Below, one piece after another: positions 1-64,000 of a stretch of DNA of 64,000 nucleotides (position 1 is its first letter; the number at the start of each line of letters is the position of its first letter). The DNA comes from Flavobacteriales bacterium UBA1494 (lineage in GTDB: Bacteria > Bacteroidota > Bacteroidia > Flavobacteriales_E > Vicingaceae): assembly GCA_905182175.1 (NCBI GenBank), contig CAJJAT010000003.1, positions 62,001 to 126,000 of the forward strand, read 5' to 3'. Position numbers and translations under genes: made by a program. Under the pieces are notes generated by a model that had not been told where the DNA came from, ran no database searches, and saw nothing but the letters and a program-made list of their open reading frames with translations.

Positions 1-242
1 AGGGACCAACGTACGGATACAATCAAACCTTAATTAATTATTTAAAAAGTTACCCTACTCCTGAGAAAATGGGTCAACTAAAATTTGACTTTTTAAAAAT
101 TGAAATACTATCAGATACGCAAGCATTTGTGGCAGGCAAATGGCATGTAAAAAGAAATGTAGACGACTTAGGTGGACATTTCACCTTACTGTGGAAGAAA
201 ATTGATGGAGAGTGGAAAATTGTTGTAGACCATTCCTCTTAA
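1..242 (+). CDS. NTF2-like (DUF4440/SnoaL-type) protein, C-terminal part
   Basis: An open frame enters from the left edge (codons in phase with position 3) and stops at 240-242, leaving about 79 C-terminal residues. The segment reads like the second half of an NTF2-like cone fold of the DUF4440/SnoaL group: a GKWHVKR strand, then GGHFTLLWKKIDGEWKIV, ending in DHSS. Families of this kind are small ligand-binding or detoxifying proteins, but the substrate cannot be read from sequence. The start lies outside the window. pyrR begins 41 bases downstream on the same strand, so co-transcription is possible. Family assignment is by motif recognition only. Confidence 0.72.
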   Translation, partial: GPTYGYNQTLINYLKSYPTPEKMGQLKFDFLKIEILSDTQAFVAGKWHVKRNVDDLGGHFTLLWKKIDGEWKIVVDHSS

Positions 243-283
243 GCCTAGAATTATCTAACCAAAGCGTTATATTTGTAAATTCA

Positions 284-832
284 ATGAAGAACGATAGGAT
301 TATTCTTGACCAAACACAACTAGAATTAACCATTCAGCGTATTTGTTATCAATTGATTGAAAATCACAATGATTTCTTGGATTCGGTAATTATTGGTCTC
401 CAACCTCGTGGAGTAATTTTGGCCAATAGAATTCATACCGAACTAACTAAAATTACAGGAAACTCGACTATTCCTTTGGGTAAGTTGGATGCTACCTTTT
501 TCAGAGATGACTTTAGAAGAAGAGAAAGTCCGTTAATTGCAAATAAAACGGAAATTGATTTCATTATAGAGAACAAGAAAGTTATTTTAATTGATGATGT
601 ATTGTATACTGGAAGAACTATCCGCGCAGGTTTAGATGCAATGTTAGCGTATGGCAGACCTGACTTGGTAGAATTATTGGTTTTAGTAGACCGCCGTTAC
701 GGCAGACACTTGCCAATAGAACCTAATTATGTAGGAACAACCATTGATTCTGTTGCCAGTGAAAGAGTAGAAGCGAAGTGGCAAGAAACGGATGGTATTG
801 ATGAAATAGTACTTAAAGAAAATCGTAAATAG
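284..832 (+). CDS. pyrR: PyrR: pyr operon regulator / uracil phosphoribosyltransferase
   Basis: 182 residues. The PRPP-binding loop VILIDDVLYTGRT (residues 100-112) and the early GLQPRG segment (38-43) identify a type I phosphoribosyltransferase of the PyrR family, which makes UMP from uracil and PRPP and in Firmicutes also binds pyr mRNA to control attenuation. An upstream frame extension to 212 would add 24 residues inside the preceding gene. The ATG at 284 fits the usual PyrR length and N-terminus. Its stop directly abuts the pyrB start, so the two are almost certainly one transcription unit. RNA-binding regulation is known for the family but not shown here, and no leader hairpin was seen upstream. 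Confidence 0.93.
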   Translation: MKNDRIILDQTQLELTIQRICYQLIENHNDFLDSVIIGLQPRGVILANRIHTELTKITGNSTIPLGKLDATFFRDDFRRRESPLIANKTEIDFIIENKKVILIDDVLYTGRTIRAGLDAMLAYGRPDLVELLVLVDRRYGRHLPIEPNYVGTTIDSVASERVEAKWQETDGIDEIVLKENRK

Positions 833-1777
833 ATGGAAAAATTATCTACTCAGCATTTATTGGGAATTAAGGAGCTCAGCAAATCAGATATTGAGTTAAT
901 TTTTTCGACTACCGATAATTTTAAGGAAGTTATAAATCGTCCGATCAAAAAGGTTCCTTCGCTAAGAGACATTACCATTGCAAATTTATTTTTTGAAAAT
1001 TCGACTCGTACAAAACTTTCATTTGAATTGGCTGAAAAAAGACTTTCAGCTGATGTAATTAATTTTTCTGCTTCAGCATCTTCTGTTACGAAAGGTGAAA
1101 CATTAATTGATACGGTGAATAACATATTGGCCATGAAGGTAGATATGGTTGTAATGAGGCATCCGAACCCTGGAGCTCACGCTTTTTTAAGTAAACACAT
1201 TGATGCAACGATTATAAATGCAGGTGACGGAGCTCATGAGCACCCAACGCAGGCATTGCTTGATGCATTTAGTATGCGTCAAGAATTGGGAGATCTTAAA
1301 GATAAGAAAGTGGTAATTGTCGGAGATATTTTACATTCTCGAGTTGCACTGTCTAACATCAATTGCTTGCAAAAATTAGGAGCTAAAGTAATGGTTTGCG
1401 GTCCTCCTACTTTATTGCCAAAGTACATTTCTTCTTTAGGAGTAGAAGTAAGTTACAGCTTAAATGAAGCTTTAGAGTGGTGTGATGTTGCAATGATGTT
1501 ACGTATTCAGTTAGAGCGGCAAGGAGGAGATAGAAAGACAGAAGTTAAGTTTTTCCCCTCATTACGAGAGTATCACAACATGTATGGATTGACGATGGAC
1601 CGATTGTCTAAGCTAAAGAAGATTCCGATTATTTTGCATCCTGGGCCAATTAATCGAGGTGTTGAAATATCCTCTGAAGTGGCCGATTCTGAGCATTCTA
1701 TTATTTTAAACCAGGTGGAAAATGGGGTGGCTATTCGCATGGCCGTTCTTTATTTATTAGCTCCTGGCAGTAATTAA
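833..1777 (+). CDS. pyrB: Aspartate carbamoyltransferase catalytic subunit
   Basis: 314 residues, the usual length of the catalytic chain. It carbamoylates aspartate, the first committed step of pyrimidine synthesis in the cytoplasm. The carbamoyl-phosphate loop STRT lies at 57-60 (FFENSTRTKLSFE) and HPTQALLD at 137-144. The C-terminal domain has LRIQLERQ and HPGPINRG, which bind aspartate. The ATG follows the pyrR stop with no gap, suggesting translational coupling. No regulatory chain (pyrI) or dihydroorotase is adjacent, so the enzyme is either an unregulated trimer or its partners lie elsewhere. Confidence 0.96.
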   Translation: MEKLSTQHLLGIKELSKSDIELIFSTTDNFKEVINRPIKKVPSLRDITIANLFFENSTRTKLSFELAEKRLSADVINFSASASSVTKGETLIDTVNNILAMKVDMVVMRHPNPGAHAFLSKHIDATIINAGDGAHEHPTQALLDAFSMRQELGDLKDKKVVIVGDILHSRVALSNINCLQKLGAKVMVCGPPTLLPKYISSLGVEVSYSLNEALEWCDVAMMLRIQLERQGGDRKTEVKFFPSLREYHNMYGLTMDRLSKLKKIPIILHPGPINRGVEISSEVADSEHSIILNQVENGVAIRMAVLYLLAPGSN

Positions 1778-1792
1778 GCGGTCTAAATTTTA

Positions 1793-1800
1793 TATATTTG
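1793..1800 (+). promoter_or_regulatory. TAnnTTTG-type -7 box before the STAS gene
   Basis: TATATTTG fits the Bacteroidota sigma-ABfr -7 consensus TAnnTTTG and lies 18 bases before the chosen ATG of the STAS gene, in the short gap after pyrB. No good -33 TTG is visible at the expected distance, so this is a moderate prediction. It would allow STAS-rnz to be transcribed apart from pyrR-pyrB. Confidence 0.4.
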
Positions 1801-1818
1801 TTTAAAAGCTATTTTAAC

Positions 1819-2214
1819 ATGTTTTCAACATCATACAAGATTAACGTTCAAGATAAGTACACTCAAATATCTGTATTAGAAGATAAATTTACTGCTAAGG
1901 TAGCGCCTGATTTAAAAGCTGAATTGGTTTATTTAAAGTCAAGTGGCACTAAAAACATTATTTTTGATCTTGAAAAAACTAATTATTGTGATTCCTCCGG
2001 TTTAAGCGTAATCCTTATAGCCAATAGAATTTGTAGCGAAAACGGTGGCTGTTTAGTGCTTTGTAATTTACAGCTAGCTGTTGCTAAACTAATAGATATC
2101 TCTCAATTGAGTAAGGTGTTAAATATCACTCCTAGCTTTAATGAAGCGGTAGATTTCATTTTTATGGATGAATTAGAAAAAGGGCTAGGGTACGGAGAAG
2201 AGCAATTGGGTTAA
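1819..2214 (+). CDS. STAS-domain protein (anti-sigma factor antagonist-like)
   Basis: 131 residues from the ATG at 1819. A TTG at 1798 would add seven residues but overlaps the predicted -7 box. The STAS fold is recognisable from IIFDLEKTNYCDSSGLSVIL: Ser59 and Ser60 in DSSG (58-61) sit where SpoIIAA-type antagonists are phosphorylated. In that family the phosphorylation state switches release of an anti-sigma factor. No partner kinase, phosphatase or sigma factor is nearby, so the target is unknown. Its stop overlaps the rnz start by one base (TAATG), which implies coupled translation. The acidic C-terminal tail (roughly 117-131) lies beyond the domain. Confidence 0.85.
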   Translation: MFSTSYKINVQDKYTQISVLEDKFTAKVAPDLKAELVYLKSSGTKNIIFDLEKTNYCDSSGLSVILIANRICSENGGCLVLCNLQLAVAKLIDISQLSKVLNITPSFNEAVDFIFMDELEKGLGYGEEQLG

Positions 2215-3122
2215 TGGGCTTAGAAGTACTTATTGTAGGAAGTGGTTCCGCACTTCCTACTATTTCAGCAAATCAAACATCTCAAGTTATTACCTGCGGA
2301 AATCAATCCTTTTTAGTTGATTGTGGAGAAGGTACCCAAGTTCAATTACGGAAGAACAAGGTTAAAATTCAAAATATTAACCATGTTTTCATCTCACATT
2401 TACACGGCGATCACTTTTTTGGATTAGTAGGCTTATTGTCAACCATGCATTTATTAGGCAGAAGAGCGGATTTGCAAATTCACGGACCGAAAGGCTTAGA
2501 CGAAATTGTTGAAATTCAGTTTAGAAATGCAGGGAATAATTTGTATTTTAACATGTTGTTCAACACTGTAGAAAAACCTGGACTGATTCTTTATGAAGAC
2601 AATAAGGTGATAATAAAGTCAATACCATTGAAACACAGAATTCCTTGTTTCGGTTTTCATTTTCAAGAAAAAAAAGGACTTCGAAAGTTGGACGGTCATA
2701 AATTAGTGCAGCATGACATTCCAATTTACGCTCGAAAAAGTATTGCAGAAGGTCTAGATTTCAGAAACGATGAAGGTTTGGTTATAAAAAATTCAGAATT
2801 GACCTTTGATCCTGTCTCGCCAACCTCGTATGCATTTTGTTCAGATACTGCGTATTCTGAAAAATTGATACCATTTATAAAAAATGTGGACTTGCTGTAT
2901 CATGAAGCTACTTTTTTAGAAAGTGAGCGAGATCGAGCGAAGAAAACATTTCATTCCACGGCAAAAGATGCAGCTAGTATTGCTTTACAAGCTAATGCGG
3001 GTAAGCTAATATTGGGGCACTTTTCTAATCGATACAAAAATAAAGATGGGTTTTTACAAGAATCACGACCCGTTTTTAAAAATACCTTTGTTGCGCAAGA
3101 GGGAGAGGTTTTTAAGATTTAG
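2214..3122 (+). CDS. rnz: Ribonuclease Z (tRNA 3' endonuclease)
   Basis: 302 residues, a metallo-beta-lactamase-fold nuclease that trims tRNA 3' trailers. The zinc motif HLHGDH is at 62-67 within VFISHLHGDHFFGLVG. Further family landmarks are the FLVDCGEGTQ strand-loop near 33-42, FCSDTAYSE (aspartate ligand), HEATF, HSTAKDAA and the GHFSNRYK histidine near the C-terminus. The ATG shares a base with the preceding TAA, so translation probably re-initiates. It converges on a minus-strand glycosyltransferase across a 71-base gap. Confidence 0.96.
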   Translation: MGLEVLIVGSGSALPTISANQTSQVITCGNQSFLVDCGEGTQVQLRKNKVKIQNINHVFISHLHGDHFFGLVGLLSTMHLLGRRADLQIHGPKGLDEIVEIQFRNAGNNLYFNMLFNTVEKPGLILYEDNKVIIKSIPLKHRIPCFGFHFQEKKGLRKLDGHKLVQHDIPIYARKSIAEGLDFRNDEGLVIKNSELTFDPVSPTSYAFCSDTAYSEKLIPFIKNVDLLYHEATFLESERDRAKKTFHSTAKDAASIALQANAGKLILGHFSNRYKNKDGFLQESRPVFKNTFVAQEGEVFKI

Positions 3123-3166
3123 TTAACTCAAATAATTGTTGCTATTTGAAGCATTTGGCAATGTAT

Positions 3167-3182
3167 ATACTCTAATGAGTAT
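3167..3182. terminator. Small inverted repeat between convergent genes
   Basis: ATACTC, a TAAT loop and GAGTAT form a 6-bp AT-rich hairpin between rnz (+) and the glycosyltransferase (-). There is no clear T-tract on either side, so it is at best a weak bidirectional terminator. Confidence 0.2.
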
Positions 3183-3193
3183 GAATGTACAAT

Positions 3194-4201
3194 TTAACTG
3201 AAAAAGAAAAAGTCGCTGCCTTCTTTCAAGTTTAATTTTTCTAAAAAGTCAATGATCTCAGTTTTTGCATTTTTCAGAGCTACGGTAATTATAATCTGAG
3301 GGCTATTTCTAGTAGCAATACTTTCAAATGATTCCATCATTTGATCATAAATTTCTTTTCCATGTTTGTTTGGGTTGTTACTTACCCAAGTAAATTCAAT
3401 TGAAAGAGCTTGTAGCTTTTTTGCTAAGTCTTTGCCTTTTTTTCCTGCGCCCCAGACTACTAGCGGTCGATTAGAATCGTATTCTAATTCTAAAAAATAC
3501 GTTAGCTTAATTTCGAAGAAAGTATATGCCGCATAGTTATCATCGGTTCTACTACTCCGCGCGTCGTGGTCTCGCCAAAAATGCGTCACGGTTTTTACAG
3601 AACTTACTTTCAATTTAGCTTTGTACATTCTAAAAACCAAATCATAATCCTCAGGATAAATAGGAGAGTCGAAGCGACCGCATCTTTCAAAGTCTTCACG
3701 GTACAACATCCAATTAGGCGAGGCTATCACACACTCTTTAAATAGCTCATTCCAATGGGTTGATTTGTCGCACAAATTGTTCAACCAATTTTGATAATTT
3801 AAATATCCATCGTTCACGCCATCAGCAGCAAAATAGTCTACTTTACCCGTCGCAACATAGCCTTTACCTACTCGTAATAATTCTTTTTTTAGCAAACTTA
3901 ATTTTTCTGAAGGCATTAAATCATCTGCATCCATTCGGTGAATCAGTTCTCCCGTCGTCTTTACATACCCAGTCTTCAGTGCATTGATAATTCCTTGACC
4001 TTTGTTTTGTAATACTTGCATGCGACTGTCAAGCGAGGAGAAATTGGTTAGAATAGCTAAACTGTTATCTGTAGAATTATCATTTACAGCAAGTAACTCC
4101 CAGTTTGTTTCGGATTGATTTTGGATGCTAGTAAGACATCCTTCTAGATACAGGCCGGCATTTTTTACCGGCATTACGATAGAGATTAACTTGTTTTGCA
4201 T
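3194..4201 (-). CDS. GT2 glycosyltransferase with C-terminal Rossmann-like domain
   Basis: 335 residues. The N-terminal two thirds (about 1-215) are a GT-A family 2 glycosyltransferase: ISIVMPVKNAG at the start, VNDNSTDNS near 39-47, and the metal-binding HRMDADDLM. From about residue 243 a second module begins with PLVVWGAGKKGKDLAKKL, a Rossmann GxGxxG-type nucleotide-binding start, and runs to the end (IIITVALKNA). Acceptor and donor cannot be predicted. It lies 2 bases after the ABM gene on the same strand, so it is probably the last gene of a three-gene unit with the SAM hydrolase. Confidence 0.85.
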   Translation of the reverse strand: MQNKLISIVMPVKNAGLYLEGCLTSIQNQSETNWELLAVNDNSTDNSLAILTNFSSLDSRMQVLQNKGQGIINALKTGYVKTTGELIHRMDADDLMPSEKLSLLKKELLRVGKGYVATGKVDYFAADGVNDGYLNYQNWLNNLCDKSTHWNELFKECVIASPNWMLYREDFERCGRFDSPIYPEDYDLVFRMYKAKLKVSSVKTVTHFWRDHDARSSRTDDNYAAYTFFEIKLTYFLELEYDSNRPLVVWGAGKKGKDLAKKLQALSIEFTWVSNNPNKHGKEIYDQMMESFESIATRNSPQIIITVALKNAKTEIIDFLEKLNLKEGSDFFFFS

Positions 4202-4203
4202 TA

Positions 4204-4500
4204 TTACGGAAGAATGTGAAGCTCATTATTACTCCAGGCTTCAGGCTTATCAGTAAACAAGGGTTTAGTCTTTGCCCAAGTATTCTTGAATAAATCAGAA
4301 CGTCTGTAGTTTTCTAAATCCTCAGAAGATTCCCAATGGCTGTAAGTAAAAAAGATACAAGGATTGCGAGTAGATTGTAACATCTGTAGATGCAACACTC
4401 CAGGAAAGGCTCTAATGTTCTCCATAGAATCCTCTAGGATTTGTTTAAAGGTGTCAATTTCGGTCTCCTGAAAGGTTAGTTTCACTATTCTAACGATCAT
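4204..4500 (-). CDS. ABM-family (antibiotic biosynthesis monooxygenase-like) protein
   Basis: 98 residues, the size of a single ABM domain. It begins MIVRIVKLTFQ, with the helix PGVLHLQMLQS and FFTYSHWESSEDLENYRRS, the FxxxExWxS-like pattern typical of ABM/YgiN-like dimeric alpha-beta barrels. Members include quinol monooxygenases and haem-degrading enzymes, but many have no known activity and none can be assigned here. The start overlaps the 3' end of the SAM hydroxide adenosyltransferase gene by 11 bases, so the two are co-transcribed. Confidence 0.82.
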   Translation of the reverse strand: MIVRIVKLTFQETEIDTFKQILEDSMENIRAFPGVLHLQMLQSTRNPCIFFTYSHWESSEDLENYRRSDLFKNTWAKTKPLFTDKPEAWSNNELHILP

Positions 4501-5275
4501 AAAATTCTATTCTTACTATGTCTGATTCTTTCATTCCTAGTAGCTTACTTGCATTTCCTTTGTTCATTGCAATTTCTAACATTCCAGTAGAACTGAATAA
4601 TGCTAACTTTTCGCCTTCCGGAACCTTACTATAAAATTGGCTAATGCTCGTAATGTCGTAGTCTCCTCTGCGAAATTCAATTTTGAACTCTCTTTCTTGA
4701 CCGAATGCCTTAAAAAAAGTTTTGTCAATGTTGGTAATAATGTTGCCGTAATGGTCAATATGAATGGCCATACCTTTAATTATATTACCCATTGAAACCG
4801 CTCTAAATAGAGCTTTTTCATTTAGTTCGGTCGTTACTTTTCCAATCATTTCTAACGTTCCACCTTTGGCAAGGTGGCAAGCTGCTTTTGTAAAAATATC
4901 TTTTGTAGGAAAAGTAATTGACTCCGGGTTTACCATAATATCAATCTCAACAATCATCTCAGGTTGTTCTTCAAAAATTAAAGAGAATACGCCATTGTTA
5001 GCTCCAATAAAATATTGGCCTTTATGGTAAATAGCCAAACTAAGCGCTTTTTCGCTAATCTCTGGATTTACTCCAATAATGTGAATTGTTCCTTTAGGGA
5101 AATGCTTAAATGAATTTTTTAAGGTGTACGCCGCCTTCAAAATGTCATAAGGAGGTATTTCATGTGATATATCTACGATAGTAGCATCGGCACATTCGCT
5201 CAAAATACTTCCTTTTAAAACACCCACATAATGGTCATTAGTACCTAAATCTGTGGTGAGGGTAATTATAGGCAT
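4490..5275 (-). CDS. S-adenosyl-L-methionine hydroxide adenosyltransferase (DUF62)
   Basis: 261 residues. The N-terminus PIITLTTDLGTNDHYVG (2-18) and the following VDISHEIPPYDI match the DUF62/duf-62 SAM hydrolase family, relatives of fluorinase that split SAM into adenosine and methionine using hydroxide. The C-terminal domain has MAIHIDHYGNIITNID and the final LLGMKESDIVRIEF strand. The physiological purpose of the reaction is poorly understood. It heads the minus-strand set with the ABM protein and GT2 gene and is divergent from phoH across a 100-base shared upstream region. Confidence 0.9.
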   Translation of the reverse strand: MPIITLTTDLGTNDHYVGVLKGSILSECADATIVDISHEIPPYDILKAAYTLKNSFKHFPKGTIHIIGVNPEISEKALSLAIYHKGQYFIGANNGVFSLIFEEQPEMIVEIDIMVNPESITFPTKDIFTKAACHLAKGGTLEMIGKVTTELNEKALFRAVSMGNIIKGMAIHIDHYGNIITNIDKTFFKAFGQEREFKIEFRRGDYDITSISQFYSKVPEGEKLALFSSTGMLEIAMNKGNASKLLGMKESDIVRIEFYDR

Positions 5276-5315
5276 CGTTGCGTTTGAGGAATTTGAGAAT
5301 TAGGATTGTATCAAC

Positions 5316-5323
5316 CAAAATTA
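5316..5323 (-). promoter_or_regulatory. TAnnTTTG-type -7 box for the SAM hydrolase unit
   Basis: On the minus strand this reads TAATTTTG, an exact match to TAnnTTTG, 40 bases upstream of the SAM hydroxide adenosyltransferase ATG in the divergent region shared with phoH. A matching -33 element was not confirmed. Confidence 0.4.
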
Positions 5324-5375
5324 GTAATAATTTAGTACCTTCAAATAACAACACAAATAAGAAATACTAGCACAT

Positions 5376-6347
5376 TTGACAGAAAAAACTATTGAAATTT
5401 CTGAAGTAGATCCTTTGGAGATTTTTGGCATCAACGATGTTAAAATGAAAACGATTCGCAGCCACTTTCCAGAGCTAAAAATCGTTGCGCGAGGGCGCAA
5501 AATTAAACTGATAGGAGAGGAGCCCAAAATTGAGCGATTCGAAAAGAAATTTACTTTATTAATTAAGCACGTAAAAAAGTTTGATGAATTAAGTGAAACT
5601 AATATTAACATGCTTTTGGCTGACGAATCTAAGGAATTGGAAAAACAGCTGGAGGGAAAGGATGAGATATTAGTCTTTGGCACGCATGGTAATTTAATAA
5701 AGGCTAGAACTGTAAACCAACGAAAGTTGGTAAAAGCCATTGAGAAAAATGACATGGTTTTTGCACTAGGACCTGCAGGTACCGGCAAAACATACATGGC
5801 TGTTGCTATGGCGGCTAGAGCATTGAAAAATAAGGAAGTTCGTAAAATTATTTTAACTCGGCCTGCTGTTGAAGCAGGCGAAAATCTCGGATTTTTGCCA
5901 GGCGACTTAAAAGAAAAATTAGATCCGTTTCTCCTTCCTCTCTACGATGCGCTGAACGACATGTTTCCTCCTGAAAAAGTGAAAGATTTTATTGAAAATG
6001 GAATCATTCAGATTGCACCTTTGGCCTACATGCGTGGCAGAACATTAGATCATGCTTTCGTAATATTAGATGAAGCACAGAACGCTACTCGCAGTCAGTT
6101 TAAAATGTTTTTAACCCGTATGGGAAAAAATGCCAAGTTCTGCATAACCGGAGATGCGTCTCAGGTAGATTTACCTAGAAATCAGCCTTCAGGATTAATT
6201 CAAGCAATGAACATTTTAAAAGATACCAAAGGAATTGAATTTGTTCATTTCGATGGAAAAGATGTGGTGCGTCACATATTGGTTCGTCGAATTATTGAAG
6301 CTTACGATTTAATTGATAAAAATCAAGAATCAAGTATAAAAAAATGA
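5376..6347 (+). CDS. PhoH-family ATPase
   Basis: 323 residues. The Walker A loop GPAGTGKT is at 132-139 and Walker B VILDEAQN at 229-236, with the family segments [19 protein letters not shown] and [11 protein letters not shown] between them. PhoH proteins are P-loop ATPases thought to act in RNA metabolism; the precise role is unclear. The start is a TTG: an in-frame TAA lies six codons upstream and the next ATG (codon 24) would cut into the conserved N-terminal domain. The stop overlaps the purC start by four bases (ATGA). Confidence 0.92.
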
Positions 6348-7294
6348 GTCAAGCAATAAAAAACGCTGATTTTCAGTTTCCAAATCAAAAAGGAGTTTAT
6401 CACGGTAAGGTGCGCGATGTGTACACGATTGGAGCAAATCATTTAGTAATGGTAGCGAGTGATAGAATTTCGGCATTTGATCATATTCTGCCAAAAGAAA
6501 TTCCCTTTAAGGGGCAAGTCCTAAACCAAATAGCTAGTATATCTTTAGCCGCAACAGTTGATATTGTTCCAAATTGGGTGCTTGCTGTTCCCGATGAAAA
6601 TGTAACTGTGGGAAGAAGGTGTGAAACCTTTAAAGTGGAAATGGTAATTCGTGGATATTTATGCGGTCATGCCTGGCGAGAATACAAGTTAGGAAAAAGA
6701 ATTCTTTGTGGTGTCGTTATGCCCGAAGGGATGAAGGAGAATGAACGTTTTCCGGAACCAATTATCACTCCTGCAACCAAAGCTGAAGAAGGGCACGATG
6801 AGGATATTTCTCGAGGAGAAATTATTCTTCAAAAGGTTATTAGCGAAACTGATTATTTACAGCTAGAGGGCTATACTCGAAAATTATTTCAGAGAGGAAC
6901 CGAAATAGCAGCAGAAAGAGACCTCATATTAGTTGATACTAAATATGAATTTGGAAAAGTAGGTGATACCATTTACTTAATTGATGAAATTCATACCCCA
7001 GATTCTTCGCGCTACTTTTATGCTAAAGGTTTTCAGGAAAGACAAGATAAAGGTGAAAAGCAAAAGCAGCTGAGTAAAGAGTTTGTTAGAGAGTGGCTAA
7101 TTGAAGAAGGATTTCAAGGACTAGAAGGGCAGCAGATGCCTGAAATTCCTGATGACTTTGTTCAATTGGTTTCTGATCGATATATAGAATTGTATGAGAA
7201 AATAACAGGAAAAACATTTATAAAAGCAGATACAACTGATGTATTTGATAGAATAAACAAAAACGTAACCGCTGCGTTAAAACAGCTGAACTAA
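6344..7294 (+). CDS. purC: SAICAR synthase (phosphoribosylaminoimidazole-succinocarboxamide synthase)
   Basis: 316 residues, the longer eukaryote-like form of PurC that is usual in this phylum. It joins CAIR and aspartate with ATP in purine synthesis. Landmarks are [57 protein letters not shown] and [10 protein letters not shown]. The start overlaps the phoH stop by four bases. Why purC is coupled to phoH is not obvious; no other pur gene is in the window. No purine riboswitch is possible in this gene-internal position. Confidence 0.96.
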
Positions 7295-7310
7295 GACAAT
7301 AAACAAAACT

Positions 7311-8327
7311 ATGTCAACCCACTTTCATACACTTACCATTAAGGAACTAAAAAGAGAAACCGCTAAAACGGTATCTATAGCATTTGATATTCCGGAATCT
7401 CTAACGTCTGACTTTAAGTACGATGCCGGTCAGTATTTGACCATAAAAGCAAATGTGAACGGAGAAGAAATTCGAAGATCATACTCTATTTCTTCCTATG
7501 GTGACGAAGCGCTTCAAGTTTCTTGCAAAATGATTGATGGCGGTAAAATGTCTACTCATTTGGTAAATAATGTTGGAGTAGGAGATGCTTTAGAAGTAAT
7601 GCCCCCAATGGGAAACTTTACAGTTGAATCAATAGAAAAGCCATTAGTATTATTTGCTGCGGGAAGTGGAGTTACTCCTATTTTCTCTATTCTAAAGAAA
7701 GCACTGAAAGAAGGCAACAATAGTATTAAATTGTTTTATGGAAACCGCTCTGAGGAAGAAGTGATCTTTAAAAATCAACTAGAGAGTATTCGAGCAAATC
7801 ATCCAGATAGATTCTTAGTGCAGCAATTTTTAAGTAGCGATGGCGAACGTTTAGATTCTGAAAGAACACAAAATTTGGTAAACGGCATAGGAGAAGCACA
7901 GTACTTTATTTGCGGTCCTGAAGGTATGATTGCTGCTGTGAAAGAAGGATTAGAGAAGGCAAATGTTTCTTCAAGTAACATTACTATAGAGTATTTTGCA
8001 AGTCCAAAATCTGAAAAACCTGCTGTCGAAATGGTTGCTTCTGGAGAGGTAAATGATATCATTGCTGAATTAGATGGAGAGCGTCATAAGATCACCTTAG
8101 AGTCTGGTGAAAGTATTTTAGATGCTGCTAACCGTATCGGAATCGATCCACCTTTCTCTTGTCAATCAGGAGTTTGTACTACATGTAAGTGCAAGGTTTT
8201 AAGCGGAGAAGTAGAGATGGAGAATAACTTTGGACTAGGTGAAGATGAAGCTGAAGAAGGTTTTGTTTTGAGTTGTATTTCAAAACCAACGAGTGCAGGT
8301 GTTGTGGTAAGTTGGGATGAGGCTTAG
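7311..8327 (+). CDS. FAD/NAD(P)H oxidoreductase with C-terminal 2Fe-2S ferredoxin domain (PaaE/KshB-like)
   Basis: 338 residues in three modules. FAD binding is shown by RSYSISS near residue 52-58. NAD(P) binding is shown by FAAGSGVTPIFSILK and YFICGPEGMI. A plant-type ferredoxin domain follows, with cysteines at 284, 289, 292 and 322 (CQSGVCTTC and LSC). Proteins of this layout pass electrons from NAD(P)H to oxygenases, for example PaaE of phenylacetyl-CoA epoxidase, or to desaturases. No partner oxygenase lies nearby, so the acceptor is unknown. It starts 16 bases after purC and ends before a strong hairpin terminator. Confidence 0.88.
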   Translation: MSTHFHTLTIKELKRETAKTVSIAFDIPESLTSDFKYDAGQYLTIKANVNGEEIRRSYSISSYGDEALQVSCKMIDGGKMSTHLVNNVGVGDALEVMPPMGNFTVESIEKPLVLFAAGSGVTPIFSILKKALKEGNNSIKLFYGNRSEEEVIFKNQLESIRANHPDRFLVQQFLSSDGERLDSERTQNLVNGIGEAQYFICGPEGMIAAVKEGLEKANVSSSNITIEYFASPKSEKPAVEMVASGEVNDIIAELDGERHKITLESGESILDAANRIGIDPPFSCQSGVCTTCKCKVLSGEVEMENNFGLGEDEAEEGFVLSCISKPTSAGVVVSWDEA

Positions 8328-8356
8328 ATTAGACCTTAATAAATTATTTTAGAAAC

Positions 8357-8402
8357 AAAAAACTCCTTGTTACTGAGAAATCAGATAAACAAGGAGTTTT
8401 TT
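8357..8402. terminator. Bidirectional intrinsic terminator
   Basis: A perfect 15-bp inverted repeat: AAAAAACTCCTTGTT at 8357-8371 pairs with AACAAGGAGTTTTTT at 8388-8402. Because the arms start with six A and end with six T, it gives a T-tract on both strands. It serves the ferredoxin reductase (+) and the converging E1 fusion gene (-). The loop holds a second small stem CTGA-GAAA-TCAG (8373-8384), a GNRA-type tetraloop. Confidence 0.9.
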
Positions 8403-8416
8403 ATGTTTTGTAGTGC

Positions 8417-10843
8417 CTAGTACAATTTCGGAAAACGATCGGGATAACTGTCGCGCATCATTGCGTAGCACGTTTCGACCATATCATCAGTGCTCGGCTT
8501 AGAAAAGTAATCTCCATCTGTCCCGTAAGCCGGTCTATGGTTTTTAGCACTTAATGTTCTTGGTTCTACATCTAAATGGTAGTATCCACCTTGCTCTTCC
8601 AATACATGTTGCATCATGTAGGCAGTTCCTCCCCCTTTCACATCCTCATCCAAAAACAACACTTTGTTTGTCTTTTTTAACGACTCAACTATACTGTGAT
8701 TTTTATCGAAAGGCATTAACGTTCTCACATCGATGAGTTCTGCAGAAATACCCAATTCATTCATTTCTTTTACAGCTTCTACTGCTAAGTTACATGTCGA
8801 TCCATAGGTTACTATGGTGATGTCCGTTCCTTCTGTTACTATTTCCGGTACACCTAACTCTACTTGAAACTCACCTAAGTTATTTGGCATTTGCTCTTTG
8901 CTTCGATAAGCATTTAATGGTTCAATTACCAGCGCAGGGTCATCTCCTTTAAGCAATGTGTTATACATTCCTGCTGCAGTAGTTAAGTTTCTAGGTACAC
9001 AAACGTGAATACCTTTAATCGCATTTAAAATAACACCCATTGGAGAACCCGAATGCCAAATTCCTTCCAATCTGTGTCCTCTAGTTCTTATAATTAACGG
9101 AGCTTTTTGACCACCTGCAGATCTATACTGAACAGTCGCTAAATCATCACTCATAATTTGCAGACAATAAAGCAGATAATCTAAATATTGAATTTCAGCG
9201 ATAGGGCGCAAGCCTCTCATTGCCATTCCAATTCCTTGACCTGCAATAGTAGCTTCTCTAATTCCTGTGTCCGAAACTCTCAATTCTCCATACTTTTCTT
9301 GCATGCCTTCCAATCCTTGGTTCACATCTCCAATTTTCCCAGAGTCTTCACCAAAAATTAATGCTTCAGGGTATTTTTCAAAAATTTTATCGAAATTATC
9401 TCGTAACACAACTCTTCCATCAACTCCTTCTGCATTGCTATCATACGTTGGAGGAATTTCATTTTGGTGCATTGGTGAATTAACAGACTCACTGTATAAG
9501 TTGCTGCTAAAACGTTGACTATTTATAATCTGGTAGCCATTAAACCATCTGATTAGTTCATTTTTGCTTGCTAAACTTTCAGCTCTGCACGTTCGAACTG
9601 CTTTTCGAATTACATTCACAATGCTTTTTCTAGTTGGCTCACTATCCTTTTTTAAAGCATCAACTGCTTTGGCTAAAAATGTTCCGTTTTCGGATTCTGC
9701 AACCAATGCATCTAATTTCTCTGTTGCTTCATTTCGCTCAATTTTTATACTTCCTACAAATGATTCCCAGGCTGCTTTTTTGGCTTCTCTAACCTCTTTC
9801 TTAGCTTCTATTTTAATTGTCTCTAACTCTTCTTCTGTCGCTAATTCTTTCTCAAGAATCCATTCACCTAAAGTTTTAATACAATCAAAGTCAATTTCCC
9901 ATTGCAAACGCTCAGGGGATTTATAACGCTCGTGCGAACCTGAAGTAGAGTGACCTTGTGGCTGTGTTACTTCTTCCACGTGAATTAAAACAGGAACATG
10001 TTGTTCTCTTGCAATTTTAACAGCCTTCTCATATGTTTCCATTAAGGCTACATAATTCCATGCTTTTACTTTAAAAATCTCAAATCCATTCGATCCATTC
10101 TCCCTTTGAAATCCTTTGAGTACTTCAGATATGGACTCTTTGGTTGTTTGATATTTTTTTGGAACGGAAATACCGTGCCCATCATCCCAAACAGACATTA
10201 CCATAGGTACTTGCAATACACCTGCTGCATTTATGGTTTCCCAAAACAAGCCTTCAGATGTACTTGAATCACCAATGGTTCCAAAAGCGACTTCGTTTCC
10301 ACCGCGGCTAAATAAGTTATCTTTAGGTAATAAATCGTTGTTTCTATAAATTTTAGATGCTTGAGCTAATCCCAATAATCTTGGCATTTGCCCTGCCGTT
10401 GGAGAAATATCAGCTGAAGAATTTTTCATGTCCTTCAATGCTTTCCAAGCCCCATTTTCATCTAAACTTCTCGTAGCATAATGTCCGTTCATTGAACGTC
10501 CTCCGGAGGAAGGTTCTTCGTTTGCATCTGGATTCGCGTATAATTGAGCAAAAAATTGCTGAACTGTAAGTTGTCCAATTGCCATCATAAAAGTTTGGTC
10601 TCTATAGTAACCTGAACGAAAGTCGCCGTTTTGAAAGAAACGAGCCATTGCTAATTGAGGAACTTCTTTTCCATCTCCAAAGATTCCGAATTTTGCTTTT
10701 CCTGTCAAAACTTCTTTTCGGCCTAATAATGAGGTTTCCCTGCTAACATGTGCCAATCTATAATCGGCAAGTATAGTCTTTTTGAACTCCGCTTTCGATA
10801 AAGCAATTTGGTCGTTTTCCTTTGCTATTGTTGCATTTTCCAT
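8417..10843 (-). CDS. 2-oxoacid dehydrogenase E1, alpha-beta fusion
   Basis: 808 residues joining both E1 chains. The alpha part (about 1-400) holds the thiamine-diphosphate motif GDSSTSEG at 191-198 ending in a DDGHG loop, and HSTSGSHERYKSPERL. The beta part (about 475-808) starts near GRVVLRDNFDKIF and contains FGEDSGKIGDV, the beta-family MRGLRPIAEIQYLDY and a C-terminal DVRTLMPFDKN-like transketolase domain. Such fusions are common in Bacteroidota as branched-chain (2-oxoisovalerate) dehydrogenase E1. Substrate identity is inferred, and no E2 or E3 gene is adjacent. It is divergent from def. The second, shorter E1 fusion in this window is at 30248. Confidence 0.9.
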   Translation of the reverse strand: MENATIAKENDQIALSKAEFKKTILADYRLAHVSRETSLLGRKEVLTGKAKFGIFGDGKEVPQLAMARFFQNGDFRSGYYRDQTFMMAIGQLTVQQFFAQLYANPDANEEPSSGGRSMNGHYATRSLDENGAWKALKDMKNSSADISPTAGQMPRLLGLAQASKIYRNNDLLPKDNLFSRGGNEVAFGTIGDSSTSEGLFWETINAAGVLQVPMVMSVWDDGHGISVPKKYQTTKESISEVLKGFQRENGSNGFEIFKVKAWNYVALMETYEKAVKIAREQHVPVLIHVEEVTQPQGHSTSGSHERYKSPERLQWEIDFDCIKTLGEWILEKELATEEELETIKIEAKKEVREAKKAAWESFVGSIKIERNEATEKLDALVAESENGTFLAKAVDALKKDSEPTRKSIVNVIRKAVRTCRAESLASKNELIRWFNGYQIINSQRFSSNLYSESVNSPMHQNEIPPTYDSNAEGVDGRVVLRDNFDKIFEKYPEALIFGEDSGKIGDVNQGLEGMQEKYGELRVSDTGIREATIAGQGIGMAMRGLRPIAEIQYLDYLLYCLQIMSDDLATVQYRSAGGQKAPLIIRTRGHRLEGIWHSGSPMGVILNAIKGIHVCVPRNLTTAAGMYNTLLKGDDPALVIEPLNAYRSKEQMPNNLGEFQVELGVPEIVTEGTDITIVTYGSTCNLAVEAVKEMNELGISAELIDVRTLMPFDKNHSIVESLKKTNKVLFLDEDVKGGGTAYMMQHVLEEQGGYYHLDVEPRTLSAKNHRPAYGTDGDYFSKPSTDDMVETCYAMMRDSYPDRFPKLY

Positions 10844-10959
10844 ACTAGTTGAGTGCTTTTGTTCGCTTTACGAAATTAATCATTTTTGGCCTTGAATACT
10901 CAGCCTACCGAAGAGTAAGCTAAGGTATTATTTCTAGTGTGTTTTTCAATTGGCTTCAG

Positions 10960-10967
10960 TACCTTTG
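10960..10967 (+). promoter_or_regulatory. TAnnTTTG -7 box four bases before def
   Basis: TACCTTTG followed by C matches the extended Bacteroidota -7 element. Only four bases separate it from the def ATG, so the transcript would begin at or within a few bases of the start codon. A clear -33 TTG is not present at the expected place. Confidence 0.6.
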
Positions 10968-10971
10968 CGCT

Positions 10972-11529
10972 ATGATTTTACCAATTGTAGCCTACGGCGA
11001 CCGGATTCTAAAGCGAGAAGCTAAGGAAGTTGAAAAGGATTTCCCCTTTTTAGAAGAGTTTATTGCAAATATGTGGGAAACCATGTATAATGCAGAAGGT
11101 GTAGGATTAGCAGCACCACAGGTAGGTAAGTCTATCCGTGTTTTCATGGTAGACTGTTCTCCTTTCGATGAGGATGAACCGCTGTTAAAAGGCTTCAAAA
11201 AATTATTTATAAACCCTATTATTGTTGAAGAACAAGGCAAAGAATGGGTCTTTAATGAGGGTTGCTTGAGCATTCCGGCAGTTCGCGAAGATGTGAATCG
11301 TAAACCAAAGATTACAATAGAGTATTACGATGAAAATTGGATATTAAAAGAAGAAACGTATGATGGGTTGGCTGCTAGAGTAATTCAGCACGAATACGAT
11401 CACATTGAAGGTATTTTATTCACAGACAGAATAAACCCCTTGAAAAAAAGATTAATTACAAGTAAACTCACTAATATTAGTAAAGGAAACGTTAAAGTGC
11501 CTTACCGAATGAAATTCCCTAAAAAATAG
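10972..11529 (+). CDS. def: Peptide deformylase
   Basis: 185 residues. It removes the N-formyl group from new proteins. All three family motifs are present: GVGLAAPQVG (43-52), EGCLSIP (96-102, metal ligand Cys98) and QHEYDH (139-144, ligands His140 and His144 with catalytic Glu141). A frame extension to a TTG at 10939 would run through the predicted promoter, so the ATG at 10972, giving the standard N-terminus MILPIVAYGD, is chosen. The lipoprotein gene follows six bases after the stop. Confidence 0.97.
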   Translation: MILPIVAYGDRILKREAKEVEKDFPFLEEFIANMWETMYNAEGVGLAAPQVGKSIRVFMVDCSPFDEDEPLLKGFKKLFINPIIVEEQGKEWVFNEGCLSIPAVREDVNRKPKITIEYYDENWILKEETYDGLAARVIQHEYDHIEGILFTDRINPLKKRLITSKLTNISKGNVKVPYRMKFPKK

Positions 11530-11534
11530 CAATT

Positions 11535-12137
11535 ATGAAAATACTCAAAATTTTAAGTTTAGTAATAACAGTTAGTTTTTTATCATCTTGTGGCAATTCT
11601 TCGAGTAAAAAGGAAGAAGTTGTTATTGATACGTCAACTGGTAGAGTTGACGTTACTAAGCTGAATATGGAGAATTTGTTAGCTGAGATTAAAATAAGGG
11701 AAGATGCATATAAAACAGATAAGACGGTTAACAATCGACATGGATTTTTATTAATGGAAGCATACGGCGCCTTCTCTGAGCGTTTCAACAATAGAGAAAA
11801 TGCAGATGAATATCTATTTAAGGCAGGCGAAATTGCTATGGGAGCCAATTTGACTGTGAAAGCAATTCGATACTTAACAACGTTATATGATGAATATCCT
11901 CGATATAAAAATAGAGCGTATGGCTTATTTCTATTAGGGTTTATTCAAGAAAATCAAGCAAATAACTTAAATGAAGCGAAACGGATATACGAGCAGTTTT
12001 TAGTAGAGTTCCCGGGCCATGAAATGGTTGATGATGCAAGAGCATCAATTAAGAACTTGGGTAAGTCTCCTGAGCAAATTATTCGAGAATTTGAACGAAT
12101 GGATAGCATTGCAAAGGCAGAGGGTAAAGCAGCTTAA
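11535..12137 (+). CDS. TPR-repeat lipoprotein
   Basis: 200 residues. A lipoprotein signal (MKILKILSLVITVSFLSSC) ends in a lipobox with Cys19, followed by a Gly/Ser/Lys-rich linker. The rest is helical with TPR-like pairs: ENADEYLFKAGEIAMGAN, KAIRYLTTLYDEYPRYKNR and NEAKRIYEQFLVEFPGHE, the last strongly like a TPR consensus. The likely role is protein-protein scaffolding at the inner face of the outer membrane or in the periplasm, but no specific function is recognisable. It is co-transcribed with def. Its last four bases overlap the converging end of cdaA. Confidence 0.85.
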   Translation: MKILKILSLVITVSFLSSCGNSSSKKEEVVIDTSTGRVDVTKLNMENLLAEIKIREDAYKTDKTVNNRHGFLLMEAYGAFSERFNNRENADEYLFKAGEIAMGANLTVKAIRYLTTLYDEYPRYKNRAYGLFLLGFIQENQANNLNEAKRIYEQFLVEFPGHEMVDDARASIKNLGKSPEQIIREFERMDSIAKAEGKAA

Positions 12138-12925
12138 TCTTTTATAGCAGCTTCAATTTTTTCTCGTAACTGTTCTGAATTTAGATTCATTTCGAATTTT
12201 GTACCCTTTATAAAAGAGATTTTTCCTGTTTCTTCAGAAACCACAATTGCGAGGGCAGGAGAGTTTTCAGTTAATCCAAGGGCAGCTCTATGTCTTAAAC
12301 CGAAATGTGCAGGAATGTCAGGGTTGTCTGAAACTGGAAGAATACACCTTGCTGCTTTAATTTTATTGTTGTGAATGATTACTCCTCCATCATGCAATGG
12401 GCTGTTTTTGAAAAAAATTGATTCTAAGAAAATAGCGGATAGTTTCGCATCAATATTTACTCCTGTCGAAGCATGGTATTTTAATTCAGAATCGGTTGCA
12501 ATAATAATAAGAGCACCAGTTTTACTTTTACTCAGGTTAAAGCATGCTTTCACGATTGCGTTTACATTTAAACTTGCTTTCTCTTCGTATTGATTGGTCC
12601 ACTTTAAAAGTTTTCGCACAACACCTTTTCCGGCAAACGGACTTTGAGAACCAACAAGTAAGAGGAAACGTCTAATTTCTTGTTGGAATACAATAATCAA
12701 GGCAAGAACTCCAACCCCAATAAACTGTCCCAAAATTTCTGAAAGCATTTCCATTTGCATGGCAGAAACTAGTTTCCAAAGCACATAAATTGCTAGAATT
12801 CCTAAAAAAATTCGAATTGCTACAGTTCCCTTTACTAACTTGTAAAGTTGATAAAGGAGAAGTGCTACCATTAAGATATCCAGTATATCGAACCATTGAA
12901 CGCTTATGAAAAGGGGAAATAGCAT
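12134..12925 (-). CDS. cdaA: Diadenylate cyclase (c-di-AMP synthase, CdaA type)
   Basis: 263 residues. Three N-terminal membrane spans (roughly 10-30, 34-54, 62-81) are followed by a DAC domain with the catalytic DGG (179-181, in LHDGGVIIH) and RHRAA (211-215) signatures. It condenses two ATP into cyclic di-AMP at the inner membrane; in other bacteria this messenger controls potassium, osmotic and cell-wall homeostasis. It follows folP by ten bases on the minus strand. The usual Firmicutes partners CdaR and GlmM are absent here. The gene tail overlaps the TPR lipoprotein tail by four bases. Confidence 0.95.
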   Translation of the reverse strand: MLFPLFISVQWFDILDILMVALLLYQLYKLVKGTVAIRIFLGILAIYVLWKLVSAMQMEMLSEILGQFIGVGVLALIIVFQQEIRRFLLLVGSQSPFAGKGVVRKLLKWTNQYEEKASLNVNAIVKACFNLSKSKTGALIIIATDSELKYHASTGVNIDAKLSAIFLESIFFKNSPLHDGGVIIHNNKIKAARCILPVSDNPDIPAHFGLRHRAALGLTENSPALAIVVSEETGKISFIKGTKFEMNLNSEQLREKIEAAIKD

Positions 12926-12935
12926 GGCTACAATA

Positions 12936-13802
12936 TTAATGCTTTTGATAATAGCTTACAATTTGAATAGCTTCCTTGGCTGCTTTCGCATCGTGAACTC
13001 TTAAAATATTGGCACCGTTTTGTAATGCAAGTACATGAGCTGCAGTAGTTCCGTTTAACGAATCATCAGCAGATGCGTGAATCACTTTCTGAATCATTCC
13101 TTTTCGGCTTATACCTGCTAGAACTGGACGTTGCAGTGAATGAAAGGAGTTTAGCTTTTTGAGAAGAGTGTAGTTGTGTTTTAAGGTTTTTCCAAATCCA
13201 AAACCAACGTCTAGGATAACATCGTTAGCGCCTAAAACAGTTATTTTTTGTAATTTCTCTGAAAAGCCTTTGTAAATTTCTTTAAATACGTCCTCGTATT
13301 CTGGATTTTGCTGCATAGTTTTAGGTGTTCCTTGCATGTGCATTAAAATGTAAGGAACTTTTAATGTAGCAATGGTTTCAAACATCGACTCATCTAAATC
13401 TCCACCAGAAATATCGTTGATAATAGACGCCCCTTCGTAAATAGATAGTTCAGCAACTTTAGAACGATATGTATCTATCGAAATAACCGCTGAAGGAAAT
13501 TCGTGCACTATATTCTGGAGTGGTGAAAGCAAACGCTTTTTCTCCTCTTCAAATGAAATTAAATCTGCATTTGGCCTCGAAGAGAAAGCACCAAGGTCTA
13601 TAATATCAGCGCCCTCTATTAGCATTTTTTCAACTTGTGATAAAATTTCTTTTTCAGCTTGAAATCTACTTCCACCAAAAAATGAATCGGGAGTTAAGTT
13701 CACAATACCCATGATTCGTGGTGTGGAAAAATCCATTAAAACTCCTTTGCAGTTGATGGAATATTTGTTTTGAAAAGGTCTAAATTCGTTCACTTGTTGC
13801 AT
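12936..13802 (-). CDS. folP: Dihydropteroate synthase
   Basis: 288 residues from the ATG at 13802; a TTG one codon upstream is less likely. It joins p-aminobenzoate to dihydropterin pyrophosphate in folate synthesis, the step blocked by sulfonamides. Motifs: IMGIVNLTPDSFFGGSR, ADIIDLGAFSSRPNA, SIDTYRSKVAE, NDISGG, LDVGFGFGKT and LAGISRKGMI. It leads a two-gene unit with cdaA. The start lies only 22 bases from the divergent DUF1599 gene, so its promoter must fall inside that gene. Confidence 0.95.
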   Translation of the reverse strand: MQQVNEFRPFQNKYSINCKGVLMDFSTPRIMGIVNLTPDSFFGGSRFQAEKEILSQVEKMLIEGADIIDLGAFSSRPNADLISFEEEKKRLLSPLQNIVHEFPSAVISIDTYRSKVAELSIYEGASIINDISGGDLDESMFETIATLKVPYILMHMQGTPKTMQQNPEYEDVFKEIYKGFSEKLQKITVLGANDVILDVGFGFGKTLKHNYTLLKKLNSFHSLQRPVLAGISRKGMIQKVIHASADDSLNGTTAAHVLALQNGANILRVHDAKAAKEAIQIVSYYQKH

Positions 13803-13824
13803 CAATCAAAAATAAGAGAAAAGC

Positions 13825-14376
13825 ATGGCCAATACTTCTGTACAATATAATAAAGCTGTTAAAAGTTGCTTCGATATATTTTTAAAAAAGAACACTGATT
13901 ACGGCAGCGCATGGCGAGTATTGCGGACAAGTTCCTTAACAGATCAATTGTATATTAAAGCAAAAAGAATTCGACAAATTGAAATGACAGGTGCAAGTAG
14001 AGTAGATGAAGGTATTTTACCTGAATTCATCGGGATTGTAAATTATTCAATTATGGCTCTTGTTCAATTAGAGTTGGGGTTAAGTGAAAATTTAAACCTT
14101 TCAAGAGAAGTAACGATTGAACTTTACAACAAGTACATTGCTACTGCAAAACTGCTGATGAGTAATAAAAATCACGATTACGATGAAGCATGGCGAGAAA
14201 TGAGGATTTCATCGTTAACTGACTTAATTTTACAGAAAATTTTAAGAATCAAGCAAATTGAAAATAATAAAGGTGAGACATTGATTTCTGAAGGAATAGA
14301 TGCAAACTACTTAGACATGGTCAATTATTCCATTTTTGCGCTAATTAAGATGAACGAAGAAGAGGAAAAGCGTTAA
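13825..14376 (+). CDS. DUF1599-domain protein with two tandem copies
   Basis: 183 residues made of two similar halves. Copy one has NTDYGSAWRVLRTSSLTDQ with KRIRQIE and GIVNYSIMALVQLE. Copy two has NHDYDEAWREMRISSLTDL with LRIKQIE and MVNYSIFALIKMN. This is the DUF1599 layout (a nucleotide-modification-associated-like helical domain); biochemical activity is unknown to me. The gene is divergent from folP and upstream of DoxX-like and tpiA genes, an arrangement repeated in many Bacteroidota. Confidence 0.88.
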   Translation: MANTSVQYNKAVKSCFDIFLKKNTDYGSAWRVLRTSSLTDQLYIKAKRIRQIEMTGASRVDEGILPEFIGIVNYSIMALVQLELGLSENLNLSREVTIELYNKYIATAKLLMSNKNHDYDEAWREMRISSLTDLILQKILRIKQIENNKGETLISEGIDANYLDMVNYSIFALIKMNEEEEKR

Positions 14377-14413
14377 AGCCTGTTAATTCGGAAAATATTG
14401 AAATTTCCTTATT

Positions 14414-14421
14414 TAAATTTG
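14414..14421 (+). promoter_or_regulatory. TAnnTTTG-type -7 box before the DoxX-like gene
   Basis: TAAATTTG, exact to consensus, 20 bases before the ATG of the DoxX-like gene. A TTG at 14398-14400 lies upstream but is closer than the typical -33 position. Confidence 0.45.
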
Positions 14422-14441
14422 GAAACACAAAAATTAAATTT

Positions 14442-15710
14442 ATGAAATACCTTGTAACCTTTGCCCGAATATTTGTAGGGAATCTTTTTATTTTTAGTGG
14501 TGTTGTAAAAGCAAATGACCCATTAGGGTTTTCCTATAAGCTGGATGAATATTTTGTAGAATTTGGTATGAATTGGGAGTGGTTACATTCCCTTTTAGTT
14601 CCATTGGCTGCAGCTTTATGTATTGCTGAGATTATAATGGGCATTGCTGTTTTAGTCGGCTGGCGTATGAAAGAAATTTCTTGGTCGTTGCTTTTAATGA
14701 TTGGCTTTTTTACCATTTTAACAGGGGCCTCTGCAGTATTTGAGATTGTACGCTCTTGTGGTTGTTTTGGCGATGCAATACCACTAACACCTTGGCAATC
14801 TTTTTACAAAGATTTAATTCTCATTGTGTTTATACTCATAATTTTCATAAAAAGAAATGAGATCAAACCTTGGAAAGACTCCAAACATTTAGCTGCCATG
14901 TTCGCAGTGTCTACTTTGATCATGATTGGTTTAGGTGTAATGTTAGAATGGGATATGCAAGTAGTTGCCTTTGCTACTATTTGGATAGCAGTAATCTTAA
15001 AATTTGCGATGCCTGATAAAGCTCAGTTAGCAGCAAATACGGCAATTGTAATTTCAATTGTTTATAGTTTGTATTTGACCATCGGAGGAACAACGGATCT
15101 TCCGTTTAAAGACTTTAGACCTTACGCTGTGGAGAAAAACTTGCCGGACCAAATGACATTACCCGAAGGGGCGGTTCAGCCTGTTTATGAAAACTTGTTA
15201 GTGTATAAAAACAAAGTAACTGGCGATACAAAAGAGTTTACAAATGCTACGTACACCGCTTCAAAAATTTGGGAAGACAAGGATTGGGAATGGCAAAGTA
15301 CAGATAGCGAAATGATAGTTGAGGGAGATGTAGCAAAGATTACTGATTTATCCATTTTGAACCACGCAGGGGGTGACTTAACAGACATAATATTGGCTGA
15401 GGAAAAAACACTTTGGATTGTTTGTTATGACATGAATTTAACGAATACGGAAAACATTAAAGAGATAAACGAGTTGGCGAAAAAGGCTAAGGCTGGAGGA
15501 ATAAAAGTTTACGGTCTTTCTTCTGCCGGCGAGGAATTGAAAAATAAATTCATTCAAGAAAATAGGTTAGATTTTGACTTTTATGTAACTGACGGTATTG
15601 TATTAAAAACAATGGTACGATCAAATCCTGGGATTATGTATTTGACAAAAGGAACAGTTGGCGGAAAGTGGCATCACAGTAATGTGCCTGGAATAGAAGA
15701 ATTAAACTAA
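14442..15710 (+). CDS. DoxX/MauE-like membrane protein with thioredoxin-like C-terminus
   Basis: 422 residues. The first half is membrane: a DoxX-type four-helix bundle (ARIFVGNLFIFSGVVKANDP opening; RSCGCFGDAIPLTPWQSFYKD loop) followed by further spans to about residue 215. The C-terminal half (about 235-422) is soluble and looks like a thioredoxin/TlpA fold (TLWIVCYDMNLTNTENI, IKVYGLSSAG, GIMYLTKGTVGGKWH) but without a CxxC pair. Related Bacteroidota proteins are annotated as the BT_3928 family; the function is not established. It sits between DUF1599 and the permease gene, four bases before the latter. Confidence 0.82.
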   Translation: MKYLVTFARIFVGNLFIFSGVVKANDPLGFSYKLDEYFVEFGMNWEWLHSLLVPLAAALCIAEIIMGIAVLVGWRMKEISWSLLLMIGFFTILTGASAVFEIVRSCGCFGDAIPLTPWQSFYKDLILIVFILIIFIKRNEIKPWKDSKHLAAMFAVSTLIMIGLGVMLEWDMQVVAFATIWIAVILKFAMPDKAQLAANTAIVISIVYSLYLTIGGTTDLPFKDFRPYAVEKNLPDQMTLPEGAVQPVYENLLVYKNKVTGDTKEFTNATYTASKIWEDKDWEWQSTDSEMIVEGDVAKITDLSILNHAGGDLTDIILAEEKTLWIVCYDMNLTNTENIKEINELAKKAKAGGIKVYGLSSAGEELKNKFIQENRLDFDFYVTDGIVLKTMVRSNPGIMYLTKGTVGGKWHHSNVPGIEELN

Positions 15711-15714
15711 ACCG

Positions 15715-16785
15715 GTGTTAGCGTTTATCATCCGTAGGTTGATTTATGGGTTTTTTGTCCTTTTTGGGGTTCTAACCTTGGTGTTTTTTATTTTCAATAT
15801 TTTACCAGGAGACCCTGCACGTATGATGTTAGGGCAGCGTGCCGACCAAGATGCAATTGATGAAATTAACAGAGAGTTAGGGCTAGATAAAAGCATACTT
15901 TATCAATACGCCTTGTATTTGAATGATTTATCTCCTGTGTCGTACCATTCTAGTAATGCCTTAGATGGTAGTTTTTACGAAGGGAGTAAATATGGTGGCT
16001 CAACATTTTTTCAAGCTGATGCTTTTAGTTTAGTAGTTAAGGCACCATACCTTAGAAAATCATATCAATCAAAGAAAGACGTTTCTTCAATTTTATTTGA
16101 AAGTTTACCTGAGACTGCTGTTTTAGCGTTGGCTTCCATTGCGATAGCTAGTATTTTAGGGATTCTTTTAGGAGTATTATCTGCTTTGTATCAAGACCGA
16201 TGGGTTGATAAGATATTACTTTTGTTGGCTACATCAGGAATGGCATTGCCATCTTTTTTTGTAGGAATAATATTCGCTTGGTTGTTTGGCTATGTCTGGT
16301 CGGATTGGACTGGGTTGAACATGTCAGGAAGTTTATATGAGGTAGATGATTTGGGAAGAGGAGAATATGTGAATTGGTCAAACTTGGTATTACCTGCATT
16401 AACTTTGGGAATTAGGCCCTTATCTGTTGTATTGCAATTGAGCAGAAACTCTATGTTGGAGGTGCTTTCTATGGATTATGTTAGAACAGCGAGAGCAAAA
16501 GGATTGACTACAAGGTCTACTCTTTTCAACCATGCACTTAAAAATGCTTTAAATCCAGTAGTAACTACAATTTCAGGAATGTTTGCTAGCTTAATGGCAG
16601 GTGCTGTGTTTGTTGAAATTATATTTTCATGGAAAGGTATCGGTTGGGAAATTGTAAATGCACTAGAAAAATACGACCTGCCAATAGTCATGGGTGCAGT
16701 TCTAATAATTGCGGTTATTTTTGTAGTCGTTAATATTTTGGTCGATATATTTTATGGTGTATTAGATCCAAGAGTTAGGGTATAA
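15715..16785 (+). CDS. Oligopeptide/dipeptide ABC transporter permease (DppB/OppB type)
   Basis: 356 residues. The N-terminal span with FNILPGDPARMMLGQRAD is the OppB/DppB signature, and the EAA-loop region reads MDYVRTARAKGLTTRSTLFNHALKNALNPV. Five to six spans follow the usual pattern. A roughly 60-residue periplasmic segment between helices 1 and 2 (about 50-125) is larger than in typical DppB. The start is GTG at 15715, four bases after the DoxX-like stop; no ATG precedes the conserved N-terminus. No DppC, ATPase or binding-protein gene is adjacent, so its partners must lie elsewhere. Confidence 0.9.
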   Translation: MLAFIIRRLIYGFFVLFGVLTLVFFIFNILPGDPARMMLGQRADQDAIDEINRELGLDKSILYQYALYLNDLSPVSYHSSNALDGSFYEGSKYGGSTFFQADAFSLVVKAPYLRKSYQSKKDVSSILFESLPETAVLALASIAIASILGILLGVLSALYQDRWVDKILLLLATSGMALPSFFVGIIFAWLFGYVWSDWTGLNMSGSLYEVDDLGRGEYVNWSNLVLPALTLGIRPLSVVLQLSRNSMLEVLSMDYVRTARAKGLTTRSTLFNHALKNALNPVVTTISGMFASLMAGAVFVEIIFSWKGIGWEIVNALEKYDLPIVMGAVLIIAVIFVVVNILVDIFYGVLDPRVRV

Positions 16786-16795
16786 CCAAACGTAT

Positions 16796-17548
16796 ATGAG
16801 AAAGAAAATTGTAGCAGGAAACTGGAAGATGAATAATAACTTTCAGGAAGGAATCGACTTATCAAATGATTTGGTTTCGAAATATAAAAAATCGGATAAG
16901 AATAAAGAGCTAATTATCCTTCCTCCATTTATTCACTTAACTTCTGTTGCTGAAAAGTTAAGTAATTCAAAGATTCACTTAGGTGCTCAGAATTGTCATA
17001 CAGAAGGGAGAGGTGCTTATACAGGAGAGGTTTCTGCGAGGATGTTAGATTCTGTTGGTGTACGTTATTGCTTGGTAGGTCATTCGGAACGCCGAGCTAA
17101 TTTTTTTGAAGACAATAACGAGCTTAAGAAAAAGTGTAAACAATTAGTATCAAATTATATAAATCCAATTTTTTGCTGTGGTGAATTGTTGAGAGATAGA
17201 AAATATGGCAGCTATTTTGAAGTTATTGAAGACCAATTAGAGGTTCTTTGGTCGCTTTCTAAAACAGATTTTGAAAAAGTTATTGTTGCTTATGAACCAG
17301 TTTGGGCTATTGGAACAGGAGAAACAGCATCGGCTGATCAAGCACAAGAGATTCATAAATTTATTCGAAGAAAAATTTCAGATGAGTTTGGTTCAGAAAC
17401 TGCTGAAAATACTTCGATTTTGTATGGAGGAAGTTGTAAACCGAGCAATGCAGTTGAGTTATTCTTTAAGCCAGATGTTGACGGAGGATTGATCGGAGGT
17501 GCAGCACTAAATACGGTTGATTTTTTAGCCATTTATAACGCTTTGTAG
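16796..17548 (+). CDS. tpiA: Triosephosphate isomerase
   Basis: 250 residues, standard length. It interconverts dihydroxyacetone phosphate and glyceraldehyde 3-phosphate. Catalytic residues are visible: Lys11 in GNWKMN, His96 in VGHSERR and Glu167 in AYEPVWAIGTG, plus the phosphate-binding YGGS and GGLIGGA loops near the C-terminus. It lies ten bases after the permease gene and two bases before prmA, inside a long plus-strand run. Confidence 0.97.
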   Translation: MRKKIVAGNWKMNNNFQEGIDLSNDLVSKYKKSDKNKELIILPPFIHLTSVAEKLSNSKIHLGAQNCHTEGRGAYTGEVSARMLDSVGVRYCLVGHSERRANFFEDNNELKKKCKQLVSNYINPIFCCGELLRDRKYGSYFEVIEDQLEVLWSLSKTDFEKVIVAYEPVWAIGTGETASADQAQEIHKFIRRKISDEFGSETAENTSILYGGSCKPSNAVELFFKPDVDGGLIGGAALNTVDFLAIYNAL

Positions 17549-17550
17549 AC

Positions 17551-18396
17551 ATGAATTATATAGAAGTTACCATTAAGTTAAAACCTTTTCGACCCTTTAA
17601 TGAAATTGTTGTTGCTCAGCTAAGCGGTTTGCCTTTTGACAGTTTTACAGAAGATGAGGACGAGGAATTGGTGAAAGCGTATATTTTAGAAGGAGACTAT
17701 GTTCAGACAGATGTGGAGAATGTTTTGAGTCCATTTGAAGATCTTGCTAAAATTAAGTTTACTGCTTCGAAAATTGAGAAAGTAAATTGGAATCAGAAAT
17801 GGGAAGAGAATTTCGATGCTGTGGAAGTTGGCGAATTCTGCTGTGTTAGAGCGCCATTTCATGTTGAGAGATCAAACTTTACCCACGAAATTATTATTGA
17901 ACCAAAAATGTCGTTCGGTACAGGTCATCATCAAACAACACAAATGATGATTGAACACATGGAAAGTATTGACTTTACGAGTAAGACTGTACTTGATATG
18001 GGCAGTGGTACTGGAATATTAGCCATACTTGCGAAGCAAATGGGAGCAAAAGAAGTAGTTGGTATTGATATTGAAAAATGGGCATATGAAAACATGATTG
18101 AGAATTTCGATCGCAACAACGTTGATATAACTGCCTGCAATGGAGGAGAGGAACTAATTGCTAAAATCGGAAAGCCTTACGATGTTATCATAGCCAATAT
18201 TAATAAAAATATATTGTTAGGTCAGTTACCTACCTATAATTCACACTTAAATACCGGAGCTTTGTTACTTCTAAGTGGATTTTATGAAACTGATGTGGAT
18301 GATCTAATTCAAGCAAAAGAATTAGATGGTTATGCACTAATTCATCAAATCACGAAAGAAACATGGTGTGCATTAAAACTTCGAAAAGGTGATTAA
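17551..18396 (+). CDS. prmA: Ribosomal protein L11 methyltransferase
   Basis: 281 residues. A class I methyltransferase that methylates ribosomal protein L11. The N-terminal substrate-recognition domain (about 1-95) ends in NWNQKWEENFDAV, a conserved PrmA stretch. The SAM-binding domain has MSFGTGHHQTT, LDMGSGTGILAI and the catalytic-side motif IIANINKNI. Length and motif order are normal. It starts two bases after the tpiA stop, and its own stop overlaps the following small membrane peptide by eight bases. Confidence 0.95.
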   Translation: MNYIEVTIKLKPFRPFNEIVVAQLSGLPFDSFTEDEDEELVKAYILEGDYVQTDVENVLSPFEDLAKIKFTASKIEKVNWNQKWEENFDAVEVGEFCCVRAPFHVERSNFTHEIIIEPKMSFGTGHHQTTQMMIEHMESIDFTSKTVLDMGSGTGILAILAKQMGAKEVVGIDIEKWAYENMIENFDRNNVDITACNGGEELIAKIGKPYDVIIANINKNILLGQLPTYNSHLNTGALLLLSGFYETDVDDLIQAKELDGYALIHQITKETWCALKLRKGD

Positions 18397-18544
18397 TATA
18401 AAAAAAGATGGACTGCGTTCAAGGCTTGTCTTATTTCTAGATGATTTGAGAGGCCTAACTTGGAAAAAGTGGTTAGCTGTTATTTTTGTGGTTACCCTTG
18501 TTATCGTAAAGGCTTCCAAGTTAATTTCTACGGGTTCTTTTTAA
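18389..18544 (+). CDS. Small single-span membrane protein (51 residues)
   Basis: A GTG-started frame of 51 codons overlapping the last eight bases of prmA. The translation starts VINIKKDGLRSRLVLFLDD, then a basic segment (LTWKKW), one hydrophobic helix (LAVIFVVTLVIV) and a short tail KASKLISTGSF. This is the pattern of a real single-pass inner-membrane peptide with a basic cytoplasmic N-terminus. No ATG is available in this frame. Family and function are not recognised. The composition, the overlap with prmA and the absence of any other gene in the 300-base gap support it, but it remains a prediction. Confidence 0.5.
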   Translation: MINIKKDGLRSRLVLFLDDLRGLTWKKWLAVIFVVTLVIVKASKLISTGSF

Positions 18545-18696
18545 TTAAAGCAAACGTTAAAGTTCAACTTCTTAAATCCTGTCTTTAGTAAATCCTTCTC
18601 AGAACTGCAAAACGTTGATAAATGGTGCATTGTTTTGTTGCAATGAGTTTTGCAAAAAGGGTATAATTTACTTACTTTACCTAGAAATCATTGCGC

Positions 18697-21600
18697 ATGA
18701 AAAGGATGTTAAACATTATTGTTAAAAGCTTACTAATTGTTTTATTTGTAGTTGTTCCTGTAGATTTAAAGGCACAAACACCGGACAAATTCACAAGTGA
18801 TTCTACCGTTTTTTTTGACGAGATGGAAAATTATCTTTCTAATTCTCGGAAAGAGGGGAAATTCTTTATGAAGCAATTTGAAGCTGTATGGTTTGGAGGA
18901 TACTTTTCTGATAAACAACGAGAAGGGGTTTATGCTGTGGCAAATACCATGTTGAAAAAGAAGCTTAGAGCATTTCCGGATTTTAGAAATTACTTGTACA
19001 CGGTAGGGAGTTTTGTCACGGATAGCGCTCAAACAGAGGAAAGTTTTGAAGCTTGGCAGGGAATTTTATTTGAGTTATTACAAAAAAGGAAGTCAAGAAA
19101 TTTTACTCAGTTTTTAGATTTTTGTAACGGGGTTTTTCGCGAAAATGTGATGTATTCTTCTGCAAGTGCAATTTGGTCTGCTGACAATAGCAATTATCTT
19201 TTTGCTTATGATAGTCTCCCAAAAATTGTATTTAATGAATTGGATTTAATCTGTTTTGCCAAGCGAGATTCGATGATTATTTATAAAACAAAAGGAGTAT
19301 ATTACCCGACTACTCACACATGGGTAGGTTCGGAAGGCCGGGCTCTTTGGAAAAGAGCAGGATTTGAGGCCGACGACGTTTACGCTGAATTGAGTCATTA
19401 TAAGGTAAATTTTAAAGTATCAACTTACGAGGCTGATTCAGCTATATTCTACAATAAATTTTATTTTGATGCTCCTTTGCAAGGAAAAGTAACTGACAAA
19501 GTGTTGGCTAACATGACAATGGATCGTGCAACTTACCCTCGATTTGATTCGTACGATAAGCGAATACAAATACAGAATTTAGCACCTGGGGTGAACTTTG
19601 ATGGCGGAGTGTCCATGGTAGGGTCTAAATTGTTGGGAAAAGGAGATGAACAGCAAGATGCAATTGTCGAGTTTATGAGGAATGACACACTTTTTATGCG
19701 GGCTTTTTCCGAAAATTTCTCGATTCGAAAAGATAGAATTACTTCAACCAAAGCAGGCGTTAGCATATTCCTTAACCAAGACTCTATTTATCACCCTGGG
19801 TTAGATTTTAAATACTTATTTGAAAATAAGACAGTAACTTTATATAAAAATGATGAGGGAGTAGCAAGAACACCGTATTACAACAGTTTTCATGATATTG
19901 ATATGGAATTCGAGGTGCTAACTTGGAAAACAGATGAACCAATACTGGAGTTTACAAAGTTATTAGGCAGTACAAAAACGGACGCACGATTTACTTCTGC
20001 CAACTATTTTAAACGAGAATTATATGAGAAACTCGGAGGGTTAGAAAGAAATCCGCTAGATATAATATATAATCAAGCAAAAGCGGATGATTCAAATGTT
20101 ATATCATTTATGCAACTTGCCCGAAATTTAAATTTCGATCCTAGAGATGTCAAAAACATGGTGATTCGTTATTCCATTTGGGGGTTGTTAGGTTTTGATT
20201 TTGAGTCTGATATAGTTATTGTAAAGGATAAATTATTTCAATACGTATTAGCAAGTCGTAAAAAAGTAGATTACGATGTAATTAATGTAAATTCTAGTGT
20301 TCAAGATGGGCGGAATGCTAAATTAAATTTGTTAAACTATGATTTAACTATTTACGGTGTGTCAGGAATTGTACTAAGTGATTCTCAAAAGGTTGTAGTC
20401 CAGCCTTCAGGCGGAGTTATTAAAATGAAGCGAAATAGGTACTTTGAATTTGCCGGTTTGGTTAAAGCCGGTCGGTTTGATTTTTATGGCAAAGAGTTTT
20501 CATTCGATTATGAGAACTTTAAAATTAATTTAACGAATGTAGATTCTCTTCGATTAAAAGCAAACAGTACCGAGCTAGACATATATGGCAACCCGATTGT
20601 TAAACCTGTTAAAACTGTAATTGAAGGTGTAAATGGCGATTTGTTAATCGATAATTTTGGCAACAAGTCAGGTAATGAAGATTTTCCAGGGTACCCAATA
20701 TTTAATTCAAAAGATAAGTCCTATGTATATTACGATAAGGGAAATGCTCAAGGTGGGGTATATAAAAGAGGAAATTTCTATTTTGAATTGGAGCCTTTTA
20801 CTATTGATAGTTTAAAAAGTTTTAGTAACGATCAGTTAACATTTGCGGGTACATTTGCTTCTTCGGGAATCTTTCCTGAATTCGCGGAGCAGCTTGCCTT
20901 GCAAGAAGACTTTTCTCTAGGATTTATTCGTCCAACGCCGCCGGAAGGGATGGCTATGTTTGGAAATAAGGGAACTTTTTACAATGACATAAAATTGAGT
21001 AACCAAGGTCTAAGAGGAGATGGTAAACTGGAATACATTACTTCTACCACGTATTCAGAAAACTTTATCTTTTATCCGGATTCTATGCGAACGAATGCCT
21101 CTGAATATTTTGTAGAAAAGCAAAGAAGAGGAGTGCTTTATCCACCTGCAAAAGCGCAAAAAACTGACATGCGTTGGTTACCAAAGAAAGATGTTATGTA
21201 CGCTACCACTAAAGAATCGCCCATGGTTTTGTATGACGAGCGTGATAACTTTGACGGAACGACTGCTTATGGGCCAAAAGAAATGAAGGGGGATGGAGTG
21301 TATCATTTTGAAAGGGCTGATTTATTTTCGAATCAAATGGTATTCAAATACAATACCTTTGACGCAGATACATCTGACTTTAAATTGAAAAATGAAACAG
21401 ATGAAACGGACGAAACAGTTGAGTTTTCATTGCAAACTAAAAACGTACAAGCCCATGTAGATTATACAAAACGATTTGCAAGCTTTAAAACAAATGGTAA
21501 GAAAGAGCCTATTTTCTTCCCTGTAAACAAGTATTTGTGCTACATGGACGAATTTAAGTGGTATATGGATAATGGAATAATTGAGCTTACTAGTTCAAGT

Positions 21601-23163
21601 ACGTCCGAAGTTGCCGCTGATGTTACATTAGAAGGGTCTAAATTTATATCGACACATTCAAATCAGGACAGTTTATTTTTCTTCTCTCCTGTTGCTCAGT
21701 ACGACTCAAGAAGACACAAGATATCGGCAGAGAGAGTGGCATATATAAATTCTGCTGATGCAAGAATTTATCCAGATAGTGGAGGGGTAATTATTCGAAA
21801 AGATGCAGCAATGGATTCGTTAAAACAATCTAGAATTATAACAAATAGTATAACAGAGTTTCATGAGGTTTATGGGGCAAACACCCAGATTAAAGGGAGA
21901 AAAGATTATGTTTCTAGTGGTAATGTAGATTATATTGATCAAACTGGGCTGATTCAAACTATTTACCTCTATAATATTGCGGTTGACGAAGCTGGACAAA
22001 CTTTGGGAAAAGGAAAAATATCAGATACCGCAAGTTTTGTGCTGAGTCCTTATTTTGCATTTGATGGAGGAGTTAAATTATTTGGAAGTAAGCAATTCTT
22101 AGTTTTCGATGGTGTTGCTAAAATTAATCATGAGTGTGCAAAACTTGAAAAAAGATGGATTGATTTTGAGTCTGAGATTAATCCGAATGAAATTTATATT
22201 CCCATTGATACTAATTTAAGGGACTCCAGTGGTGCATTTATAGCAACAGGAATTAATTTGAATATAGATTCAGTATTCCTGTACCCGGGGTTTTTAACTA
22301 AGCGATCAAATTACTCGGATATTCAAGTGATAGAATCTCAAGGGTTCTTGCACTATGATGAAGGAAGTAAAGAATACCGAATAGGTCAGAAGGATAAGAT
22401 TGCAGAGCAAAGTTTAGCTGGGAATTACTTAAGTTTAAGTACGGAAGCGTGTAAAGTGTACGCTGAGGGAAAACTTGATATTGGCGCTCGTACAGGGAAT
22501 TTAAAGTTCGATGGGGCGGGTAACATTAATTATACATTGGAAGATGACGGCGTTGTAGTTGACATGATGATGATTGTTGATTTTTTCTTCAACGATAATT
22601 TAATGAAGAAAATGGCAGAAGACATTAATGAAAATATTAACCTAAATCCTGTTGATTTCAGTAAGTCAACTTATACCAAAGGGTTAAAAGAAATTGTTGG
22701 CACAGAAAGGGCTGACGAGATTGTTTCACAATTAAGCTTGAATGGTAAAATAAAACGATTACCCGAAGAGCTTAATAAGAGGTTAGTTTTTAACGATATT
22801 AAATTCAAATGGAATGAAGATAATAACACTTTTAAATCTTTCGGTCCAATGGGACTTAGTAATTCAGGCAAGTTCGAGATCAACAAATATGTAAACGGAG
22901 GAGTAACAATTACTAAAAAACGAAGTGGCGATATTGTGAAGATGTACCTTGAGGTAGATTCAAATACGTGGTATTATTTTTCTTATAGAAGAAATTTAAT
23001 GAAAGTAATTTCAAGTAATGAAGATTATAACACACAGATAAAAGAAATGAAGCGAGACGATAGAAAGTACGATACGAAAAGAGGAGAACAATCATTTACG
23101 TTTATGTTTGGCGTTGAGAAGGAAGTGAAAGATTTTAAGAGAGACTTCGATAGCGATTTGTAG
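18697..23163 (+). CDS. Very large exported protein of unknown function (1488 residues)
   Basis: 1488 residues from the ATG at 18697 (a TTG two codons earlier is possible). The N-terminus is a signal peptide (NIIVKSLLIVLFVVVPVDLKAQ). A helical segment follows (about 20-150), and the rest appears rich in short beta strands with repeated patterns such as GKLEYITS, FYPDSM, GGVIIRKDA, GNVDYIDQ and GGVKLFGS. These recall OstA/LptA-like or beta-helical strand repeats. No domain could be assigned with certainty. A minor GAAAC-type 9-base repeat encodes ETDETDETV near 21394-21420. It stands 106 bases upstream of the PorE-like gene, so the two may be functionally linked at the cell envelope. Few cysteines and no sorting domain were seen. 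Confidence 0.85.
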   Translation: MKRMLNIIVKSLLIVLFVVVPVDLKAQTPDKFTSDSTVFFDEMENYLSNSRKEGKFFMKQFEAVWFGGYFSDKQREGVYAVANTMLKKKLRAFPDFRNYLYTVGSFVTDSAQTEESFEAWQGILFELLQKRKSRNFTQFLDFCNGVFRENVMYSSASAIWSADNSNYLFAYDSLPKIVFNELDLICFAKRDSMIIYKTKGVYYPTTHTWVGSEGRALWKRAGFEADDVYAELSHYKVNFKVSTYEADSAIFYNKFYFDAPLQGKVTDKVLANMTMDRATYPRFDSYDKRIQIQNLAPGVNFDGGVSMVGSKLLGKGDEQQDAIVEFMRNDTLFMRAFSENFSIRKDRITSTKAGVSIFLNQDSIYHPGLDFKYLFENKTVTLYKNDEGVARTPYYNSFHDIDMEFEVLTWKTDEPILEFTKLLGSTKTDARFTSANYFKRELYEKLGGLERNPLDIIYNQAKADDSNVISFMQLARNLNFDPRDVKNMVIRYSIWGLLGFDFESDIVIVKDKLFQYVLASRKKVDYDVINVNSSVQDGRNAKLNLLNYDLTIYGVSGIVLSDSQKVVVQPSGGVIKMKRNRYFEFAGLVKAGRFDFYGKEFSFDYENFKINLTNVDSLRLKANSTELDIYGNPIVKPVKTVIEGVNGDLLIDNFGNKSGNEDFPGYPIFNSKDKSYVYYDKGNAQGGVYKRGNFYFELEPFTIDSLKSFSNDQLTFAGTFASSGIFPEFAEQLALQEDFSLGFIRPTPPEGMAMFGNKGTFYNDIKLSNQGLRGDGKLEYITSTTYSENFIFYPDSMRTNASEYFVEKQRRGVLYPPAKAQKTDMRWLPKKDVMYATTKESPMVLYDERDNFDGTTAYGPKEMKGDGVYHFERADLFSNQMVFKYNTFDADTSDFKLKNETDETDETVEFSLQTKNVQAHVDYTKRFASFKTNGKKEPIFFPVNKYLCYMDEFKWYMDNGIIELTSSSTSEVAADVTLEGSKFISTHSNQDSLFFFSPVAQYDSRRHKISAERVAYINSADARIYPDSGGVIIRKDAAMDSLKQSRIITNSITEFHEVYGANTQIKGRKDYVSSGNVDYIDQTGLIQTIYLYNIAVDEAGQTLGKGKISDTASFVLSPYFAFDGGVKLFGSKQFLVFDGVAKINHECAKLEKRWIDFESEINPNEIYIPIDTNLRDSSGAFIATGINLNIDSVFLYPGFLTKRSNYSDIQVIESQGFLHYDEGSKEYRIGQKDKIAEQSLAGNYLSLSTEACKVYAEGKLDIGARTGNLKFDGAGNINYTLEDDGVVVDMMMIVDFFFNDNLMKKMAEDINENINLNPVDFSKSTYTKGLKEIVGTERADEIVSQLSLNGKIKRLPEELNKRLVFNDIKFKWNEDNNTFKSFGPMGLSNSGKFEINKYVNGGVTITKKRSGDIVKMYLEVDSNTWYYFSYRRNLMKVISSNEDYNTQIKEMKRDDRKYDTKRGEQSFTFMFGVEKEVKDFKRDFDSDL

Positions 23164-23269
23164 CTTTCCCTTGTTCACAAAATGGTGTTAATCATTTGAT
23201 AAATAAATGCGATTAATATTGCTGTAACGTACAATCTTTGTTAATTAACGAACTTTGAAAAAAAAATTG

Positions 23270-26200
23270 ATGAAAAAGAATTTATTCTTTAGCCTCACTA
23301 TAGTACTTGTTTTAGCCATAAGTGTTGGAGCACAAGGGGGAACAGGTTCTGAAGATGAGCTAAAAACAAAAGCAAATGAGCTATTTGTAGCTCAAAATTT
23401 TAAAGATGCAAAACTCATGTATGCTCAATTGTTGAGTTTATATCCTAAAGATCCTACGTATAATTATCGATTTGGTGCTTGCGTTCTTCAAACAGAAGCC
23501 AATAAATCCAAACCGATGAAGTATTTATATTTTGCTGCGTCAAAAGCGAATGTCGACCCATTGGCTTACTTTTATTTAGGAAAAGCGCACCATTTAAATT
23601 ATGAATTTGCAAAAGCTGTAAAACAATACAATAAATTCAAGAATAAGGCAACTAATGATGAAAAAGTAAAGTACAATGTTAACCGGCAAATAGAAATGTG
23701 TAAAAATGGTAACAGTTTACTCGCTAAAATAAATGAAGTACAGGTAATTGAAAGGCAAAGTATTGCTGTAAAAGATTTTTATAGAATTTATGATGAGAAA
23801 GCTATTGGGGGCAAAATTATAGTTCAACCTGAAGAGTTTAGAAGTAGGTACGATAAAAAGATAGATGCAAAGTCCATTATTTTTTTAGCCAATGATGCAA
23901 AAGAAGTGTACTATTCCTCTTATGGAAAGAAGGGGGATAATGGGAAAGACATTTACAAAGCAATCAAATTAGGCAATGGTGAGTGGAGTGAGGGAGTTAG
24001 TCTTGGGAATTCGATAAATACTTCTTTTGACGAGGACTATGCTTACATGAAACCTGACGGAAAGACGTTGTATTTTGCTTCAAAAGGACACTCGAGCATG
24101 GGTGGATATGATATTTTTCGGAGTGTTTTAGATAATGCAACTAGCCAATGGACTGAACCTGAAAATTTAGACTTTGCAATTAATTCCTCAGATGATGATT
24201 TTATGTTTATCACTGATCAAGCAGAAATTACTGCTTATTTTGCTTCAAACAGATCAAATGAGTTTGGAGAAGTCACAGTCTATAAAGTGCTGACGGATAG
24301 AATCCCCGCGGAATTGTCAATTATTTCAGGAAGTTTTGTTGCTGAAAGTAACCCTGGTCAAAAAAGAGCTAAAATTACTGTAATTGATAAAGAAACTCAA
24401 CAAACAATAGGAATATTCGAAACAGACGACGCCGGAAATTATGCTATCGAAATTGCTAAAAACGGTGGAGAGTATCAGTTTAACATTGAAACAAATGAAA
24501 CAGACCCGATCCATACAGGGGTTGTTATTATTCCTAGCCAAGATGAGTTTGAAGTTTTAGGACAGGAATTAAGGTTAGTGGGTTCTGGAAATGAGCAACA
24601 ATTGGTAATAAAAAATATATTTGACGGCACTGCAGTTAATTCAATTGCCGCAGGTGTTGGACCTTCAATTTCTTCAGAGTTAATTATAAAGAAGGCCAAC
24701 TTAGAGGTGAATTACAATTCTAATGATTTGGAAGCTTTGGAACGTAAACAAGACAAGTTCGTAACAAATCAGAAGGAAGATGAGCAGAAAAATAAAAAGG
24801 TAGAAGTTAAAAGTAACGAAGAAATTATTGGTAATAAAGTAGTTGAGTCGGAGAGAATAGAGAGAGTTGCGGAACCTATAGGAGAAGAAACTGAATCTCA
24901 GGAGAAGCCAGCAGGTGTATCTGTTGAAGCCATTGAAAATGAATTAGAGAGTATAAAATTACATAGGAATCAATTGATAGATAGCAAACAAAATGTAATA
25001 TCTGCTCAATATGCTGCCGCTTTGAATTTAAATACTGCTGCATCTGATTTATTTGAAGAAGCAAATAAATTAGAAGATTCAGGTGCAGAGAGTGTAGCCG
25101 TCGATCTGAAACGTAAACAGGCTGGAGAGAAAGCTTTAAAAGCGTCTGTTGCCGTTGATTTAGCGTTGGATTTAGAGGAGTCTATTAATTTAGATTTGAG
25201 TTTATTAGGTTATGTAGAAGTTGCAGAAGCTAACATTAGAGGAGCGCTTGGAGAAAATGACATCCAAACAGCTTCTAGTTTAATGAAAGGAATAACTGTT
25301 CAAAACGAAAAAGCAATGAAAGTGAGTGAAATATTTTCTTCTGCATTGAATAATATTGAAGAAAATAATAATTTATCAGACAAGAAAATTCAAGATTTTT
25401 CAGCAAAATCTCAATCTTTTACAGACGAAAAGAATTCGTTAAAGAGTCAGTTGACTGATTTGAATTTACAGGTTGAAAAAGCAGGAGGAAAGAAAAAAGA
25501 GGAGTTAGAAAAGAGCATTGAGTCGACTAAACTTGACCTAGAGGATTTAGAATATCAATCAGTTATTTTGGATAAATCTCTTTTTGGGGCTCAATTATCA
25601 AAAAAGTCTTCCGTTTTGGAGAAAGAAGAGGTAATGGCTGCGTCCAATCGATCGAATTCAGATTTAGGGGAAATATCCGCTTTGTCGGAGGAAAATAAAA
25701 ATATGCTTTTGGAGCAGCTGAAAAAGTACAGAGAAGAGAATATGTTAGCTTTTTCGGTGGAGAATAAATTGTACCAAAACATAGATAACATTGAAACAAT
25801 TGAGCAGCCGGAAGAAGTTGCTATGTCCGCTGAAGGGGACCTCGATTCAAATTTTGATTCAAAAAATATGACGAGTGATAACTCAGAATCAGAAGAGAAT
25901 ACTGAAAAAATTGTGAATGTTGACAATACATCTACTGACAATACATCTACTGATGGCACATACGCAGATAATACACTTACTAATAATGTAACTACCAACT
26001 CCATAAATGCTCAATACTCGAGCGAGATTGAAGGTGCAGATATTATGAAAGATGTAGATCTTAAATTAGCTAAAAAGATTTCTCTTTACAATCAATGGTT
26101 AAGTGCTTTGATAGCTAAGAAAGAATCAATTAATGTTGCGTACGAAGAAGAGATTGATCTAAATGAAAGGTCTATTATGAAGACAGAATTAGACTTATTG

Positions 26201-28873
26201 ACTAATAAAATTCTAAAAAATGAAAGGTATAAGAGAAATTTAGAATCTGACTTAGCTAAAAGAGCCTCAGGAAAATTTTCAGCGGATGCGTCACCAATTT
26301 CAAATTCAAATGTAATAACTGAAACCTCAGTTGTAAATACTGAGTTTACCAGCTTAAAGTTTGACCAGCAATTACAGCCATCAACTCTTCAAGCTACGGT
26401 TCAGTTGATTGAAGCTAAAAAGGCTCTTTATGAAGCTGGTCAACTTTCGAAGCAACAGAAAATGGCACAAGAATCTGCTTACACATTACCTACTGCCGCA
26501 GAAAGAACGCAAGCATTTAGCAAGGCAAATGAATTAAAGAAAGAATCTGAAGTCAAACAATTGGAGGCTGCGGGAAAATTTGCAGAATTTAATTTGAAGG
26601 AATATCAATCCAACAAGGTGAAAATTCAAGAAGCAAATCAATTGGATGCTCGATTCACCACAGATGGAAGGGATATTGCGGTTTTATTGGAAGAAGAAGC
26701 AAGTAATTTCTTTACGGATGCAGCGATTCTTCGTTCAGAGATCAATGAAAGCGATAGACTATCTCAAAAGGAAGTAAACCTTCAAAAAGCCTATGACTAC
26801 GAATTATTAGCGATAAAAAAGCAGCAAGAAGCATTGAAAAAGTTAGGCTTGGTTGTTAGCGAGGTCGTTAGTAATAAAATTGGAAAAACTGCTTCAAAGC
26901 TTAGAAAGCCATTCATTCAAATTATTGAAAACAGTGATGTGTTGGCTGTAGTTGAGGCGCCAATAGCTTTAGAAAAAGCCGAGGCCAAGCGTGCTGAAGT
27001 AATTTCCATTGAAAGTGAAATTGAATTTGCCACAGCTGCGGCGAATGAAATAGAGAATGGAGAAGCAAAAGATAGCGCTTTGGCAGTTGTTGAAGAGTTA
27101 CAAGTAGAAAGAGACCAAGCGCTAAAAGCAGCAGCACTTTATTACGAGAGAGAGCGGCAAATAAAAGCTGGACTTGTAGGTGTAGCTTCAGAGGAAAAAT
27201 CACCAAAAGAAATGGTACTGCCTGCATCTAAGCCCGCTTTTGTTGTAGTTCTTGATCCTGTTGAAATAGATTCGGATAGAGAACAACTCGTTTTAGGTTC
27301 TCAAAACTTTAAAGAATTTGCTAACAATAGGCAAGCACTTGTGGCTCAGAGTAAATTAGCTCAAGTTGCGTATGAAGATGCAATACGTATAGCGGAGGAA
27401 AATCAACGGTTGAACAAACAAGCGATTATTGAAACTAACATGGCCAGAGCAGTTAATGGAGAAGGTGAAAAGCAGCGTCTTATTAAATCGGCTCTTGTCA
27501 TTGAGAGTAAAATAAAAACCAATGAAGAAAGAATTAATAGCCTGAATAAAACAATAAAAGTGAAAAACTTCTTACTGAAAAGTTTGGCTGAAAAAGATGC
27601 TGTCTTTTTAACTAGCTTAAGTGAGGCGGAGAAAAAGGAGTTTATTGTTCTAAGTAAATATTATGAGCCTGAAATTAAGCCTGCGGGAGAGGTAGTTGAA
27701 ATTCCAAATACGTTGGGAAGCGTTGAAAAAAGAAATGACCAAATTGAAAGTACTGAAACATCACAGTCGGCAGAAGAATTCGAAACATTAGAAATATTAG
27801 AAACGGAAACGAATACATTAAATCTGCCTGAAGATGTTGCAATAGTTGAAGGTGAAGATGTTATTTTACAAGAGCCTATCGAGGTTAATGATGCAGATGC
27901 CCCCTTAGTCGTTGCTAATTCAGAGCAAGATAAATTTATCGAAACTAACGAACAAGAGGAAGTTGAGGAATCAATTGAAACTGCAGAACCTATAATTCCT
28001 TTAGTTGTGGCTATAAAACTGCCGGTGATTAACGATTTGCCTGTTGAGCTTAAAAACATTGACCTTGTACCAAGAGAGGTGAAGCAAGCCATTTTTGTGA
28101 CATTAAATAGAGATGAATCGGCTTACAATGAAAATAGACCAATTCCCACTAAGACAAGTTTACCGGAAGGAGTGGTGTACAAAGTACAAATAGGTGCTTT
28201 TAGAAATAAAATTCCTGCAAACACTTTTAAAGGGTTTGCACCTTTAATGGCTGAAGTTGCCGGTTCCGGAATTACCCGATATACTGCAGGATTATTTGCC
28301 AATGAAAAAACGGCAACTGCTGCAAGAAATGAAATTAGAAACATTGGTTACCCTGACGCTTTTGTTGTGGCTTTCTTAAATGGAGAACGAATTAGTAACA
28401 GTGCCGCTAGGAATGAAACAGGAGAAGCGGCATCTTCTAATTCTGCAACTGCTAAATTTCAGAATGTTTCAACTAAAACTGGAACAAGTGCCTCGAATTC
28501 TGGTGTTGTCCCTTCAAGTGCAGAAGTCACTCAAGTGCAAGGAGGCAGCAAAGAGGCTTTACCTGTTGATTTCAATTCTGATAAAGTAGAAGATGTGGTT
28601 AACGCTAAAACAATTGAAGGATTATATTATACCATTCAAATTGGAGTATTCTCAACTCCTGTGAAAAAAGGAGTTTTTTACTATGAAGAATTAAATGTAG
28701 TTCAACTATCAAGTGGGTTGTATCGTTACAATGCGGGAATATTTGAAAGTGTATTAGCTGCGGCTGATTTAAAGAATACGATTTCAATTACAATTAAAGA
28801 TGCTTTTGTAACGGCCTACTATAATGGCGAGAGAGTTTCACTAACTGAAGCTTCTAAATTGAAAAATCAATAG
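23270..28873 (+). CDS. PorE-like envelope protein: TPR, PD40 propeller, CRD-like, coiled coil, two SPOR-like domains
   Basis: 1867 residues from the ATG at 23270 (a TTG at 23255 is an alternative). A signal peptide ending near SVGAQ is followed by TPR-like helices (about 27-150), a WD40/PD40 propeller region (about 200-340: TLYFASKGHSSMGGYDIFRS, AYFASNRSNEFGEV), and a carboxypeptidase-regulatory-like module (about 350-415). A long Glu/Lys/Ala-rich coiled coil runs from about 550 to 1460, then an acidic linker. Two SPOR-like domains close the protein (about 1633-1707, VYKVQIGAFRN...; and 1782-1865, YYTIQIGVFST...). T9SS PorE has TPR, propeller, CRD and OmpA-like domains; here tandem SPOR-like domains stand where PorE has OmpA. 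A role tying the T9SS or gliding apparatus to peptidoglycan is inferred. clpS starts three bases after the stop. Confidence 0.85.
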   Translation: MKKNLFFSLTIVLVLAISVGAQGGTGSEDELKTKANELFVAQNFKDAKLMYAQLLSLYPKDPTYNYRFGACVLQTEANKSKPMKYLYFAASKANVDPLAYFYLGKAHHLNYEFAKAVKQYNKFKNKATNDEKVKYNVNRQIEMCKNGNSLLAKINEVQVIERQSIAVKDFYRIYDEKAIGGKIIVQPEEFRSRYDKKIDAKSIIFLANDAKEVYYSSYGKKGDNGKDIYKAIKLGNGEWSEGVSLGNSINTSFDEDYAYMKPDGKTLYFASKGHSSMGGYDIFRSVLDNATSQWTEPENLDFAINSSDDDFMFITDQAEITAYFASNRSNEFGEVTVYKVLTDRIPAELSIISGSFVAESNPGQKRAKITVIDKETQQTIGIFETDDAGNYAIEIAKNGGEYQFNIETNETDPIHTGVVIIPSQDEFEVLGQELRLVGSGNEQQLVIKNIFDGTAVNSIAAGVGPSISSELIIKKANLEVNYNSNDLEALERKQDKFVTNQKEDEQKNKKVEVKSNEEIIGNKVVESERIERVAEPIGEETESQEKPAGVSVEAIENELESIKLHRNQLIDSKQNVISAQYAAALNLNTAASDLFEEANKLEDSGAESVAVDLKRKQAGEKALKASVAVDLALDLEESINLDLSLLGYVEVAEANIRGALGENDIQTASSLMKGITVQNEKAMKVSEIFSSALNNIEENNNLSDKKIQDFSAKSQSFTDEKNSLKSQLTDLNLQVEKAGGKKKEELEKSIESTKLDLEDLEYQSVILDKSLFGAQLSKKSSVLEKEEVMAASNRSNSDLGEISALSEENKNMLLEQLKKYREENMLAFSVENKLYQNIDNIETIEQPEEVAMSAEGDLDSNFDSKNMTSDNSESEENTEKIVNVDNTSTDNTSTDGTYADNTLTNNVTTNSINAQYSSEIEGADIMKDVDLKLAKKISLYNQWLSALIAKKESINVAYEEEIDLNERSIMKTELDLLTNKILKNERYKRNLESDLAKRASGKFSADASPISNSNVITETSVVNTEFTSLKFDQQLQPSTLQATVQLIEAKKALYEAGQLSKQQKMAQESAYTLPTAAERTQAFSKANELKKESEVKQLEAAGKFAEFNLKEYQSNKVKIQEANQLDARFTTDGRDIAVLLEEEASNFFTDAAILRSEINESDRLSQKEVNLQKAYDYELLAIKKQQEALKKLGLVVSEVVSNKIGKTASKLRKPFIQIIENSDVLAVVEAPIALEKAEAKRAEVISIESEIEFATAAANEIENGEAKDSALAVVEELQVERDQALKAAALYYERERQIKAGLVGVASEEKSPKEMVLPASKPAFVVVLDPVEIDSDREQLVLGSQNFKEFANNRQALVAQSKLAQVAYEDAIRIAEENQRLNKQAIIETNMARAVNGEGEKQRLIKSALVIESKIKTNEERINSLNKTIKVKNFLLKSLAEKDAVFLTSLSEAEKKEFIVLSKYYEPEIKPAGEVVEIPNTLGSVEKRNDQIESTETSQSAEEFETLEILETETNTLNLPEDVAIVEGEDVILQEPIEVNDADAPLVVANSEQDKFIETNEQEEVEESIETAEPIIPLVVAIKLPVINDLPVELKNIDLVPREVKQAIFVTLNRDESAYNENRPIPTKTSLPEGVVYKVQIGAFRNKIPANTFKGFAPLMAEVAGSGITRYTAGLFANEKTATAARNEIRNIGYPDAFVVAFLNGERISNSAARNETGEAASSNSATAKFQNVSTKTGTSASNSGVVPSSAEVTQVQGGSKEALPVDFNSDKVEDVVNAKTIEGLYYTIQIGVFSTPVKKGVFYYEELNVVQLSSGLYRYNAGIFESVLAAADLKNTISITIKDAFVTAYYNGERVSLTEASKLKNQ
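25922..25996 (+). repeat. 15-bp in-frame tandem repeat, about five units
   Basis: Two identical copies of GACAATACATCTACT (25922-25936, 25937-25951) are followed by three diverged copies (25952-25966, 25967-25981, 25982-25996). They encode DNTST, DNTST, DGTYA, DNTLT and NNVTT, a Thr/Asn/Ser-rich linker within the coiled-coil part of the PorE-like protein. Because the unit is five codons, copy-number change would keep the frame. Confidence 0.85.
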
Positions 28874-28876
28874 ATT

Positions 28877-29146
28877 ATGTCCACTCAAGAATTAGAAGAA
28901 GTAGAATTAAAGGAGCAGGTTGTTCAAGAACGCGAATTAATATTGCACAACGATGATTTTAACACATTTGAGCATGTTATTAATTGCTTGGTATCCTATT
29001 GCGAGCAAAAGGTTATTCAAGCAGAACAGTGCGCTTATATTGTACATCATAACGGAAAGTGTAGCGTAAAAAAGGGACCAAAATCAGCATTAGAGCCGAT
29101 TTATATGGCACTTCAATTGCAAAATTTGAAAGTAGAAATTAAATAG
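28877..29146 (+). CDS. clpS: ClpS adaptor of the Clp protease
   Basis: 89 residues. ClpS delivers N-degron substrates to ClpAP-type proteases in the cytoplasm. The core LILHNDDFNTFEHVINCL (about 22-39) contains the conserved NDD and the hydrophobic-pocket region, and AEQCAYIVHHNGKCSV matches the second half, where the family usually has an A-x-x-H-x-G-pattern. The C-terminal LQLQNLKVEI strand closes the fold. It sits three bases after the PorE-like gene and one base before the M48 peptidase gene, so all three are probably on one mRNA. Confidence 0.92.
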   Translation: MSTQELEEVELKEQVVQERELILHNDDFNTFEHVINCLVSYCEQKVIQAEQCAYIVHHNGKCSVKKGPKSALEPIYMALQLQNLKVEIK

Positions 29147-29147
29147 C

Positions 29148-29945
29148 ATGAAAAAAGGATTATTAGCGTTTGTTGTAATTACATTATTTGCACAGTGTGC
29201 GACAGTGCCAATTACTGGAAGGAGGCAAATGAAATTTGTAAATTCTAAAAAATTACAGACTATCAGTTTTACTCAGTATTCTGATGTTAAGACTACTGTG
29301 AAATTATTGCCAAATACAGACCAAAGAACAGTACTTGTTAAAAATGTTGGTGAAAAAATATCTGTTGCTGTTAATAGGTATTTGACAAACAATGGCTACA
29401 AAGACCGTTTAAAGGAATTCGAATGGGAGTTCAACTTGGCTGATGAAAACACGGTGAATGCTTGGTGTATGCCCGGTGGGAAAGTAATGTTTTACACAGG
29501 AATATTGCCAATTTGTGAAGGTGAAGACGGGATTGCTGTTGTTATGGGACATGAAATTGCTCATGCTATTGCAAGGCACGGTAACGAACGTATGAGTCAG
29601 GGATTACTAGCGCAAGGCTTAGGGGTTGCAGGTCAGATTGGAACGAGTGGAGTTTCGCCAGATTTTCAGGCTGTTTTCAACCAATCTTTTGGAATTGGAT
29701 CTCAACTTGGGTTATTAAAGTTTTCTCGAAATAACGAATCAGAAGCGGATAAATTGGGATTGGTCTTTATGACAATGGCAGGTTACAATCCTGCGACAGC
29801 AGTTGAGTTTTGGAAAAGAATGGCAGCAAATAAAGGCAACGGTCAGAAACCTCCTGAGTTTATGAGTACTCATCCAAGTGACGATAGAAGAATTGCAGAT
29901 ATACTAGAGTACCTTCCTGAAGCTAGAAACTGGGCCAATAAGTAA
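29148..29945 (+). CDS. M48-family metallopeptidase lipoprotein
   Basis: 265 residues. The lipoprotein signal MKKGLLAFVVITLFAQC places lipidated Cys17 at the mature N-terminus. The zinc motif HEIAH is at 135-139 with ARHGNER after it, and the third-ligand motif ESEAD is at 197-201 in SRNNESEADKLGL, the LoiP/YcaL-like arrangement. It probably works in the periplasm on envelope protein quality control; the substrate is unknown. A conserved THPSDDRR motif lies near the C-terminus. It starts one base after the clpS stop and closes the plus-strand run. Confidence 0.93.
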   Translation: MKKGLLAFVVITLFAQCATVPITGRRQMKFVNSKKLQTISFTQYSDVKTTVKLLPNTDQRTVLVKNVGEKISVAVNRYLTNNGYKDRLKEFEWEFNLADENTVNAWCMPGGKVMFYTGILPICEGEDGIAVVMGHEIAHAIARHGNERMSQGLLAQGLGVAGQIGTSGVSPDFQAVFNQSFGIGSQLGLLKFSRNNESEADKLGLVFMTMAGYNPATAVEFWKRMAANKGNGQKPPEFMSTHPSDDRRIADILEYLPEARNWANK

Positions 29946-30004
29946 TCGTTTAATTCAATAGGAATCCCTTTACTATTTAGTGAAGAGATATTTTTGTTTA
30001 CGAA

Positions 30005-30157
30005 CTATTTCACTTTTGTCAATTGTCCTTTCTTCTTCATGTCCATTAAACCGCAATCACCACAATTGTGAGATTTTGTTTGCAAGTAGAAATACCTCAC
30101 TAAATATACAATGGCTAGTACCATTAAAACTCCAATTACTATTTCTTGCCAATCCAT
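30005..30157 (-). CDS. FeoB-associated Cys-rich membrane protein
   Basis: 50 residues, minus strand. The N-terminus MDWQEIVIGVLMVLAIVYLVR is a single membrane span. A short tail then carries HNCGDCG, a compact Cys pair, followed by lysines. This matches the small FeoB-associated Cys-rich family of Bacteroidota (members often begin MDWQ). Members usually sit beside feoA/feoB and are presumed to help ferrous iron uptake; here no feo gene is in the window. A plus-strand frame overlapping the same bases has no recognisable content. Confidence 0.75.
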   Translation of the reverse strand: MDWQEIVIGVLMVLAIVYLVRYFYLQTKSHNCGDCGLMDMKKKGQLTKVK

Positions 30158-30205
30158 CTGTTAATAAGTCCCTTTTGTTAAAGAGTAAAGTTACTTAAAA
30201 TCAAA

Positions 30206-30213
30206 TAAATTTG
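30206..30213 (+). promoter_or_regulatory. TAnnTTTG-type -7 box before the second E1 fusion
   Basis: TAAATTTG, exact to the -7 consensus, 34 bases before the E1 fusion ATG and in the divergent region with the small Cys-rich gene. No TTG was found at the -33 position. Confidence 0.4.
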
Positions 30214-30247
30214 TTCAGCAACATAAGAATCGAAGAAAGCCCCAAAG

Positions 30248-32221
30248 ATGGAATTTAATAGAATAAAATACACTGATAAACAACTACTTGATCTTTATAG
30301 TGCGTTATTGCGACCTCGAATGATTGAGGAGAAGATGTTGATTTTATTGCGCCAAGGAAAGATTTCGAAATGGTTTTCAGGTATTGGTCAAGAAGCTATT
30401 TCTGTAGGTGCCGCAGAGGCTGTCGATGAAGATGAATTTATGCTCCCTATGCATCGAAATTTAGGAGTGTTTACAAGCAGGGGAATTGAATTAAGTCGAT
30501 TGTTTTCTCAATTCCAGGGAAAGGCTTCAGGTTTCACGAAAGGAAGGGATAGGTCATTTCATTTTGGTTCAAAAGAACATTCCATTGTAGGAATGATTTC
30601 TCATTTAGGATCACAGTTAGGTGTTGCAGACGGAATTGCTTTGGCAAATCAATTAAAAGAGAATAAAAAAATAACAATTGCTTTTACCGGAGATGGTGCA
30701 ACTAGTCAAGGAGATTTTCACGAGAGTTTAAACGTTGCAGCAGTTTGGAATTTACCGGTAATTTTTATAATCGAAAACAACGGTTACGGACTTTCTACTC
30801 CAAGTGCTGAACAGTTTAGGTGTAAACAATTTATAGATAAGGGAATTGGTTATGGAATGGAGGCGCATCAAGTTGACGGGAACAATATACTAGAAGTACA
30901 CCAAAAGGTATCCGAGCTAAAAGAATCGATGAAATGGAATCAACGTCCAATTTTGTTAGAATGTATTACGTTTAGAATGAGAGGTCATGAGGAAGCATCC
31001 GGTACAAAGTACGTTCCTCAAGAATTGTTTGACGAATGGGAAGATAAAGATCCGGTTACTAATTTTGAGAATTTTTTGTATTCTGAAAAACTTCTAACAG
31101 TAGAAAATGTCAATGAAATTAAGGCCGCTATCAAAATTGAAATCAACGAAGGTTTAGCACAAGCTTACGCTGAACCTGAAATTAATTCAGATACCCAAAC
31201 TGAGCTTGCAGATGTGTATGCTAATTTTGACTACGAAGAGGTAAAGCCAAGCAATGAATCAAAAGAGGTGAGAATGATTGATTCAATTGCAGATGCAATT
31301 GAATTGGCTATGGCAAAGCACCACAACCTCATTTTAATGGGACAAGACATTGCTGAATACGGCGGCGTTTTTAAAGCCACCGAAGGTCTTGTGACGAAGT
31401 ACGGTAAATCTAGGGTTCGGAATACTCCGCTTTGCGAGGCTGCTATTGTAGGTTCATCTTTAGGATTATCAATAAATGGTTTTAAAGCCATGATGGAAAT
31501 GCAATTTGCCGACTTCGTGACAGAAGGGTTTAATCAGATTGTAAATAACTTGGCAAAAATTAATTGGCGTTGGGGACAAAATGCTGACGTGGTTGTAAGG
31601 ATGCCAACAGGGGCAGGAGTTGCTGCAGGTCCATTTCACTCGCAATCTAATGAAGCTTGGTTTTCTCATATTCCAGGTTTAAAAATTGCGTATCCGTCAA
31701 ATGCTTATGATGCTAAAGGATTATTATTAACTGCTTTTGAAGATCCAAATCCGGTAATGGTGTTTGAGCACAAAGCGTTGTATAGAAGTACGACCGAACA
31801 AGTTCCGACAGGATATTACAATTTACCTTTTGGTCAAGCGAATTTAGTAAAGGAAGGCACCGACATGTCAATAATTACTTATGGAATGGGTGTTCATTGG
31901 GCAATTAAGTTAGTCGAAAAAGAAGGCCTAAATATGGATGTTCTAGATTTACGGACTCTGGTTCCATTGGATTGGGAAAGTGTGTTTAAATCAGCTAAAA
32001 AAACAGGTAAAGTTATTGTATTACATGAAGATACACTGTTTGGAGGAATAGGAGGTGAGCTTGTCGCAGAAATTAGTGACCAATGTTTTGAATATTTAGA
32101 TGCACCTGTAAAACGAGTGGCTTCTATTGATACAGCAGTTCCTTTTCACCCTAATTTGGAATCTAATTTTTTACCTATCAATAGATTAGAGAGTGCTGTA
32201 AAAGAGTTACTTAACTACTAG
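30248..32221 (+). CDS. 2-oxoacid dehydrogenase E1, alpha-beta fusion (second copy)
   Basis: 657 residues. Alpha part (about 1-330): GKISKWFSGIGQEA, the thiamine-diphosphate motif GDGATSQG (148-155) closing in ENN, and FRMRGHEEASGTKY. Beta part (about 335-657): MIDSIADAIELAMAKHHN, MGQDIAEYGGVFKATEGL, EMQFADFVTEGFNQI, RMPTGAGVAAGPFHSQS and DLRTLVPLDWE. The enzyme is the decarboxylating E1 of a pyruvate or branched-chain dehydrogenase. This domain order, with an alpha chain lacking the long N-terminus of the 8417 copy, resembles Bacteroidota branched-chain or acetoin-type E1. The gene converges on lipoate ligase with a four-base overlap, a sensible neighbour because E2 needs lipoate. Confidence 0.92.
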   Translation: MEFNRIKYTDKQLLDLYSALLRPRMIEEKMLILLRQGKISKWFSGIGQEAISVGAAEAVDEDEFMLPMHRNLGVFTSRGIELSRLFSQFQGKASGFTKGRDRSFHFGSKEHSIVGMISHLGSQLGVADGIALANQLKENKKITIAFTGDGATSQGDFHESLNVAAVWNLPVIFIIENNGYGLSTPSAEQFRCKQFIDKGIGYGMEAHQVDGNNILEVHQKVSELKESMKWNQRPILLECITFRMRGHEEASGTKYVPQELFDEWEDKDPVTNFENFLYSEKLLTVENVNEIKAAIKIEINEGLAQAYAEPEINSDTQTELADVYANFDYEEVKPSNESKEVRMIDSIADAIELAMAKHHNLILMGQDIAEYGGVFKATEGLVTKYGKSRVRNTPLCEAAIVGSSLGLSINGFKAMMEMQFADFVTEGFNQIVNNLAKINWRWGQNADVVVRMPTGAGVAAGPFHSQSNEAWFSHIPGLKIAYPSNAYDAKGLLLTAFEDPNPVMVFEHKALYRSTTEQVPTGYYNLPFGQANLVKEGTDMSIITYGMGVHWAIKLVEKEGLNMDVLDLRTLVPLDWESVFKSAKKTGKVIVLHEDTLFGGIGGELVAEISDQCFEYLDAPVKRVASIDTAVPFHPNLESNFLPINRLESAVKELLNY

Positions 32222-33198
32222 AAAAAGACTGCCATAACGTCGGAAATCGACATTTTGTGAAAATACTTTTTTAAATCAAATGCTGCTAAAACAGACTGAA
32301 CTTCATCTTGTCCATGTTTAGAGCCTTTTAACGCTTCTTCAATTTCGTTAACGTTAGCAACTCCAAAAAAGTCGCCAAAAAACTTAGCCTCCTTTATAAT
32401 ACCTTTTTCAACTTTAAGGTTTACCTCTAGCGTTCCTCCCGGAGTTCTAGCACCTTGCATGAAATTATATTTTGGAGAATGTCCAAAATTCCATTCCCAT
32501 GTTGAATATTTATCGTCTCTAATTTTTTGAATCTGGGCTAAATCACTTTCAGTGAACTCATATATTTGAGCACCTTCGAAGGTAGATAGAACATGATCCA
32601 TTATTCGCTGTGTGAAATCTTCCAAATTCATAGGTTGTTTCATATGGTTCGAAACATTGGTAACCCTTTTTGGAATTGATTTTACCGCTCTGTCCTTATA
32701 TTTTAGCGGATTAATTTTTAATGCTCCACTGACATCCTTCATTTCGGATGAGTATAAGATGGTGCCATGGTGTAGCACTTTATTTTTAAATACATGCTCC
32801 GCATTACCTGAGAATTTTCTACCTTCTATGGTTAGATCGTTTCTACCTTCAAATTTGGCGGGAATTCCCATATTATTCAATACTTCAATAATCGGTTTAG
32901 TATATCTCTCAAAATCTACTACTTCAGTGTTTTCCCCTGTTCTTGTAAAAGTAAAGTTCAGATTTCCTAAATCGTGGTAAACAGCTCCACCACCTGACAG
33001 CCTACGAACTACTTTTATGCCTTTTTCTTTCACGTAATCTACATTTATCTCCGCTAATGTATTTTGGTGCTTTCCAACAATTATGGCGTTGTCATTTCTC
33101 CAAAGCATAAAGCAATCTTCTTGCATGTTTTTGAAAATGAACTCATCAGTTGCAATGTTGAAATATGGGTCTGTAGAGTGGTGGTGTATGCAAAGCAT
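32218..33198 (-). CDS. lplA: Lipoate-protein ligase
   Basis: 326 residues. It attaches free lipoate to E2 and H proteins through lipoyl-AMP. The lipoate-binding loop RRLSGGGAVYHD lies at 65-76 and the early WRNDNAIIVGKHQNT at 33-47. The segment GRNDLTIEGRKFSGNAEH and the LKYKDRAVKSIPKRVTN loop with the catalytic lysine region follow. The C-terminal accessory domain (about 240-326) is present, as in full-length LplA. It overlaps the end of the E1 fusion by four bases, tail to tail. Confidence 0.93.
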   Translation of the reverse strand: MLCIHHHSTDPYFNIATDEFIFKNMQEDCFMLWRNDNAIIVGKHQNTLAEINVDYVKEKGIKVVRRLSGGGAVYHDLGNLNFTFTRTGENTEVVDFERYTKPIIEVLNNMGIPAKFEGRNDLTIEGRKFSGNAEHVFKNKVLHHGTILYSSEMKDVSGALKINPLKYKDRAVKSIPKRVTNVSNHMKQPMNLEDFTQRIMDHVLSTFEGAQIYEFTESDLAQIQKIRDDKYSTWEWNFGHSPKYNFMQGARTPGGTLEVNLKVEKGIIKEAKFFGDFFGVANVNEIEEALKGSKHGQDEVQSVLAAFDLKKYFHKMSISDVMAVFF

Positions 33199-33210
33199 GG
33201 GAAAAGTGTT

Positions 33211-33244
33211 AAAATAAAAAACCGACCCATTTAAAGGGACGGTT
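33211..33244 (-). terminator. Intrinsic terminator of pckA
   Basis: Read on the minus strand, AACCGTCCC pairs with GGGTCGGTT around an A/T-rich loop, with one internal mismatch. An 11-base T-rich tract (33211-33221) follows. The structure lies between the pckA stop and the lplA start, so it ends pckA transcripts before lplA. Confidence 0.75.
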
Positions 33245-33264
33245 CAAATATAAAAATTAGTTGA

Positions 33265-34878
33265 TTAAACTTTTTGAGAAACTTTAGGCGCTGCTGCCAT
33301 TATTGATTCATTTGCGTATTCTTCATACTGCTTGAAGTTATTCACAAATGACTCAGCGAGTTTATTTGCCTTCATATCATACTCAGATTTATCCTTCCAT
33401 GTATTTTTTGGATTTAAAATTTCAGTTGGCACGTCTTCACAAGAATTCGGCATAGCTAGTCCGAAAATATTATGAGTTGTATAATCAACATCATTTAATT
33501 TTCCTGTTAAAGCAGCTGTAATCATTGCTCTGGTATACTTCAGCTTTATCCTTGAACCAGTCCCATACTCTCCACCTGACCACCCGGTGTTGATGAGCCA
33601 AACATTTACTTTGCTTTTCTCCATCTTATCTCCCAACATCTCAGCATATTTTGTAGGATGTAACGGCATAAATGGAGCACCAAAACAAGCAGAAAACGCT
33701 GTTTGAGGTTCAGTAACTCCTGCTTCAGTCCCGGCAACTTTTGCGGTATAACCTGAAATAAAGTGATACATTGCCTGCCCTTGAGTTAACTTAGAAATAG
33801 GAGGCAATACGCCGTACGCATCCGCTGTTAAGAAGAAGATGTTTTTAGGTGCGCCGCCAATTGAACCTGGCTGAATGTTATCAATGTAATGGATTGGATA
33901 AGAAACTCTAGTGTTTTGTGTTTTTTCATCGTTTTCGTAGTCAACTTCAGTTGTACCATCTTTAAAATTAATATTTTCTAACAATGATCCGAACTTGATG
34001 GCGTCATAGATTTGAGGTTCTTTTTCCGCGCTTAAATCAATGGTTTTTGCATAGCATCCACCTTCAAAGTTAAATACGGAGTCATCATCCCAACCATGCT
34101 CATCGTCACCAATTAATCTTCTATTTGGATCAGAGGATAAAGTCGTTTTTCCGGTACCTGAAAGGCCAAAGAAAACTGCAGTATCTCCAGTTTCACCAAC
34201 GTTAGCTGAGCAATGCATAGAAAGTACATTTTGTTGGTGCGGTAAAATAAAATTTAATGCTGAAAATATTCCTTTCTTGATCTCTCCTGTATAACCGGTA
34301 CCTCCAATTAATAACAATTTTTTGGAGAAGTTCATTACAGCAAAATTATACTGCCGAGTTCCGTCTATTTCTGGATCGGCCATAAAACCTGGAGCACAAA
34401 TTATGTTCCATTCTGAGTCGAATTTTTCGATTTCTTCGTCAGACAGTCTTAAAAACATATTTGATGCAAATAAATTAGAATATGGAAATTCAGAAACAAG
34501 TCTGATGTTCATTCTATATTTATCTGAAGAGCAAGCGGCAACATCTCTTACATAAACTTCTTTTCCTGATAAATAAGAAGTTACTCTGTTATATAGAGCA
34601 TCAAATTTATCAGCATCAAATTTGATGTTAATATCACCCCACCAGACAGCATCTCTGGTAATTATATCTTCTACAATGAAACGATCTTTTGGGGATCTTC
34701 CGGTAAACTCTCCGGTATCGATTGCTAAAGCTCCTGTATTGGTTAAAACACCTTCTCCACGAACAAGTGTTTCTTCGATTAATTGTGCAGGTTCTAAGTT
34801 CCAGTATGCCGCAGCCACGTTGCTTAAACCTAATGTAGAAATAGAAGCATTTACTGCTTTTCTTCCATACTCATTCAT
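33265..34878 (-). CDS. pckA: Phosphoenolpyruvate carboxykinase (ATP)
   Basis: 537 residues, normal length for the ATP-dependent enzyme that makes PEP from oxaloacetate for gluconeogenesis. The kinase-type P-loop GLSGTGKTTLSSD is at 238-250, preceded by MHCSANVG and followed by LIGDDEHGW (metal site). TGRSPKDRFIVED is near 59-71, and WLINTGWSGGEYGTGSRI near the C-terminus. It stands alone with its own terminator. A promoter-like box lies about 75 bases upstream, giving a moderately long leader in which no structured regulator was recognised. Confidence 0.97.
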   Translation of the reverse strand: MNEYGRKAVNASISTLGLSNVAAAYWNLEPAQLIEETLVRGEGVLTNTGALAIDTGEFTGRSPKDRFIVEDIITRDAVWWGDINIKFDADKFDALYNRVTSYLSGKEVYVRDVAACSSDKYRMNIRLVSEFPYSNLFASNMFLRLSDEEIEKFDSEWNIICAPGFMADPEIDGTRQYNFAVMNFSKKLLLIGGTGYTGEIKKGIFSALNFILPHQQNVLSMHCSANVGETGDTAVFFGLSGTGKTTLSSDPNRRLIGDDEHGWDDDSVFNFEGGCYAKTIDLSAEKEPQIYDAIKFGSLLENINFKDGTTEVDYENDEKTQNTRVSYPIHYIDNIQPGSIGGAPKNIFFLTADAYGVLPPISKLTQGQAMYHFISGYTAKVAGTEAGVTEPQTAFSACFGAPFMPLHPTKYAEMLGDKMEKSKVNVWLINTGWSGGEYGTGSRIKLKYTRAMITAALTGKLNDVDYTTHNIFGLAMPNSCEDVPTEILNPKNTWKDKSEYDMKANKLAESFVNNFKQYEEYANESIMAAAPKVSQKV

Positions 34879-34952
34879 AAAATTTGTTTTTGAATTATAA
34901 CTCCGAAAATGTGAGGTAACAAAATATTTTCGTTCTTAATTATTAATTAATG

Positions 34953-34960
34953 CAAAGGTA
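34953..34960 (-). promoter_or_regulatory. TAnnTTTG -7 box for pckA
   Basis: On the minus strand TACCTTTGC, exact to the extended -7 consensus, 74 bases upstream of the pckA ATG. A TTTG lies 12 bases further upstream (34973-34976), closer than usual for -33. Confidence 0.55.
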
Positions 34961-35139
34961 ACAGCCTTTTTGCAAATAGTGTTTAATAAATGCAATAATT
35001 TTTATTAACAGGAGGGAAAGTATTCTTTTGGTAATTAGTACTATAAGGTGTGTCTTATCAATCAAATTTTATACTATATGTTTCCATAAAATGGAGAAGC
35101 TGATGTTTTAGTTGACGTATCAATAACTATTTCATTATT

Positions 35140-36390
35140 CCTTTTGGTTTAAGATATCCTAAATAATAAATAATTTAAATGGACGCTACATAAAATGGAA
35201 CTCCCGGAATTTTGTAGCGCGATAAAGCACCAAAAATTGTAACATGTCAGACACATAGAATATTCCAAATTGAAGTACAAAAAGAAATAATGGACCTATA
35301 TTTTTATCAAGAAATCGAATTTTATAGAATTTTGAAATACCATTTCTAGCCAAAATTAAAAGTATAATCAGTAAAAGAGTAAATATTTTAAGGGCTTCGC
35401 AAGCCAAAGGAAAATTGTTAACATTGGTAAATAAAGAAGGTATGTTAAATAAATTGTTTTTTTGGCTTTACCTATAATACTTTACGCGGTAGATTCGACT
35501 TGTTCTAGGGAATAACCCGGTTGATCCCTCGTCTGAGCAGGAAAGGTATGAGAACCCTGGAAACCTTCAGGAACTTTTGTACATTGTCCAATGCATGATT
35601 ACAGGATCTACTAGAAATTCTTTAAATCAATAATGCACTTCCCATTTTAAAATGTTAGCTTAACCAGCACAAGGGATGAAATGCTTATGACCATATTTTC
35701 AACTTTACTACTAAGTCGAAATTGAACTGTCAAGAGCATGCCTGGTATAAAATATATTAAACGTACCGTTTTAATATAAGATAAGCATGAGTAAATAATA
35801 GAATTAATAGTAAAAGGAAAATTACTTTTTACCGTTTCTAAGGTTAAAAAGCGATGAGAAGATTAATCCATCGCACAGGGTTTTTACAGGATTTTTTAAA
35901 TTACCGAAACCACAAATAGCAATGGTAGGGTAGTACAAAATGTCTGCAGTAAAAAGTTTGTAAATTGGAGGAAATAGCTTAGAAAGTGTGGCATATAGTT
36001 TCTAATATCCGAATTACGGAAAAGAAGTGAAAATAATTTTAGTATCTAAGTAATGCTTAAAACCTAACAAACAGAAAAAGCTGACAATTTTAGAGTTTAG
36101 CAATGTGTCGTTGATTTTAAAATAACATAGTACTTATTTCTAGTATACGCTAGATTTGCAATATTTTTAAAATATTGAAATAACGAATTAAAAATATTTG
36201 TCAGATTGCAAAACGCGTAATTAATAAAAAAGATTTCTCCTTGGAAATATAAAGATGTTCCTCCTCCCTTAAGGTTATAGATGTAAATTAGCTCTAATAG
36301 AATTCCAAATAGGATTACAAACAGGATTTTGAAACCGAAATGTTTGAAGTACATATTTTTATAAACCTTGTTTTTTGAAAGACGAAGAGA
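35140..36390 (-). pseudogene. Decayed paralogue of the polytopic membrane protein at 46726-48069
   Basis: Read on the minus strand in shifting frames, this stretch follows the intact 447-residue protein from about residue 30 to 435 in order. KILFVILFGILL with GGGTSLYF (36350-36240) matches GFKMLCAVLF with GGDTFLYF. YYPTIAICGFGNLK (up to 35935) matches FYPSMGIWGSGILK (178-191). IPGMLLTVQ (35700-35752) matches LPAMLLLVQ. EGFQGSHTFPAQTRDQPGY (35485-35572) matches EGFQSWHTYLAETRDQSGY (300-318). FGALSRYKIPG (35181-35234) matches FGALSRYKIPC. Several frameshifts and in-frame stops separate the blocks. The first about 30 codons are missing. Short open pieces at 35186-35407 and 36097-36354 are parts of this remnant, not genes. 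Confidence 0.9.
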
Positions 36391-36394
36391 CTGA

Positions 36395-36658
36395 ACTCAA
36401 CAATATTTTGACGAGGAGTTTGGGTTAGATTGGGCGAAAAGAATTAAAGCGATTGATGACGGTGGAGAAGGGTTTGGTAAACTATACAACTTAGATGTTT
36501 CTGCATTACAGGAAGAATACCATTTTAATTATTTGATAGTTCCAATTGCAAAAATATTAAATTTCGAAGCACTATTATCAACACTTAATGAAGGATTTAT
36601 TAGATTAAATAACTTCATATTACTCTATACCATAGAAGTTATTTGTTTAACAAGTTAA
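36395..36658 (+). pseudogene. Orphan open fragment, unidentified
   Basis: 87 sense codons closed by TAA at 36656-36658 and preceded by a stop at 36392-36394. No ATG, GTG or TTG occurs before the best-looking part. The translation is protein-like, including FDEEFGLDWAKRIKAIDDGG, GFGKLYNLDVSALQEEYHFN and IVPIAKILNFEALL. It looks like an internal piece of a soluble, charged protein that I do not recognise. It directly abuts the 5' end of the decayed membrane-protein gene, so the junction near 36390 may be an old recombination point at the polysaccharide-locus edge. Confidence 0.4.
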
Positions 36659-36669
36659 AACTAACTTTG
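36642..36669 (+). promoter_or_regulatory. Bacteroidota -33/-7 promoter for the flippase operon
   Basis: TTTG at 36642-36645, a 16-base spacer, then TAACTTTG at 36662-36669, 16 bases before the flippase ATG. This is the best-matched -33/-7 pair seen in the window, and it sits at the left edge of the polysaccharide cluster. Confidence 0.6.
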
Positions 36670-36685
36670 ACTCTCTAATTTAACC

Positions 36686-38122
36686 ATGTCAAAAATAAAA
36701 AAGATTGCAACTTTAAGCATTGGTCAAGGTATTAACGTTATTGTTAATTTCTTGTTCCTTCCATATATGGCAAGAGTTTTGTCGTATGAAGATTATGGCT
36801 CTTATGGTCAGGTTTTGCTCATTAGTTCATTTACTATTGCATTATTTTCATTTGGGTTATCGCAAATTATTTTTGTTTATCTGACTAAAAAAGATACCCA
36901 AGGATCAGTCTTGACTTCTAACTTATTTGCAGGTTTGTTGTTGGGTTTTTTGTCTTGTGGAGCCCTTTTTTTTAGTTCAGATTTATTTGCTAATTATTTA
37001 GAAAATCCTGCGATTTCTCGGTTGATTAAAATATATTCATTTACAAGTATCTTCATTATCCCTTTCGCCAGTATTAATGCCTACTTGGTATTTAAAGATA
37101 AAGTAAAATCTTCTGTAGGCATAAGCGTTCTATCTAACCTCATAAAAGTAATTCTTGTTGTTTATGCTATTCAAATTCATGAATCTATAGGTTTATCGCT
37201 TCTTTTTATAGGTATTTCGTCAATAATTCAATTTTCTATAGGGTGCTTTTTAATTAGAAATAAAGTAAACTTTAGTTTTCCAAAACAATTACTTTTAGAG
37301 CAGCTACAAAAAGGGCTTCCACTAGGTCTAACAGGTATTTTGGGTACAGGAATTCTTTATATTGATGGCTTAATGGTAAGTAAGATAGAGGGAGTAGAAG
37401 CTTTTGCTATCTATAGAAATGGAGCTATTGAAGTGCCGTACTTAGCTGCAGTATATGCCTCAATAGCTGCCATAATCCTCCCTGAAGTAGCCAAGCTATA
37501 TGCCAAAGGTAGTTTTGCAGAAATAGTAAGATTAAAAAAGAAGGTTATTCAAAATACCATGATGATTACCTACCCTGTTTTAATTTTTTTATTGTTCAAT
37601 GCTACTGATTTTATAATTCTTTATTTGGGAGAAAAATATTCAGAAAGTGCACTTATTTTTGCAGTGTTTAACCTAACTTTATTGATGAGAGTAAATGATT
37701 ACCATGATGTTATAGTATCTGCAAACAGAAGTAAATTATTGTTACGTTACTATGGTTTTGTTTTTATATTAAATGTTATTTTAAATTATTTCTTTATTAG
37801 TTATTTAGGAATCTTAGGTGCTGCAATTGCAACTGTGTCTAGCTTGTTTATTTTTGCCTATATATTACTTCAAAAGTCTATGAAGCTAGTTCAATCTTCA
37901 ATAAGTAAGGTTGTTCATTTCAGATCTTTTATTGGTGTAGTTGTGATTTGTTCAACTTTAGCATTTTTGTTATCGTTTACGAAAATGTTTGTTGACAATA
38001 GAGTGATAAATTTAGTGCTGGCAGCTGCAATTTTTTTTCCGGTTAGTTACTTTATTTTATTGAAGTTTAATTTTTTCTCTGAAAGCATTAAAAATAAAGT
38101 TTTGATTAAACTTAAGTTGTAA
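36686..38122 (+). CDS. Oligosaccharide flippase (Wzx-like, MOP superfamily)
   Basis: 478 residues with about 12-14 hydrophobic spans. The opening IATLSIGQGINVIVNFLFLPYMARVLSYEDYGSYGQV is typical of Wzx/RfbX proteins, which move lipid-linked glycan units across the inner membrane. A charged cytoplasmic KLYAKGSFAEIVRLKKKVIQ stretch lies mid-protein, as in the family. It opens the plus-strand part of the polysaccharide cluster behind a recognisable promoter, and asnB follows after three bases. Confidence 0.92.
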   Translation: MSKIKKIATLSIGQGINVIVNFLFLPYMARVLSYEDYGSYGQVLLISSFTIALFSFGLSQIIFVYLTKKDTQGSVLTSNLFAGLLLGFLSCGALFFSSDLFANYLENPAISRLIKIYSFTSIFIIPFASINAYLVFKDKVKSSVGISVLSNLIKVILVVYAIQIHESIGLSLLFIGISSIIQFSIGCFLIRNKVNFSFPKQLLLEQLQKGLPLGLTGILGTGILYIDGLMVSKIEGVEAFAIYRNGAIEVPYLAAVYASIAAIILPEVAKLYAKGSFAEIVRLKKKVIQNTMMITYPVLIFLLFNATDFIILYLGEKYSESALIFAVFNLTLLMRVNDYHDVIVSANRSKLLLRYYGFVFILNVILNYFFISYLGILGAAIATVSSLFIFAYILLQKSMKLVQSSISKVVHFRSFIGVVVICSTLAFLLSFTKMFVDNRVINLVLAAAIFFPVSYFILLKFNFFSESIKNKVLIKLKL

Positions 38123-38125
38123 GGC

Positions 38126-39838
38126 ATGTGTGGAATTGTGGGAATTTATAGTAAGCAATCAAATGTAACTGAGATTTCGTTAAAGTTGATGACCAATACT
38201 ATAGTTCATAGAGGTCCGGATGCGGAAGGACATTGGGTTTCTGAAAGTGGTACAATAGGTTTTGGACACAGGCGCTTGGCTATTGTTGATTTGTCTGATG
38301 GTGGTGCTCAACCCAAGTCGTATAGGGAGGATAATTCATTAACAATTACCTTTAACGGCGAGATTTATAACTATCTAGAATTAAAAGACGAATTGCATGA
38401 TGAAGGTGTTTCATTTAATACAGATAGCGATACAGAAGTTTTGTTGGCGTTGTATAATCGTTATGGAAAGGATTGCCTGGATAAATTAGACGGAATGTTT
38501 GCTTTTTCAATTTGGGATGAAAGAAAACAGGAATTGTTTTGTGCCAGAGATAGAGTTGGGGAGAAGCCCTTTTTTTATAAATGGGATGGTAATCAATTTA
38601 TTTTCGCTTCAGAAATAAAAGCTTTACGAGCTCTTAAGCCATCTATTAACATTGATAAAGAAAAGCTAAAAAAATATTTGTTAGACGGACAAATAAAATC
38701 AAACAGTCAAAGTTTTTTTGAAGGCGTGTGTGTGTTACCATCGGCATCAACAATTACAATAAAAAATGGAGTATTTCATCAAGAAAAGTACTGGGAAATA
38801 GACTTGTTGGCTAATACATCAAAAATTGAAATGTCAGAAGCATCCACAAACTTTAAGCAGTTGTTTTTGTCAGCAATAGAGCGCAGAATGCGGATGGATG
38901 TAGATTTTGGCACTTCCCTTTCAGGTGGTTTAGACTCGTCTTCGATAGCATCAGCAATTAGCAGTAAAACAGAAGTCCCATTAAAGACATTTTCAGCTCG
39001 GTTTGATGGCCCAATGGATGAAGGTAAATGGATGAAGAAAGTTATTGATAAGTTTGAATTAAAGAATGAAAAGGTTTATCCAAAGTTTGAAGAAATGATG
39101 GAAAAATTAAGTCTACTGACTTACCATCAAGAATACCCATTGGCTGGTTCTTCCATGTTTGCTCAATGGAGTGTGATGGAATTAGTAAAGCAAAATAATG
39201 TTACCGTTTTAATTGATGGGCAAGGTGCGGATGAGTTTTTATGCGGATATAAAGAATTTAAATACTTCGTAATTTGGGATCTTTTTTACAAAGGAAATTT
39301 TACTCAGTTTTTTAAGGAAAGAAAACTATTCAATAAATACTTTGGCGAAAATGAGAAATTAGGTTGGAGATTTATTTTGTACCCACTTATGAAGTTAATA
39401 GGACGAAAGCCAAAAGAGTGGGAGTTTGGAACGAATTTAAAAGAAAGACTTAAATATGCCGTAGAAAATGATTTGTCAAATCTTTTAATGAGTGCAGATA
39501 GAAATGCTATGGCTCATTCCGTAGAAGTTAGGCTGCCTTTCACGAATAACGAATTAATGGAATTTGCTATTAATTTACCAAGTGAATATTTGTATAAAAA
39601 CGGTGAAACGAAGAAAATCTTACGAGAAAGTATGAAAGGTATTTTACCTGATGCAATTGTAAATAGAAAAGATAAAATTGGCTTTGCTCCGCCACAACAA
39701 ACTTGGTTGGTAAGTGCAGAAGGTAAAAAAATAACCGCAGAAGCTGTTAAAGTGTTAAATCAATATGGATTAAAAGAAAACTCAACCATTCCTTGGAGGA
39801 ATATTGCTGCAGCTAACTTTATTAAGACGTTTAGCTAA
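38126..39838 (+). CDS. asnB: Asparagine synthase (glutamine-hydrolysing)
   Basis: 570 residues. The start is MCGIVGIY, so Cys2 becomes the N-terminal nucleophile of the class II glutaminase, with RGPDAEG and FNGEIYN following. The C-terminal synthetase domain has the PPi-loop SLSGGLDSSSIA and GQGADEFLCGY. AsnB-like proteins in glycan clusters may amidate sugar acids or aminoacyl groups rather than make asparagine; which applies here cannot be decided. It follows the flippase by three bases and overlaps, tail to tail, the converging glycosyltransferase gene by eight bases. Confidence 0.9.
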   Translation: MCGIVGIYSKQSNVTEISLKLMTNTIVHRGPDAEGHWVSESGTIGFGHRRLAIVDLSDGGAQPKSYREDNSLTITFNGEIYNYLELKDELHDEGVSFNTDSDTEVLLALYNRYGKDCLDKLDGMFAFSIWDERKQELFCARDRVGEKPFFYKWDGNQFIFASEIKALRALKPSINIDKEKLKKYLLDGQIKSNSQSFFEGVCVLPSASTITIKNGVFHQEKYWEIDLLANTSKIEMSEASTNFKQLFLSAIERRMRMDVDFGTSLSGGLDSSSIASAISSKTEVPLKTFSARFDGPMDEGKWMKKVIDKFELKNEKVYPKFEEMMEKLSLLTYHQEYPLAGSSMFAQWSVMELVKQNNVTVLIDGQGADEFLCGYKEFKYFVIWDLFYKGNFTQFFKERKLFNKYFGENEKLGWRFILYPLMKLIGRKPKEWEFGTNLKERLKYAVENDLSNLLMSADRNAMAHSVEVRLPFTNNELMEFAINLPSEYLYKNGETKKILRESMKGILPDAIVNRKDKIGFAPPQQTWLVSAEGKKITAEAVKVLNQYGLKENSTIPWRNIAAANFIKTFS

Positions 39839-40922
39839 AAATAGCATTGGTTAACACTGTGTTATTTTGTTCAATGGAGTGATGTTGTTTAACCCAGCTA
39901 ATTTGTTCGTGGCTGTCAGGAGCTGAATAATTTTCTAAAAAGTGCAACAATTTTTCTTTTATATTAATTGCATTGATGTTTTTTATAGGGCAATCTGGAA
40001 ATAGATATTCTTCTAAATCATCTGCGATGTAACAAAAAACATGACATTCAGCCAATAAAGCTTCTATGGCTTGTAAGCCGTACCATCCTATTATTAATTG
40101 GTCAATGACTACATCTGTTTCATTGTACAATTTGAAAAGTTCATATCTGCTGACGGTATATACGGTAGCGGTTTCTTGATTCAAATCTTTTGTATAGATA
40201 AATTCTATCAGTCCGGTTTCGGCTTCAATCTCTTTTAAAACCTTGTTAATAATTTCGCTGCCTTTTAGTCTTGTGTTAGACGGGGCATGTAAAATTTTTA
40301 TTTTATTCGTTTTAAAATATGTGCCCTTCGAAGAGAATGTGCCGATTTCATTTATAAATGAATTAACATCTAAAACAACAGGGTAATAAGTGGCTAAGGG
40401 AATAATTTTCAAAAGATCAGGGGTAGAAACCAATACGCTAGATGCATAATTATCACTGTCTTTTATCAAATTTTGTTGCCAATCAGCAGTTTGGCTGGTC
40501 TCTATTTTATCGTTTAAAAAAGCAATGATGTTATCAGACTTCCAATATAAATAATTTGGGTCTCTAATATCGCTCCCAACAAAATGCATGATTAGTTTTT
40601 TATTCAGGGCTTTATAAACCTTGAATTCCAAGTGGCGTAACTTTCTAGTTAAAATTGTTTCACCTGAGAAAAAATAGTAAGTATTGAATAGGAATAAAGA
40701 TTTTAGAAAAAAGCGGAAGGAAACAAACCACTGTCTTACTTTAGAATAGGTCGGATAGTTTTCCTCATAGTCGTAAGTTGTTTTGTATTGTTTATTGGAG
40801 ACTTTATACTTAACAAAAGACGTTATTTCAAGATTTGGATTTTCATTCCTCAGGAAGTTTGAATAACTCTTAATTCTCCATCCAATATCAACCGCACCGA
40901 AAAGTATTTTCAGCTTACTCAC
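39831..40922 (-). CDS. Glycosyltransferase (GT-B, family 1/4-like)
   Basis: 363 residues. The fold looks like a GT-B enzyme: an N-terminal half starting KILFGAVDIGWRIKSYSNFLR, with the HFVGSDIRDPN loop in the middle, and a C-terminal half with KIKILHAPSNTRLKGSE (donor-side start), VDQLIIGWYGLQAIEALLAE (the usual acidic/Glu donor loop) and a C-terminal helix. The donor sugar is not predictable. It overlaps the methyltransferase gene by four bases on the minus strand, so the two are co-expressed, opposite to the flanking plus-strand genes. Confidence 0.78.
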   Translation of the reverse strand: MSKLKILFGAVDIGWRIKSYSNFLRNENPNLEITSFVKYKVSNKQYKTTYDYEENYPTYSKVRQWFVSFRFFLKSLFLFNTYYFFSGETILTRKLRHLEFKVYKALNKKLIMHFVGSDIRDPNYLYWKSDNIIAFLNDKIETSQTADWQQNLIKDSDNYASSVLVSTPDLLKIIPLATYYPVVLDVNSFINEIGTFSSKGTYFKTNKIKILHAPSNTRLKGSEIINKVLKEIEAETGLIEFIYTKDLNQETATVYTVSRYELFKLYNETDVVIDQLIIGWYGLQAIEALLAECHVFCYIADDLEEYLFPDCPIKNINAINIKEKLLHFLENYSAPDSHEQISWVKQHHSIEQNNTVLTNAIFS

Positions 40923-41797
40923 TTTTTTATAAAATAACCTTTCAGCGAAATCCCGGTATTGGTATTTGTTAGGGCAGAATTAACAAGTTTCTTAGCAATT
41001 TGTAGGTGCTTCTTTTTGCTAATACTTTCCCTAAGCACTTCGTCTTCTGAAGCACCTCTTTGTGTTTCAGGCTTTTTATCTTTTTTAGAATTTTTTAACC
41101 TACTAATACTAATTCCGGTAGAAAGGAATTTTGATTGTTTTAAACCATTCTGCTCACAAACCTTCGTTAAGGTGCTTTTTGTGTAGTAGGATAAATGTTC
41201 AGGATAGCAGATTACATTATAATCAGACTTTAAGTACAAGCGCATTGCAGAATCAAAATTTGGAGTAGTGCAATAAAATAAACCACTGGATCTCAAAAGA
41301 GACTGAATAATTGACACTTCTTCGTTGGGATTATTGATGTGTTCAATTACCTCGAAAGAAGTAATTACATCAAAATCGGAATGGTTAAACGCATCTTTTG
41401 TTAACTTGCCTTGATGCATTTTTAAACCCTTGTTTCTGCAAAGCTCTATTGCTTCATCAGCGAATTCAGAACCGTAAACTTCCCATCCTCTTTTTTTAGC
41501 TTCATCTAAAAAGAAACCTCTTCCACAGCCAATATCTAAAAGTTTGTTCGTTTTTCTGTGAGCTTCAAACTCATCTAGTAATAATCCATAACTGGTAATT
41601 GTAGATTGTGTTAATTTTTGTTCTGCGGTGTAACTATAATGAGTGTAATAGTCTTGTAATTCTGTATCTGTAGGTATACGTTCCATAAAAACAAGCTTGC
41701 AAGCTTTACATTTTACCAATCCTGTTTCTTCATAATAACCCTTTAAGGGCTGAATATTAGTAGATTCGCAGACGAGGCAATTTTTATTATGATTCAT
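40919..41797 (-). CDS. SAM-dependent methyltransferase with N-terminal zinc ribbon
   Basis: 292 residues. A CxxC...CxxC zinc-ribbon (Cys7, Cys10, Cys30, Cys33) is followed by a class I methyltransferase domain with motif I LLDIGCGRG at 86-94, the acidic ribose-binding YGSEFADEAIE, and FDVITSFEVIEHI. This two-part layout is common among methyltransferases of sugar-nucleotide and polysaccharide clusters, such as the C-methyltransferase-like families. The C-terminal about 70 residues are basic and unassigned. It is divergent from the GT4 gene across about 80 bases. Confidence 0.87.
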   Translation of the reverse strand: MNHNKNCLVCESTNIQPLKGYYEETGLVKCKACKLVFMERIPTDTELQDYYTHYSYTAEQKLTQSTITSYGLLLDEFEAHRKTNKLLDIGCGRGFFLDEAKKRGWEVYGSEFADEAIELCRNKGLKMHQGKLTKDAFNHSDFDVITSFEVIEHINNPNEEVSIIQSLLRSSGLFYCTTPNFDSAMRLYLKSDYNVICYPEHLSYYTKSTLTKVCEQNGLKQSKFLSTGISISRLKNSKKDKKPETQRGASEDEVLRESISKKKHLQIAKKLVNSALTNTNTGISLKGYFIKK

Positions 41798-41880
41798 TTT
41801 TTATACAAGACAGTTTCAAAACAAAGGAAAGAAATATTTTATTCAAATCAGGGCTAAGATATGAAGTGTATTTTTACAAG

Positions 41881-43002
41881 ATGTCTAAAAAAGTAGTATA
41901 TATACTATCGCAGGTGGATAAAGCAGTAGCTTTTGAATGGGTTGTAGAGGAGTTCAAAAAAACTAGTATTGAGCTTGTCTTTATTTTAATTAATGATCGC
42001 AGTGATACACCGTTTAGTCAATTTTTAGAAAGACATAAGATAGAATATTATACATACCCACTAAAAACAAAGAAATCTTATCCCTTTACTGCAATAAAAA
42101 TAGCTTTTCTACTTAGAAAATTAGGAGATATTATTGTGCACGTGCATTTGTTTGAAGGAGGGCTAATAGGTTTGTTTGCAGCTAAATTAGCCAATGTAAA
42201 AAAGAGAATTTTTACTCGGCATCATTCAACATCACATTTAGAGTATTTTCCGAATGCGGTTAAATATGATAAATTAAATAACTGGATGGCAACTAAAATT
42301 GTAGCCATAAGTGAAAATGTAAAGTCTGTTTTGATTAATAACGAGGGTGTTAGTCTTAATAAGATTGAAGTTATTGAGCATTGTTTTAAACTCGAAAACT
42401 TTAAGAATGTTAAGGCAGAAGAGGTTTCTGCTTTGAGGTTGAAGCATGAAATTCCTGAAGGTAAAATAATTATAGGAACGATATCTCGTTATGTTAAGTT
42501 AAAAGGTATAGATTTTGTTATTGAGGCATTTAAAGAGGTTCAAATAACAAATCCCAAAGTACATTTGTTACTTGCCAACTCTGGAGGGAACTACGAGAAC
42601 ATAATTAGAGCTAAATTAAATGAACTACCTCAAGACTCTTACACCGAAATAAAGTTTGAATCTAACTTGTATGCTTTGTACCATTTATTGGATATTTTCT
42701 GCCATGTGCCAATTAACTTAAAGGTTGAAGCTTACGGACAAACTTACGTTGAAGCTTTAGCTGCGGGGATTTCGTCTGTTTACACATTGTCAGGAATAGC
42801 AAACGATTTTGTAACGAATGAACAGAATGCATTGGTAGTGGATTATGAAAATTCTGATCAAATAGCAAATGCAATTCAGCGACTATTGTCGGATAATGAG
42901 TTAAAACATAGAATTATAAATAATGGAAAGAAATCTGTTCAAAAATTTGATCTACCAATTATGATATACAAATTAGAACGTTTGTATCTTTCTAACAAAT
43001 GA
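41881..43002 (+). CDS. Glycosyltransferase family 4-type
   Basis: 373 residues from the ATG at 41881; a GTG at 41866 would add five residues. GT-B fold: the N-terminal half has VVHVHLFEGGLIGLFAAKLA-like segments and TRHHSTSHLEYFP. The C-terminal half has GTISRYVKLKGIDFVIEAF, VHLLLANSG and the donor-loop EAYGQTYVEALAAG with its E-x7-E pattern. It probably adds one residue of the surface glycan. It stands at the head of a plus-strand run of four genes. Confidence 0.88.
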   Translation: MSKKVVYILSQVDKAVAFEWVVEEFKKTSIELVFILINDRSDTPFSQFLERHKIEYYTYPLKTKKSYPFTAIKIAFLLRKLGDIIVHVHLFEGGLIGLFAAKLANVKKRIFTRHHSTSHLEYFPNAVKYDKLNNWMATKIVAISENVKSVLINNEGVSLNKIEVIEHCFKLENFKNVKAEEVSALRLKHEIPEGKIIIGTISRYVKLKGIDFVIEAFKEVQITNPKVHLLLANSGGNYENIIRAKLNELPQDSYTEIKFESNLYALYHLLDIFCHVPINLKVEAYGQTYVEALAAGISSVYTLSGIANDFVTNEQNALVVDYENSDQIANAIQRLLSDNELKHRIINNGKKSVQKFDLPIMIYKLERLYLSNK

Positions 43003-43044
43003 AGTAGTACATCCTAATTCATTTGAATATTTTTACCATTCGAT

Positions 43045-43977
43045 ATGCACAATAACTTAGCTGATAAAGAGCCTTTTTTTACCATTGTAATTTCAACATA
43101 CAATCGGGAGGACTTAATTTTGGAAACACTAGAAACTGTTTTTAATCAAAACTATACTAATTACGAGGTAATTGTCGTAGATAACGCATCTACAGATAAC
43201 TCAGTTGTAGTTTTGAAAGAATTTGAAGAAAAGGGGAAACTTAAGTTAATTCAAAACGAACATAATTTAGAACGCTCTCGAGCTCGGAATGTAGGGTTTA
43301 AGGCAGCTAAAGGAGATTATCTTACTTTATTAGATTCAGATGACTTTATGTATCCTGATGCTTTACAGGAGGCAAGAGATTTTATAATTAAAAACAAGGA
43401 ATTTGACTTTTTCCATCAATTTTATCAATTGGTAAGTAACAAAAAGGAAGTTTTGTTTCAATATAGATTTCCGGCTGCGCGGAAACAAATAAAAAAGCTC
43501 GCAGAAGGAAACTTTGTTAGCTGTATTGGCGTATTCCTTTCTAAAAAAGTATATTTAGACTATCTATTCAATGAAGATGAGAAAATATTAGGTTCAGAAG
43601 ATTGGGAACTTTGGGTAAGAATTCGGTCAGAATATAAATTAGGGGTTATACCTAAAGTAAATTTTGGTATTAGAAGTCACCCAAACAGATCTATTTCAGC
43701 TTATGATTTGGATAGCATTGTAGAAAGAAAACAATATATAATTGATGGACTTCTTAAAAAAGATAAGGTAGCTAAAGTGTTTGGTAAATTTGAAGGCCTA
43801 ATGCGTTCTTCAGCTTTTGTTTTTGCAGCAGTTAGTGCTAACCAGGCAAGACAGTTTGACAAGTCAAAAGCGTTTTTAAAAGAAGCGTTAAGTTTGAACA
43901 ATAAGCTACTTTTGAATCCACGCTTCTTAAGAGTGGCTCAAATAGCAAATTTTAAGATAGATAAAAGTTTTAAATAA
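43045..43977 (+). CDS. Glycosyltransferase family 2
   Basis: 310 residues. The GT-A signature is clear: FTIVISTYNREDLILETLETVF at the start, VVDNASTDNS near 44-53, SRARNVGFKAAKGDYLTLLDSDD with the DxD metal site near 97-100, and GSEDWELWVRI further on. The C-terminal about 90 residues are helical. It starts 42 bases after the GT4 gene and ends one base before the epimerase gene, forming part of one operon. Confidence 0.92.
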   Translation: MHNNLADKEPFFTIVISTYNREDLILETLETVFNQNYTNYEVIVVDNASTDNSVVVLKEFEEKGKLKLIQNEHNLERSRARNVGFKAAKGDYLTLLDSDDFMYPDALQEARDFIIKNKEFDFFHQFYQLVSNKKEVLFQYRFPAARKQIKKLAEGNFVSCIGVFLSKKVYLDYLFNEDEKILGSEDWELWVRIRSEYKLGVIPKVNFGIRSHPNRSISAYDLDSIVERKQYIIDGLLKKDKVAKVFGKFEGLMRSSAFVFAAVSANQARQFDKSKAFLKEALSLNNKLLLNPRFLRVAQIANFKIDKSFK

Positions 43978-43978
43978 C

Positions 43979-44932
43979 ATGAAAAAAACAATATTGGTAA
44001 CAGGTGGAACGGGCTTTTTAGGAAGGCGTTTGGGAATTGCTTTAAAAGGTAAATATAGAGTTGTTTTAACAGGAAGAAATAACAAACAAAATGCTTTTGC
44101 CCAAAAGTATACAGGTTGCGAAGTATTACCAATGGATATTGTTAATATTGAAGGTGTAAGGGATACTTTTACTGAGGTTAAACCTGATATTGTTATACAT
44201 GCAGCAGCTACTAAATTCGTTGATTTGGCTGAAAAGCAACCAATGGAATGTGTTGATGTAAACTCAATAGGTTCGCAAAACATTGCACGAATTGCAGTGG
44301 AAAAAGGAGTAAAAGATGTAATTGGCATCAGTACTGATAAAGCAGCTCCTCCGGTGAGAAACACTTACGGGTTAACGAAAGCTTTGATGGAAAGAGTATT
44401 TTGTTCTATGAATGGAAAAACGGACACAAGGTTCTGCTGCGTGCGTTACGGTAATGTAGCATGGTCTACAGGCTCTGTATTAACGATTTGGAAAAAAATG
44501 CATGAAGAAACGGGAATCATTGGTACAACCGGCCCTGAGATGAGACGTTTCTTTTTTACAGTAGATGAGGCAGTAAAATTAGTAATTACTGCAATGGACA
44601 ACATGGAAGAGCTTCAAGGTAAGGTTCTTTCGAGAGAAATGAAATCAGCTCAAATAGAAGACTTGTTGACAACATGGACAAAGAATAAAGGTGGAATTTA
44701 CGAAAGAATAGAAGGAAGGCCTGGAGAAAGAGACGATGAATTTTTGATTGGAGAGACAGAATTGCCCTACACAGAGGTAAAGTATTACGATGATGTTAGA
44801 CATTATATTATTGCTTTTAATGACAAAGCTAAGGAACCGTTAAAAGAGGTCTTCTCTTCAGCAAATGCAACTCGGTTAACAGAAGCAGAGATGATGGATA
44901 TTATTGATAATCCACCAAAAGAGGAGAAATAG
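43979..44932 (+). CDS. NAD-dependent sugar epimerase/dehydratase (Polysacc_synt_2 family)
   Basis: 317 residues. Extended SDR: GGTGFLG at 9-15, the catalytic STDKAA segment at 118-123, and Tyr130/Lys134 in YGLTK. The family includes CapD/FlaA1/PseB-like UDP-GlcNAc 4,6-dehydratases and 5-epimerases, which start deoxy-amino sugar synthesis; the usual serine before the Tyr is present in ISTD. It presumably supplies a sugar to the WecE-type aminotransferase at 54621, but that link is inferred. Its stop is followed one base later by the nucleotidyltransferase ATG. Confidence 0.9.
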   Translation: MKKTILVTGGTGFLGRRLGIALKGKYRVVLTGRNNKQNAFAQKYTGCEVLPMDIVNIEGVRDTFTEVKPDIVIHAAATKFVDLAEKQPMECVDVNSIGSQNIARIAVEKGVKDVIGISTDKAAPPVRNTYGLTKALMERVFCSMNGKTDTRFCCVRYGNVAWSTGSVLTIWKKMHEETGIIGTTGPEMRRFFFTVDEAVKLVITAMDNMEELQGKVLSREMKSAQIEDLLTTWTKNKGGIYERIEGRPGERDDEFLIGETELPYTEVKYYDDVRHYIIAFNDKAKEPLKEVFSSANATRLTEAEMMDIIDNPPKEEK

Positions 44933-44933
44933 T

Positions 44934-45602
44934 ATGCCTAAAATTGAACATGCTATAATTATGGCTGCGGGAAGGGGTAGTAGAATGATGCCACTTACAA
45001 ATTCGATACCAAAGGCTATGGCGAAATTAGGGGCAAGTACTTTAATCGTTAACGGAATAGAGAAAATTCAAAAGGTTTTACACAATATTCACATAACTGT
45101 TGGGTACAAAAAATCTGATCTTGCTAAGCATGTTATTGAGCATAATGTTTCGACAGTCTTAAATACGGAGGGTAAAGGAAACGCTTGGTGGATTTTTAAT
45201 ACCTTATTAAAGAATTTGGATGAGCCAATTTTTGTTCTTACTTGCGATAATGTAATCGATTTGGATTTTGAAAAGTTGGCAAATGACTACTTTGAATTAG
45301 GTGAACCTGCTTGCATGGTGGTCCCTGTTCAACCAATAGAGGGTTTAGAAGGAGACTTTATTTTCGAAAGCAACAATGTGGTTCAAGAATTGAATCGTTC
45401 TAAGAAAAACGGTAAGTATTGTTCAGGAATACAAGTATTAAATCCCAAAAAAATTAATCTTTTAGTTAACGCTGAAGATGATTTTTATAATGTGTGGGAG
45501 CAGCTAATTTCTCAAAATCAACTGTATTGCTCCAATGTTTCTCCTCAAAGATGGTTTACCGTAGATACGATGGAGCAGTTAGAGAAGGTGAACGGGATAT
45601 AG
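44934..45602 (+). CDS. Sugar-1-phosphate nucleotidyltransferase-like protein
   Basis: 222 residues from the ATG at 44934; a start at 44904 would lie inside the preceding gene. The nucleotide-binding motif AAGRGSRMMPLT is at 11-22, then a KAMAKLG segment that carries the family's catalytic lysine position, and VLTCDNVIDLDF for metal/substrate. It belongs to the NTP_transferase family but is shorter than full RmlA, so it could be a phosphocholine- or sugar-activating enzyme of the LicC type. The last gene of the plus-strand run. Confidence 0.85.
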   Translation: MPKIEHAIIMAAGRGSRMMPLTNSIPKAMAKLGASTLIVNGIEKIQKVLHNIHITVGYKKSDLAKHVIEHNVSTVLNTEGKGNAWWIFNTLLKNLDEPIFVLTCDNVIDLDFEKLANDYFELGEPACMVVPVQPIEGLEGDFIFESNNVVQELNRSKKNGKYCSGIQVLNPKKINLLVNAEDDFYNVWEQLISQNQLYCSNVSPQRWFTVDTMEQLEKVNGI

Positions 45603-45609
45603 ATTTTTC

Positions 45610-46722
45610 TTAGTGTATAGTAGATTTACTCTTTACAACGCTATACTTTTTACTTTTTAGTTTTATAAACCTTGACTCATAATATTCGTAAGATAGATGA
45701 GATAGTAGGATGGTAGATCCGACTATTGTTGTAAACACGATTATATAATTTAATAACGGAGAAGTGGTAACGTTGTATAGCACTTTTGAAAAAAGAATAA
45801 TTAATAAGGGGTGAATTACATAAATTCCATAAGATATCTTACCTAAAAAGTCAAAGTATTTGTTCTCTAGACTAATCAACCCTGTTTTAGTTATTTGTCC
45901 GATAATTAATACCGATATTACTACTGCTATTATTTCATTATCAATTACTGACGCAATGTGAAATTTATTAATAGTTAAAGCCAGCATACAGAACCAACAT
46001 ACAATTTGGGTTATTTTATTGGTAGCTATTCTTAGCAGGAAGCTAATGTTAGAGTAATAAACGATTGCTGCCAGTCCGCCAATCATCATACAATGGAACC
46101 TAGTTACATCAATTGCAATTTCAATTAACGAACCAGGAGTACAGAAATGCAAATAGAGTTTGACCCCAAACAACAATGTAAACAAAAGAAGTGTAATGAC
46201 AGTAACAGTTTTTATTTTCAGCTTATTAATCCAGGGCCAAAAAAGGTAAAACTGTTCTTCCACACCAAGAGACCAAAAATGGGCTAAGAATGGTAAGGTT
46301 GTGCCCAAAATGAAAGGAACATTTGCTGCATAAAATATGTAAAATAGAACAGAACTATTATTAAACTTGATCTGAAAGACAAAATAAATAAGAATACAGA
46401 TTCCAAAATATAGATAATAGAGTGGCCAAATTCTAAGAATTCGCCTTGCATAAAATTTTTGAATATTTATCTGAGCGACTTCTTTCTCTTTTAATAGTAG
46501 ATACGTTATCAAGAAACCGCTAAGGGCAAAAAACATGGTTACTGCATATCCTGCCAAGTTCCAAGTTTTGGGTGTTCCACTTGTGTTTAATCCAAGTAAA
46601 TTTTCCAAACCAAACTTTTCCAAATTCAAAATAGTGTGAGATATTACCACTGCAATTGCCGCTATTGCTCTAATTCCGTTTAAGCCGGTAAGGTAAATTA
46701 ATTTGTTTTTCATTTTACTCAA
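45610..46722 (-). CDS. Acyltransferase 3 family membrane protein
   Basis: 370 residues and about ten hydrophobic spans. The opening LTGLNGIRAIAAIAVVISHT carries the family's R-x10-H pattern, and FYARRILRIWPLYYLYF plus LAHFWSLGVEEQFYLFWPW are the second and third signatures. Members (OafA/WecH-like) add O-acetyl or similar groups to glycans at the inner membrane. It probably decorates the polysaccharide made by this locus. It starts three bases after the polytopic membrane protein gene on the minus strand. Confidence 0.93.
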   Translation of the reverse strand: MSKMKNKLIYLTGLNGIRAIAAIAVVISHTILNLEKFGLENLLGLNTSGTPKTWNLAGYAVTMFFALSGFLITYLLLKEKEVAQINIQKFYARRILRIWPLYYLYFGICILIYFVFQIKFNNSSVLFYIFYAANVPFILGTTLPFLAHFWSLGVEEQFYLFWPWINKLKIKTVTVITLLLFTLLFGVKLYLHFCTPGSLIEIAIDVTRFHCMMIGGLAAIVYYSNISFLLRIATNKITQIVCWFCMLALTINKFHIASVIDNEIIAVVISVLIIGQITKTGLISLENKYFDFLGKISYGIYVIHPLLIILFSKVLYNVTTSPLLNYIIVFTTIVGSTILLSHLSYEYYESRFIKLKSKKYSVVKSKSTIH

Positions 46723-46725
46723 TAC

Positions 46726-48069
46726 TTAATTAGGTCTTTTATTAAGTTGGGGTTTAGATGTGTAATAAATGATAGCTAAAGCTGAGGTGAAAAATGGCAG
46801 GCAAGGTATCTTGTAACGAGACAAGGCTCCAAAATTATAAGATGTTAATCCAACTGCAACACCTAAAAATATTGCAAATACAAGGAAGGCTCTAACTTCA
46901 GGTATAGAAAAGCACTTCTTTACAAATTTGAACGGTCCTACCCTTAGAATAATGAAAATAGTAATTAGGAACAGTATAAAAGATTGAATAGCTTCAAAGA
47001 AAGTAGCAAAATTTCTTGTGTCAATAAATGGAAATGGTCTAAAATAGGTTACAAAGAGCGCTTCTGGAGCTTTTTTTAAAACACCAAGTGCGGTAAACTC
47101 CACATCTCCTAATGTGTAGCCAGACTGGTCTCTAGTTTCTGCTAAGTAAGTGTGCCAACTTTGAAAACCTTCAGCTACAGATTGTACATTTTCAATGGAA
47201 TACTTTCCTGCACCTTTCGATACTTGTTGCAAAAAGAATAAGCCACCTAATGTAATTACAAAGATTATAATTGGTGTTACAATGATTTTAAATAGCTGAG
47301 AGTTTACCTTCTTTGTTAATGAAGATTGAACCAAAAGTAGCATAGCAGGTAAAAAAGTATAAAGTACGTATGGTTTTAGTTTAAAACATAAAAATATTCC
47401 AATAGCAATTGCTATAATTTGAGGTAGGGATTTTTTTTTGTTTAATAGATGATAGACTCCCCCAAATATTAACCCTACAGAAGTTAGGGTAAATGTGTCT
47501 TTTAAGATTCCCGAACCCCAAATTCCCATTGATGGATAGAACAGTATACACAAGGCAAAGACTTTAAAAAGATGAGGATATAATTTGCAAATAGATTTGT
47601 ATAATTGCCAAATTCCTATTCCTGAGACTGCAGACATTAGGATTGTCGTTGTCATAAATTGTTTTCCTCCAACAAAACTAAACATGGCGGTAAGCTGGCA
47701 TTGTAAAAGCGTTGGACTATCATTAAAGCTACCTAATAGTATGTTATGTTTTGTATAAATTAAATTGGTGAACGTATCAGCTGAATTGAATAGGAAGGTA
47801 AAGATTTGCGTTGGCTGATGTGCAATTTGATCTAGCAAATAATTCCCTCCCGCAAAATATAAAAAGGTGTCGCCTCCTCTGTAGATATAGCTATGCAGTA
47901 AACAAAACAACACAGCACACAACATTTTAAATCCAATAAATGGAACTAGGTATATTGAATAGTTCTGAACTTTCTGTTTTTTGACAAAGCTTTTTAATAC
48001 CAATAGTATAACTGATATATAAAGTAAGCTTAGTAAAATATCTATGCCGCTAAGGCCAACTACAAACAA
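46726..48069 (-). CDS. Polytopic membrane protein, possible polysaccharide polymerase
   Basis: 447 residues with 10-12 hydrophobic spans. Landmarks: GFKMLCAVLFC (47-57), GGDTFLYF (65-72), FYPSMGIWGSGILK (178-191), a soluble loop EGFQSWHTYLAETRDQSGY (300-318) and the C-terminal FGALSRYKIP (413-422). The position beside a flippase, acyltransferase and glycosyltransferases suggests a Wzy-like polymerase or other glycan membrane enzyme, but no diagnostic motif proves it. A decayed paralogue lies at 35140-36390. It leads a minus-strand pair with the acyltransferase. Confidence 0.75.
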   Translation of the reverse strand: MFVVGLSGIDILLSLLYISVILLVLKSFVKKQKVQNYSIYLVPFIGFKMLCAVLFCLLHSYIYRGGDTFLYFAGGNYLLDQIAHQPTQIFTFLFNSADTFTNLIYTKHNILLGSFNDSPTLLQCQLTAMFSFVGGKQFMTTTILMSAVSGIGIWQLYKSICKLYPHLFKVFALCILFYPSMGIWGSGILKDTFTLTSVGLIFGGVYHLLNKKKSLPQIIAIAIGIFLCFKLKPYVLYTFLPAMLLLVQSSLTKKVNSQLFKIIVTPIIIFVITLGGLFFLQQVSKGAGKYSIENVQSVAEGFQSWHTYLAETRDQSGYTLGDVEFTALGVLKKAPEALFVTYFRPFPFIDTRNFATFFEAIQSFILFLITIFIILRVGPFKFVKKCFSIPEVRAFLVFAIFLGVAVGLTSYNFGALSRYKIPCLPFFTSALAIIYYTSKPQLNKRPN

Positions 48070-48475
48070 TTGTTAGAGTAAATTAAAAGTTATAAGAATT
48101 GGTCGAGAAATTACAATTTGATGACCATTAGTTCTCAGAATATTGCCCACTTTATAGAGGGACTGTTTTTTTGTAAAAGTAACCTTACTTAATAATATAT
48201 GGTAATTGAATTTCAGATTGCAGCTTGAATTGAGTTTAAGTTGTATCAAAATAGTTTTTATTGCTTCATACTGTTGCAAAATCAATTATTTTAAAACGCA
48301 TTTTTGGTAAATGCCGAATACTTAGATAACGAATAAACGAGTAACGAAGTGTTTTACATAAGATGACTATATCGTTATTATACTTTAATAGTAAGTTATA
48401 GTCTTAGTGAAATAGCAAAGGGGGGTTGCTAAAAACCGTTGAATAAATGCGGAAAAGTTTGAACGACAACTTTCG
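48070..48475. other. Non-coding stretch between divergent genes
   Basis: About 400 AT-rich bases separate the minus-strand membrane protein from the T9SS substrate gene. I see no convincing gene; a 70-codon minus-strand frame (48073-48285) has no protein-like character. An imperfect inverted repeat, GACTATA (48365-48371) with TATAGTC (48397-48403), lies about 90 bases upstream of the T9SS gene and could be a regulatory hairpin or operator. Promoters for both genes must lie here. Confidence 0.5.
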
Positions 48476-48483
48476 TAAATTTG
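48458..48483 (+). promoter_or_regulatory. Bacteroidota promoter immediately before the T9SS substrate gene
   Basis: TTTG at 48458-48461 and TAAATTTG at 48476-48483 (exact to the -7 consensus) are separated by 14 bases, a little short. The ATG at 48489 follows after five bases, so the mRNA would be leaderless or nearly so. The box overlaps the coding frame if the upstream ATG at 48447 were used, which argues for 48489. Confidence 0.55.
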
Positions 48484-48488
48484 TAGAT

Positions 48489-51400
48489 ATGCGAATTCTA
48501 AAAAGTGTTTTTATACTTTGTCTCCATCTTGTTACTTTAATATCTTTTGGTCAAAGTAACTCATTGGTTTTTCCTAAAAATGGTCAAACCTTATCTTCTA
48601 ACTTTACGATAGATTGGAACTCTAACGAGCAATCAGATCAGTATAATTTAAGAATTGCTACAGATCCTAATTTTAATACAATTGTTGCTGATTATTACCA
48701 AGCCCCTAGTTCAAAGTTATTTCAAATAAATATAAATGATATTCTATATTGGAAGGTTTATTATTTAAATAGCTCAATTGTAATAGACTCCAGTGATATT
48801 TCTATGTTTTCAGTCTTTGCTCCTTCTGACCTCGATAGTTTAAATTTATGGGTTAAGGCTGATAGTAATGTGGTTATCTCAAATGGAACTATCTCCCAAT
48901 GGGGTGATTTAAGTGACTCACTAAGTGATTTATTGCAAAGTTCGGTGACGCGGCAGCCAGTTATTGTAAACAACGGTATTAATAATCTTCCAGTAATCGA
49001 TTTTGATGCGGTTAACGACCGTTTACAAACGACTGTAGATCTTTCGAAAAAAAACTTTTCCATTAGTTCGGTTTATAGCTCTAAAGTTCAGAGTTCAGGG
49101 ATTCGAATGGTGAATGGGACGACGAATTGGATTTATGGACCATTCTCTGGTGTGCATAGAGTATTTAATGGAGGTTTTGTTGGAGGCAAGGCAGTTGTAG
49201 CTAATAAATTTGTTATACACACGGCAGTGTCTCGAAATGACACCCTAAATAACTATGTGAATAGCATCTATTACGGACAAAGAAAGAATTCTTATTCACC
49301 CGGTATTTTAACAGTTGGGGATAATCCTATCAATGGCCAAGTGGCTGAAATGGTTATTGTCAATGGTGAGTTACTTGAGGCGAATAGAGTGGTACTGGAT
49401 AATTATTTGATGGATAAGTATGCTCCACCAATTAATCTGGGTAAGGATATGGATATATGCAGTCTTCCAATTCAGCTAAGTGCCTATAAAGACAGCTACT
49501 CAGGTTATATTTGGAGTAACGGTTCCACAGATTCTATTATTTCTATTAGTAGTTCTGGAAAATATTATGTGACTGTTACGGATATCTTTGATAGGGTTTC
49601 TGTAGACTCTGTTATTATTCAACAAGATACAGTCAATTTTGTGGTGGATTTAGGTTCTGACACTGTGATTTGTCAAGGTCAGAATATCAGACTTGAGGCA
49701 GGAAATCATCTCTACAGCTATCAATGGAATGTTAATTCGAATGAATCAACTATTACAATCGACACTACTTTTAATTACAAAGTAACCGTGGCAGATTGCA
49801 AAGGAAACATCTCCATAGATTCAGTACTAGTAACAGTCAGTGATCCTGCATTCAACTTGGGTGCTGATACAAGTATCTGCTTTAGTGATTCATTAATAGT
49901 TAACCCAAGCCGTATGTTCAGTGGGGCAAGTTATTTATGGTCAACAGGATCGATAGCAAGTTCAATATCTGTTTTTGTTAGGAATAACTACGCACTTACC
50001 GTTACAGATCAATTTACGTGTGTTTTCTTTGATACCTTATTTGTAAATTCTGACTCTACAATTTATAATATAAATATTGGGAATGATACGTCTCTGTGTA
50101 ATGGAAATCAGGTTGGATTAATTCCTCCCTTAGCAAATATTGATGGCTATTTATGGTCTACAAATTCTGTAGATTCCTTTATTACTGTTAATACAACACA
50201 AAAATATTATGTGACAGTAAGTAAAAGAGGTTGCATGAATACTGATAGCATCAGTATCACTATAAAAGGTGACGCACCAATATCCGATTTCAATTTTACA
50301 GGTCAGTGTAATCAGGGTACAACTCTATTCGTGGATAATTCAACGGACCCCCAAGGAATTAATATAAAGACTTACAATTGGAGTTTTGGAGATAGTAGTT
50401 TTGCTCCATTAAAAGACCCTGCTCATTATTATACTTTGCCTGGAATATATGACGTGACGTTAAATGTTACCAATGATTCTAACTGCAGCGGAACTTCTAA
50501 AAAAAACGTAGAGATATATTCAAAGCCAACATCAAGTTTTACCAACCAGTTGTCTTGTGAAATAGATTCCACTTTTTTCATGAATACTAGTGTTGTTCTT
50601 ACTGATACTATTTCAAACTATCATTGGAATTTTGGCGTTGGTGGAATATTATCCGACACTTCCAGTCTAGTAAACGCTTCCTTTATTTTCCCTCAAGACT
50701 CAACTCATTTTGTGCGACTTGAAGTTGAAACTATTAATGGATGCAAGGATACGCTGTCGAAAGTAATTTTTGTAAACTCCAAACCCGAGGTAAGTTTTAG
50801 CTTTTTAGGAACTATAATTGGAGACTCCACTAAATTCACTAATACGTCTACTATTGGTAAAGGGGTTATTTCAACTTACACTTGGAATTTAGGCAACGGG
50901 TTAACGACAATGGATATAAATCCTAAAAATCTGTACGCAAACAAAGGGGTATATTTTATTCAATTAGATGCTTTGTCTGATTCGGGTTGTTTCGAAATTT
51001 TTACTGATTCAATTAAAATAATTGACCCACCGCCAACTTTTAAAACAATTTTTCCAAAGAACAACCAAAGTCTTTCCGCAGATGTGGATTTTGTATGGAA
51101 CACAACAGATTCAGCAAACAATTATATTCTAGAATTAGCGCAAGACTCTGCCTTTACCATCGTGATTATGTCCCAAAATGTCATTGGTCAGCAACTACTT
51201 GTTAGTAATACGTATCCATTTGGTAAATACTATTGGAGGGTAAAAAGCTTACGGAATTCGGTAACTATAGATACTACAAATATTTCAGCGTTTCAATTCT
51301 TTAATCCATCAGCAATTGATAGTCTTAACTTATGGATAAAAGCAGATGAAGGTATTGTTGATGTAAATAACAAAATTCAATCATGGTTTGATTTGAGTGA

Positions 51401-54400
51401 CTCAAGTATTATTTTAACTCAATTAGATAGTAGTAAAAGACCTGTTATTCAAAATAATGCTTTGAATGGTTTTCCTGTAGTAAGTTTTGATAATGTGAAC
51501 GATCAATTGACAACACCTTTAAATATAGTTGGACGTGATTTTTTAATCTCTTCAGTCTATAACACTAAAGAACAAAATAGAGGCATATCTTTTATTCGCG
51601 GAGCATCTAATTGGATATTTGGCCCGTTTTCAGGATTTTATAGAGTTTTTAATGGCGGATTTTTATTAGGGAAACCTGTAGAACCATTTAAGTATGTGCT
51701 ACAAACCGCAGCAAGTGTTGATGACACAACTTCTAATTACGTGAACAGCCAATTATTTGGGTCCAGGAAAAACTCGTTTTCTCCTGGCTTATTGACTATA
51801 GGTGCAAATGCAATAAATGGGAATGTTGCAGAGATAATAATAGTGAACGGAAAATCGAGTGACGCAGAAAGAGAAAGTATAGATAATTATTTGTTGGATA
51901 AATATGCTCCTCCTGTAAATTTAGGTGCAGATATTAAGGTTTGCTCTTTTCCGGACTCCATCAAATTAAGTATGGATTATGTTGAATCTTTTTTGTGGAG
52001 TAATGGGGATACAGCTTCTTCTTTAGTAGTCGTAAAAGAGGGTAAATATTTGGTTACTGTCACTGACATTTTTGACAGAGAGTCAATAGATTCTGTCTAT
52101 TTCATCTTGGACACTGCAAACTTTGAATTAAATTTTCCTTACCATGATACTACTATTTGCTTGGGTGATAAAATCGAAGTTACAGCCGGGCCTAATAACT
52201 ATTCTTACAATTGGAGCACAGGTGAAACTTCTTCTAAAATTGAGTTGAGTAGAAACTTTAACTATGTTGTAACAGTCACAGGATGCCGAGGTCAGGTTGC
52301 CATGGATAGTATTAATTTAATTATCAACAGTCCTTCATTTGACCTTGGGGCAGACACTACCATTTGTCATAATGAAATTATAGTAATTCAACCTGATTCT
52401 GTGTTCTCAAATGTAAATTATCTGTGGTCAACAGGCGAGTTGTCAAACTTAATATTAGCGGATACAACAAACTCTTATTACCTCACAATAGAAGATCAAT
52501 ATTCTTGTTCTTTTTCAGATACAATTAGAGTTACAATTGACTCTTCTATGTTTGACCTTACTTTGGGAGAGGATACAACGCTATGTGCAGGAAACGTAAT
52601 CAATTTGATTAATCCAAACACATCAATATCTTCCTATTTGTGGTCTACAGGAAGCATAAATTCGACTACGCTAGTTGATACAATGGGAGCCTACAAATTA
52701 CAAGTTAGCAACGGCAGATGCCAAGTCTCTGATACAATAAATATTCTAATTAAAGGAAAAGCTCCAGTCGCTGATTTTGAATTCCAAAATCTTTGTTTTG
52801 GTGATTCTCTATCTTTTGTAGATAGTTCAAAGGTTGCCGTGATAAATGATACAATAATTAATTGGAATTGGCATTTTGGAAATGGAGATAGTCAATTGCT
52901 TCAAAACCCTCGGTATCGTTATGTTCAAAGAGGGAGGTACAGTGTTTTATTAGAAATAGAGACCGATAAGGGATGCTTTGATTCCATTTCAAAACTTGTT
53001 GAAATTAATCCTTTACCAATAGCAAATTTTAACATTCAGCAGTCTATCGTTTGCGCGAAGTCTAGAGTTTTTCATCAAGATAGTAGCTTTATAAGTGGTG
53101 GATTAATTTCAGATTACGATTGGAATTTCGGTGATATCTTAAATAATCAGAATACATCAACTGCAAAAAATCCTTTTCACACATTCGATACAGTTGGAAA
53201 TTATAACATTTTGCTAAAGGTAACTTCTAACTTAGGTTGTTTTGATTCTGTTCAGAAAACCTTGTTTGTTAATTCATCCCCAATTCCAAATTACACAATT
53301 GATGGTTTTTGCATAGGGGATTCAATAACGCTTTCTGAACAGGTTGCATATGCAGGACTGGATTCAATAGAGTATTTCTGGACTATCCGTGCACTTGGAG
53401 GAAATTTTACAACGGATAGAAGAATGAATCCTAAATTAAAATTTATAAATTCAGGGGATTATGACATTGGTTTAAGAGCTAGAAATACAATTGGAATATT
53501 CGAATGGTGTGAAGCAAGCTTTAAAGATACAATTACGCTATTTGACAGTCCAATGGCTGACTTTGTTATTCCGGAGATATGCGAAAATGATTCATTTGAA
53601 ATTTCAAATTTCAGCATGCCAATAGCTGACATCTTAAAGTATAGATACATTTTAAATCAAACTGACACATTTAATATCTCTAATCCTAAAATAAGCGGAA
53701 AATTGCCTGGTAAATATCCTTTGGGTTTATTAATATCAGATGTGAATAGCTGTAAAGACTCCATTGTTAAACAATTGGAGATAAGTCAAAAGCCAAAGAT
53801 ACAGTTTACAATACTCAATAATAACTCAGGAGTCCCTTTTAATATTGATCTTCAGAATAGGTCATTAAGTTCTAGTTCTTATTTGTGGAAATTTGGAACA
53901 GGTGACACTTCGCCTGACGAGGAGCCGAACTACGTTTATAGCGATACAGGAACGTTTCAAATTACTCTAATAGGAAGTACTCCTTCTGGTTGTATAGATA
54001 GTACATCCGAAAATGCCTTTGCGCTTTCGAAGTTTATAGATGCAAGTCTAACAAAACTGTTTTTAACAGAGAATACGTTAGGCGATATTGAAGTTTCATT
54101 CCAAATTTTAAATTCTGGATTTAACACGATTAACAATTTATTAATGAGTGTTGATTTAAATAATGAATTTGAATTCAGAGAATTTTTTTCAACTAATTTA
54201 TATTCTGGAAGAAGTGATGGTTTTAGAATGGATGCAACATTTATTCCAAACGCAGGACGGAAAATAGACTATGTTTGTGTTAGGATTTTTGCGGTTAATG
54301 GAATATCTGACTCTATTGTACTGAATAATGAATTATGTGAATTAGGATTTAACGACGAACTGAGCATTACGTTATATCCAAATCCAGTTGAAGATTTACT

Positions 54401-54611
54401 AAGTTTCCAGTATACTTTGCCTGATGATGGAGTTGCACAGATTCAATTTTTTGACGCACTTGGTAGAGAACGAAAAAATGGATTTTCTAAGCAGCAGGAA
54501 GAAGGGTTTTATTCAACTGTTATTAATTTAGTGGATTTTACTAGAGGAATATATTATTATCGTTTTATATTTAACGGAAATGTAAAGACTGGAAAGTTTA
54601 TGGTAAAATAG
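48489..54611 (+). CDS. Giant T9SS-secreted surface protein with duplicated halves and PKD domains
   Basis: 2040 residues. The signal peptide MRILKSVFILCLHLVTLISFGQ fixes the start; 14 further codons back to 48447 would precede it. Two similar halves, offset by about 825 residues, each hold an FN3-like region (about 24-110; 850-935), a LamG-like jellyroll (about 114-313; 940-1140, sharing YGPFSG/FGPFSG and RVFNGGF) and Ig-like modules with LWSTG and CxxD patterns. PKD domains follow (NWSFGDSS, NWHFGNGDS, DWNFGD, LWKFGTGD). The C-terminus (about 1955-2040) is a T9SS type A sorting domain (TLYPNPVEDLLSFQY, GIYYYRF...GKFMVK). Likely a cell-surface adhesin or glycan-binding protein; the ligand is unknown. 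It lies inside the polysaccharide cluster. Confidence 0.93.
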   Translation: MRILKSVFILCLHLVTLISFGQSNSLVFPKNGQTLSSNFTIDWNSNEQSDQYNLRIATDPNFNTIVADYYQAPSSKLFQININDILYWKVYYLNSSIVIDSSDISMFSVFAPSDLDSLNLWVKADSNVVISNGTISQWGDLSDSLSDLLQSSVTRQPVIVNNGINNLPVIDFDAVNDRLQTTVDLSKKNFSISSVYSSKVQSSGIRMVNGTTNWIYGPFSGVHRVFNGGFVGGKAVVANKFVIHTAVSRNDTLNNYVNSIYYGQRKNSYSPGILTVGDNPINGQVAEMVIVNGELLEANRVVLDNYLMDKYAPPINLGKDMDICSLPIQLSAYKDSYSGYIWSNGSTDSIISISSSGKYYVTVTDIFDRVSVDSVIIQQDTVNFVVDLGSDTVICQGQNIRLEAGNHLYSYQWNVNSNESTITIDTTFNYKVTVADCKGNISIDSVLVTVSDPAFNLGADTSICFSDSLIVNPSRMFSGASYLWSTGSIASSISVFVRNNYALTVTDQFTCVFFDTLFVNSDSTIYNINIGNDTSLCNGNQVGLIPPLANIDGYLWSTNSVDSFITVNTTQKYYVTVSKRGCMNTDSISITIKGDAPISDFNFTGQCNQGTTLFVDNSTDPQGINIKTYNWSFGDSSFAPLKDPAHYYTLPGIYDVTLNVTNDSNCSGTSKKNVEIYSKPTSSFTNQLSCEIDSTFFMNTSVVLTDTISNYHWNFGVGGILSDTSSLVNASFIFPQDSTHFVRLEVETINGCKDTLSKVIFVNSKPEVSFSFLGTIIGDSTKFTNTSTIGKGVISTYTWNLGNGLTTMDINPKNLYANKGVYFIQLDALSDSGCFEIFTDSIKIIDPPPTFKTIFPKNNQSLSADVDFVWNTTDSANNYILELAQDSAFTIVIMSQNVIGQQLLVSNTYPFGKYYWRVKSLRNSVTIDTTNISAFQFFNPSAIDSLNLWIKADEGIVDVNNKIQSWFDLSDSSIILTQLDSSKRPVIQNNALNGFPVVSFDNVNDQLTTPLNIVGRDFLISSVYNTKEQNRGISFIRGASNWIFGPFSGFYRVFNGGFLLGKPVEPFKYVLQTAASVDDTTSNYVNSQLFGSRKNSFSPGLLTIGANAINGNVAEIIIVNGKSSDAERESIDNYLLDKYAPPVNLGADIKVCSFPDSIKLSMDYVESFLWSNGDTASSLVVVKEGKYLVTVTDIFDRESIDSVYFILDTANFELNFPYHDTTICLGDKIEVTAGPNNYSYNWSTGETSSKIELSRNFNYVVTVTGCRGQVAMDSINLIINSPSFDLGADTTICHNEIIVIQPDSVFSNVNYLWSTGELSNLILADTTNSYYLTIEDQYSCSFSDTIRVTIDSSMFDLTLGEDTTLCAGNVINLINPNTSISSYLWSTGSINSTTLVDTMGAYKLQVSNGRCQVSDTINILIKGKAPVADFEFQNLCFGDSLSFVDSSKVAVINDTIINWNWHFGNGDSQLLQNPRYRYVQRGRYSVLLEIETDKGCFDSISKLVEINPLPIANFNIQQSIVCAKSRVFHQDSSFISGGLISDYDWNFGDILNNQNTSTAKNPFHTFDTVGNYNILLKVTSNLGCFDSVQKTLFVNSSPIPNYTIDGFCIGDSITLSEQVAYAGLDSIEYFWTIRALGGNFTTDRRMNPKLKFINSGDYDIGLRARNTIGIFEWCEASFKDTITLFDSPMADFVIPEICENDSFEISNFSMPIADILKYRYILNQTDTFNISNPKISGKLPGKYPLGLLISDVNSCKDSIVKQLEISQKPKIQFTILNNNSGVPFNIDLQNRSLSSSSYLWKFGTGDTSPDEEPNYVYSDTGTFQITLIGSTPSGCIDSTSENAFALSKFIDASLTKLFLTENTLGDIEVSFQILNSGFNTINNLLMSVDLNNEFEFREFFSTNLYSGRSDGFRMDATFIPNAGRKIDYVCVRIFAVNGISDSIVLNNELCELGFNDELSITLYPNPVEDLLSFQYTLPDDGVAQIQFFDALGRERKNGFSKQQEEGFYSTVINLVDFTRGIYYYRFIFNGNVKTGKFMVK

Positions 54612-54620
54612 ACTTTGTTA

Positions 54621-55754
54621 CTAGTTTACCTCTTTTATTTTTTCAATTACTTTGATCTGTTCTTCTATTGTGATATCTGTGTAGAAAGGTAATCTAAGTA
54701 AAGTTTCTGAAAATTTATTACAGTTATCAAGCCTAGGTCCCAAGTATTTATCGCTATAAAACGAACTGGAGTGTAATGATATATAGTGAAATACTGCTAA
54801 AATTTCATTCTTCTTCAAATGTTGAATTGTTTTTGCTCTATCTTCTTTAGAGTTAAACGAAAGGTAAAATAAATGAGAATTGTTATTGGAATATTCAGGA
54901 ATTTCAGGAGTCAAGAAAAATTTAGAACTACCCTTCAAGTTGTTTAAATAATAATCCCATATTTTTTTTCTCTTCTTTTGAATCGAATTAATAGATTGTA
55001 ATTGAGCGGCAAGAAAAGCCGCTGTAATTTCCGAGGGTAAATAGGACGATCCAATGTCCACCCATTCGTATTGATTAACTTCTCCTCTAAAGAAGGCTGA
55101 TCGGTTAGTTCCTTTTTCCCATATAACTTCTGATCTTTCAATAAATTGAGTGTCATTTATCGCTAACAATCCACCTTCGCCTGATATTATGTTTTTTGTC
55201 TCATGGAATGAAAAGGTTGCTAAATGTCCAATACTACCTAATGCTTTTATTTGTCCATTAGGAAAGGTATAATTTCCTTCAATAGCTTGAGCAGCATCCT
55301 CAATTACAAATAAGTTGTATTTTTTTGCAACATGCATTATTTTAAACATGTTACAAGCGATTCCTCCATAATGCATAGGAACTATTGCTTTTGTTTTTGA
55401 TGTTATTAGGGCTTCTATTTTATCTTCATCCATTCCTGGATGATTTATTTTACTATCACAGAAAACAATTTTTGCTCCTCTTAACACAAATGCATTCGCA
55501 GTCGAGACAAAAGTATAAGAAGGCATAATTACCTCATCTCCAGGTTTTACGTTGATTAATATTGCAGACATTTCTAAGGCTGAAGTGCAAGAATTTGTTA
55601 GTAGAGCCTTTTTTAATCCATATCTTTTTTCAAAAAACTGTTGACAAATGTTTGTAAAATGACCGTTACCTGATATCTTTTGATTTAGTATGGCTGTATT
55701 TATAAGGTCAATCTCATTACCGGTTAAATATGGTCTATTAAAGGGAATTTTCAT
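54621..55754 (-). CDS. wecE: dTDP-4-amino-4,6-dideoxygalactose transaminase (WecE/RffA type)
   Basis: 377 residues. It is a PLP-dependent DegT/DnrJ/EryC1 aminotransferase that makes dTDP-4-amino-4,6-dideoxy-D-galactose (dTDP-Fuc4N precursor). Near-diagnostic matches to enterobacterial WecE: PGDEVIMPSYTFVSTANAFVLRGA, EDAAQ, SFHETKN with PLP lysine Lys187, EKGTNRSAFFRGEV and DIGSSYLPSE. The supply of dTDP-4-keto-6-deoxyglucose needs RmlA/RmlB, which are not in the window. It is separated from the rest of the locus by the T9SS gene and converges on it with a nine-base gap. Confidence 0.93.
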   Translation of the reverse strand: MKIPFNRPYLTGNEIDLINTAILNQKISGNGHFTNICQQFFEKRYGLKKALLTNSCTSALEMSAILINVKPGDEVIMPSYTFVSTANAFVLRGAKIVFCDSKINHPGMDEDKIEALITSKTKAIVPMHYGGIACNMFKIMHVAKKYNLFVIEDAAQAIEGNYTFPNGQIKALGSIGHLATFSFHETKNIISGEGGLLAINDTQFIERSEVIWEKGTNRSAFFRGEVNQYEWVDIGSSYLPSEITAAFLAAQLQSINSIQKKRKKIWDYYLNNLKGSSKFFLTPEIPEYSNNNSHLFYLSFNSKEDRAKTIQHLKKNEILAVFHYISLHSSSFYSDKYLGPRLDNCNKFSETLLRLPFYTDITIEEQIKVIEKIKEVN

Positions 55755-55851
55755 AGATAGTATAGAACTCTATATTTTATTAAATTTTATGTAATTACTT
55801 CTATCAAATTTATTTAATTTTATTAATGTTTTAACATTAAATTTCTACTTA

Positions 55852-56427
55852 ATGCACATCATTTTCGCCACTCAAAACCAAAATAAAGTATTCGAAATTC
55901 AAAACCAAGTGGGCAAGGAGCACGCTATTGAATCATTGCTTGATTTGAACTACCTTGATGAACTAGAAGAAACGCAAGAAACGCTAGAAGGCAATGCATT
56001 ACAAAAAGCTCGATTCGTTTATCAAAAATTTGGAAAAGCTTGTTTCTCAGACGATACTGGACTTGAAGTTGAGCTAATAAATGGAGAGCCGGGCGTCTAT
56101 TCTGCTCGTTATGGTGGTCCCGAAAAGTCATTTGAGAAAAATATGGACTTAGTTTTATCGAAGCTAGAAGGCATCGATAACCGAAAAGCACAATTTAGAA
56201 CGGCTATTGCGTTTATTGATGAAAGGGGAAAAGAGCACTTATTTGAAGGTATTTGTAAAGGAGAAATATTGAAAGAGAAAATAGGGGATGGAGGATTCGG
56301 ATATGATCCAATTTTTCGTCCAGATGGTTTTCAAGAAACTTTTGCTCAATTGAGCTTAGAGATTAAAAATAAGATTAGTCATAGAGGCTTGGCCGTAAGT
56401 AAATTGGTTGAATTTTTAAAAGCTTAA
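55852..56427 (+). CDS. rdgB: Non-canonical purine NTP pyrophosphatase (RdgB/HAM1)
   Basis: 191 residues. It hydrolyses dITP, dXTP and ITP to clean the nucleotide pool. Family landmarks: IIFATQNQNKVFEI at the start, ETLEGNALQKA, SDDTGLEV (66-73), GVYSARYGG and GDGGFGYDPIF with KNKISHRGLA near the C-terminus. Length and motif order are normal. It opens a plus-strand run of five to seven genes right of the polysaccharide cluster and is divergent from wecE. Confidence 0.96.
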   Translation: MHIIFATQNQNKVFEIQNQVGKEHAIESLLDLNYLDELEETQETLEGNALQKARFVYQKFGKACFSDDTGLEVELINGEPGVYSARYGGPEKSFEKNMDLVLSKLEGIDNRKAQFRTAIAFIDERGKEHLFEGICKGEILKEKIGDGGFGYDPIFRPDGFQETFAQLSLEIKNKISHRGLAVSKLVEFLKA

Positions 56428-56461
56428 TTGAATCCGTAATTTTACACCTCAAAATAAATGT

Positions 56462-56896
56462 ATGCAAGCAAAAATAAATACTGACAAAGGAGAAATGCTC
56501 GTTGAGTTTTACGAGAAAGATGCTCCTAAAACTGTAGAAAATTTCGTAAAATTATCTAAAGATGGATACTATGATGGATTAACTTTCCACAGAGTAATTC
56601 CTGATTTTGTAATTCAAGGAGGCTGTCCTGATGGAACTGGGGCAGGTGGTCCGGGTTACTCAATTGATTGTGAACTTGACGGTGAAAATCAGTTTCATGA
56701 CAAAGGAGTACTTTCAATGGCTCATGCAGGAAAAAACACGGGAGGTTCTCAATTCTTTGTTTGCCATAGCAGAAACAATACAGCACATTTAGATCGTGTT
56801 CATACTTGTTTTGGAAAAGTAATTGAAGGATTAGATGTAATAGATGAAATTAAAGCAGGTGATAAAATCAACAAAATTGAAATTATAGAAGCGTAA
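56462..56896 (+). CDS. ppiB: Cyclophilin-type peptidyl-prolyl isomerase
   Basis: 144 residues, the minimal cytoplasmic cyclophilin (PpiB-like) with no signal peptide. Active-site segments are intact: [20 protein letters not shown] (Arg and Phe of the catalytic pocket), [15 protein letters not shown] and [15 protein letters not shown]. It catalyses cis-trans isomerisation of proline bonds during folding. It starts 34 bases after rdgB and is followed four bases later by the DUF3127 gene. Confidence 0.95.
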
Positions 56897-56900
56897 GGTT

Positions 56901-57290
56901 ATGAGTTTAGCAGTAAAAGGAAGAATTAAGGCCATTCTAGATGTAGAGAGTGGAACAAGTAAAGCAGGCAAGGCCTGGAGAAAGCAATCATTCGTTGTAG
57001 ATACTGGTGCACAATACAATCCGGATGTTTGTTTTGGAGTATTTGGTGATGATAAATTAGACATGTTGTCGAAATTTCAAGCAGGAACAGAAGTTGAAGT
57101 TTCTTTTAACGTTTCCTCAAGAGAGTACAATGGAAAGTATTATCATAACATAGATGCTTGGAAGATTGATCCCATTGGAAGCCAAGCGCCGGCGGGGGGA
57201 AATACTCCTCCACCTTCAATGAATGAGCCTGCATCTTTGAATTCAGCTGATATCAGTGCTGATACTGATGAGGACGATTTACCTTTCTAA
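56901..57290 (+). CDS. DUF3127 OB-fold-like protein with SSB-type acidic tail
   Basis: 129 residues. The N-terminal about 85 residues (SLAVKGRIKAILDVES, WRKQSFVVDTGAQYNPDVCFGVFGDDKLDML, GTEVEVSFNVSSREYNGKYYHNIDAWKI) match DUF3127, a Bacteroidota family with a predicted OB-fold. After a Pro/Ala/Gly linker the protein ends in DTDEDDLPF, closely like the SSB C-terminal tip (DDDIPF) that recruits DNA-repair and replication proteins. Single-strand DNA or RNA binding is therefore inferred, not shown. It starts four bases after ppiB. Confidence 0.88.
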   Translation: MSLAVKGRIKAILDVESGTSKAGKAWRKQSFVVDTGAQYNPDVCFGVFGDDKLDMLSKFQAGTEVEVSFNVSSREYNGKYYHNIDAWKIDPIGSQAPAGGNTPPPSMNEPASLNSADISADTDEDDLPF

Positions 57291-57300
57291 GTAATTTTAT

Positions 57301-58311
57301 TTGGATTCTTTAACTCAAATTGTACTTGGTGGGGCTATTGGTGAAGCTGTTCTTGGAAAAAAAGTCGGCAACAAGGCTGTTCTTTGGGGTGCAATAGGAG
57401 GTACAATACCCGATTTAGATACAATCCCTGGTTTATTTATAGACACTGTTAGTCGTCTAGAAATTCATCGGGGATTTTCGCATTCTATTGTTTTTGCCAT
57501 TCTTTTCTCGCCGCTTTTCGGATTTATCATATCTAAAATTCATCAAAAAAAACCTGAGGCAACTTGGTGGGGTTGGACTCAATTAATGTTCTGGGCAATA
57601 TTTACACACCCACTACTAGATATTTTTACCACTTGGGGAACACAGCTTTTTTGGCCATTAGAGTGGCGCATTGCAATTCAATCTGTATTTGTGATTGATC
57701 CAATGTATACATTGCCATTTTTAATTTGTTTAATCGCTGTTCTTTTCTTAAAAAGGAGTAATCCAAAGCGGATGAAATGGAATAGAGTAGGGCTTATTGT
57801 TAGTTCAATTTACCTCACTTCAACAGTTGGTTTAAAGTTTTATGTTGATAAAGTTTTTGAATCTTCCTTAGAGGAAGGAGGCTACGATTACAGTAGATTC
57901 GATAGTCGACCGACTCCTTTAAACGCTATTTTATGGACATCAAACACAGAGCTTGAAAATTCATTTTTAATAACCTATTATTCGGTTTTTGATCAGGGTA
58001 AAACGTTAACCTATTTTCAGTTTCTAAAAAATGAGCAATTGCTGAATCCCTATCGAAATGATCCTAAGGTAGAGCGATTAATTCAATTGACAAAAGGGTT
58101 TTACACCATAGAAAAAACCAAAGATGGGATAGCAATGAATGATTTACGTTTTGGGCTATCCGAAGGTTTTGATAATGGTAAAGGCTCCTTTGTTTTTACC
58201 TACAACATTTCTAAGAAGAACGGAGAATTACTAGTGGAGCAAAAGAAACAGAGCTTAAAAGGAGTTGAAAATGTCGTGGCAGCGCTTTGGGGTAGAATAA
58301 AAGGTATTTAA
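57301..58311 (+). CDS. YdjM-type membrane metal-dependent hydrolase
   Basis: 336 residues. The N-terminal membrane domain has the family start MDSLTQIVLGGAIGEAVLGKKVGNKAVLWGAIGGTIPDLDTI and the metal-ligand candidates HRGFSHSIV and THPLLDIFTTWGTQ. The C-terminal half (about 185-336) is soluble. YdjM-like proteins are predicted hydrolases; the substrate is unknown. The start codon is TTG: the family begins with exactly these residues and no ATG lies nearby. It starts ten bases after the DUF3127 stop. Confidence 0.88.
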   Translation: MDSLTQIVLGGAIGEAVLGKKVGNKAVLWGAIGGTIPDLDTIPGLFIDTVSRLEIHRGFSHSIVFAILFSPLFGFIISKIHQKKPEATWWGWTQLMFWAIFTHPLLDIFTTWGTQLFWPLEWRIAIQSVFVIDPMYTLPFLICLIAVLFLKRSNPKRMKWNRVGLIVSSIYLTSTVGLKFYVDKVFESSLEEGGYDYSRFDSRPTPLNAILWTSNTELENSFLITYYSVFDQGKTLTYFQFLKNEQLLNPYRNDPKVERLIQLTKGFYTIEKTKDGIAMNDLRFGLSEGFDNGKGSFVFTYNISKKNGELLVEQKKQSLKGVENVVAALWGRIKGI

Positions 58312-58393
58312 AAGAGTACCGTTTATATAAAACCAGCAATACAATTAAATAATAATTTTCAACTTTATATTCTGTCTTTCTAGTATATTTATA

Positions 58394-60853
58394 ATGAGGT
58401 TTTTCGTAGTGTTTTTAGTGTTTTTGTGTACTTCGAGTTACGCTCAAATTGATGAGATTCAAAAACTAAATTTGAAGGTTAGATTTACTAAAACTGCACC
58501 GGAAATAGATGGTGTAATAGATGATGAATTTTGGTCTACAGTATCTTCAGTAACGGATTTTAAACAAACGACTCCAAATCCAGGTCAACAACCAACTTAC
58601 CAAACAGAAGTCAAGTTAACTTATGACGATGAAGCGCTATATATAGCTGCACGCATGCATGATAATCCGGATAGTATAAATATCTTTTTAACAGAAAGAG
58701 ACCAGATTGGAAATTCAGATTTTTTCTTTATCGCCTTCAATACTTACCGAGACGGAATTAATGGGGAAGGATTAGGAATAACACCGTCTGGAGTCCAGTT
58801 TGATACAAAGTATTCTAACAATGCCGAGAGTTTAAGTTGGGATGTTGTGTGGGAAACAGCTACGACTATTGATAAAAAGGGTTGGACAGCTGAGTATAAA
58901 ATACCATGGTCTGCTTTGAGATTTCCAGAAGTAGAGGAACAGTTTTGGGGTATTAACTTTGGAAGAGAAATTAGAAGAAATAGAGAGCGTTCTTATTGGA
59001 ATTTTGTTGACCCTATTGTTGATGGCTTTTTAACCCAAACTGGTTTTCTTACAGGGATTAAAAATATTAAACCCCCTGTTCGGTTGTTCTTTTTTCCATA
59101 TGCATCTGCTTACGTTGAAAATAATTCGTCTAACGGCAAGTCATTTAGTAATTCTCAGAATATTGGAATGGACGTAAAGTATGGTTTAACTGATGCATTC
59201 ACGATTGACATGACTTTGATTCCTGATTTTGGTCAAGCAAGGTTCGATGATCAAGTTTTAAATCTGTCTCAGTTCGAGGTCCAATTTAATGAGAATAGAC
59301 AATTTTTTACAGAAGGGGTGGAGCTATTTAACAAAGCTGGGTTATTCTATTCAAGAAGAATTGGGGGAACTCCCTTTAATGTGGCGAAAAATAATCAATT
59401 GGACAGTTTAGAGCGCTTTACAACAAATCCCGGCCAAAGTCAGCTGTTAAATGCAACAAAAATATCTGGACGAACAAATGGAGGGTTAGGAATTGGAGTT
59501 TTTAATGCAATTGAAGGCAATACATTTGCGGAAATTGAAAACGGTGAGACAAAAACCAAAAGAAAATTGCAAACAAATACATTAACGAATTACAATGTTT
59601 TAGTGCTTGATCAGGTCATTCGGAATAACTCATTTGTAACGTTTACCAATACAAATGTAATACGACAGGGTCAAAATCGAGATGCTAACGTGAGCCAAAT
59701 CGATTTTCAATTGGCGGATAAACGCAATAAATTTGCTGTTGGTGCCTCAGGTTCATTAAGTAACCAACTCGAAAATGGGGAATTGAATACAGGTCAGAAA
59801 GGGGCCTTTTCTTTTGAGAAAATTAGTGGAAACTTTACTTATTCACTATCTCATGAAATTATAACAGATAAGTTTAACCCCAATGATTTAGGGTTTCAAA
59901 ATATCTTTAACATACAAGAAACTGTTGGGTTTGTTCGATTTCAAAATTACAAGCCTAAACGATTCTTTAATTTTTGGAGACACGATGTAGACATAACTTA
60001 TTTACGAATATTTAAGCCTGATCACTTTGCGAATCTAGGGGCTTCTTGGGAAACTGTTTACGGCACAAAAAGCTTTCATGCATTTGGATTAAATGCAGGT
60101 GTTGAACCAATGAATACCTTTGATTTTTTTGAAACACGAACCTTCAATCAGTTTTATAGTTTCCCAAAAAATGCGTGGTTCGGAGGATTTATTTCAACCG
60201 ATTATAGCAGGCCTTTTGCTTTTGATATTCGGTATCAAAATAGAGTGTTTGATGAGTCGGGGAGGTATAATACGCGGTTGAATCTATCTCCAAGAATACG
60301 GCCTAACGATAAGCTGTTTTTTGTTTTTGATTTTGTTAGAGAGCAGAATGAAAATGAGATTGGTTATGCCATATCAGCAAACGGCCCCTCTCCAGGTGAT
60401 TCAATCACTATGGGACGAAGAGATATAGATGTTCACATTAGTGCAGTTAACGCGAGTTACATTTTTAATAATAGGATGGCATTAAATTTAAACTTACGTC
60501 ATTATTGGTCTACAGCTACATACGATAAACTGTATTGGTTAAATGGTGAAGATGGGTCATTAGACGAGATTGTTTTTAATGAAGGAAAGAAAGCCTCAGA
60601 TATTTTGGCGGAAAATACGAGCTTCAACGCATTTAATATAGACCTTGGATTTCGTTGGAGATTTGCTCCTGGTAGCGATATAAATGTGGTGTGGAAAAAT
60701 GTTATCGAAAAAAGAGGGGATCCTTTGGAAAGAAATTACTTTCGGGATGTAGAGCAAACTTTAAATTCACCCCAAATTAACAATTTATCTATTCGTATTT
60801 TGTACTTCATAGATTATTTAAGTTTAAAAAAGTTGAACAGAAAGAATATATAA
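58394..60853 (+). CDS. DUF5916 outer-membrane protein with CBM9-like N-terminus
   Basis: 819 residues. The signal peptide (MRFFVVFLVFLCTSSYAQ) leads into a carbohydrate-binding-like domain (about 30-195: APEIDGVIDDEFW, DDEALYIAARMHDNPD, WTAEYKIPWSALRFP). The DUF5916 barrel follows (about 230-819) with FTEGVELFNKAGLFYSRRIGG and a C-terminal strand-rich part ending ILYFID. Members are predicted outer-membrane beta-barrels of unknown substrate. The gene stands next to a large inner-membrane protein that starts one base after its stop. Confidence 0.9.
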   Translation: MRFFVVFLVFLCTSSYAQIDEIQKLNLKVRFTKTAPEIDGVIDDEFWSTVSSVTDFKQTTPNPGQQPTYQTEVKLTYDDEALYIAARMHDNPDSINIFLTERDQIGNSDFFFIAFNTYRDGINGEGLGITPSGVQFDTKYSNNAESLSWDVVWETATTIDKKGWTAEYKIPWSALRFPEVEEQFWGINFGREIRRNRERSYWNFVDPIVDGFLTQTGFLTGIKNIKPPVRLFFFPYASAYVENNSSNGKSFSNSQNIGMDVKYGLTDAFTIDMTLIPDFGQARFDDQVLNLSQFEVQFNENRQFFTEGVELFNKAGLFYSRRIGGTPFNVAKNNQLDSLERFTTNPGQSQLLNATKISGRTNGGLGIGVFNAIEGNTFAEIENGETKTKRKLQTNTLTNYNVLVLDQVIRNNSFVTFTNTNVIRQGQNRDANVSQIDFQLADKRNKFAVGASGSLSNQLENGELNTGQKGAFSFEKISGNFTYSLSHEIITDKFNPNDLGFQNIFNIQETVGFVRFQNYKPKRFFNFWRHDVDITYLRIFKPDHFANLGASWETVYGTKSFHAFGLNAGVEPMNTFDFFETRTFNQFYSFPKNAWFGGFISTDYSRPFAFDIRYQNRVFDESGRYNTRLNLSPRIRPNDKLFFVFDFVREQNENEIGYAISANGPSPGDSITMGRRDIDVHISAVNASYIFNNRMALNLNLRHYWSTATYDKLYWLNGEDGSLDEIVFNEGKKASDILAENTSFNAFNIDLGFRWRFAPGSDINVVWKNVIEKRGDPLERNYFRDVEQTLNSPQINNLSIRILYFIDYLSLKKLNRKNI

Positions 60854-60854
60854 A

Positions 60855-62615
60855 TTGAATTTTCTTCATCGTTTACTAGGGTATAAATATTGGTTACTAG
60901 GAATGTTGGTTATTTCTCTAATGACTCAGTTTTCTTGGAAAAGAGAGAATGGTGAATTCAACACTCAAATAATATCAAGTGACGGAATAGGTTATTATCA
61001 ATATTTAGAGAACTATTTTTTTAACGGAACGATACGAAACCAAGAGTTAAATTCTGGTTTTATGATGCCGCAAGGTGATAGAGTTGTAAACAAGTATTTT
61101 GTTGGAGCAGCAGTATGCATGGCGCCTTTTTATAAAATATCAGAACTGCATTCAAAACTTCTAAGTGAAACCTTTGATCCATATTCTCCACGAACTAAAA
61201 AGTGGATTAACCTTGGTTCATTATTTTATCTTTTTTTAGGTTGTTATTTTATATACAGCTGGTTGAAGCTTCAGAGAATAGATGAGTCAGCGATTTTCTG
61301 GAGTGTTCTTAGTGTTGTTTTAGGCTCTAACTTGTTCCTTTATTCAGTTCTTTCACCAAGTATGACGCACGTCTACTCTTTTTTCGCTGTTGCAGGGTTT
61401 ATTTATTTTACGGCAGAGTTCGTTTCGTCTTCAAGAACTAAAAGTCTATTTACTGCATGTTTATTATTTGGCTTAATAGTAATTATTAGGCCAATTAATG
61501 GAGTGGTAGTATTAATGTTTCCTTTTTTAGCCGGAGGAATAACAAGTTTATTAGCGGTTCTTAGAAGGATTAAACTGAACACATATATTATATGCCTTCT
61601 CTTATTTATTTTGCCATTATTACTTCAATTTTATTTATGGTATTTACAAACTGGCGAATGGTTCGTTTGGTCTTACGGTAAGGAGGGCTTTAATTGGTTA
61701 AATCCACAAATTATTGAAGTTTTATTTGGGTTTCGAAAGGGTTGGTTTGTATATACACCTTTAGCTTTATTAGCTTTATTTGGAATGGTGGTTGTATTTA
61801 AACAAAGTCGCTTTAAATTCTTTAGTCTCACTTTACTGTTGTGCCTCATTGTTTACATCGTTTCCTCTTGGTGGAATTGGTATTATGGCTCATCTTTTGG
61901 GCAGCGTGCATTTGTAGATTTTTATGCAATAGTTGCGTTTCTATTGGCTTTGTTGTTACATCAATTGAAAAGACGAAAACTTGTGATTATAACGCTTAAA
62001 GTATTTATTGTAGGTTTAATTGGTTTGAACCTATTTCAATCCTTTCAATACAAGGAGAATATCATATCGTCTTGGGATATGACATACAATAAATACAAGT
62101 TGACATTTGGAGTCTCAGCTCCCAACCAAGTTAAAATAGGGGGGAGTCGGGAAATTTTACCACATAAGGCGCAGAAGGAACTATTGCTAGATACTGTTTT
62201 AAGTCTAGGGAATGAGAATCAGGATAAAATAGAGGAGGTTCAAAGATATTTTAAGTATTCTCAAAAAGAATATGGAGTATCCGTAAACCACAAACTACAA
62301 ACATGCTCAAAGTTAAGCAGAGGCTACTATTTAGAATTAGAAATTAATCGGTTAGAAATAGACCTGAACAGTTCTGAGAACGCTAAAATGATAGTTGAAC
62401 TCAAAAATGATGAGGGAGGGAATGAGTATTACAGTTGGTTTTTCATTAATGAAGTTCCTTCGAAAGTAGCCGGAGAATGGATGAATTATAATTATCAATT
62501 ACATCTTCCAAAATGTAATTCAGATAACAATCAGCTCATAGTATATATTAGAAATGAAGACAAAGCCAATTTCTTAATTTCTAGGTTCAAGTTAAGACTG
62601 TTTAACCTTTATTGA
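60855..62615 (+). CDS. Large membrane protein, unassigned (glycosyltransferase-like topology)
   Basis: 586 residues with about 10-12 hydrophobic spans in the first 400 and a soluble C-terminal domain (about 420-586). The spans and motifs such as FRKGWFVYTPLALLALF and SSWWNWYYGSSFGQRAFVDFYA resemble GT-C/PMT-like integral membrane transferases of Bacteroidota (a YGxxFGxRA-type motif recurs there), but I cannot assign a reaction. The start is a TTG one base after the DUF5916 stop; the next ATG would be 16 codons in, within the first predicted helix, so TTG is preferred. Tightly coupled to DUF5916. Confidence 0.75.
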   Translation: MNFLHRLLGYKYWLLGMLVISLMTQFSWKRENGEFNTQIISSDGIGYYQYLENYFFNGTIRNQELNSGFMMPQGDRVVNKYFVGAAVCMAPFYKISELHSKLLSETFDPYSPRTKKWINLGSLFYLFLGCYFIYSWLKLQRIDESAIFWSVLSVVLGSNLFLYSVLSPSMTHVYSFFAVAGFIYFTAEFVSSSRTKSLFTACLLFGLIVIIRPINGVVVLMFPFLAGGITSLLAVLRRIKLNTYIICLLLFILPLLLQFYLWYLQTGEWFVWSYGKEGFNWLNPQIIEVLFGFRKGWFVYTPLALLALFGMVVVFKQSRFKFFSLTLLLCLIVYIVSSWWNWYYGSSFGQRAFVDFYAIVAFLLALLLHQLKRRKLVIITLKVFIVGLIGLNLFQSFQYKENIISSWDMTYNKYKLTFGVSAPNQVKIGGSREILPHKAQKELLLDTVLSLGNENQDKIEEVQRYFKYSQKEYGVSVNHKLQTCSKLSRGYYLELEINRLEIDLNSSENAKMIVELKNDEGGNEYYSWFFINEVPSKVAGEWMNYNYQLHLPKCNSDNNQLIVYIRNEDKANFLISRFKLRLFNLY

Positions 62616-62699
62616 ATAACACAGTAATTAAATTAGTGCTACTTAAAATTAGGGAAGTACATATTCTCAGTTTATAAGTTAAGTATAGTTCAAACGTCT

Positions 62700-62731
62700 A
62701 GAATTAGTCGATGTAATAAATCGTTAATTCT
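62700..62731. other. Hairpin-forming inverted repeat between convergent genes
   Basis: AGAATTA pairs with TAATTCT, and inside it CGAT pairs with ATCG around a seven-base loop. It lies between the membrane protein (+) and KdsC-type gene (-), a place where a bidirectional terminator is expected, but neither side has a clear T-tract. Confidence 0.35.
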
Positions 62732-62737
62732 GAAAAT

Positions 62738-63259
62738 TTACCACTCAAAACTATCTTCATCGAACCACTTTCCGTGCAACTTTAAAACTTGTTCTATCAA
62801 ATCTCTAACGCAACCTTCTCCACCTTTTTTAGATGAAATATAGTCTGATACTGACTTGATTTCTTCTGCAGCATCATTTGGGCATGCAGCAAAACCGACT
62901 TGTTGCATTACTTTGTAATCAGGAATATCGTCACCCATGTAAAGGATTTCTTCCTTCTTTAAACCAAGCTTTTTTTGCAACTTTTCAAAAACTTCAACTT
63001 TGTTTTTACAGCCTAAGTTAACTTCTGTAATACCAAGGGTATTTAGTCTTTTGCGGACACTCTCTGAGTTTCCCCCACTAATAATTGATATGTGGTAACC
63101 TTTTTTAACCGCATGCTGCAAAGCATAACCGTCTTTAATATTCATTCGTCGAACTTGCTCTCCATCGGGTAGCGTAATGACCATGCCATCGGTCAGCACT
63201 CCATCCACATCTAACATAAATGCTGAAATAGGTCTCAATTTGGCTTTAATGTTAGACAT
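62738..63259 (-). CDS. kdsC: KdsC-type 3-deoxy-manno-octulosonate-8-phosphate phosphatase
   Basis: 173 residues, HAD-superfamily type C0 without a cap domain. The nucleophile motif MLDVDGVLTDG has Asp17 and Asp19; ISGGNSESVRKR is the HAD Ser motif and YMGDDIPDYKVM the acidic motif III. KdsC removes phosphate from KDO-8-P for lipopolysaccharide core synthesis; small HAD homologues of similar length exist, so specificity is inferred. It lies two bases downstream of the DUF2520 gene on the minus strand. Confidence 0.87.
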   Translation of the reverse strand: MSNIKAKLRPISAFMLDVDGVLTDGMVITLPDGEQVRRMNIKDGYALQHAVKKGYHISIISGGNSESVRKRLNTLGITEVNLGCKNKVEVFEKLQKKLGLKKEEILYMGDDIPDYKVMQQVGFAACPNDAAEEIKSVSDYISSKKGGEGCVRDLIEQVLKLHGKWFDEDSFEW

Positions 63260-63261
63260 AT

Positions 63262-64000
63262 TTAGTTGTTTTGTTGCGCTTTGTAAATATCTGCCGTAAT
63301 TAATTCGTAAATCTTTGCGTACTCAGGGTTGTCTTTCAAGTATTCAATATGATTATCAATAACTTTCTCATCGTTACGCACAGCAGGGCCTGTTTGGGTA
63401 TTGATTGGTTTTTCGTACTTTATTTTTTCGGCAGTTTTTTCGACCAATGGTCGAATTATCTCAAAAGGAATTTGTTTTTTACCTAAAATATCGCTGGCTA
63501 TATGAAAGAGATGATTACTGAAATTATTTGCGAAAACAGCTGCAATATGCAGAGCTTTCCTTTTTTCAGAGTCCATTGCGAACACTTTAGTGGACAGTGA
63601 GCGAGCTAAACTTAAAAGTAAGTCCTCAGTTTTTGTGCTATTTGCTTCAACACAGATGGGTATAGGCTCTAAGCTCTCTGTCTCGTTTTTAGAGAACGAT
63701 TGAACTGGATAGAAGATACCATAATTTTTAAAGCCGCATGGCTCAAAAATATTCATAGAAGTAGAGCCAGAAGTGTGCACTATTGGAACATTTTTTAGCT
63801 GTATGTTACAAATTACATCAGATAGAGCATCGTCATTTATTGCCAAAATAATTAAATCTGTATCACTCTTTAGCTCAGATAAATTAGTGGTAAAATTTGT
63901 ATTCATAGCTTGACTCAACAACATAGCAGATCTTTGGGTTCTGCTGTATACTTGATGAATAATATAACCTGCATTCCTGAATGCCAAAGCAAAGTTATGA
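63262..64000 (-). CDS. Rossmann/DUF2520 domain protein, N-terminus cut by window edge
   Basis: About 245 residues visible. The frame remains open to the window edge (HNFALAFRNAGYIIHQVYSRT), so the true start and the GxGxxA nucleotide-binding loop are outside. The Rossmann part has DLIILAINDDALSDV and IVHTSGSTSMNIFE, as in ProC/NAD-binding relatives. The C-terminal DUF2520 helical domain has KRKALHIAAVFANNFSNHLF. It is a predicted dehydrogenase-like protein of unknown reaction. Pairing with kdsC (two-base gap) is commonly seen in Bacteroidota. Confidence 0.9.
   Translation of the reverse strand, partial: HNFALAFRNAGYIIHQVYSRTQRSAMLLSQAMNTNFTTNLSELKSDTDLIILAINDDALSDVICNIQLKNVPIVHTSGSTSMNIFEPCGFKNYGIFYPVQSFSKNETESLEPIPICVEANSTKTEDLLLSLARSLSTKVFAMDSEKRKALHIAAVFANNFSNHLFHIASDILGKKQIPFEIIRPLVEKTAEKIKYEKPINTQTGPAVRNDEKVIDNHIEYLKDNPEYAKIYELITADIYKAQQNN

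Follow-up and report, generated by a model that had tools for sequence, protein, structure and literature searches.

PorE, a T9SS lipoprotein of Porphyromonas gingivalis (PG1058; NCBIfam NF052230), is predicted to have a five-bladed propeller, which was modelled on TolB (PMC5053529). Deletion of CHU_0125 (NF053607), an OmpA-like outer-membrane integrity protein, damages the outer membrane in C. hutchinsonii (PMC5891637). The two proteins have similar heads and reach the cell wall through an OmpA-type domain (PMC5053529, PMC5891637). SPOR proteins, the known examples of which take part in division or morphogenesis, include RlpA, in which Q270 and a basic patch touch denuded glycan; the FtsN counterpart of this patch is R285, and both FtsN and DamX have counterparts of the glycan-contacting residues of RlpA (PMC6895207).

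Here, we analyzed a window of 64,000 nucleotides from Flavobacteriales bacterium UBA1494 (contig CAJJAT010000003.1) and identified a gene whose product carries TPR, PD40 and CRD modules at one end and two SPOR domains at the other (Table 1). The gene is a single unbroken ORF, with a TTG at 23255 as an alternative start codon upstream. No transmembrane helix was found beyond the signal peptide, and a pattern search found no lipobox at the end of the signal peptide in any family member with an intact N terminus, the window protein included. The window protein is most likely a large, soluble periplasmic scaffold. It belongs to an unnamed family that is separate from PorE, and our searches of an open-access library yielded no publication that names the TPR-PD40-CRD-spacer-SPOR architecture.

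Table 1. Coordinates in the window of the SPOR-scaffold gene, its parts and the genes discussed in the text.
Feature	Coordinates	Strand	Evidence or remark
tpiA and prmA, first genes of the conserved block (upstream end)	16796..18396	+	Pfam; synteny
ORF of 51 aa that lies between prmA and the 1,490-aa gene and contains a single hydrophobic stretch	18389..18544		
Protein of ~1,488 aa (1,490-aa family) with signal peptide, candidate partner	18697..23163	+	AF2, VIA
SPOR-scaffold gene, TPR-PD40-CRD-spacer-SPOR-SPOR	23270..28873	+	1,867 aa, ATG start at 23270; ORF reading
Sec signal peptide without lipobox (MKKNLFFSLTIVLVLAISVGA, followed by Q)	23270..23332	+	Sequence
TPR domain, residues 28-150	23351..23719	+	AF2 pLDDT mostly ~95; VIA
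Three PD40 blades, residues ~198-345	23861..24304	+	Pfam, blade-to-blade profiles, AF2 strand triplets
CRD-like beta sandwich, residues ~346-450	24305..24619	+	AF2 strands; Pfam CarboxypepD_reg below cut-off
Helix-rich spacer, residues 456-1632 (~1,180 residues)	24635..28165	+	Composition, periodicity tests
SPOR1, motif YKVQIGAFRN...ITRYTAG...DAFVVAF	28166..28423	+	Pfam SPOR E=1.1e-8; family profile vs 1x60
SPOR2, motif YTIQIGVF...LYRYNAG...DAFVTAY	28613..28867	+	Family SPOR profiles, 77-84 bits
clpS-like gene, 89 aa, directly downstream	28877..29146	+	Sequence; homologue there in most family loci
M48 metalloprotease, probable lipoprotein (LFAQC), BepA-related	29148..29945	+	Pfam M48 E=4.5e-32
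2,054-aa protein with T9SS type A sorting domain	48447..54611		TIGR04183, E=2e-9

The sequence-only reading had proposed that the head follows the TPR-PD40-CRD order of PorE. AF2, VIA and Pfam show this order, but with three PD40 blades rather than the five predicted for PorE. The AF2 model of the head, which covers residues 1-510 and used a 34-sequence alignment (pLDDT 87.4, pTM 0.79), begins with helices (28-150), followed by units of three strands each (203-341) and then by a sandwich (350-450). TPR chains match the head model with VIA Z scores of 15-17 (best 17.1); Foldseek and VIA searches with this model resolved the TPR alone, with TPR matches filling the VIA list, and no propeller family is assigned or dismissed on their basis. 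Pfam PD40 is weak on the full-length protein, matches the isolated PD40 piece at E=8.5e-7 and is found in 33/34 relatives. In a profile self-comparison, the blades matched one another with probabilities of 97.7% and 87.2%, and residues 152-200, which precede them, gave no blade. The putative propeller is, as judged from these profiles, shorter than that predicted for PorE, with three recognisable blades. The isolated CRD piece matches Pfam CarboxypepD_reg at E=5e-4, below the cut-off, and the same family is matched in 12 of the 34 relatives.

Moreover, the same genome encodes a PorE-like protein (L074, on G000:C32) with TPR, PD40, CRD and OmpA domains, which scores 543 bits to T9SS_PorE (cut-off 600) and, second, 421 bits to CHU_0125. 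Thus, the organism appears to have PorE as well, and three further OmpA relatives occur in its genome. The PD40-CRD parts of the window protein and L074 are 33% identical over 204 aa, which supports homology of this part to PorE. Against NF052230 itself, the window protein scores 80.2 bits (cut-off 600), and no OmpA domain was matched in it by Pfam or NCBIfam; SPOR is present instead. Because L074 is PorE-like at 543 bits and the window protein reaches just 80, the window protein is not the stand-in for PorE. In a PD40-CRD tree, a single clade (100/99) unites the SPOR family with its short forms and with a group of ~980-aa proteins that lack SPOR; the OmpA-type relatives fall outside this clade, and long branches among them leave their inner order unsure. 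Two entries inside the SPOR clade (L084, L089) had been labelled PorE_OmpA by length; they were rejected as OmpA proteins, both being short ORFs that belong to family members and lie on broken contigs. With a PorE-like protein in the genome, a separate clade for the SPOR family and 126/239 SprA-positive genomes without it, the earlier suggestion that SPOR domains serve in place of OmpA as the T9SS anchor is not supported.

The best NCBIfam match of the window protein is CHU_0125, with 93 bits in the PD40-CRD region. This match, together with the outer-membrane damage that follows deletion of CHU_0125 (PMC5891637) and the modelling of the PorE propeller on TolB (PMC5053529), would suit a stabiliser of the CHU_0125 or Tol-Pal type, which couples outer membrane and wall mechanically and serves no specific export machine. 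We consider such a role rather doubtful. The window protein has no lipid anchor, so its attachment to the outer membrane would be indirect; both NCBIfam scores, for PorE and for CHU_0125, lie far below the cut-off; and the genome has four OmpA-type relatives, which could already fill this role.

Two C-terminal SPOR-like domains had been read from the sequence, and both are borne out, SPOR1 by Pfam and SPOR2 by family profiles. Pfam SPOR matches the full-length protein (E=7e-7) and, above the cut-off, its C-terminal 290 aa (E=1.7e-9), and SPOR1 scores 29.9-38.3 bits against a gathering score of 21 for PF05036. SPOR2 searched alone has no Pfam match, and the family profiles that score it include SPOR2 itself. 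When 44 family SPORs were combined into one profile, it matched the CwlC SPOR structure 1x60 (E=6e-5). The alignment of the C-terminal part, searched against PDB sequences, also gave 1x60 as the sole real matching stretch; designed pentatricopeptide proteins were rejected as sums of short repeat matches of ~6 bits. Gln8 and Arg38 are invariant in 44/44 aligned family SPORs and, matched by motif position alone, would correspond to Q270 and the basic patch of RlpA. Because the SPOR domains keep the residues used for binding denuded glycan, wall tethering through them is plausible.

Given the division or morphogenesis roles of the known SPOR proteins (PMC6895207), the window protein might act on septal wall synthesis, in the manner of FtsN, DamX or DedD, rather than as a tether. 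However, it has no transmembrane anchor other than the signal peptide, the conserved neighbours identified include no division gene, and a head of this kind is absent from the division SPOR proteins in the literature that we found. We regard a division role as improbable.

The stretch between head and SPOR domains had been read as about 900 residues of coiled coil. E, L, A and K abound in it, and an N/S/T-rich stretch at ~865-925 breaks it up. Heptad periodicity reached p<0.05 in just 4/55 windows of the spacer, which is near chance, and a continuous coiled coil is unsupported for the window protein. In view of this result and of the N/S/T-rich break, we term the spacer helix-rich, as its composition suggests, and not a proven coiled coil. 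When five relatives were tested for heptads, two scored higher (18/60 and 29/84 windows). No pair of spacer segments exceeded 19% probability in a search for internal repeats. Spacer length ranges from 751 to 1,830 aa (median 1,234) among 68 long members, the window protein included. The spacer is unlikely to be a required ruler of envelope length, given that the probable orthologues found at this locus measure just 750-940 aa.

A search for other proteins with this architecture revealed a large family spread across many Bacteroidota. Among its complete members above 1,600 aa, nearly all have 2-4 SPORs at the C terminus. Relatives did not turn up in contig searches until an alignment, rather than the single protein, served as query. 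Orthologues with 55-65% identity occur in 5/5 same-genus genomes searched, one of them split over two matches, and 59/60 relatives searched gave some match, a count that takes in PD40 paralogues. The one ORF above 1,600 aa, uncut by a contig end, without 2-4 SPORs (L122) stops 2 kb before clpS and may carry a frameshift. No SPOR could be detected in two shorter, complete-looking ORFs, L064 (1,579 aa) and L138 (1,391 aa), and L063 (1,183 aa) has a single weak one. Bacteroidales also have short forms, which measure 640-940 aa and carry 1-2 SPORs. Four of them (L139, L143, L147 and L148; 749-941 aa) have a clpS-like gene directly downstream, which suggests that they occupy the same locus as the long members. 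Perlabentimonas gracilis carries the short form. At the other extreme, an uncultured Bacteroidia encodes a 2,810-aa member that has four SPOR domains (L149:9947-18379). In the ~980-aa proteins L133 (L133:9320-12274), L137, L141, L146 and L152, the TPR-PD40 head is matched twice and SPOR is lacking.

The sequence-only reading had also seen T9SS cargo in the window, which the sorting domain of the 2,054-aa protein confirmed, and SprA is encoded in the same genome. It had further called for a check of co-occurrence with T9SS, and the outcome that would have told against its reading, members found mostly in T9SS-less genomes, was not seen: on the Bacteroidales side, 20/20 genomes with a member have SprA. 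SprA is, however, present in 239/247 genomes of the class (97%), and the co-occurrence says little because this baseline is nearly universal; positive evidence did not emerge. The family occurs in 114 of the 247 class genomes (a hand tally of matches of ~260 bits or more that includes a few lineages with doubtful SPORs), and 113 of these 114 also have SprA (p=0.07). In the order of one Bacteroidales-side member, matches at E<=1e-60, of which a part are partial paralogues with PD40, occur in 56/198 genomes and in none of the 10 that lack SprA. Pooled, 169/170 family-positive genomes have SprA (p=0.002, ignoring kinship and with samples that possibly overlap). This near-confinement to SprA-positive genomes and the PD40-CRD homology to PorE are what one would expect if the SPORs tied the type IX machine to peptidoglycan alongside the OmpA domain of PorE. 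Against this stand the near-saturated baseline, the PorE-like OmpA protein in the same genome, the 126/239 SprA-positive class genomes that lack the family, the separate clade, and the absence of T9SS genes among the conserved neighbours identified. Therefore, T9SS anchoring by the window protein is possible but unsupported, and we give it little credence.

The gene order tpiA-prmA-[1,490-aa gene]-(plsY)-SPOR-clpS-M48 is kept in many Flavobacteriales and some Bacteroidales. The 220-aa ORF that lies between the 1,490-aa and SPOR genes in other loci is probably PlsY, the gene directly downstream of the SPOR gene encodes what we take to be ClpS, and the M48 protein scores 104 bits against NCBIfam BepA (cut-off 570). 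No convincing Pfam or PDB sequence match was found for the 1,490-aa protein. AF2 modelling of its C-terminal 1,187 residues gives an almost entirely beta structure (pLDDT 86.8, pTM 0.46) with a winged-helix insert at model residues ~138-222. VIA aligned this model with LptC (Z 10.7, 132 residues, 2.6 A), LptA (Z 10.5, 112 residues, 2.8 A) and LptD (Z 11.3, 226 residues, 11.7 A), all above the Z of 8 under which, VIA warns, a match may mean little. The predicted fold thus resembles LptA, LptC and LptD, the low pTM leaving the overall shape open. The protein is a candidate envelope-biogenesis factor, although a shared fold proves no function.

The 1,490-aa gene occurs in 204/247 class genomes, specifically in 113/114 family-positive and 91/133 family-negative ones (p=5e-12, ignoring kinship), and the association persists within SprA-positive genomes (p=4e-10, ignoring kinship). 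The SPOR-scaffold family is therefore more tightly associated with the 1,490-aa protein than with T9SS as represented by SprA.

Taken together, we propose, with a probability of roughly 45%, that the window protein is a SPOR-tethered periplasmic scaffold whose partner is likelier to act in general envelope or outer-membrane assembly than in T9SS. The C-terminal SPOR pair would hold the scaffold on glycan strands stripped of stem peptides. Such strands are enriched at division sites, and the scaffold may be septal. By way of the long helix-rich spacer, the TPR-PD40-CRD head would hold the partner, for which the neighbouring Lpt-like 1,490-aa protein is the first candidate. We favour this reading because of the conserved SPOR Gln and Arg, the missing lipobox, the conserved gene block, the co-occurrence with the 1,490-aa protein, the Lpt-like fold of the latter and the BepA-related M48 protein. 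On the other side, a few lineages (L063, L064) keep head and spacer with SPOR weak or undetectable. In addition, 91/247 genomes have the 1,490-aa gene without the SPOR gene, so the function of the 1,490-aa protein does not need the scaffold. In such family-negative loci (L159, L162, L164, L167, L168, L170, L174), the 1,490-aa gene often stays, and plsY adjoins or lies near clpS. The conserved neighbourhood may also reflect a stable chromosome rather than a shared function, because tpiA, prmA, plsY and clpS are housekeeping genes.

If the scaffold reading is true, a widespread tandem-SPOR scaffold on the same head would constitute a second mode of wall tethering in Bacteroidota. A SPOR tether would recognise processed rather than intact peptidoglycan and could thus be position-specific. 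Its 1,490-aa neighbour is a large unnamed protein whose predicted Lpt-like fold makes it a candidate for envelope biogenesis. A bolder hypothesis, which we think unlikely to hold, is that Bacteroidota have an as yet undescribed envelope apparatus made up of the SPOR scaffold, the Lpt-like protein and the M48 lipoprotein, in which the tandem-SPOR tether would place a lipid-bridge-like protein at amidase-processed peptidoglycan. The SPOR scaffold and its 1,490-aa neighbour are both directly testable in cultured Bacteroidota.

Compared with known proteins, the window protein shares its PD40-CRD clade with the 980-aa double TPR-PD40 proteins of Bacteroidota, which form a tight group there and are likewise nameless in the family libraries searched. 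With FtsN, DamX, DedD, RlpA and CwlC it has in common SPOR domains with a conserved Gln and a basic residue, whereas its head, spacer and tandem SPOR arrangement differ, as does the lack of a transmembrane helix past the signal peptide. CHU_0125 resembles it in the PD40-CRD region, but the match is to be read against a cut-off of 620 bits, and the window protein departs from CHU_0125 as it does from PorE. With PorE it shares the order of TPR, PD40 and CRD, with homology in the CRD and the last three blades. It lacks the lipobox of a type II signal peptide, a poor discriminator, since the PorE-like protein of the same genome shows none either. In contrast to PorE, for which five blades are predicted, the window protein has three PD40 blades, a spacer of ~1,180 aa and two SPOR domains, and it lacks an OmpA domain.
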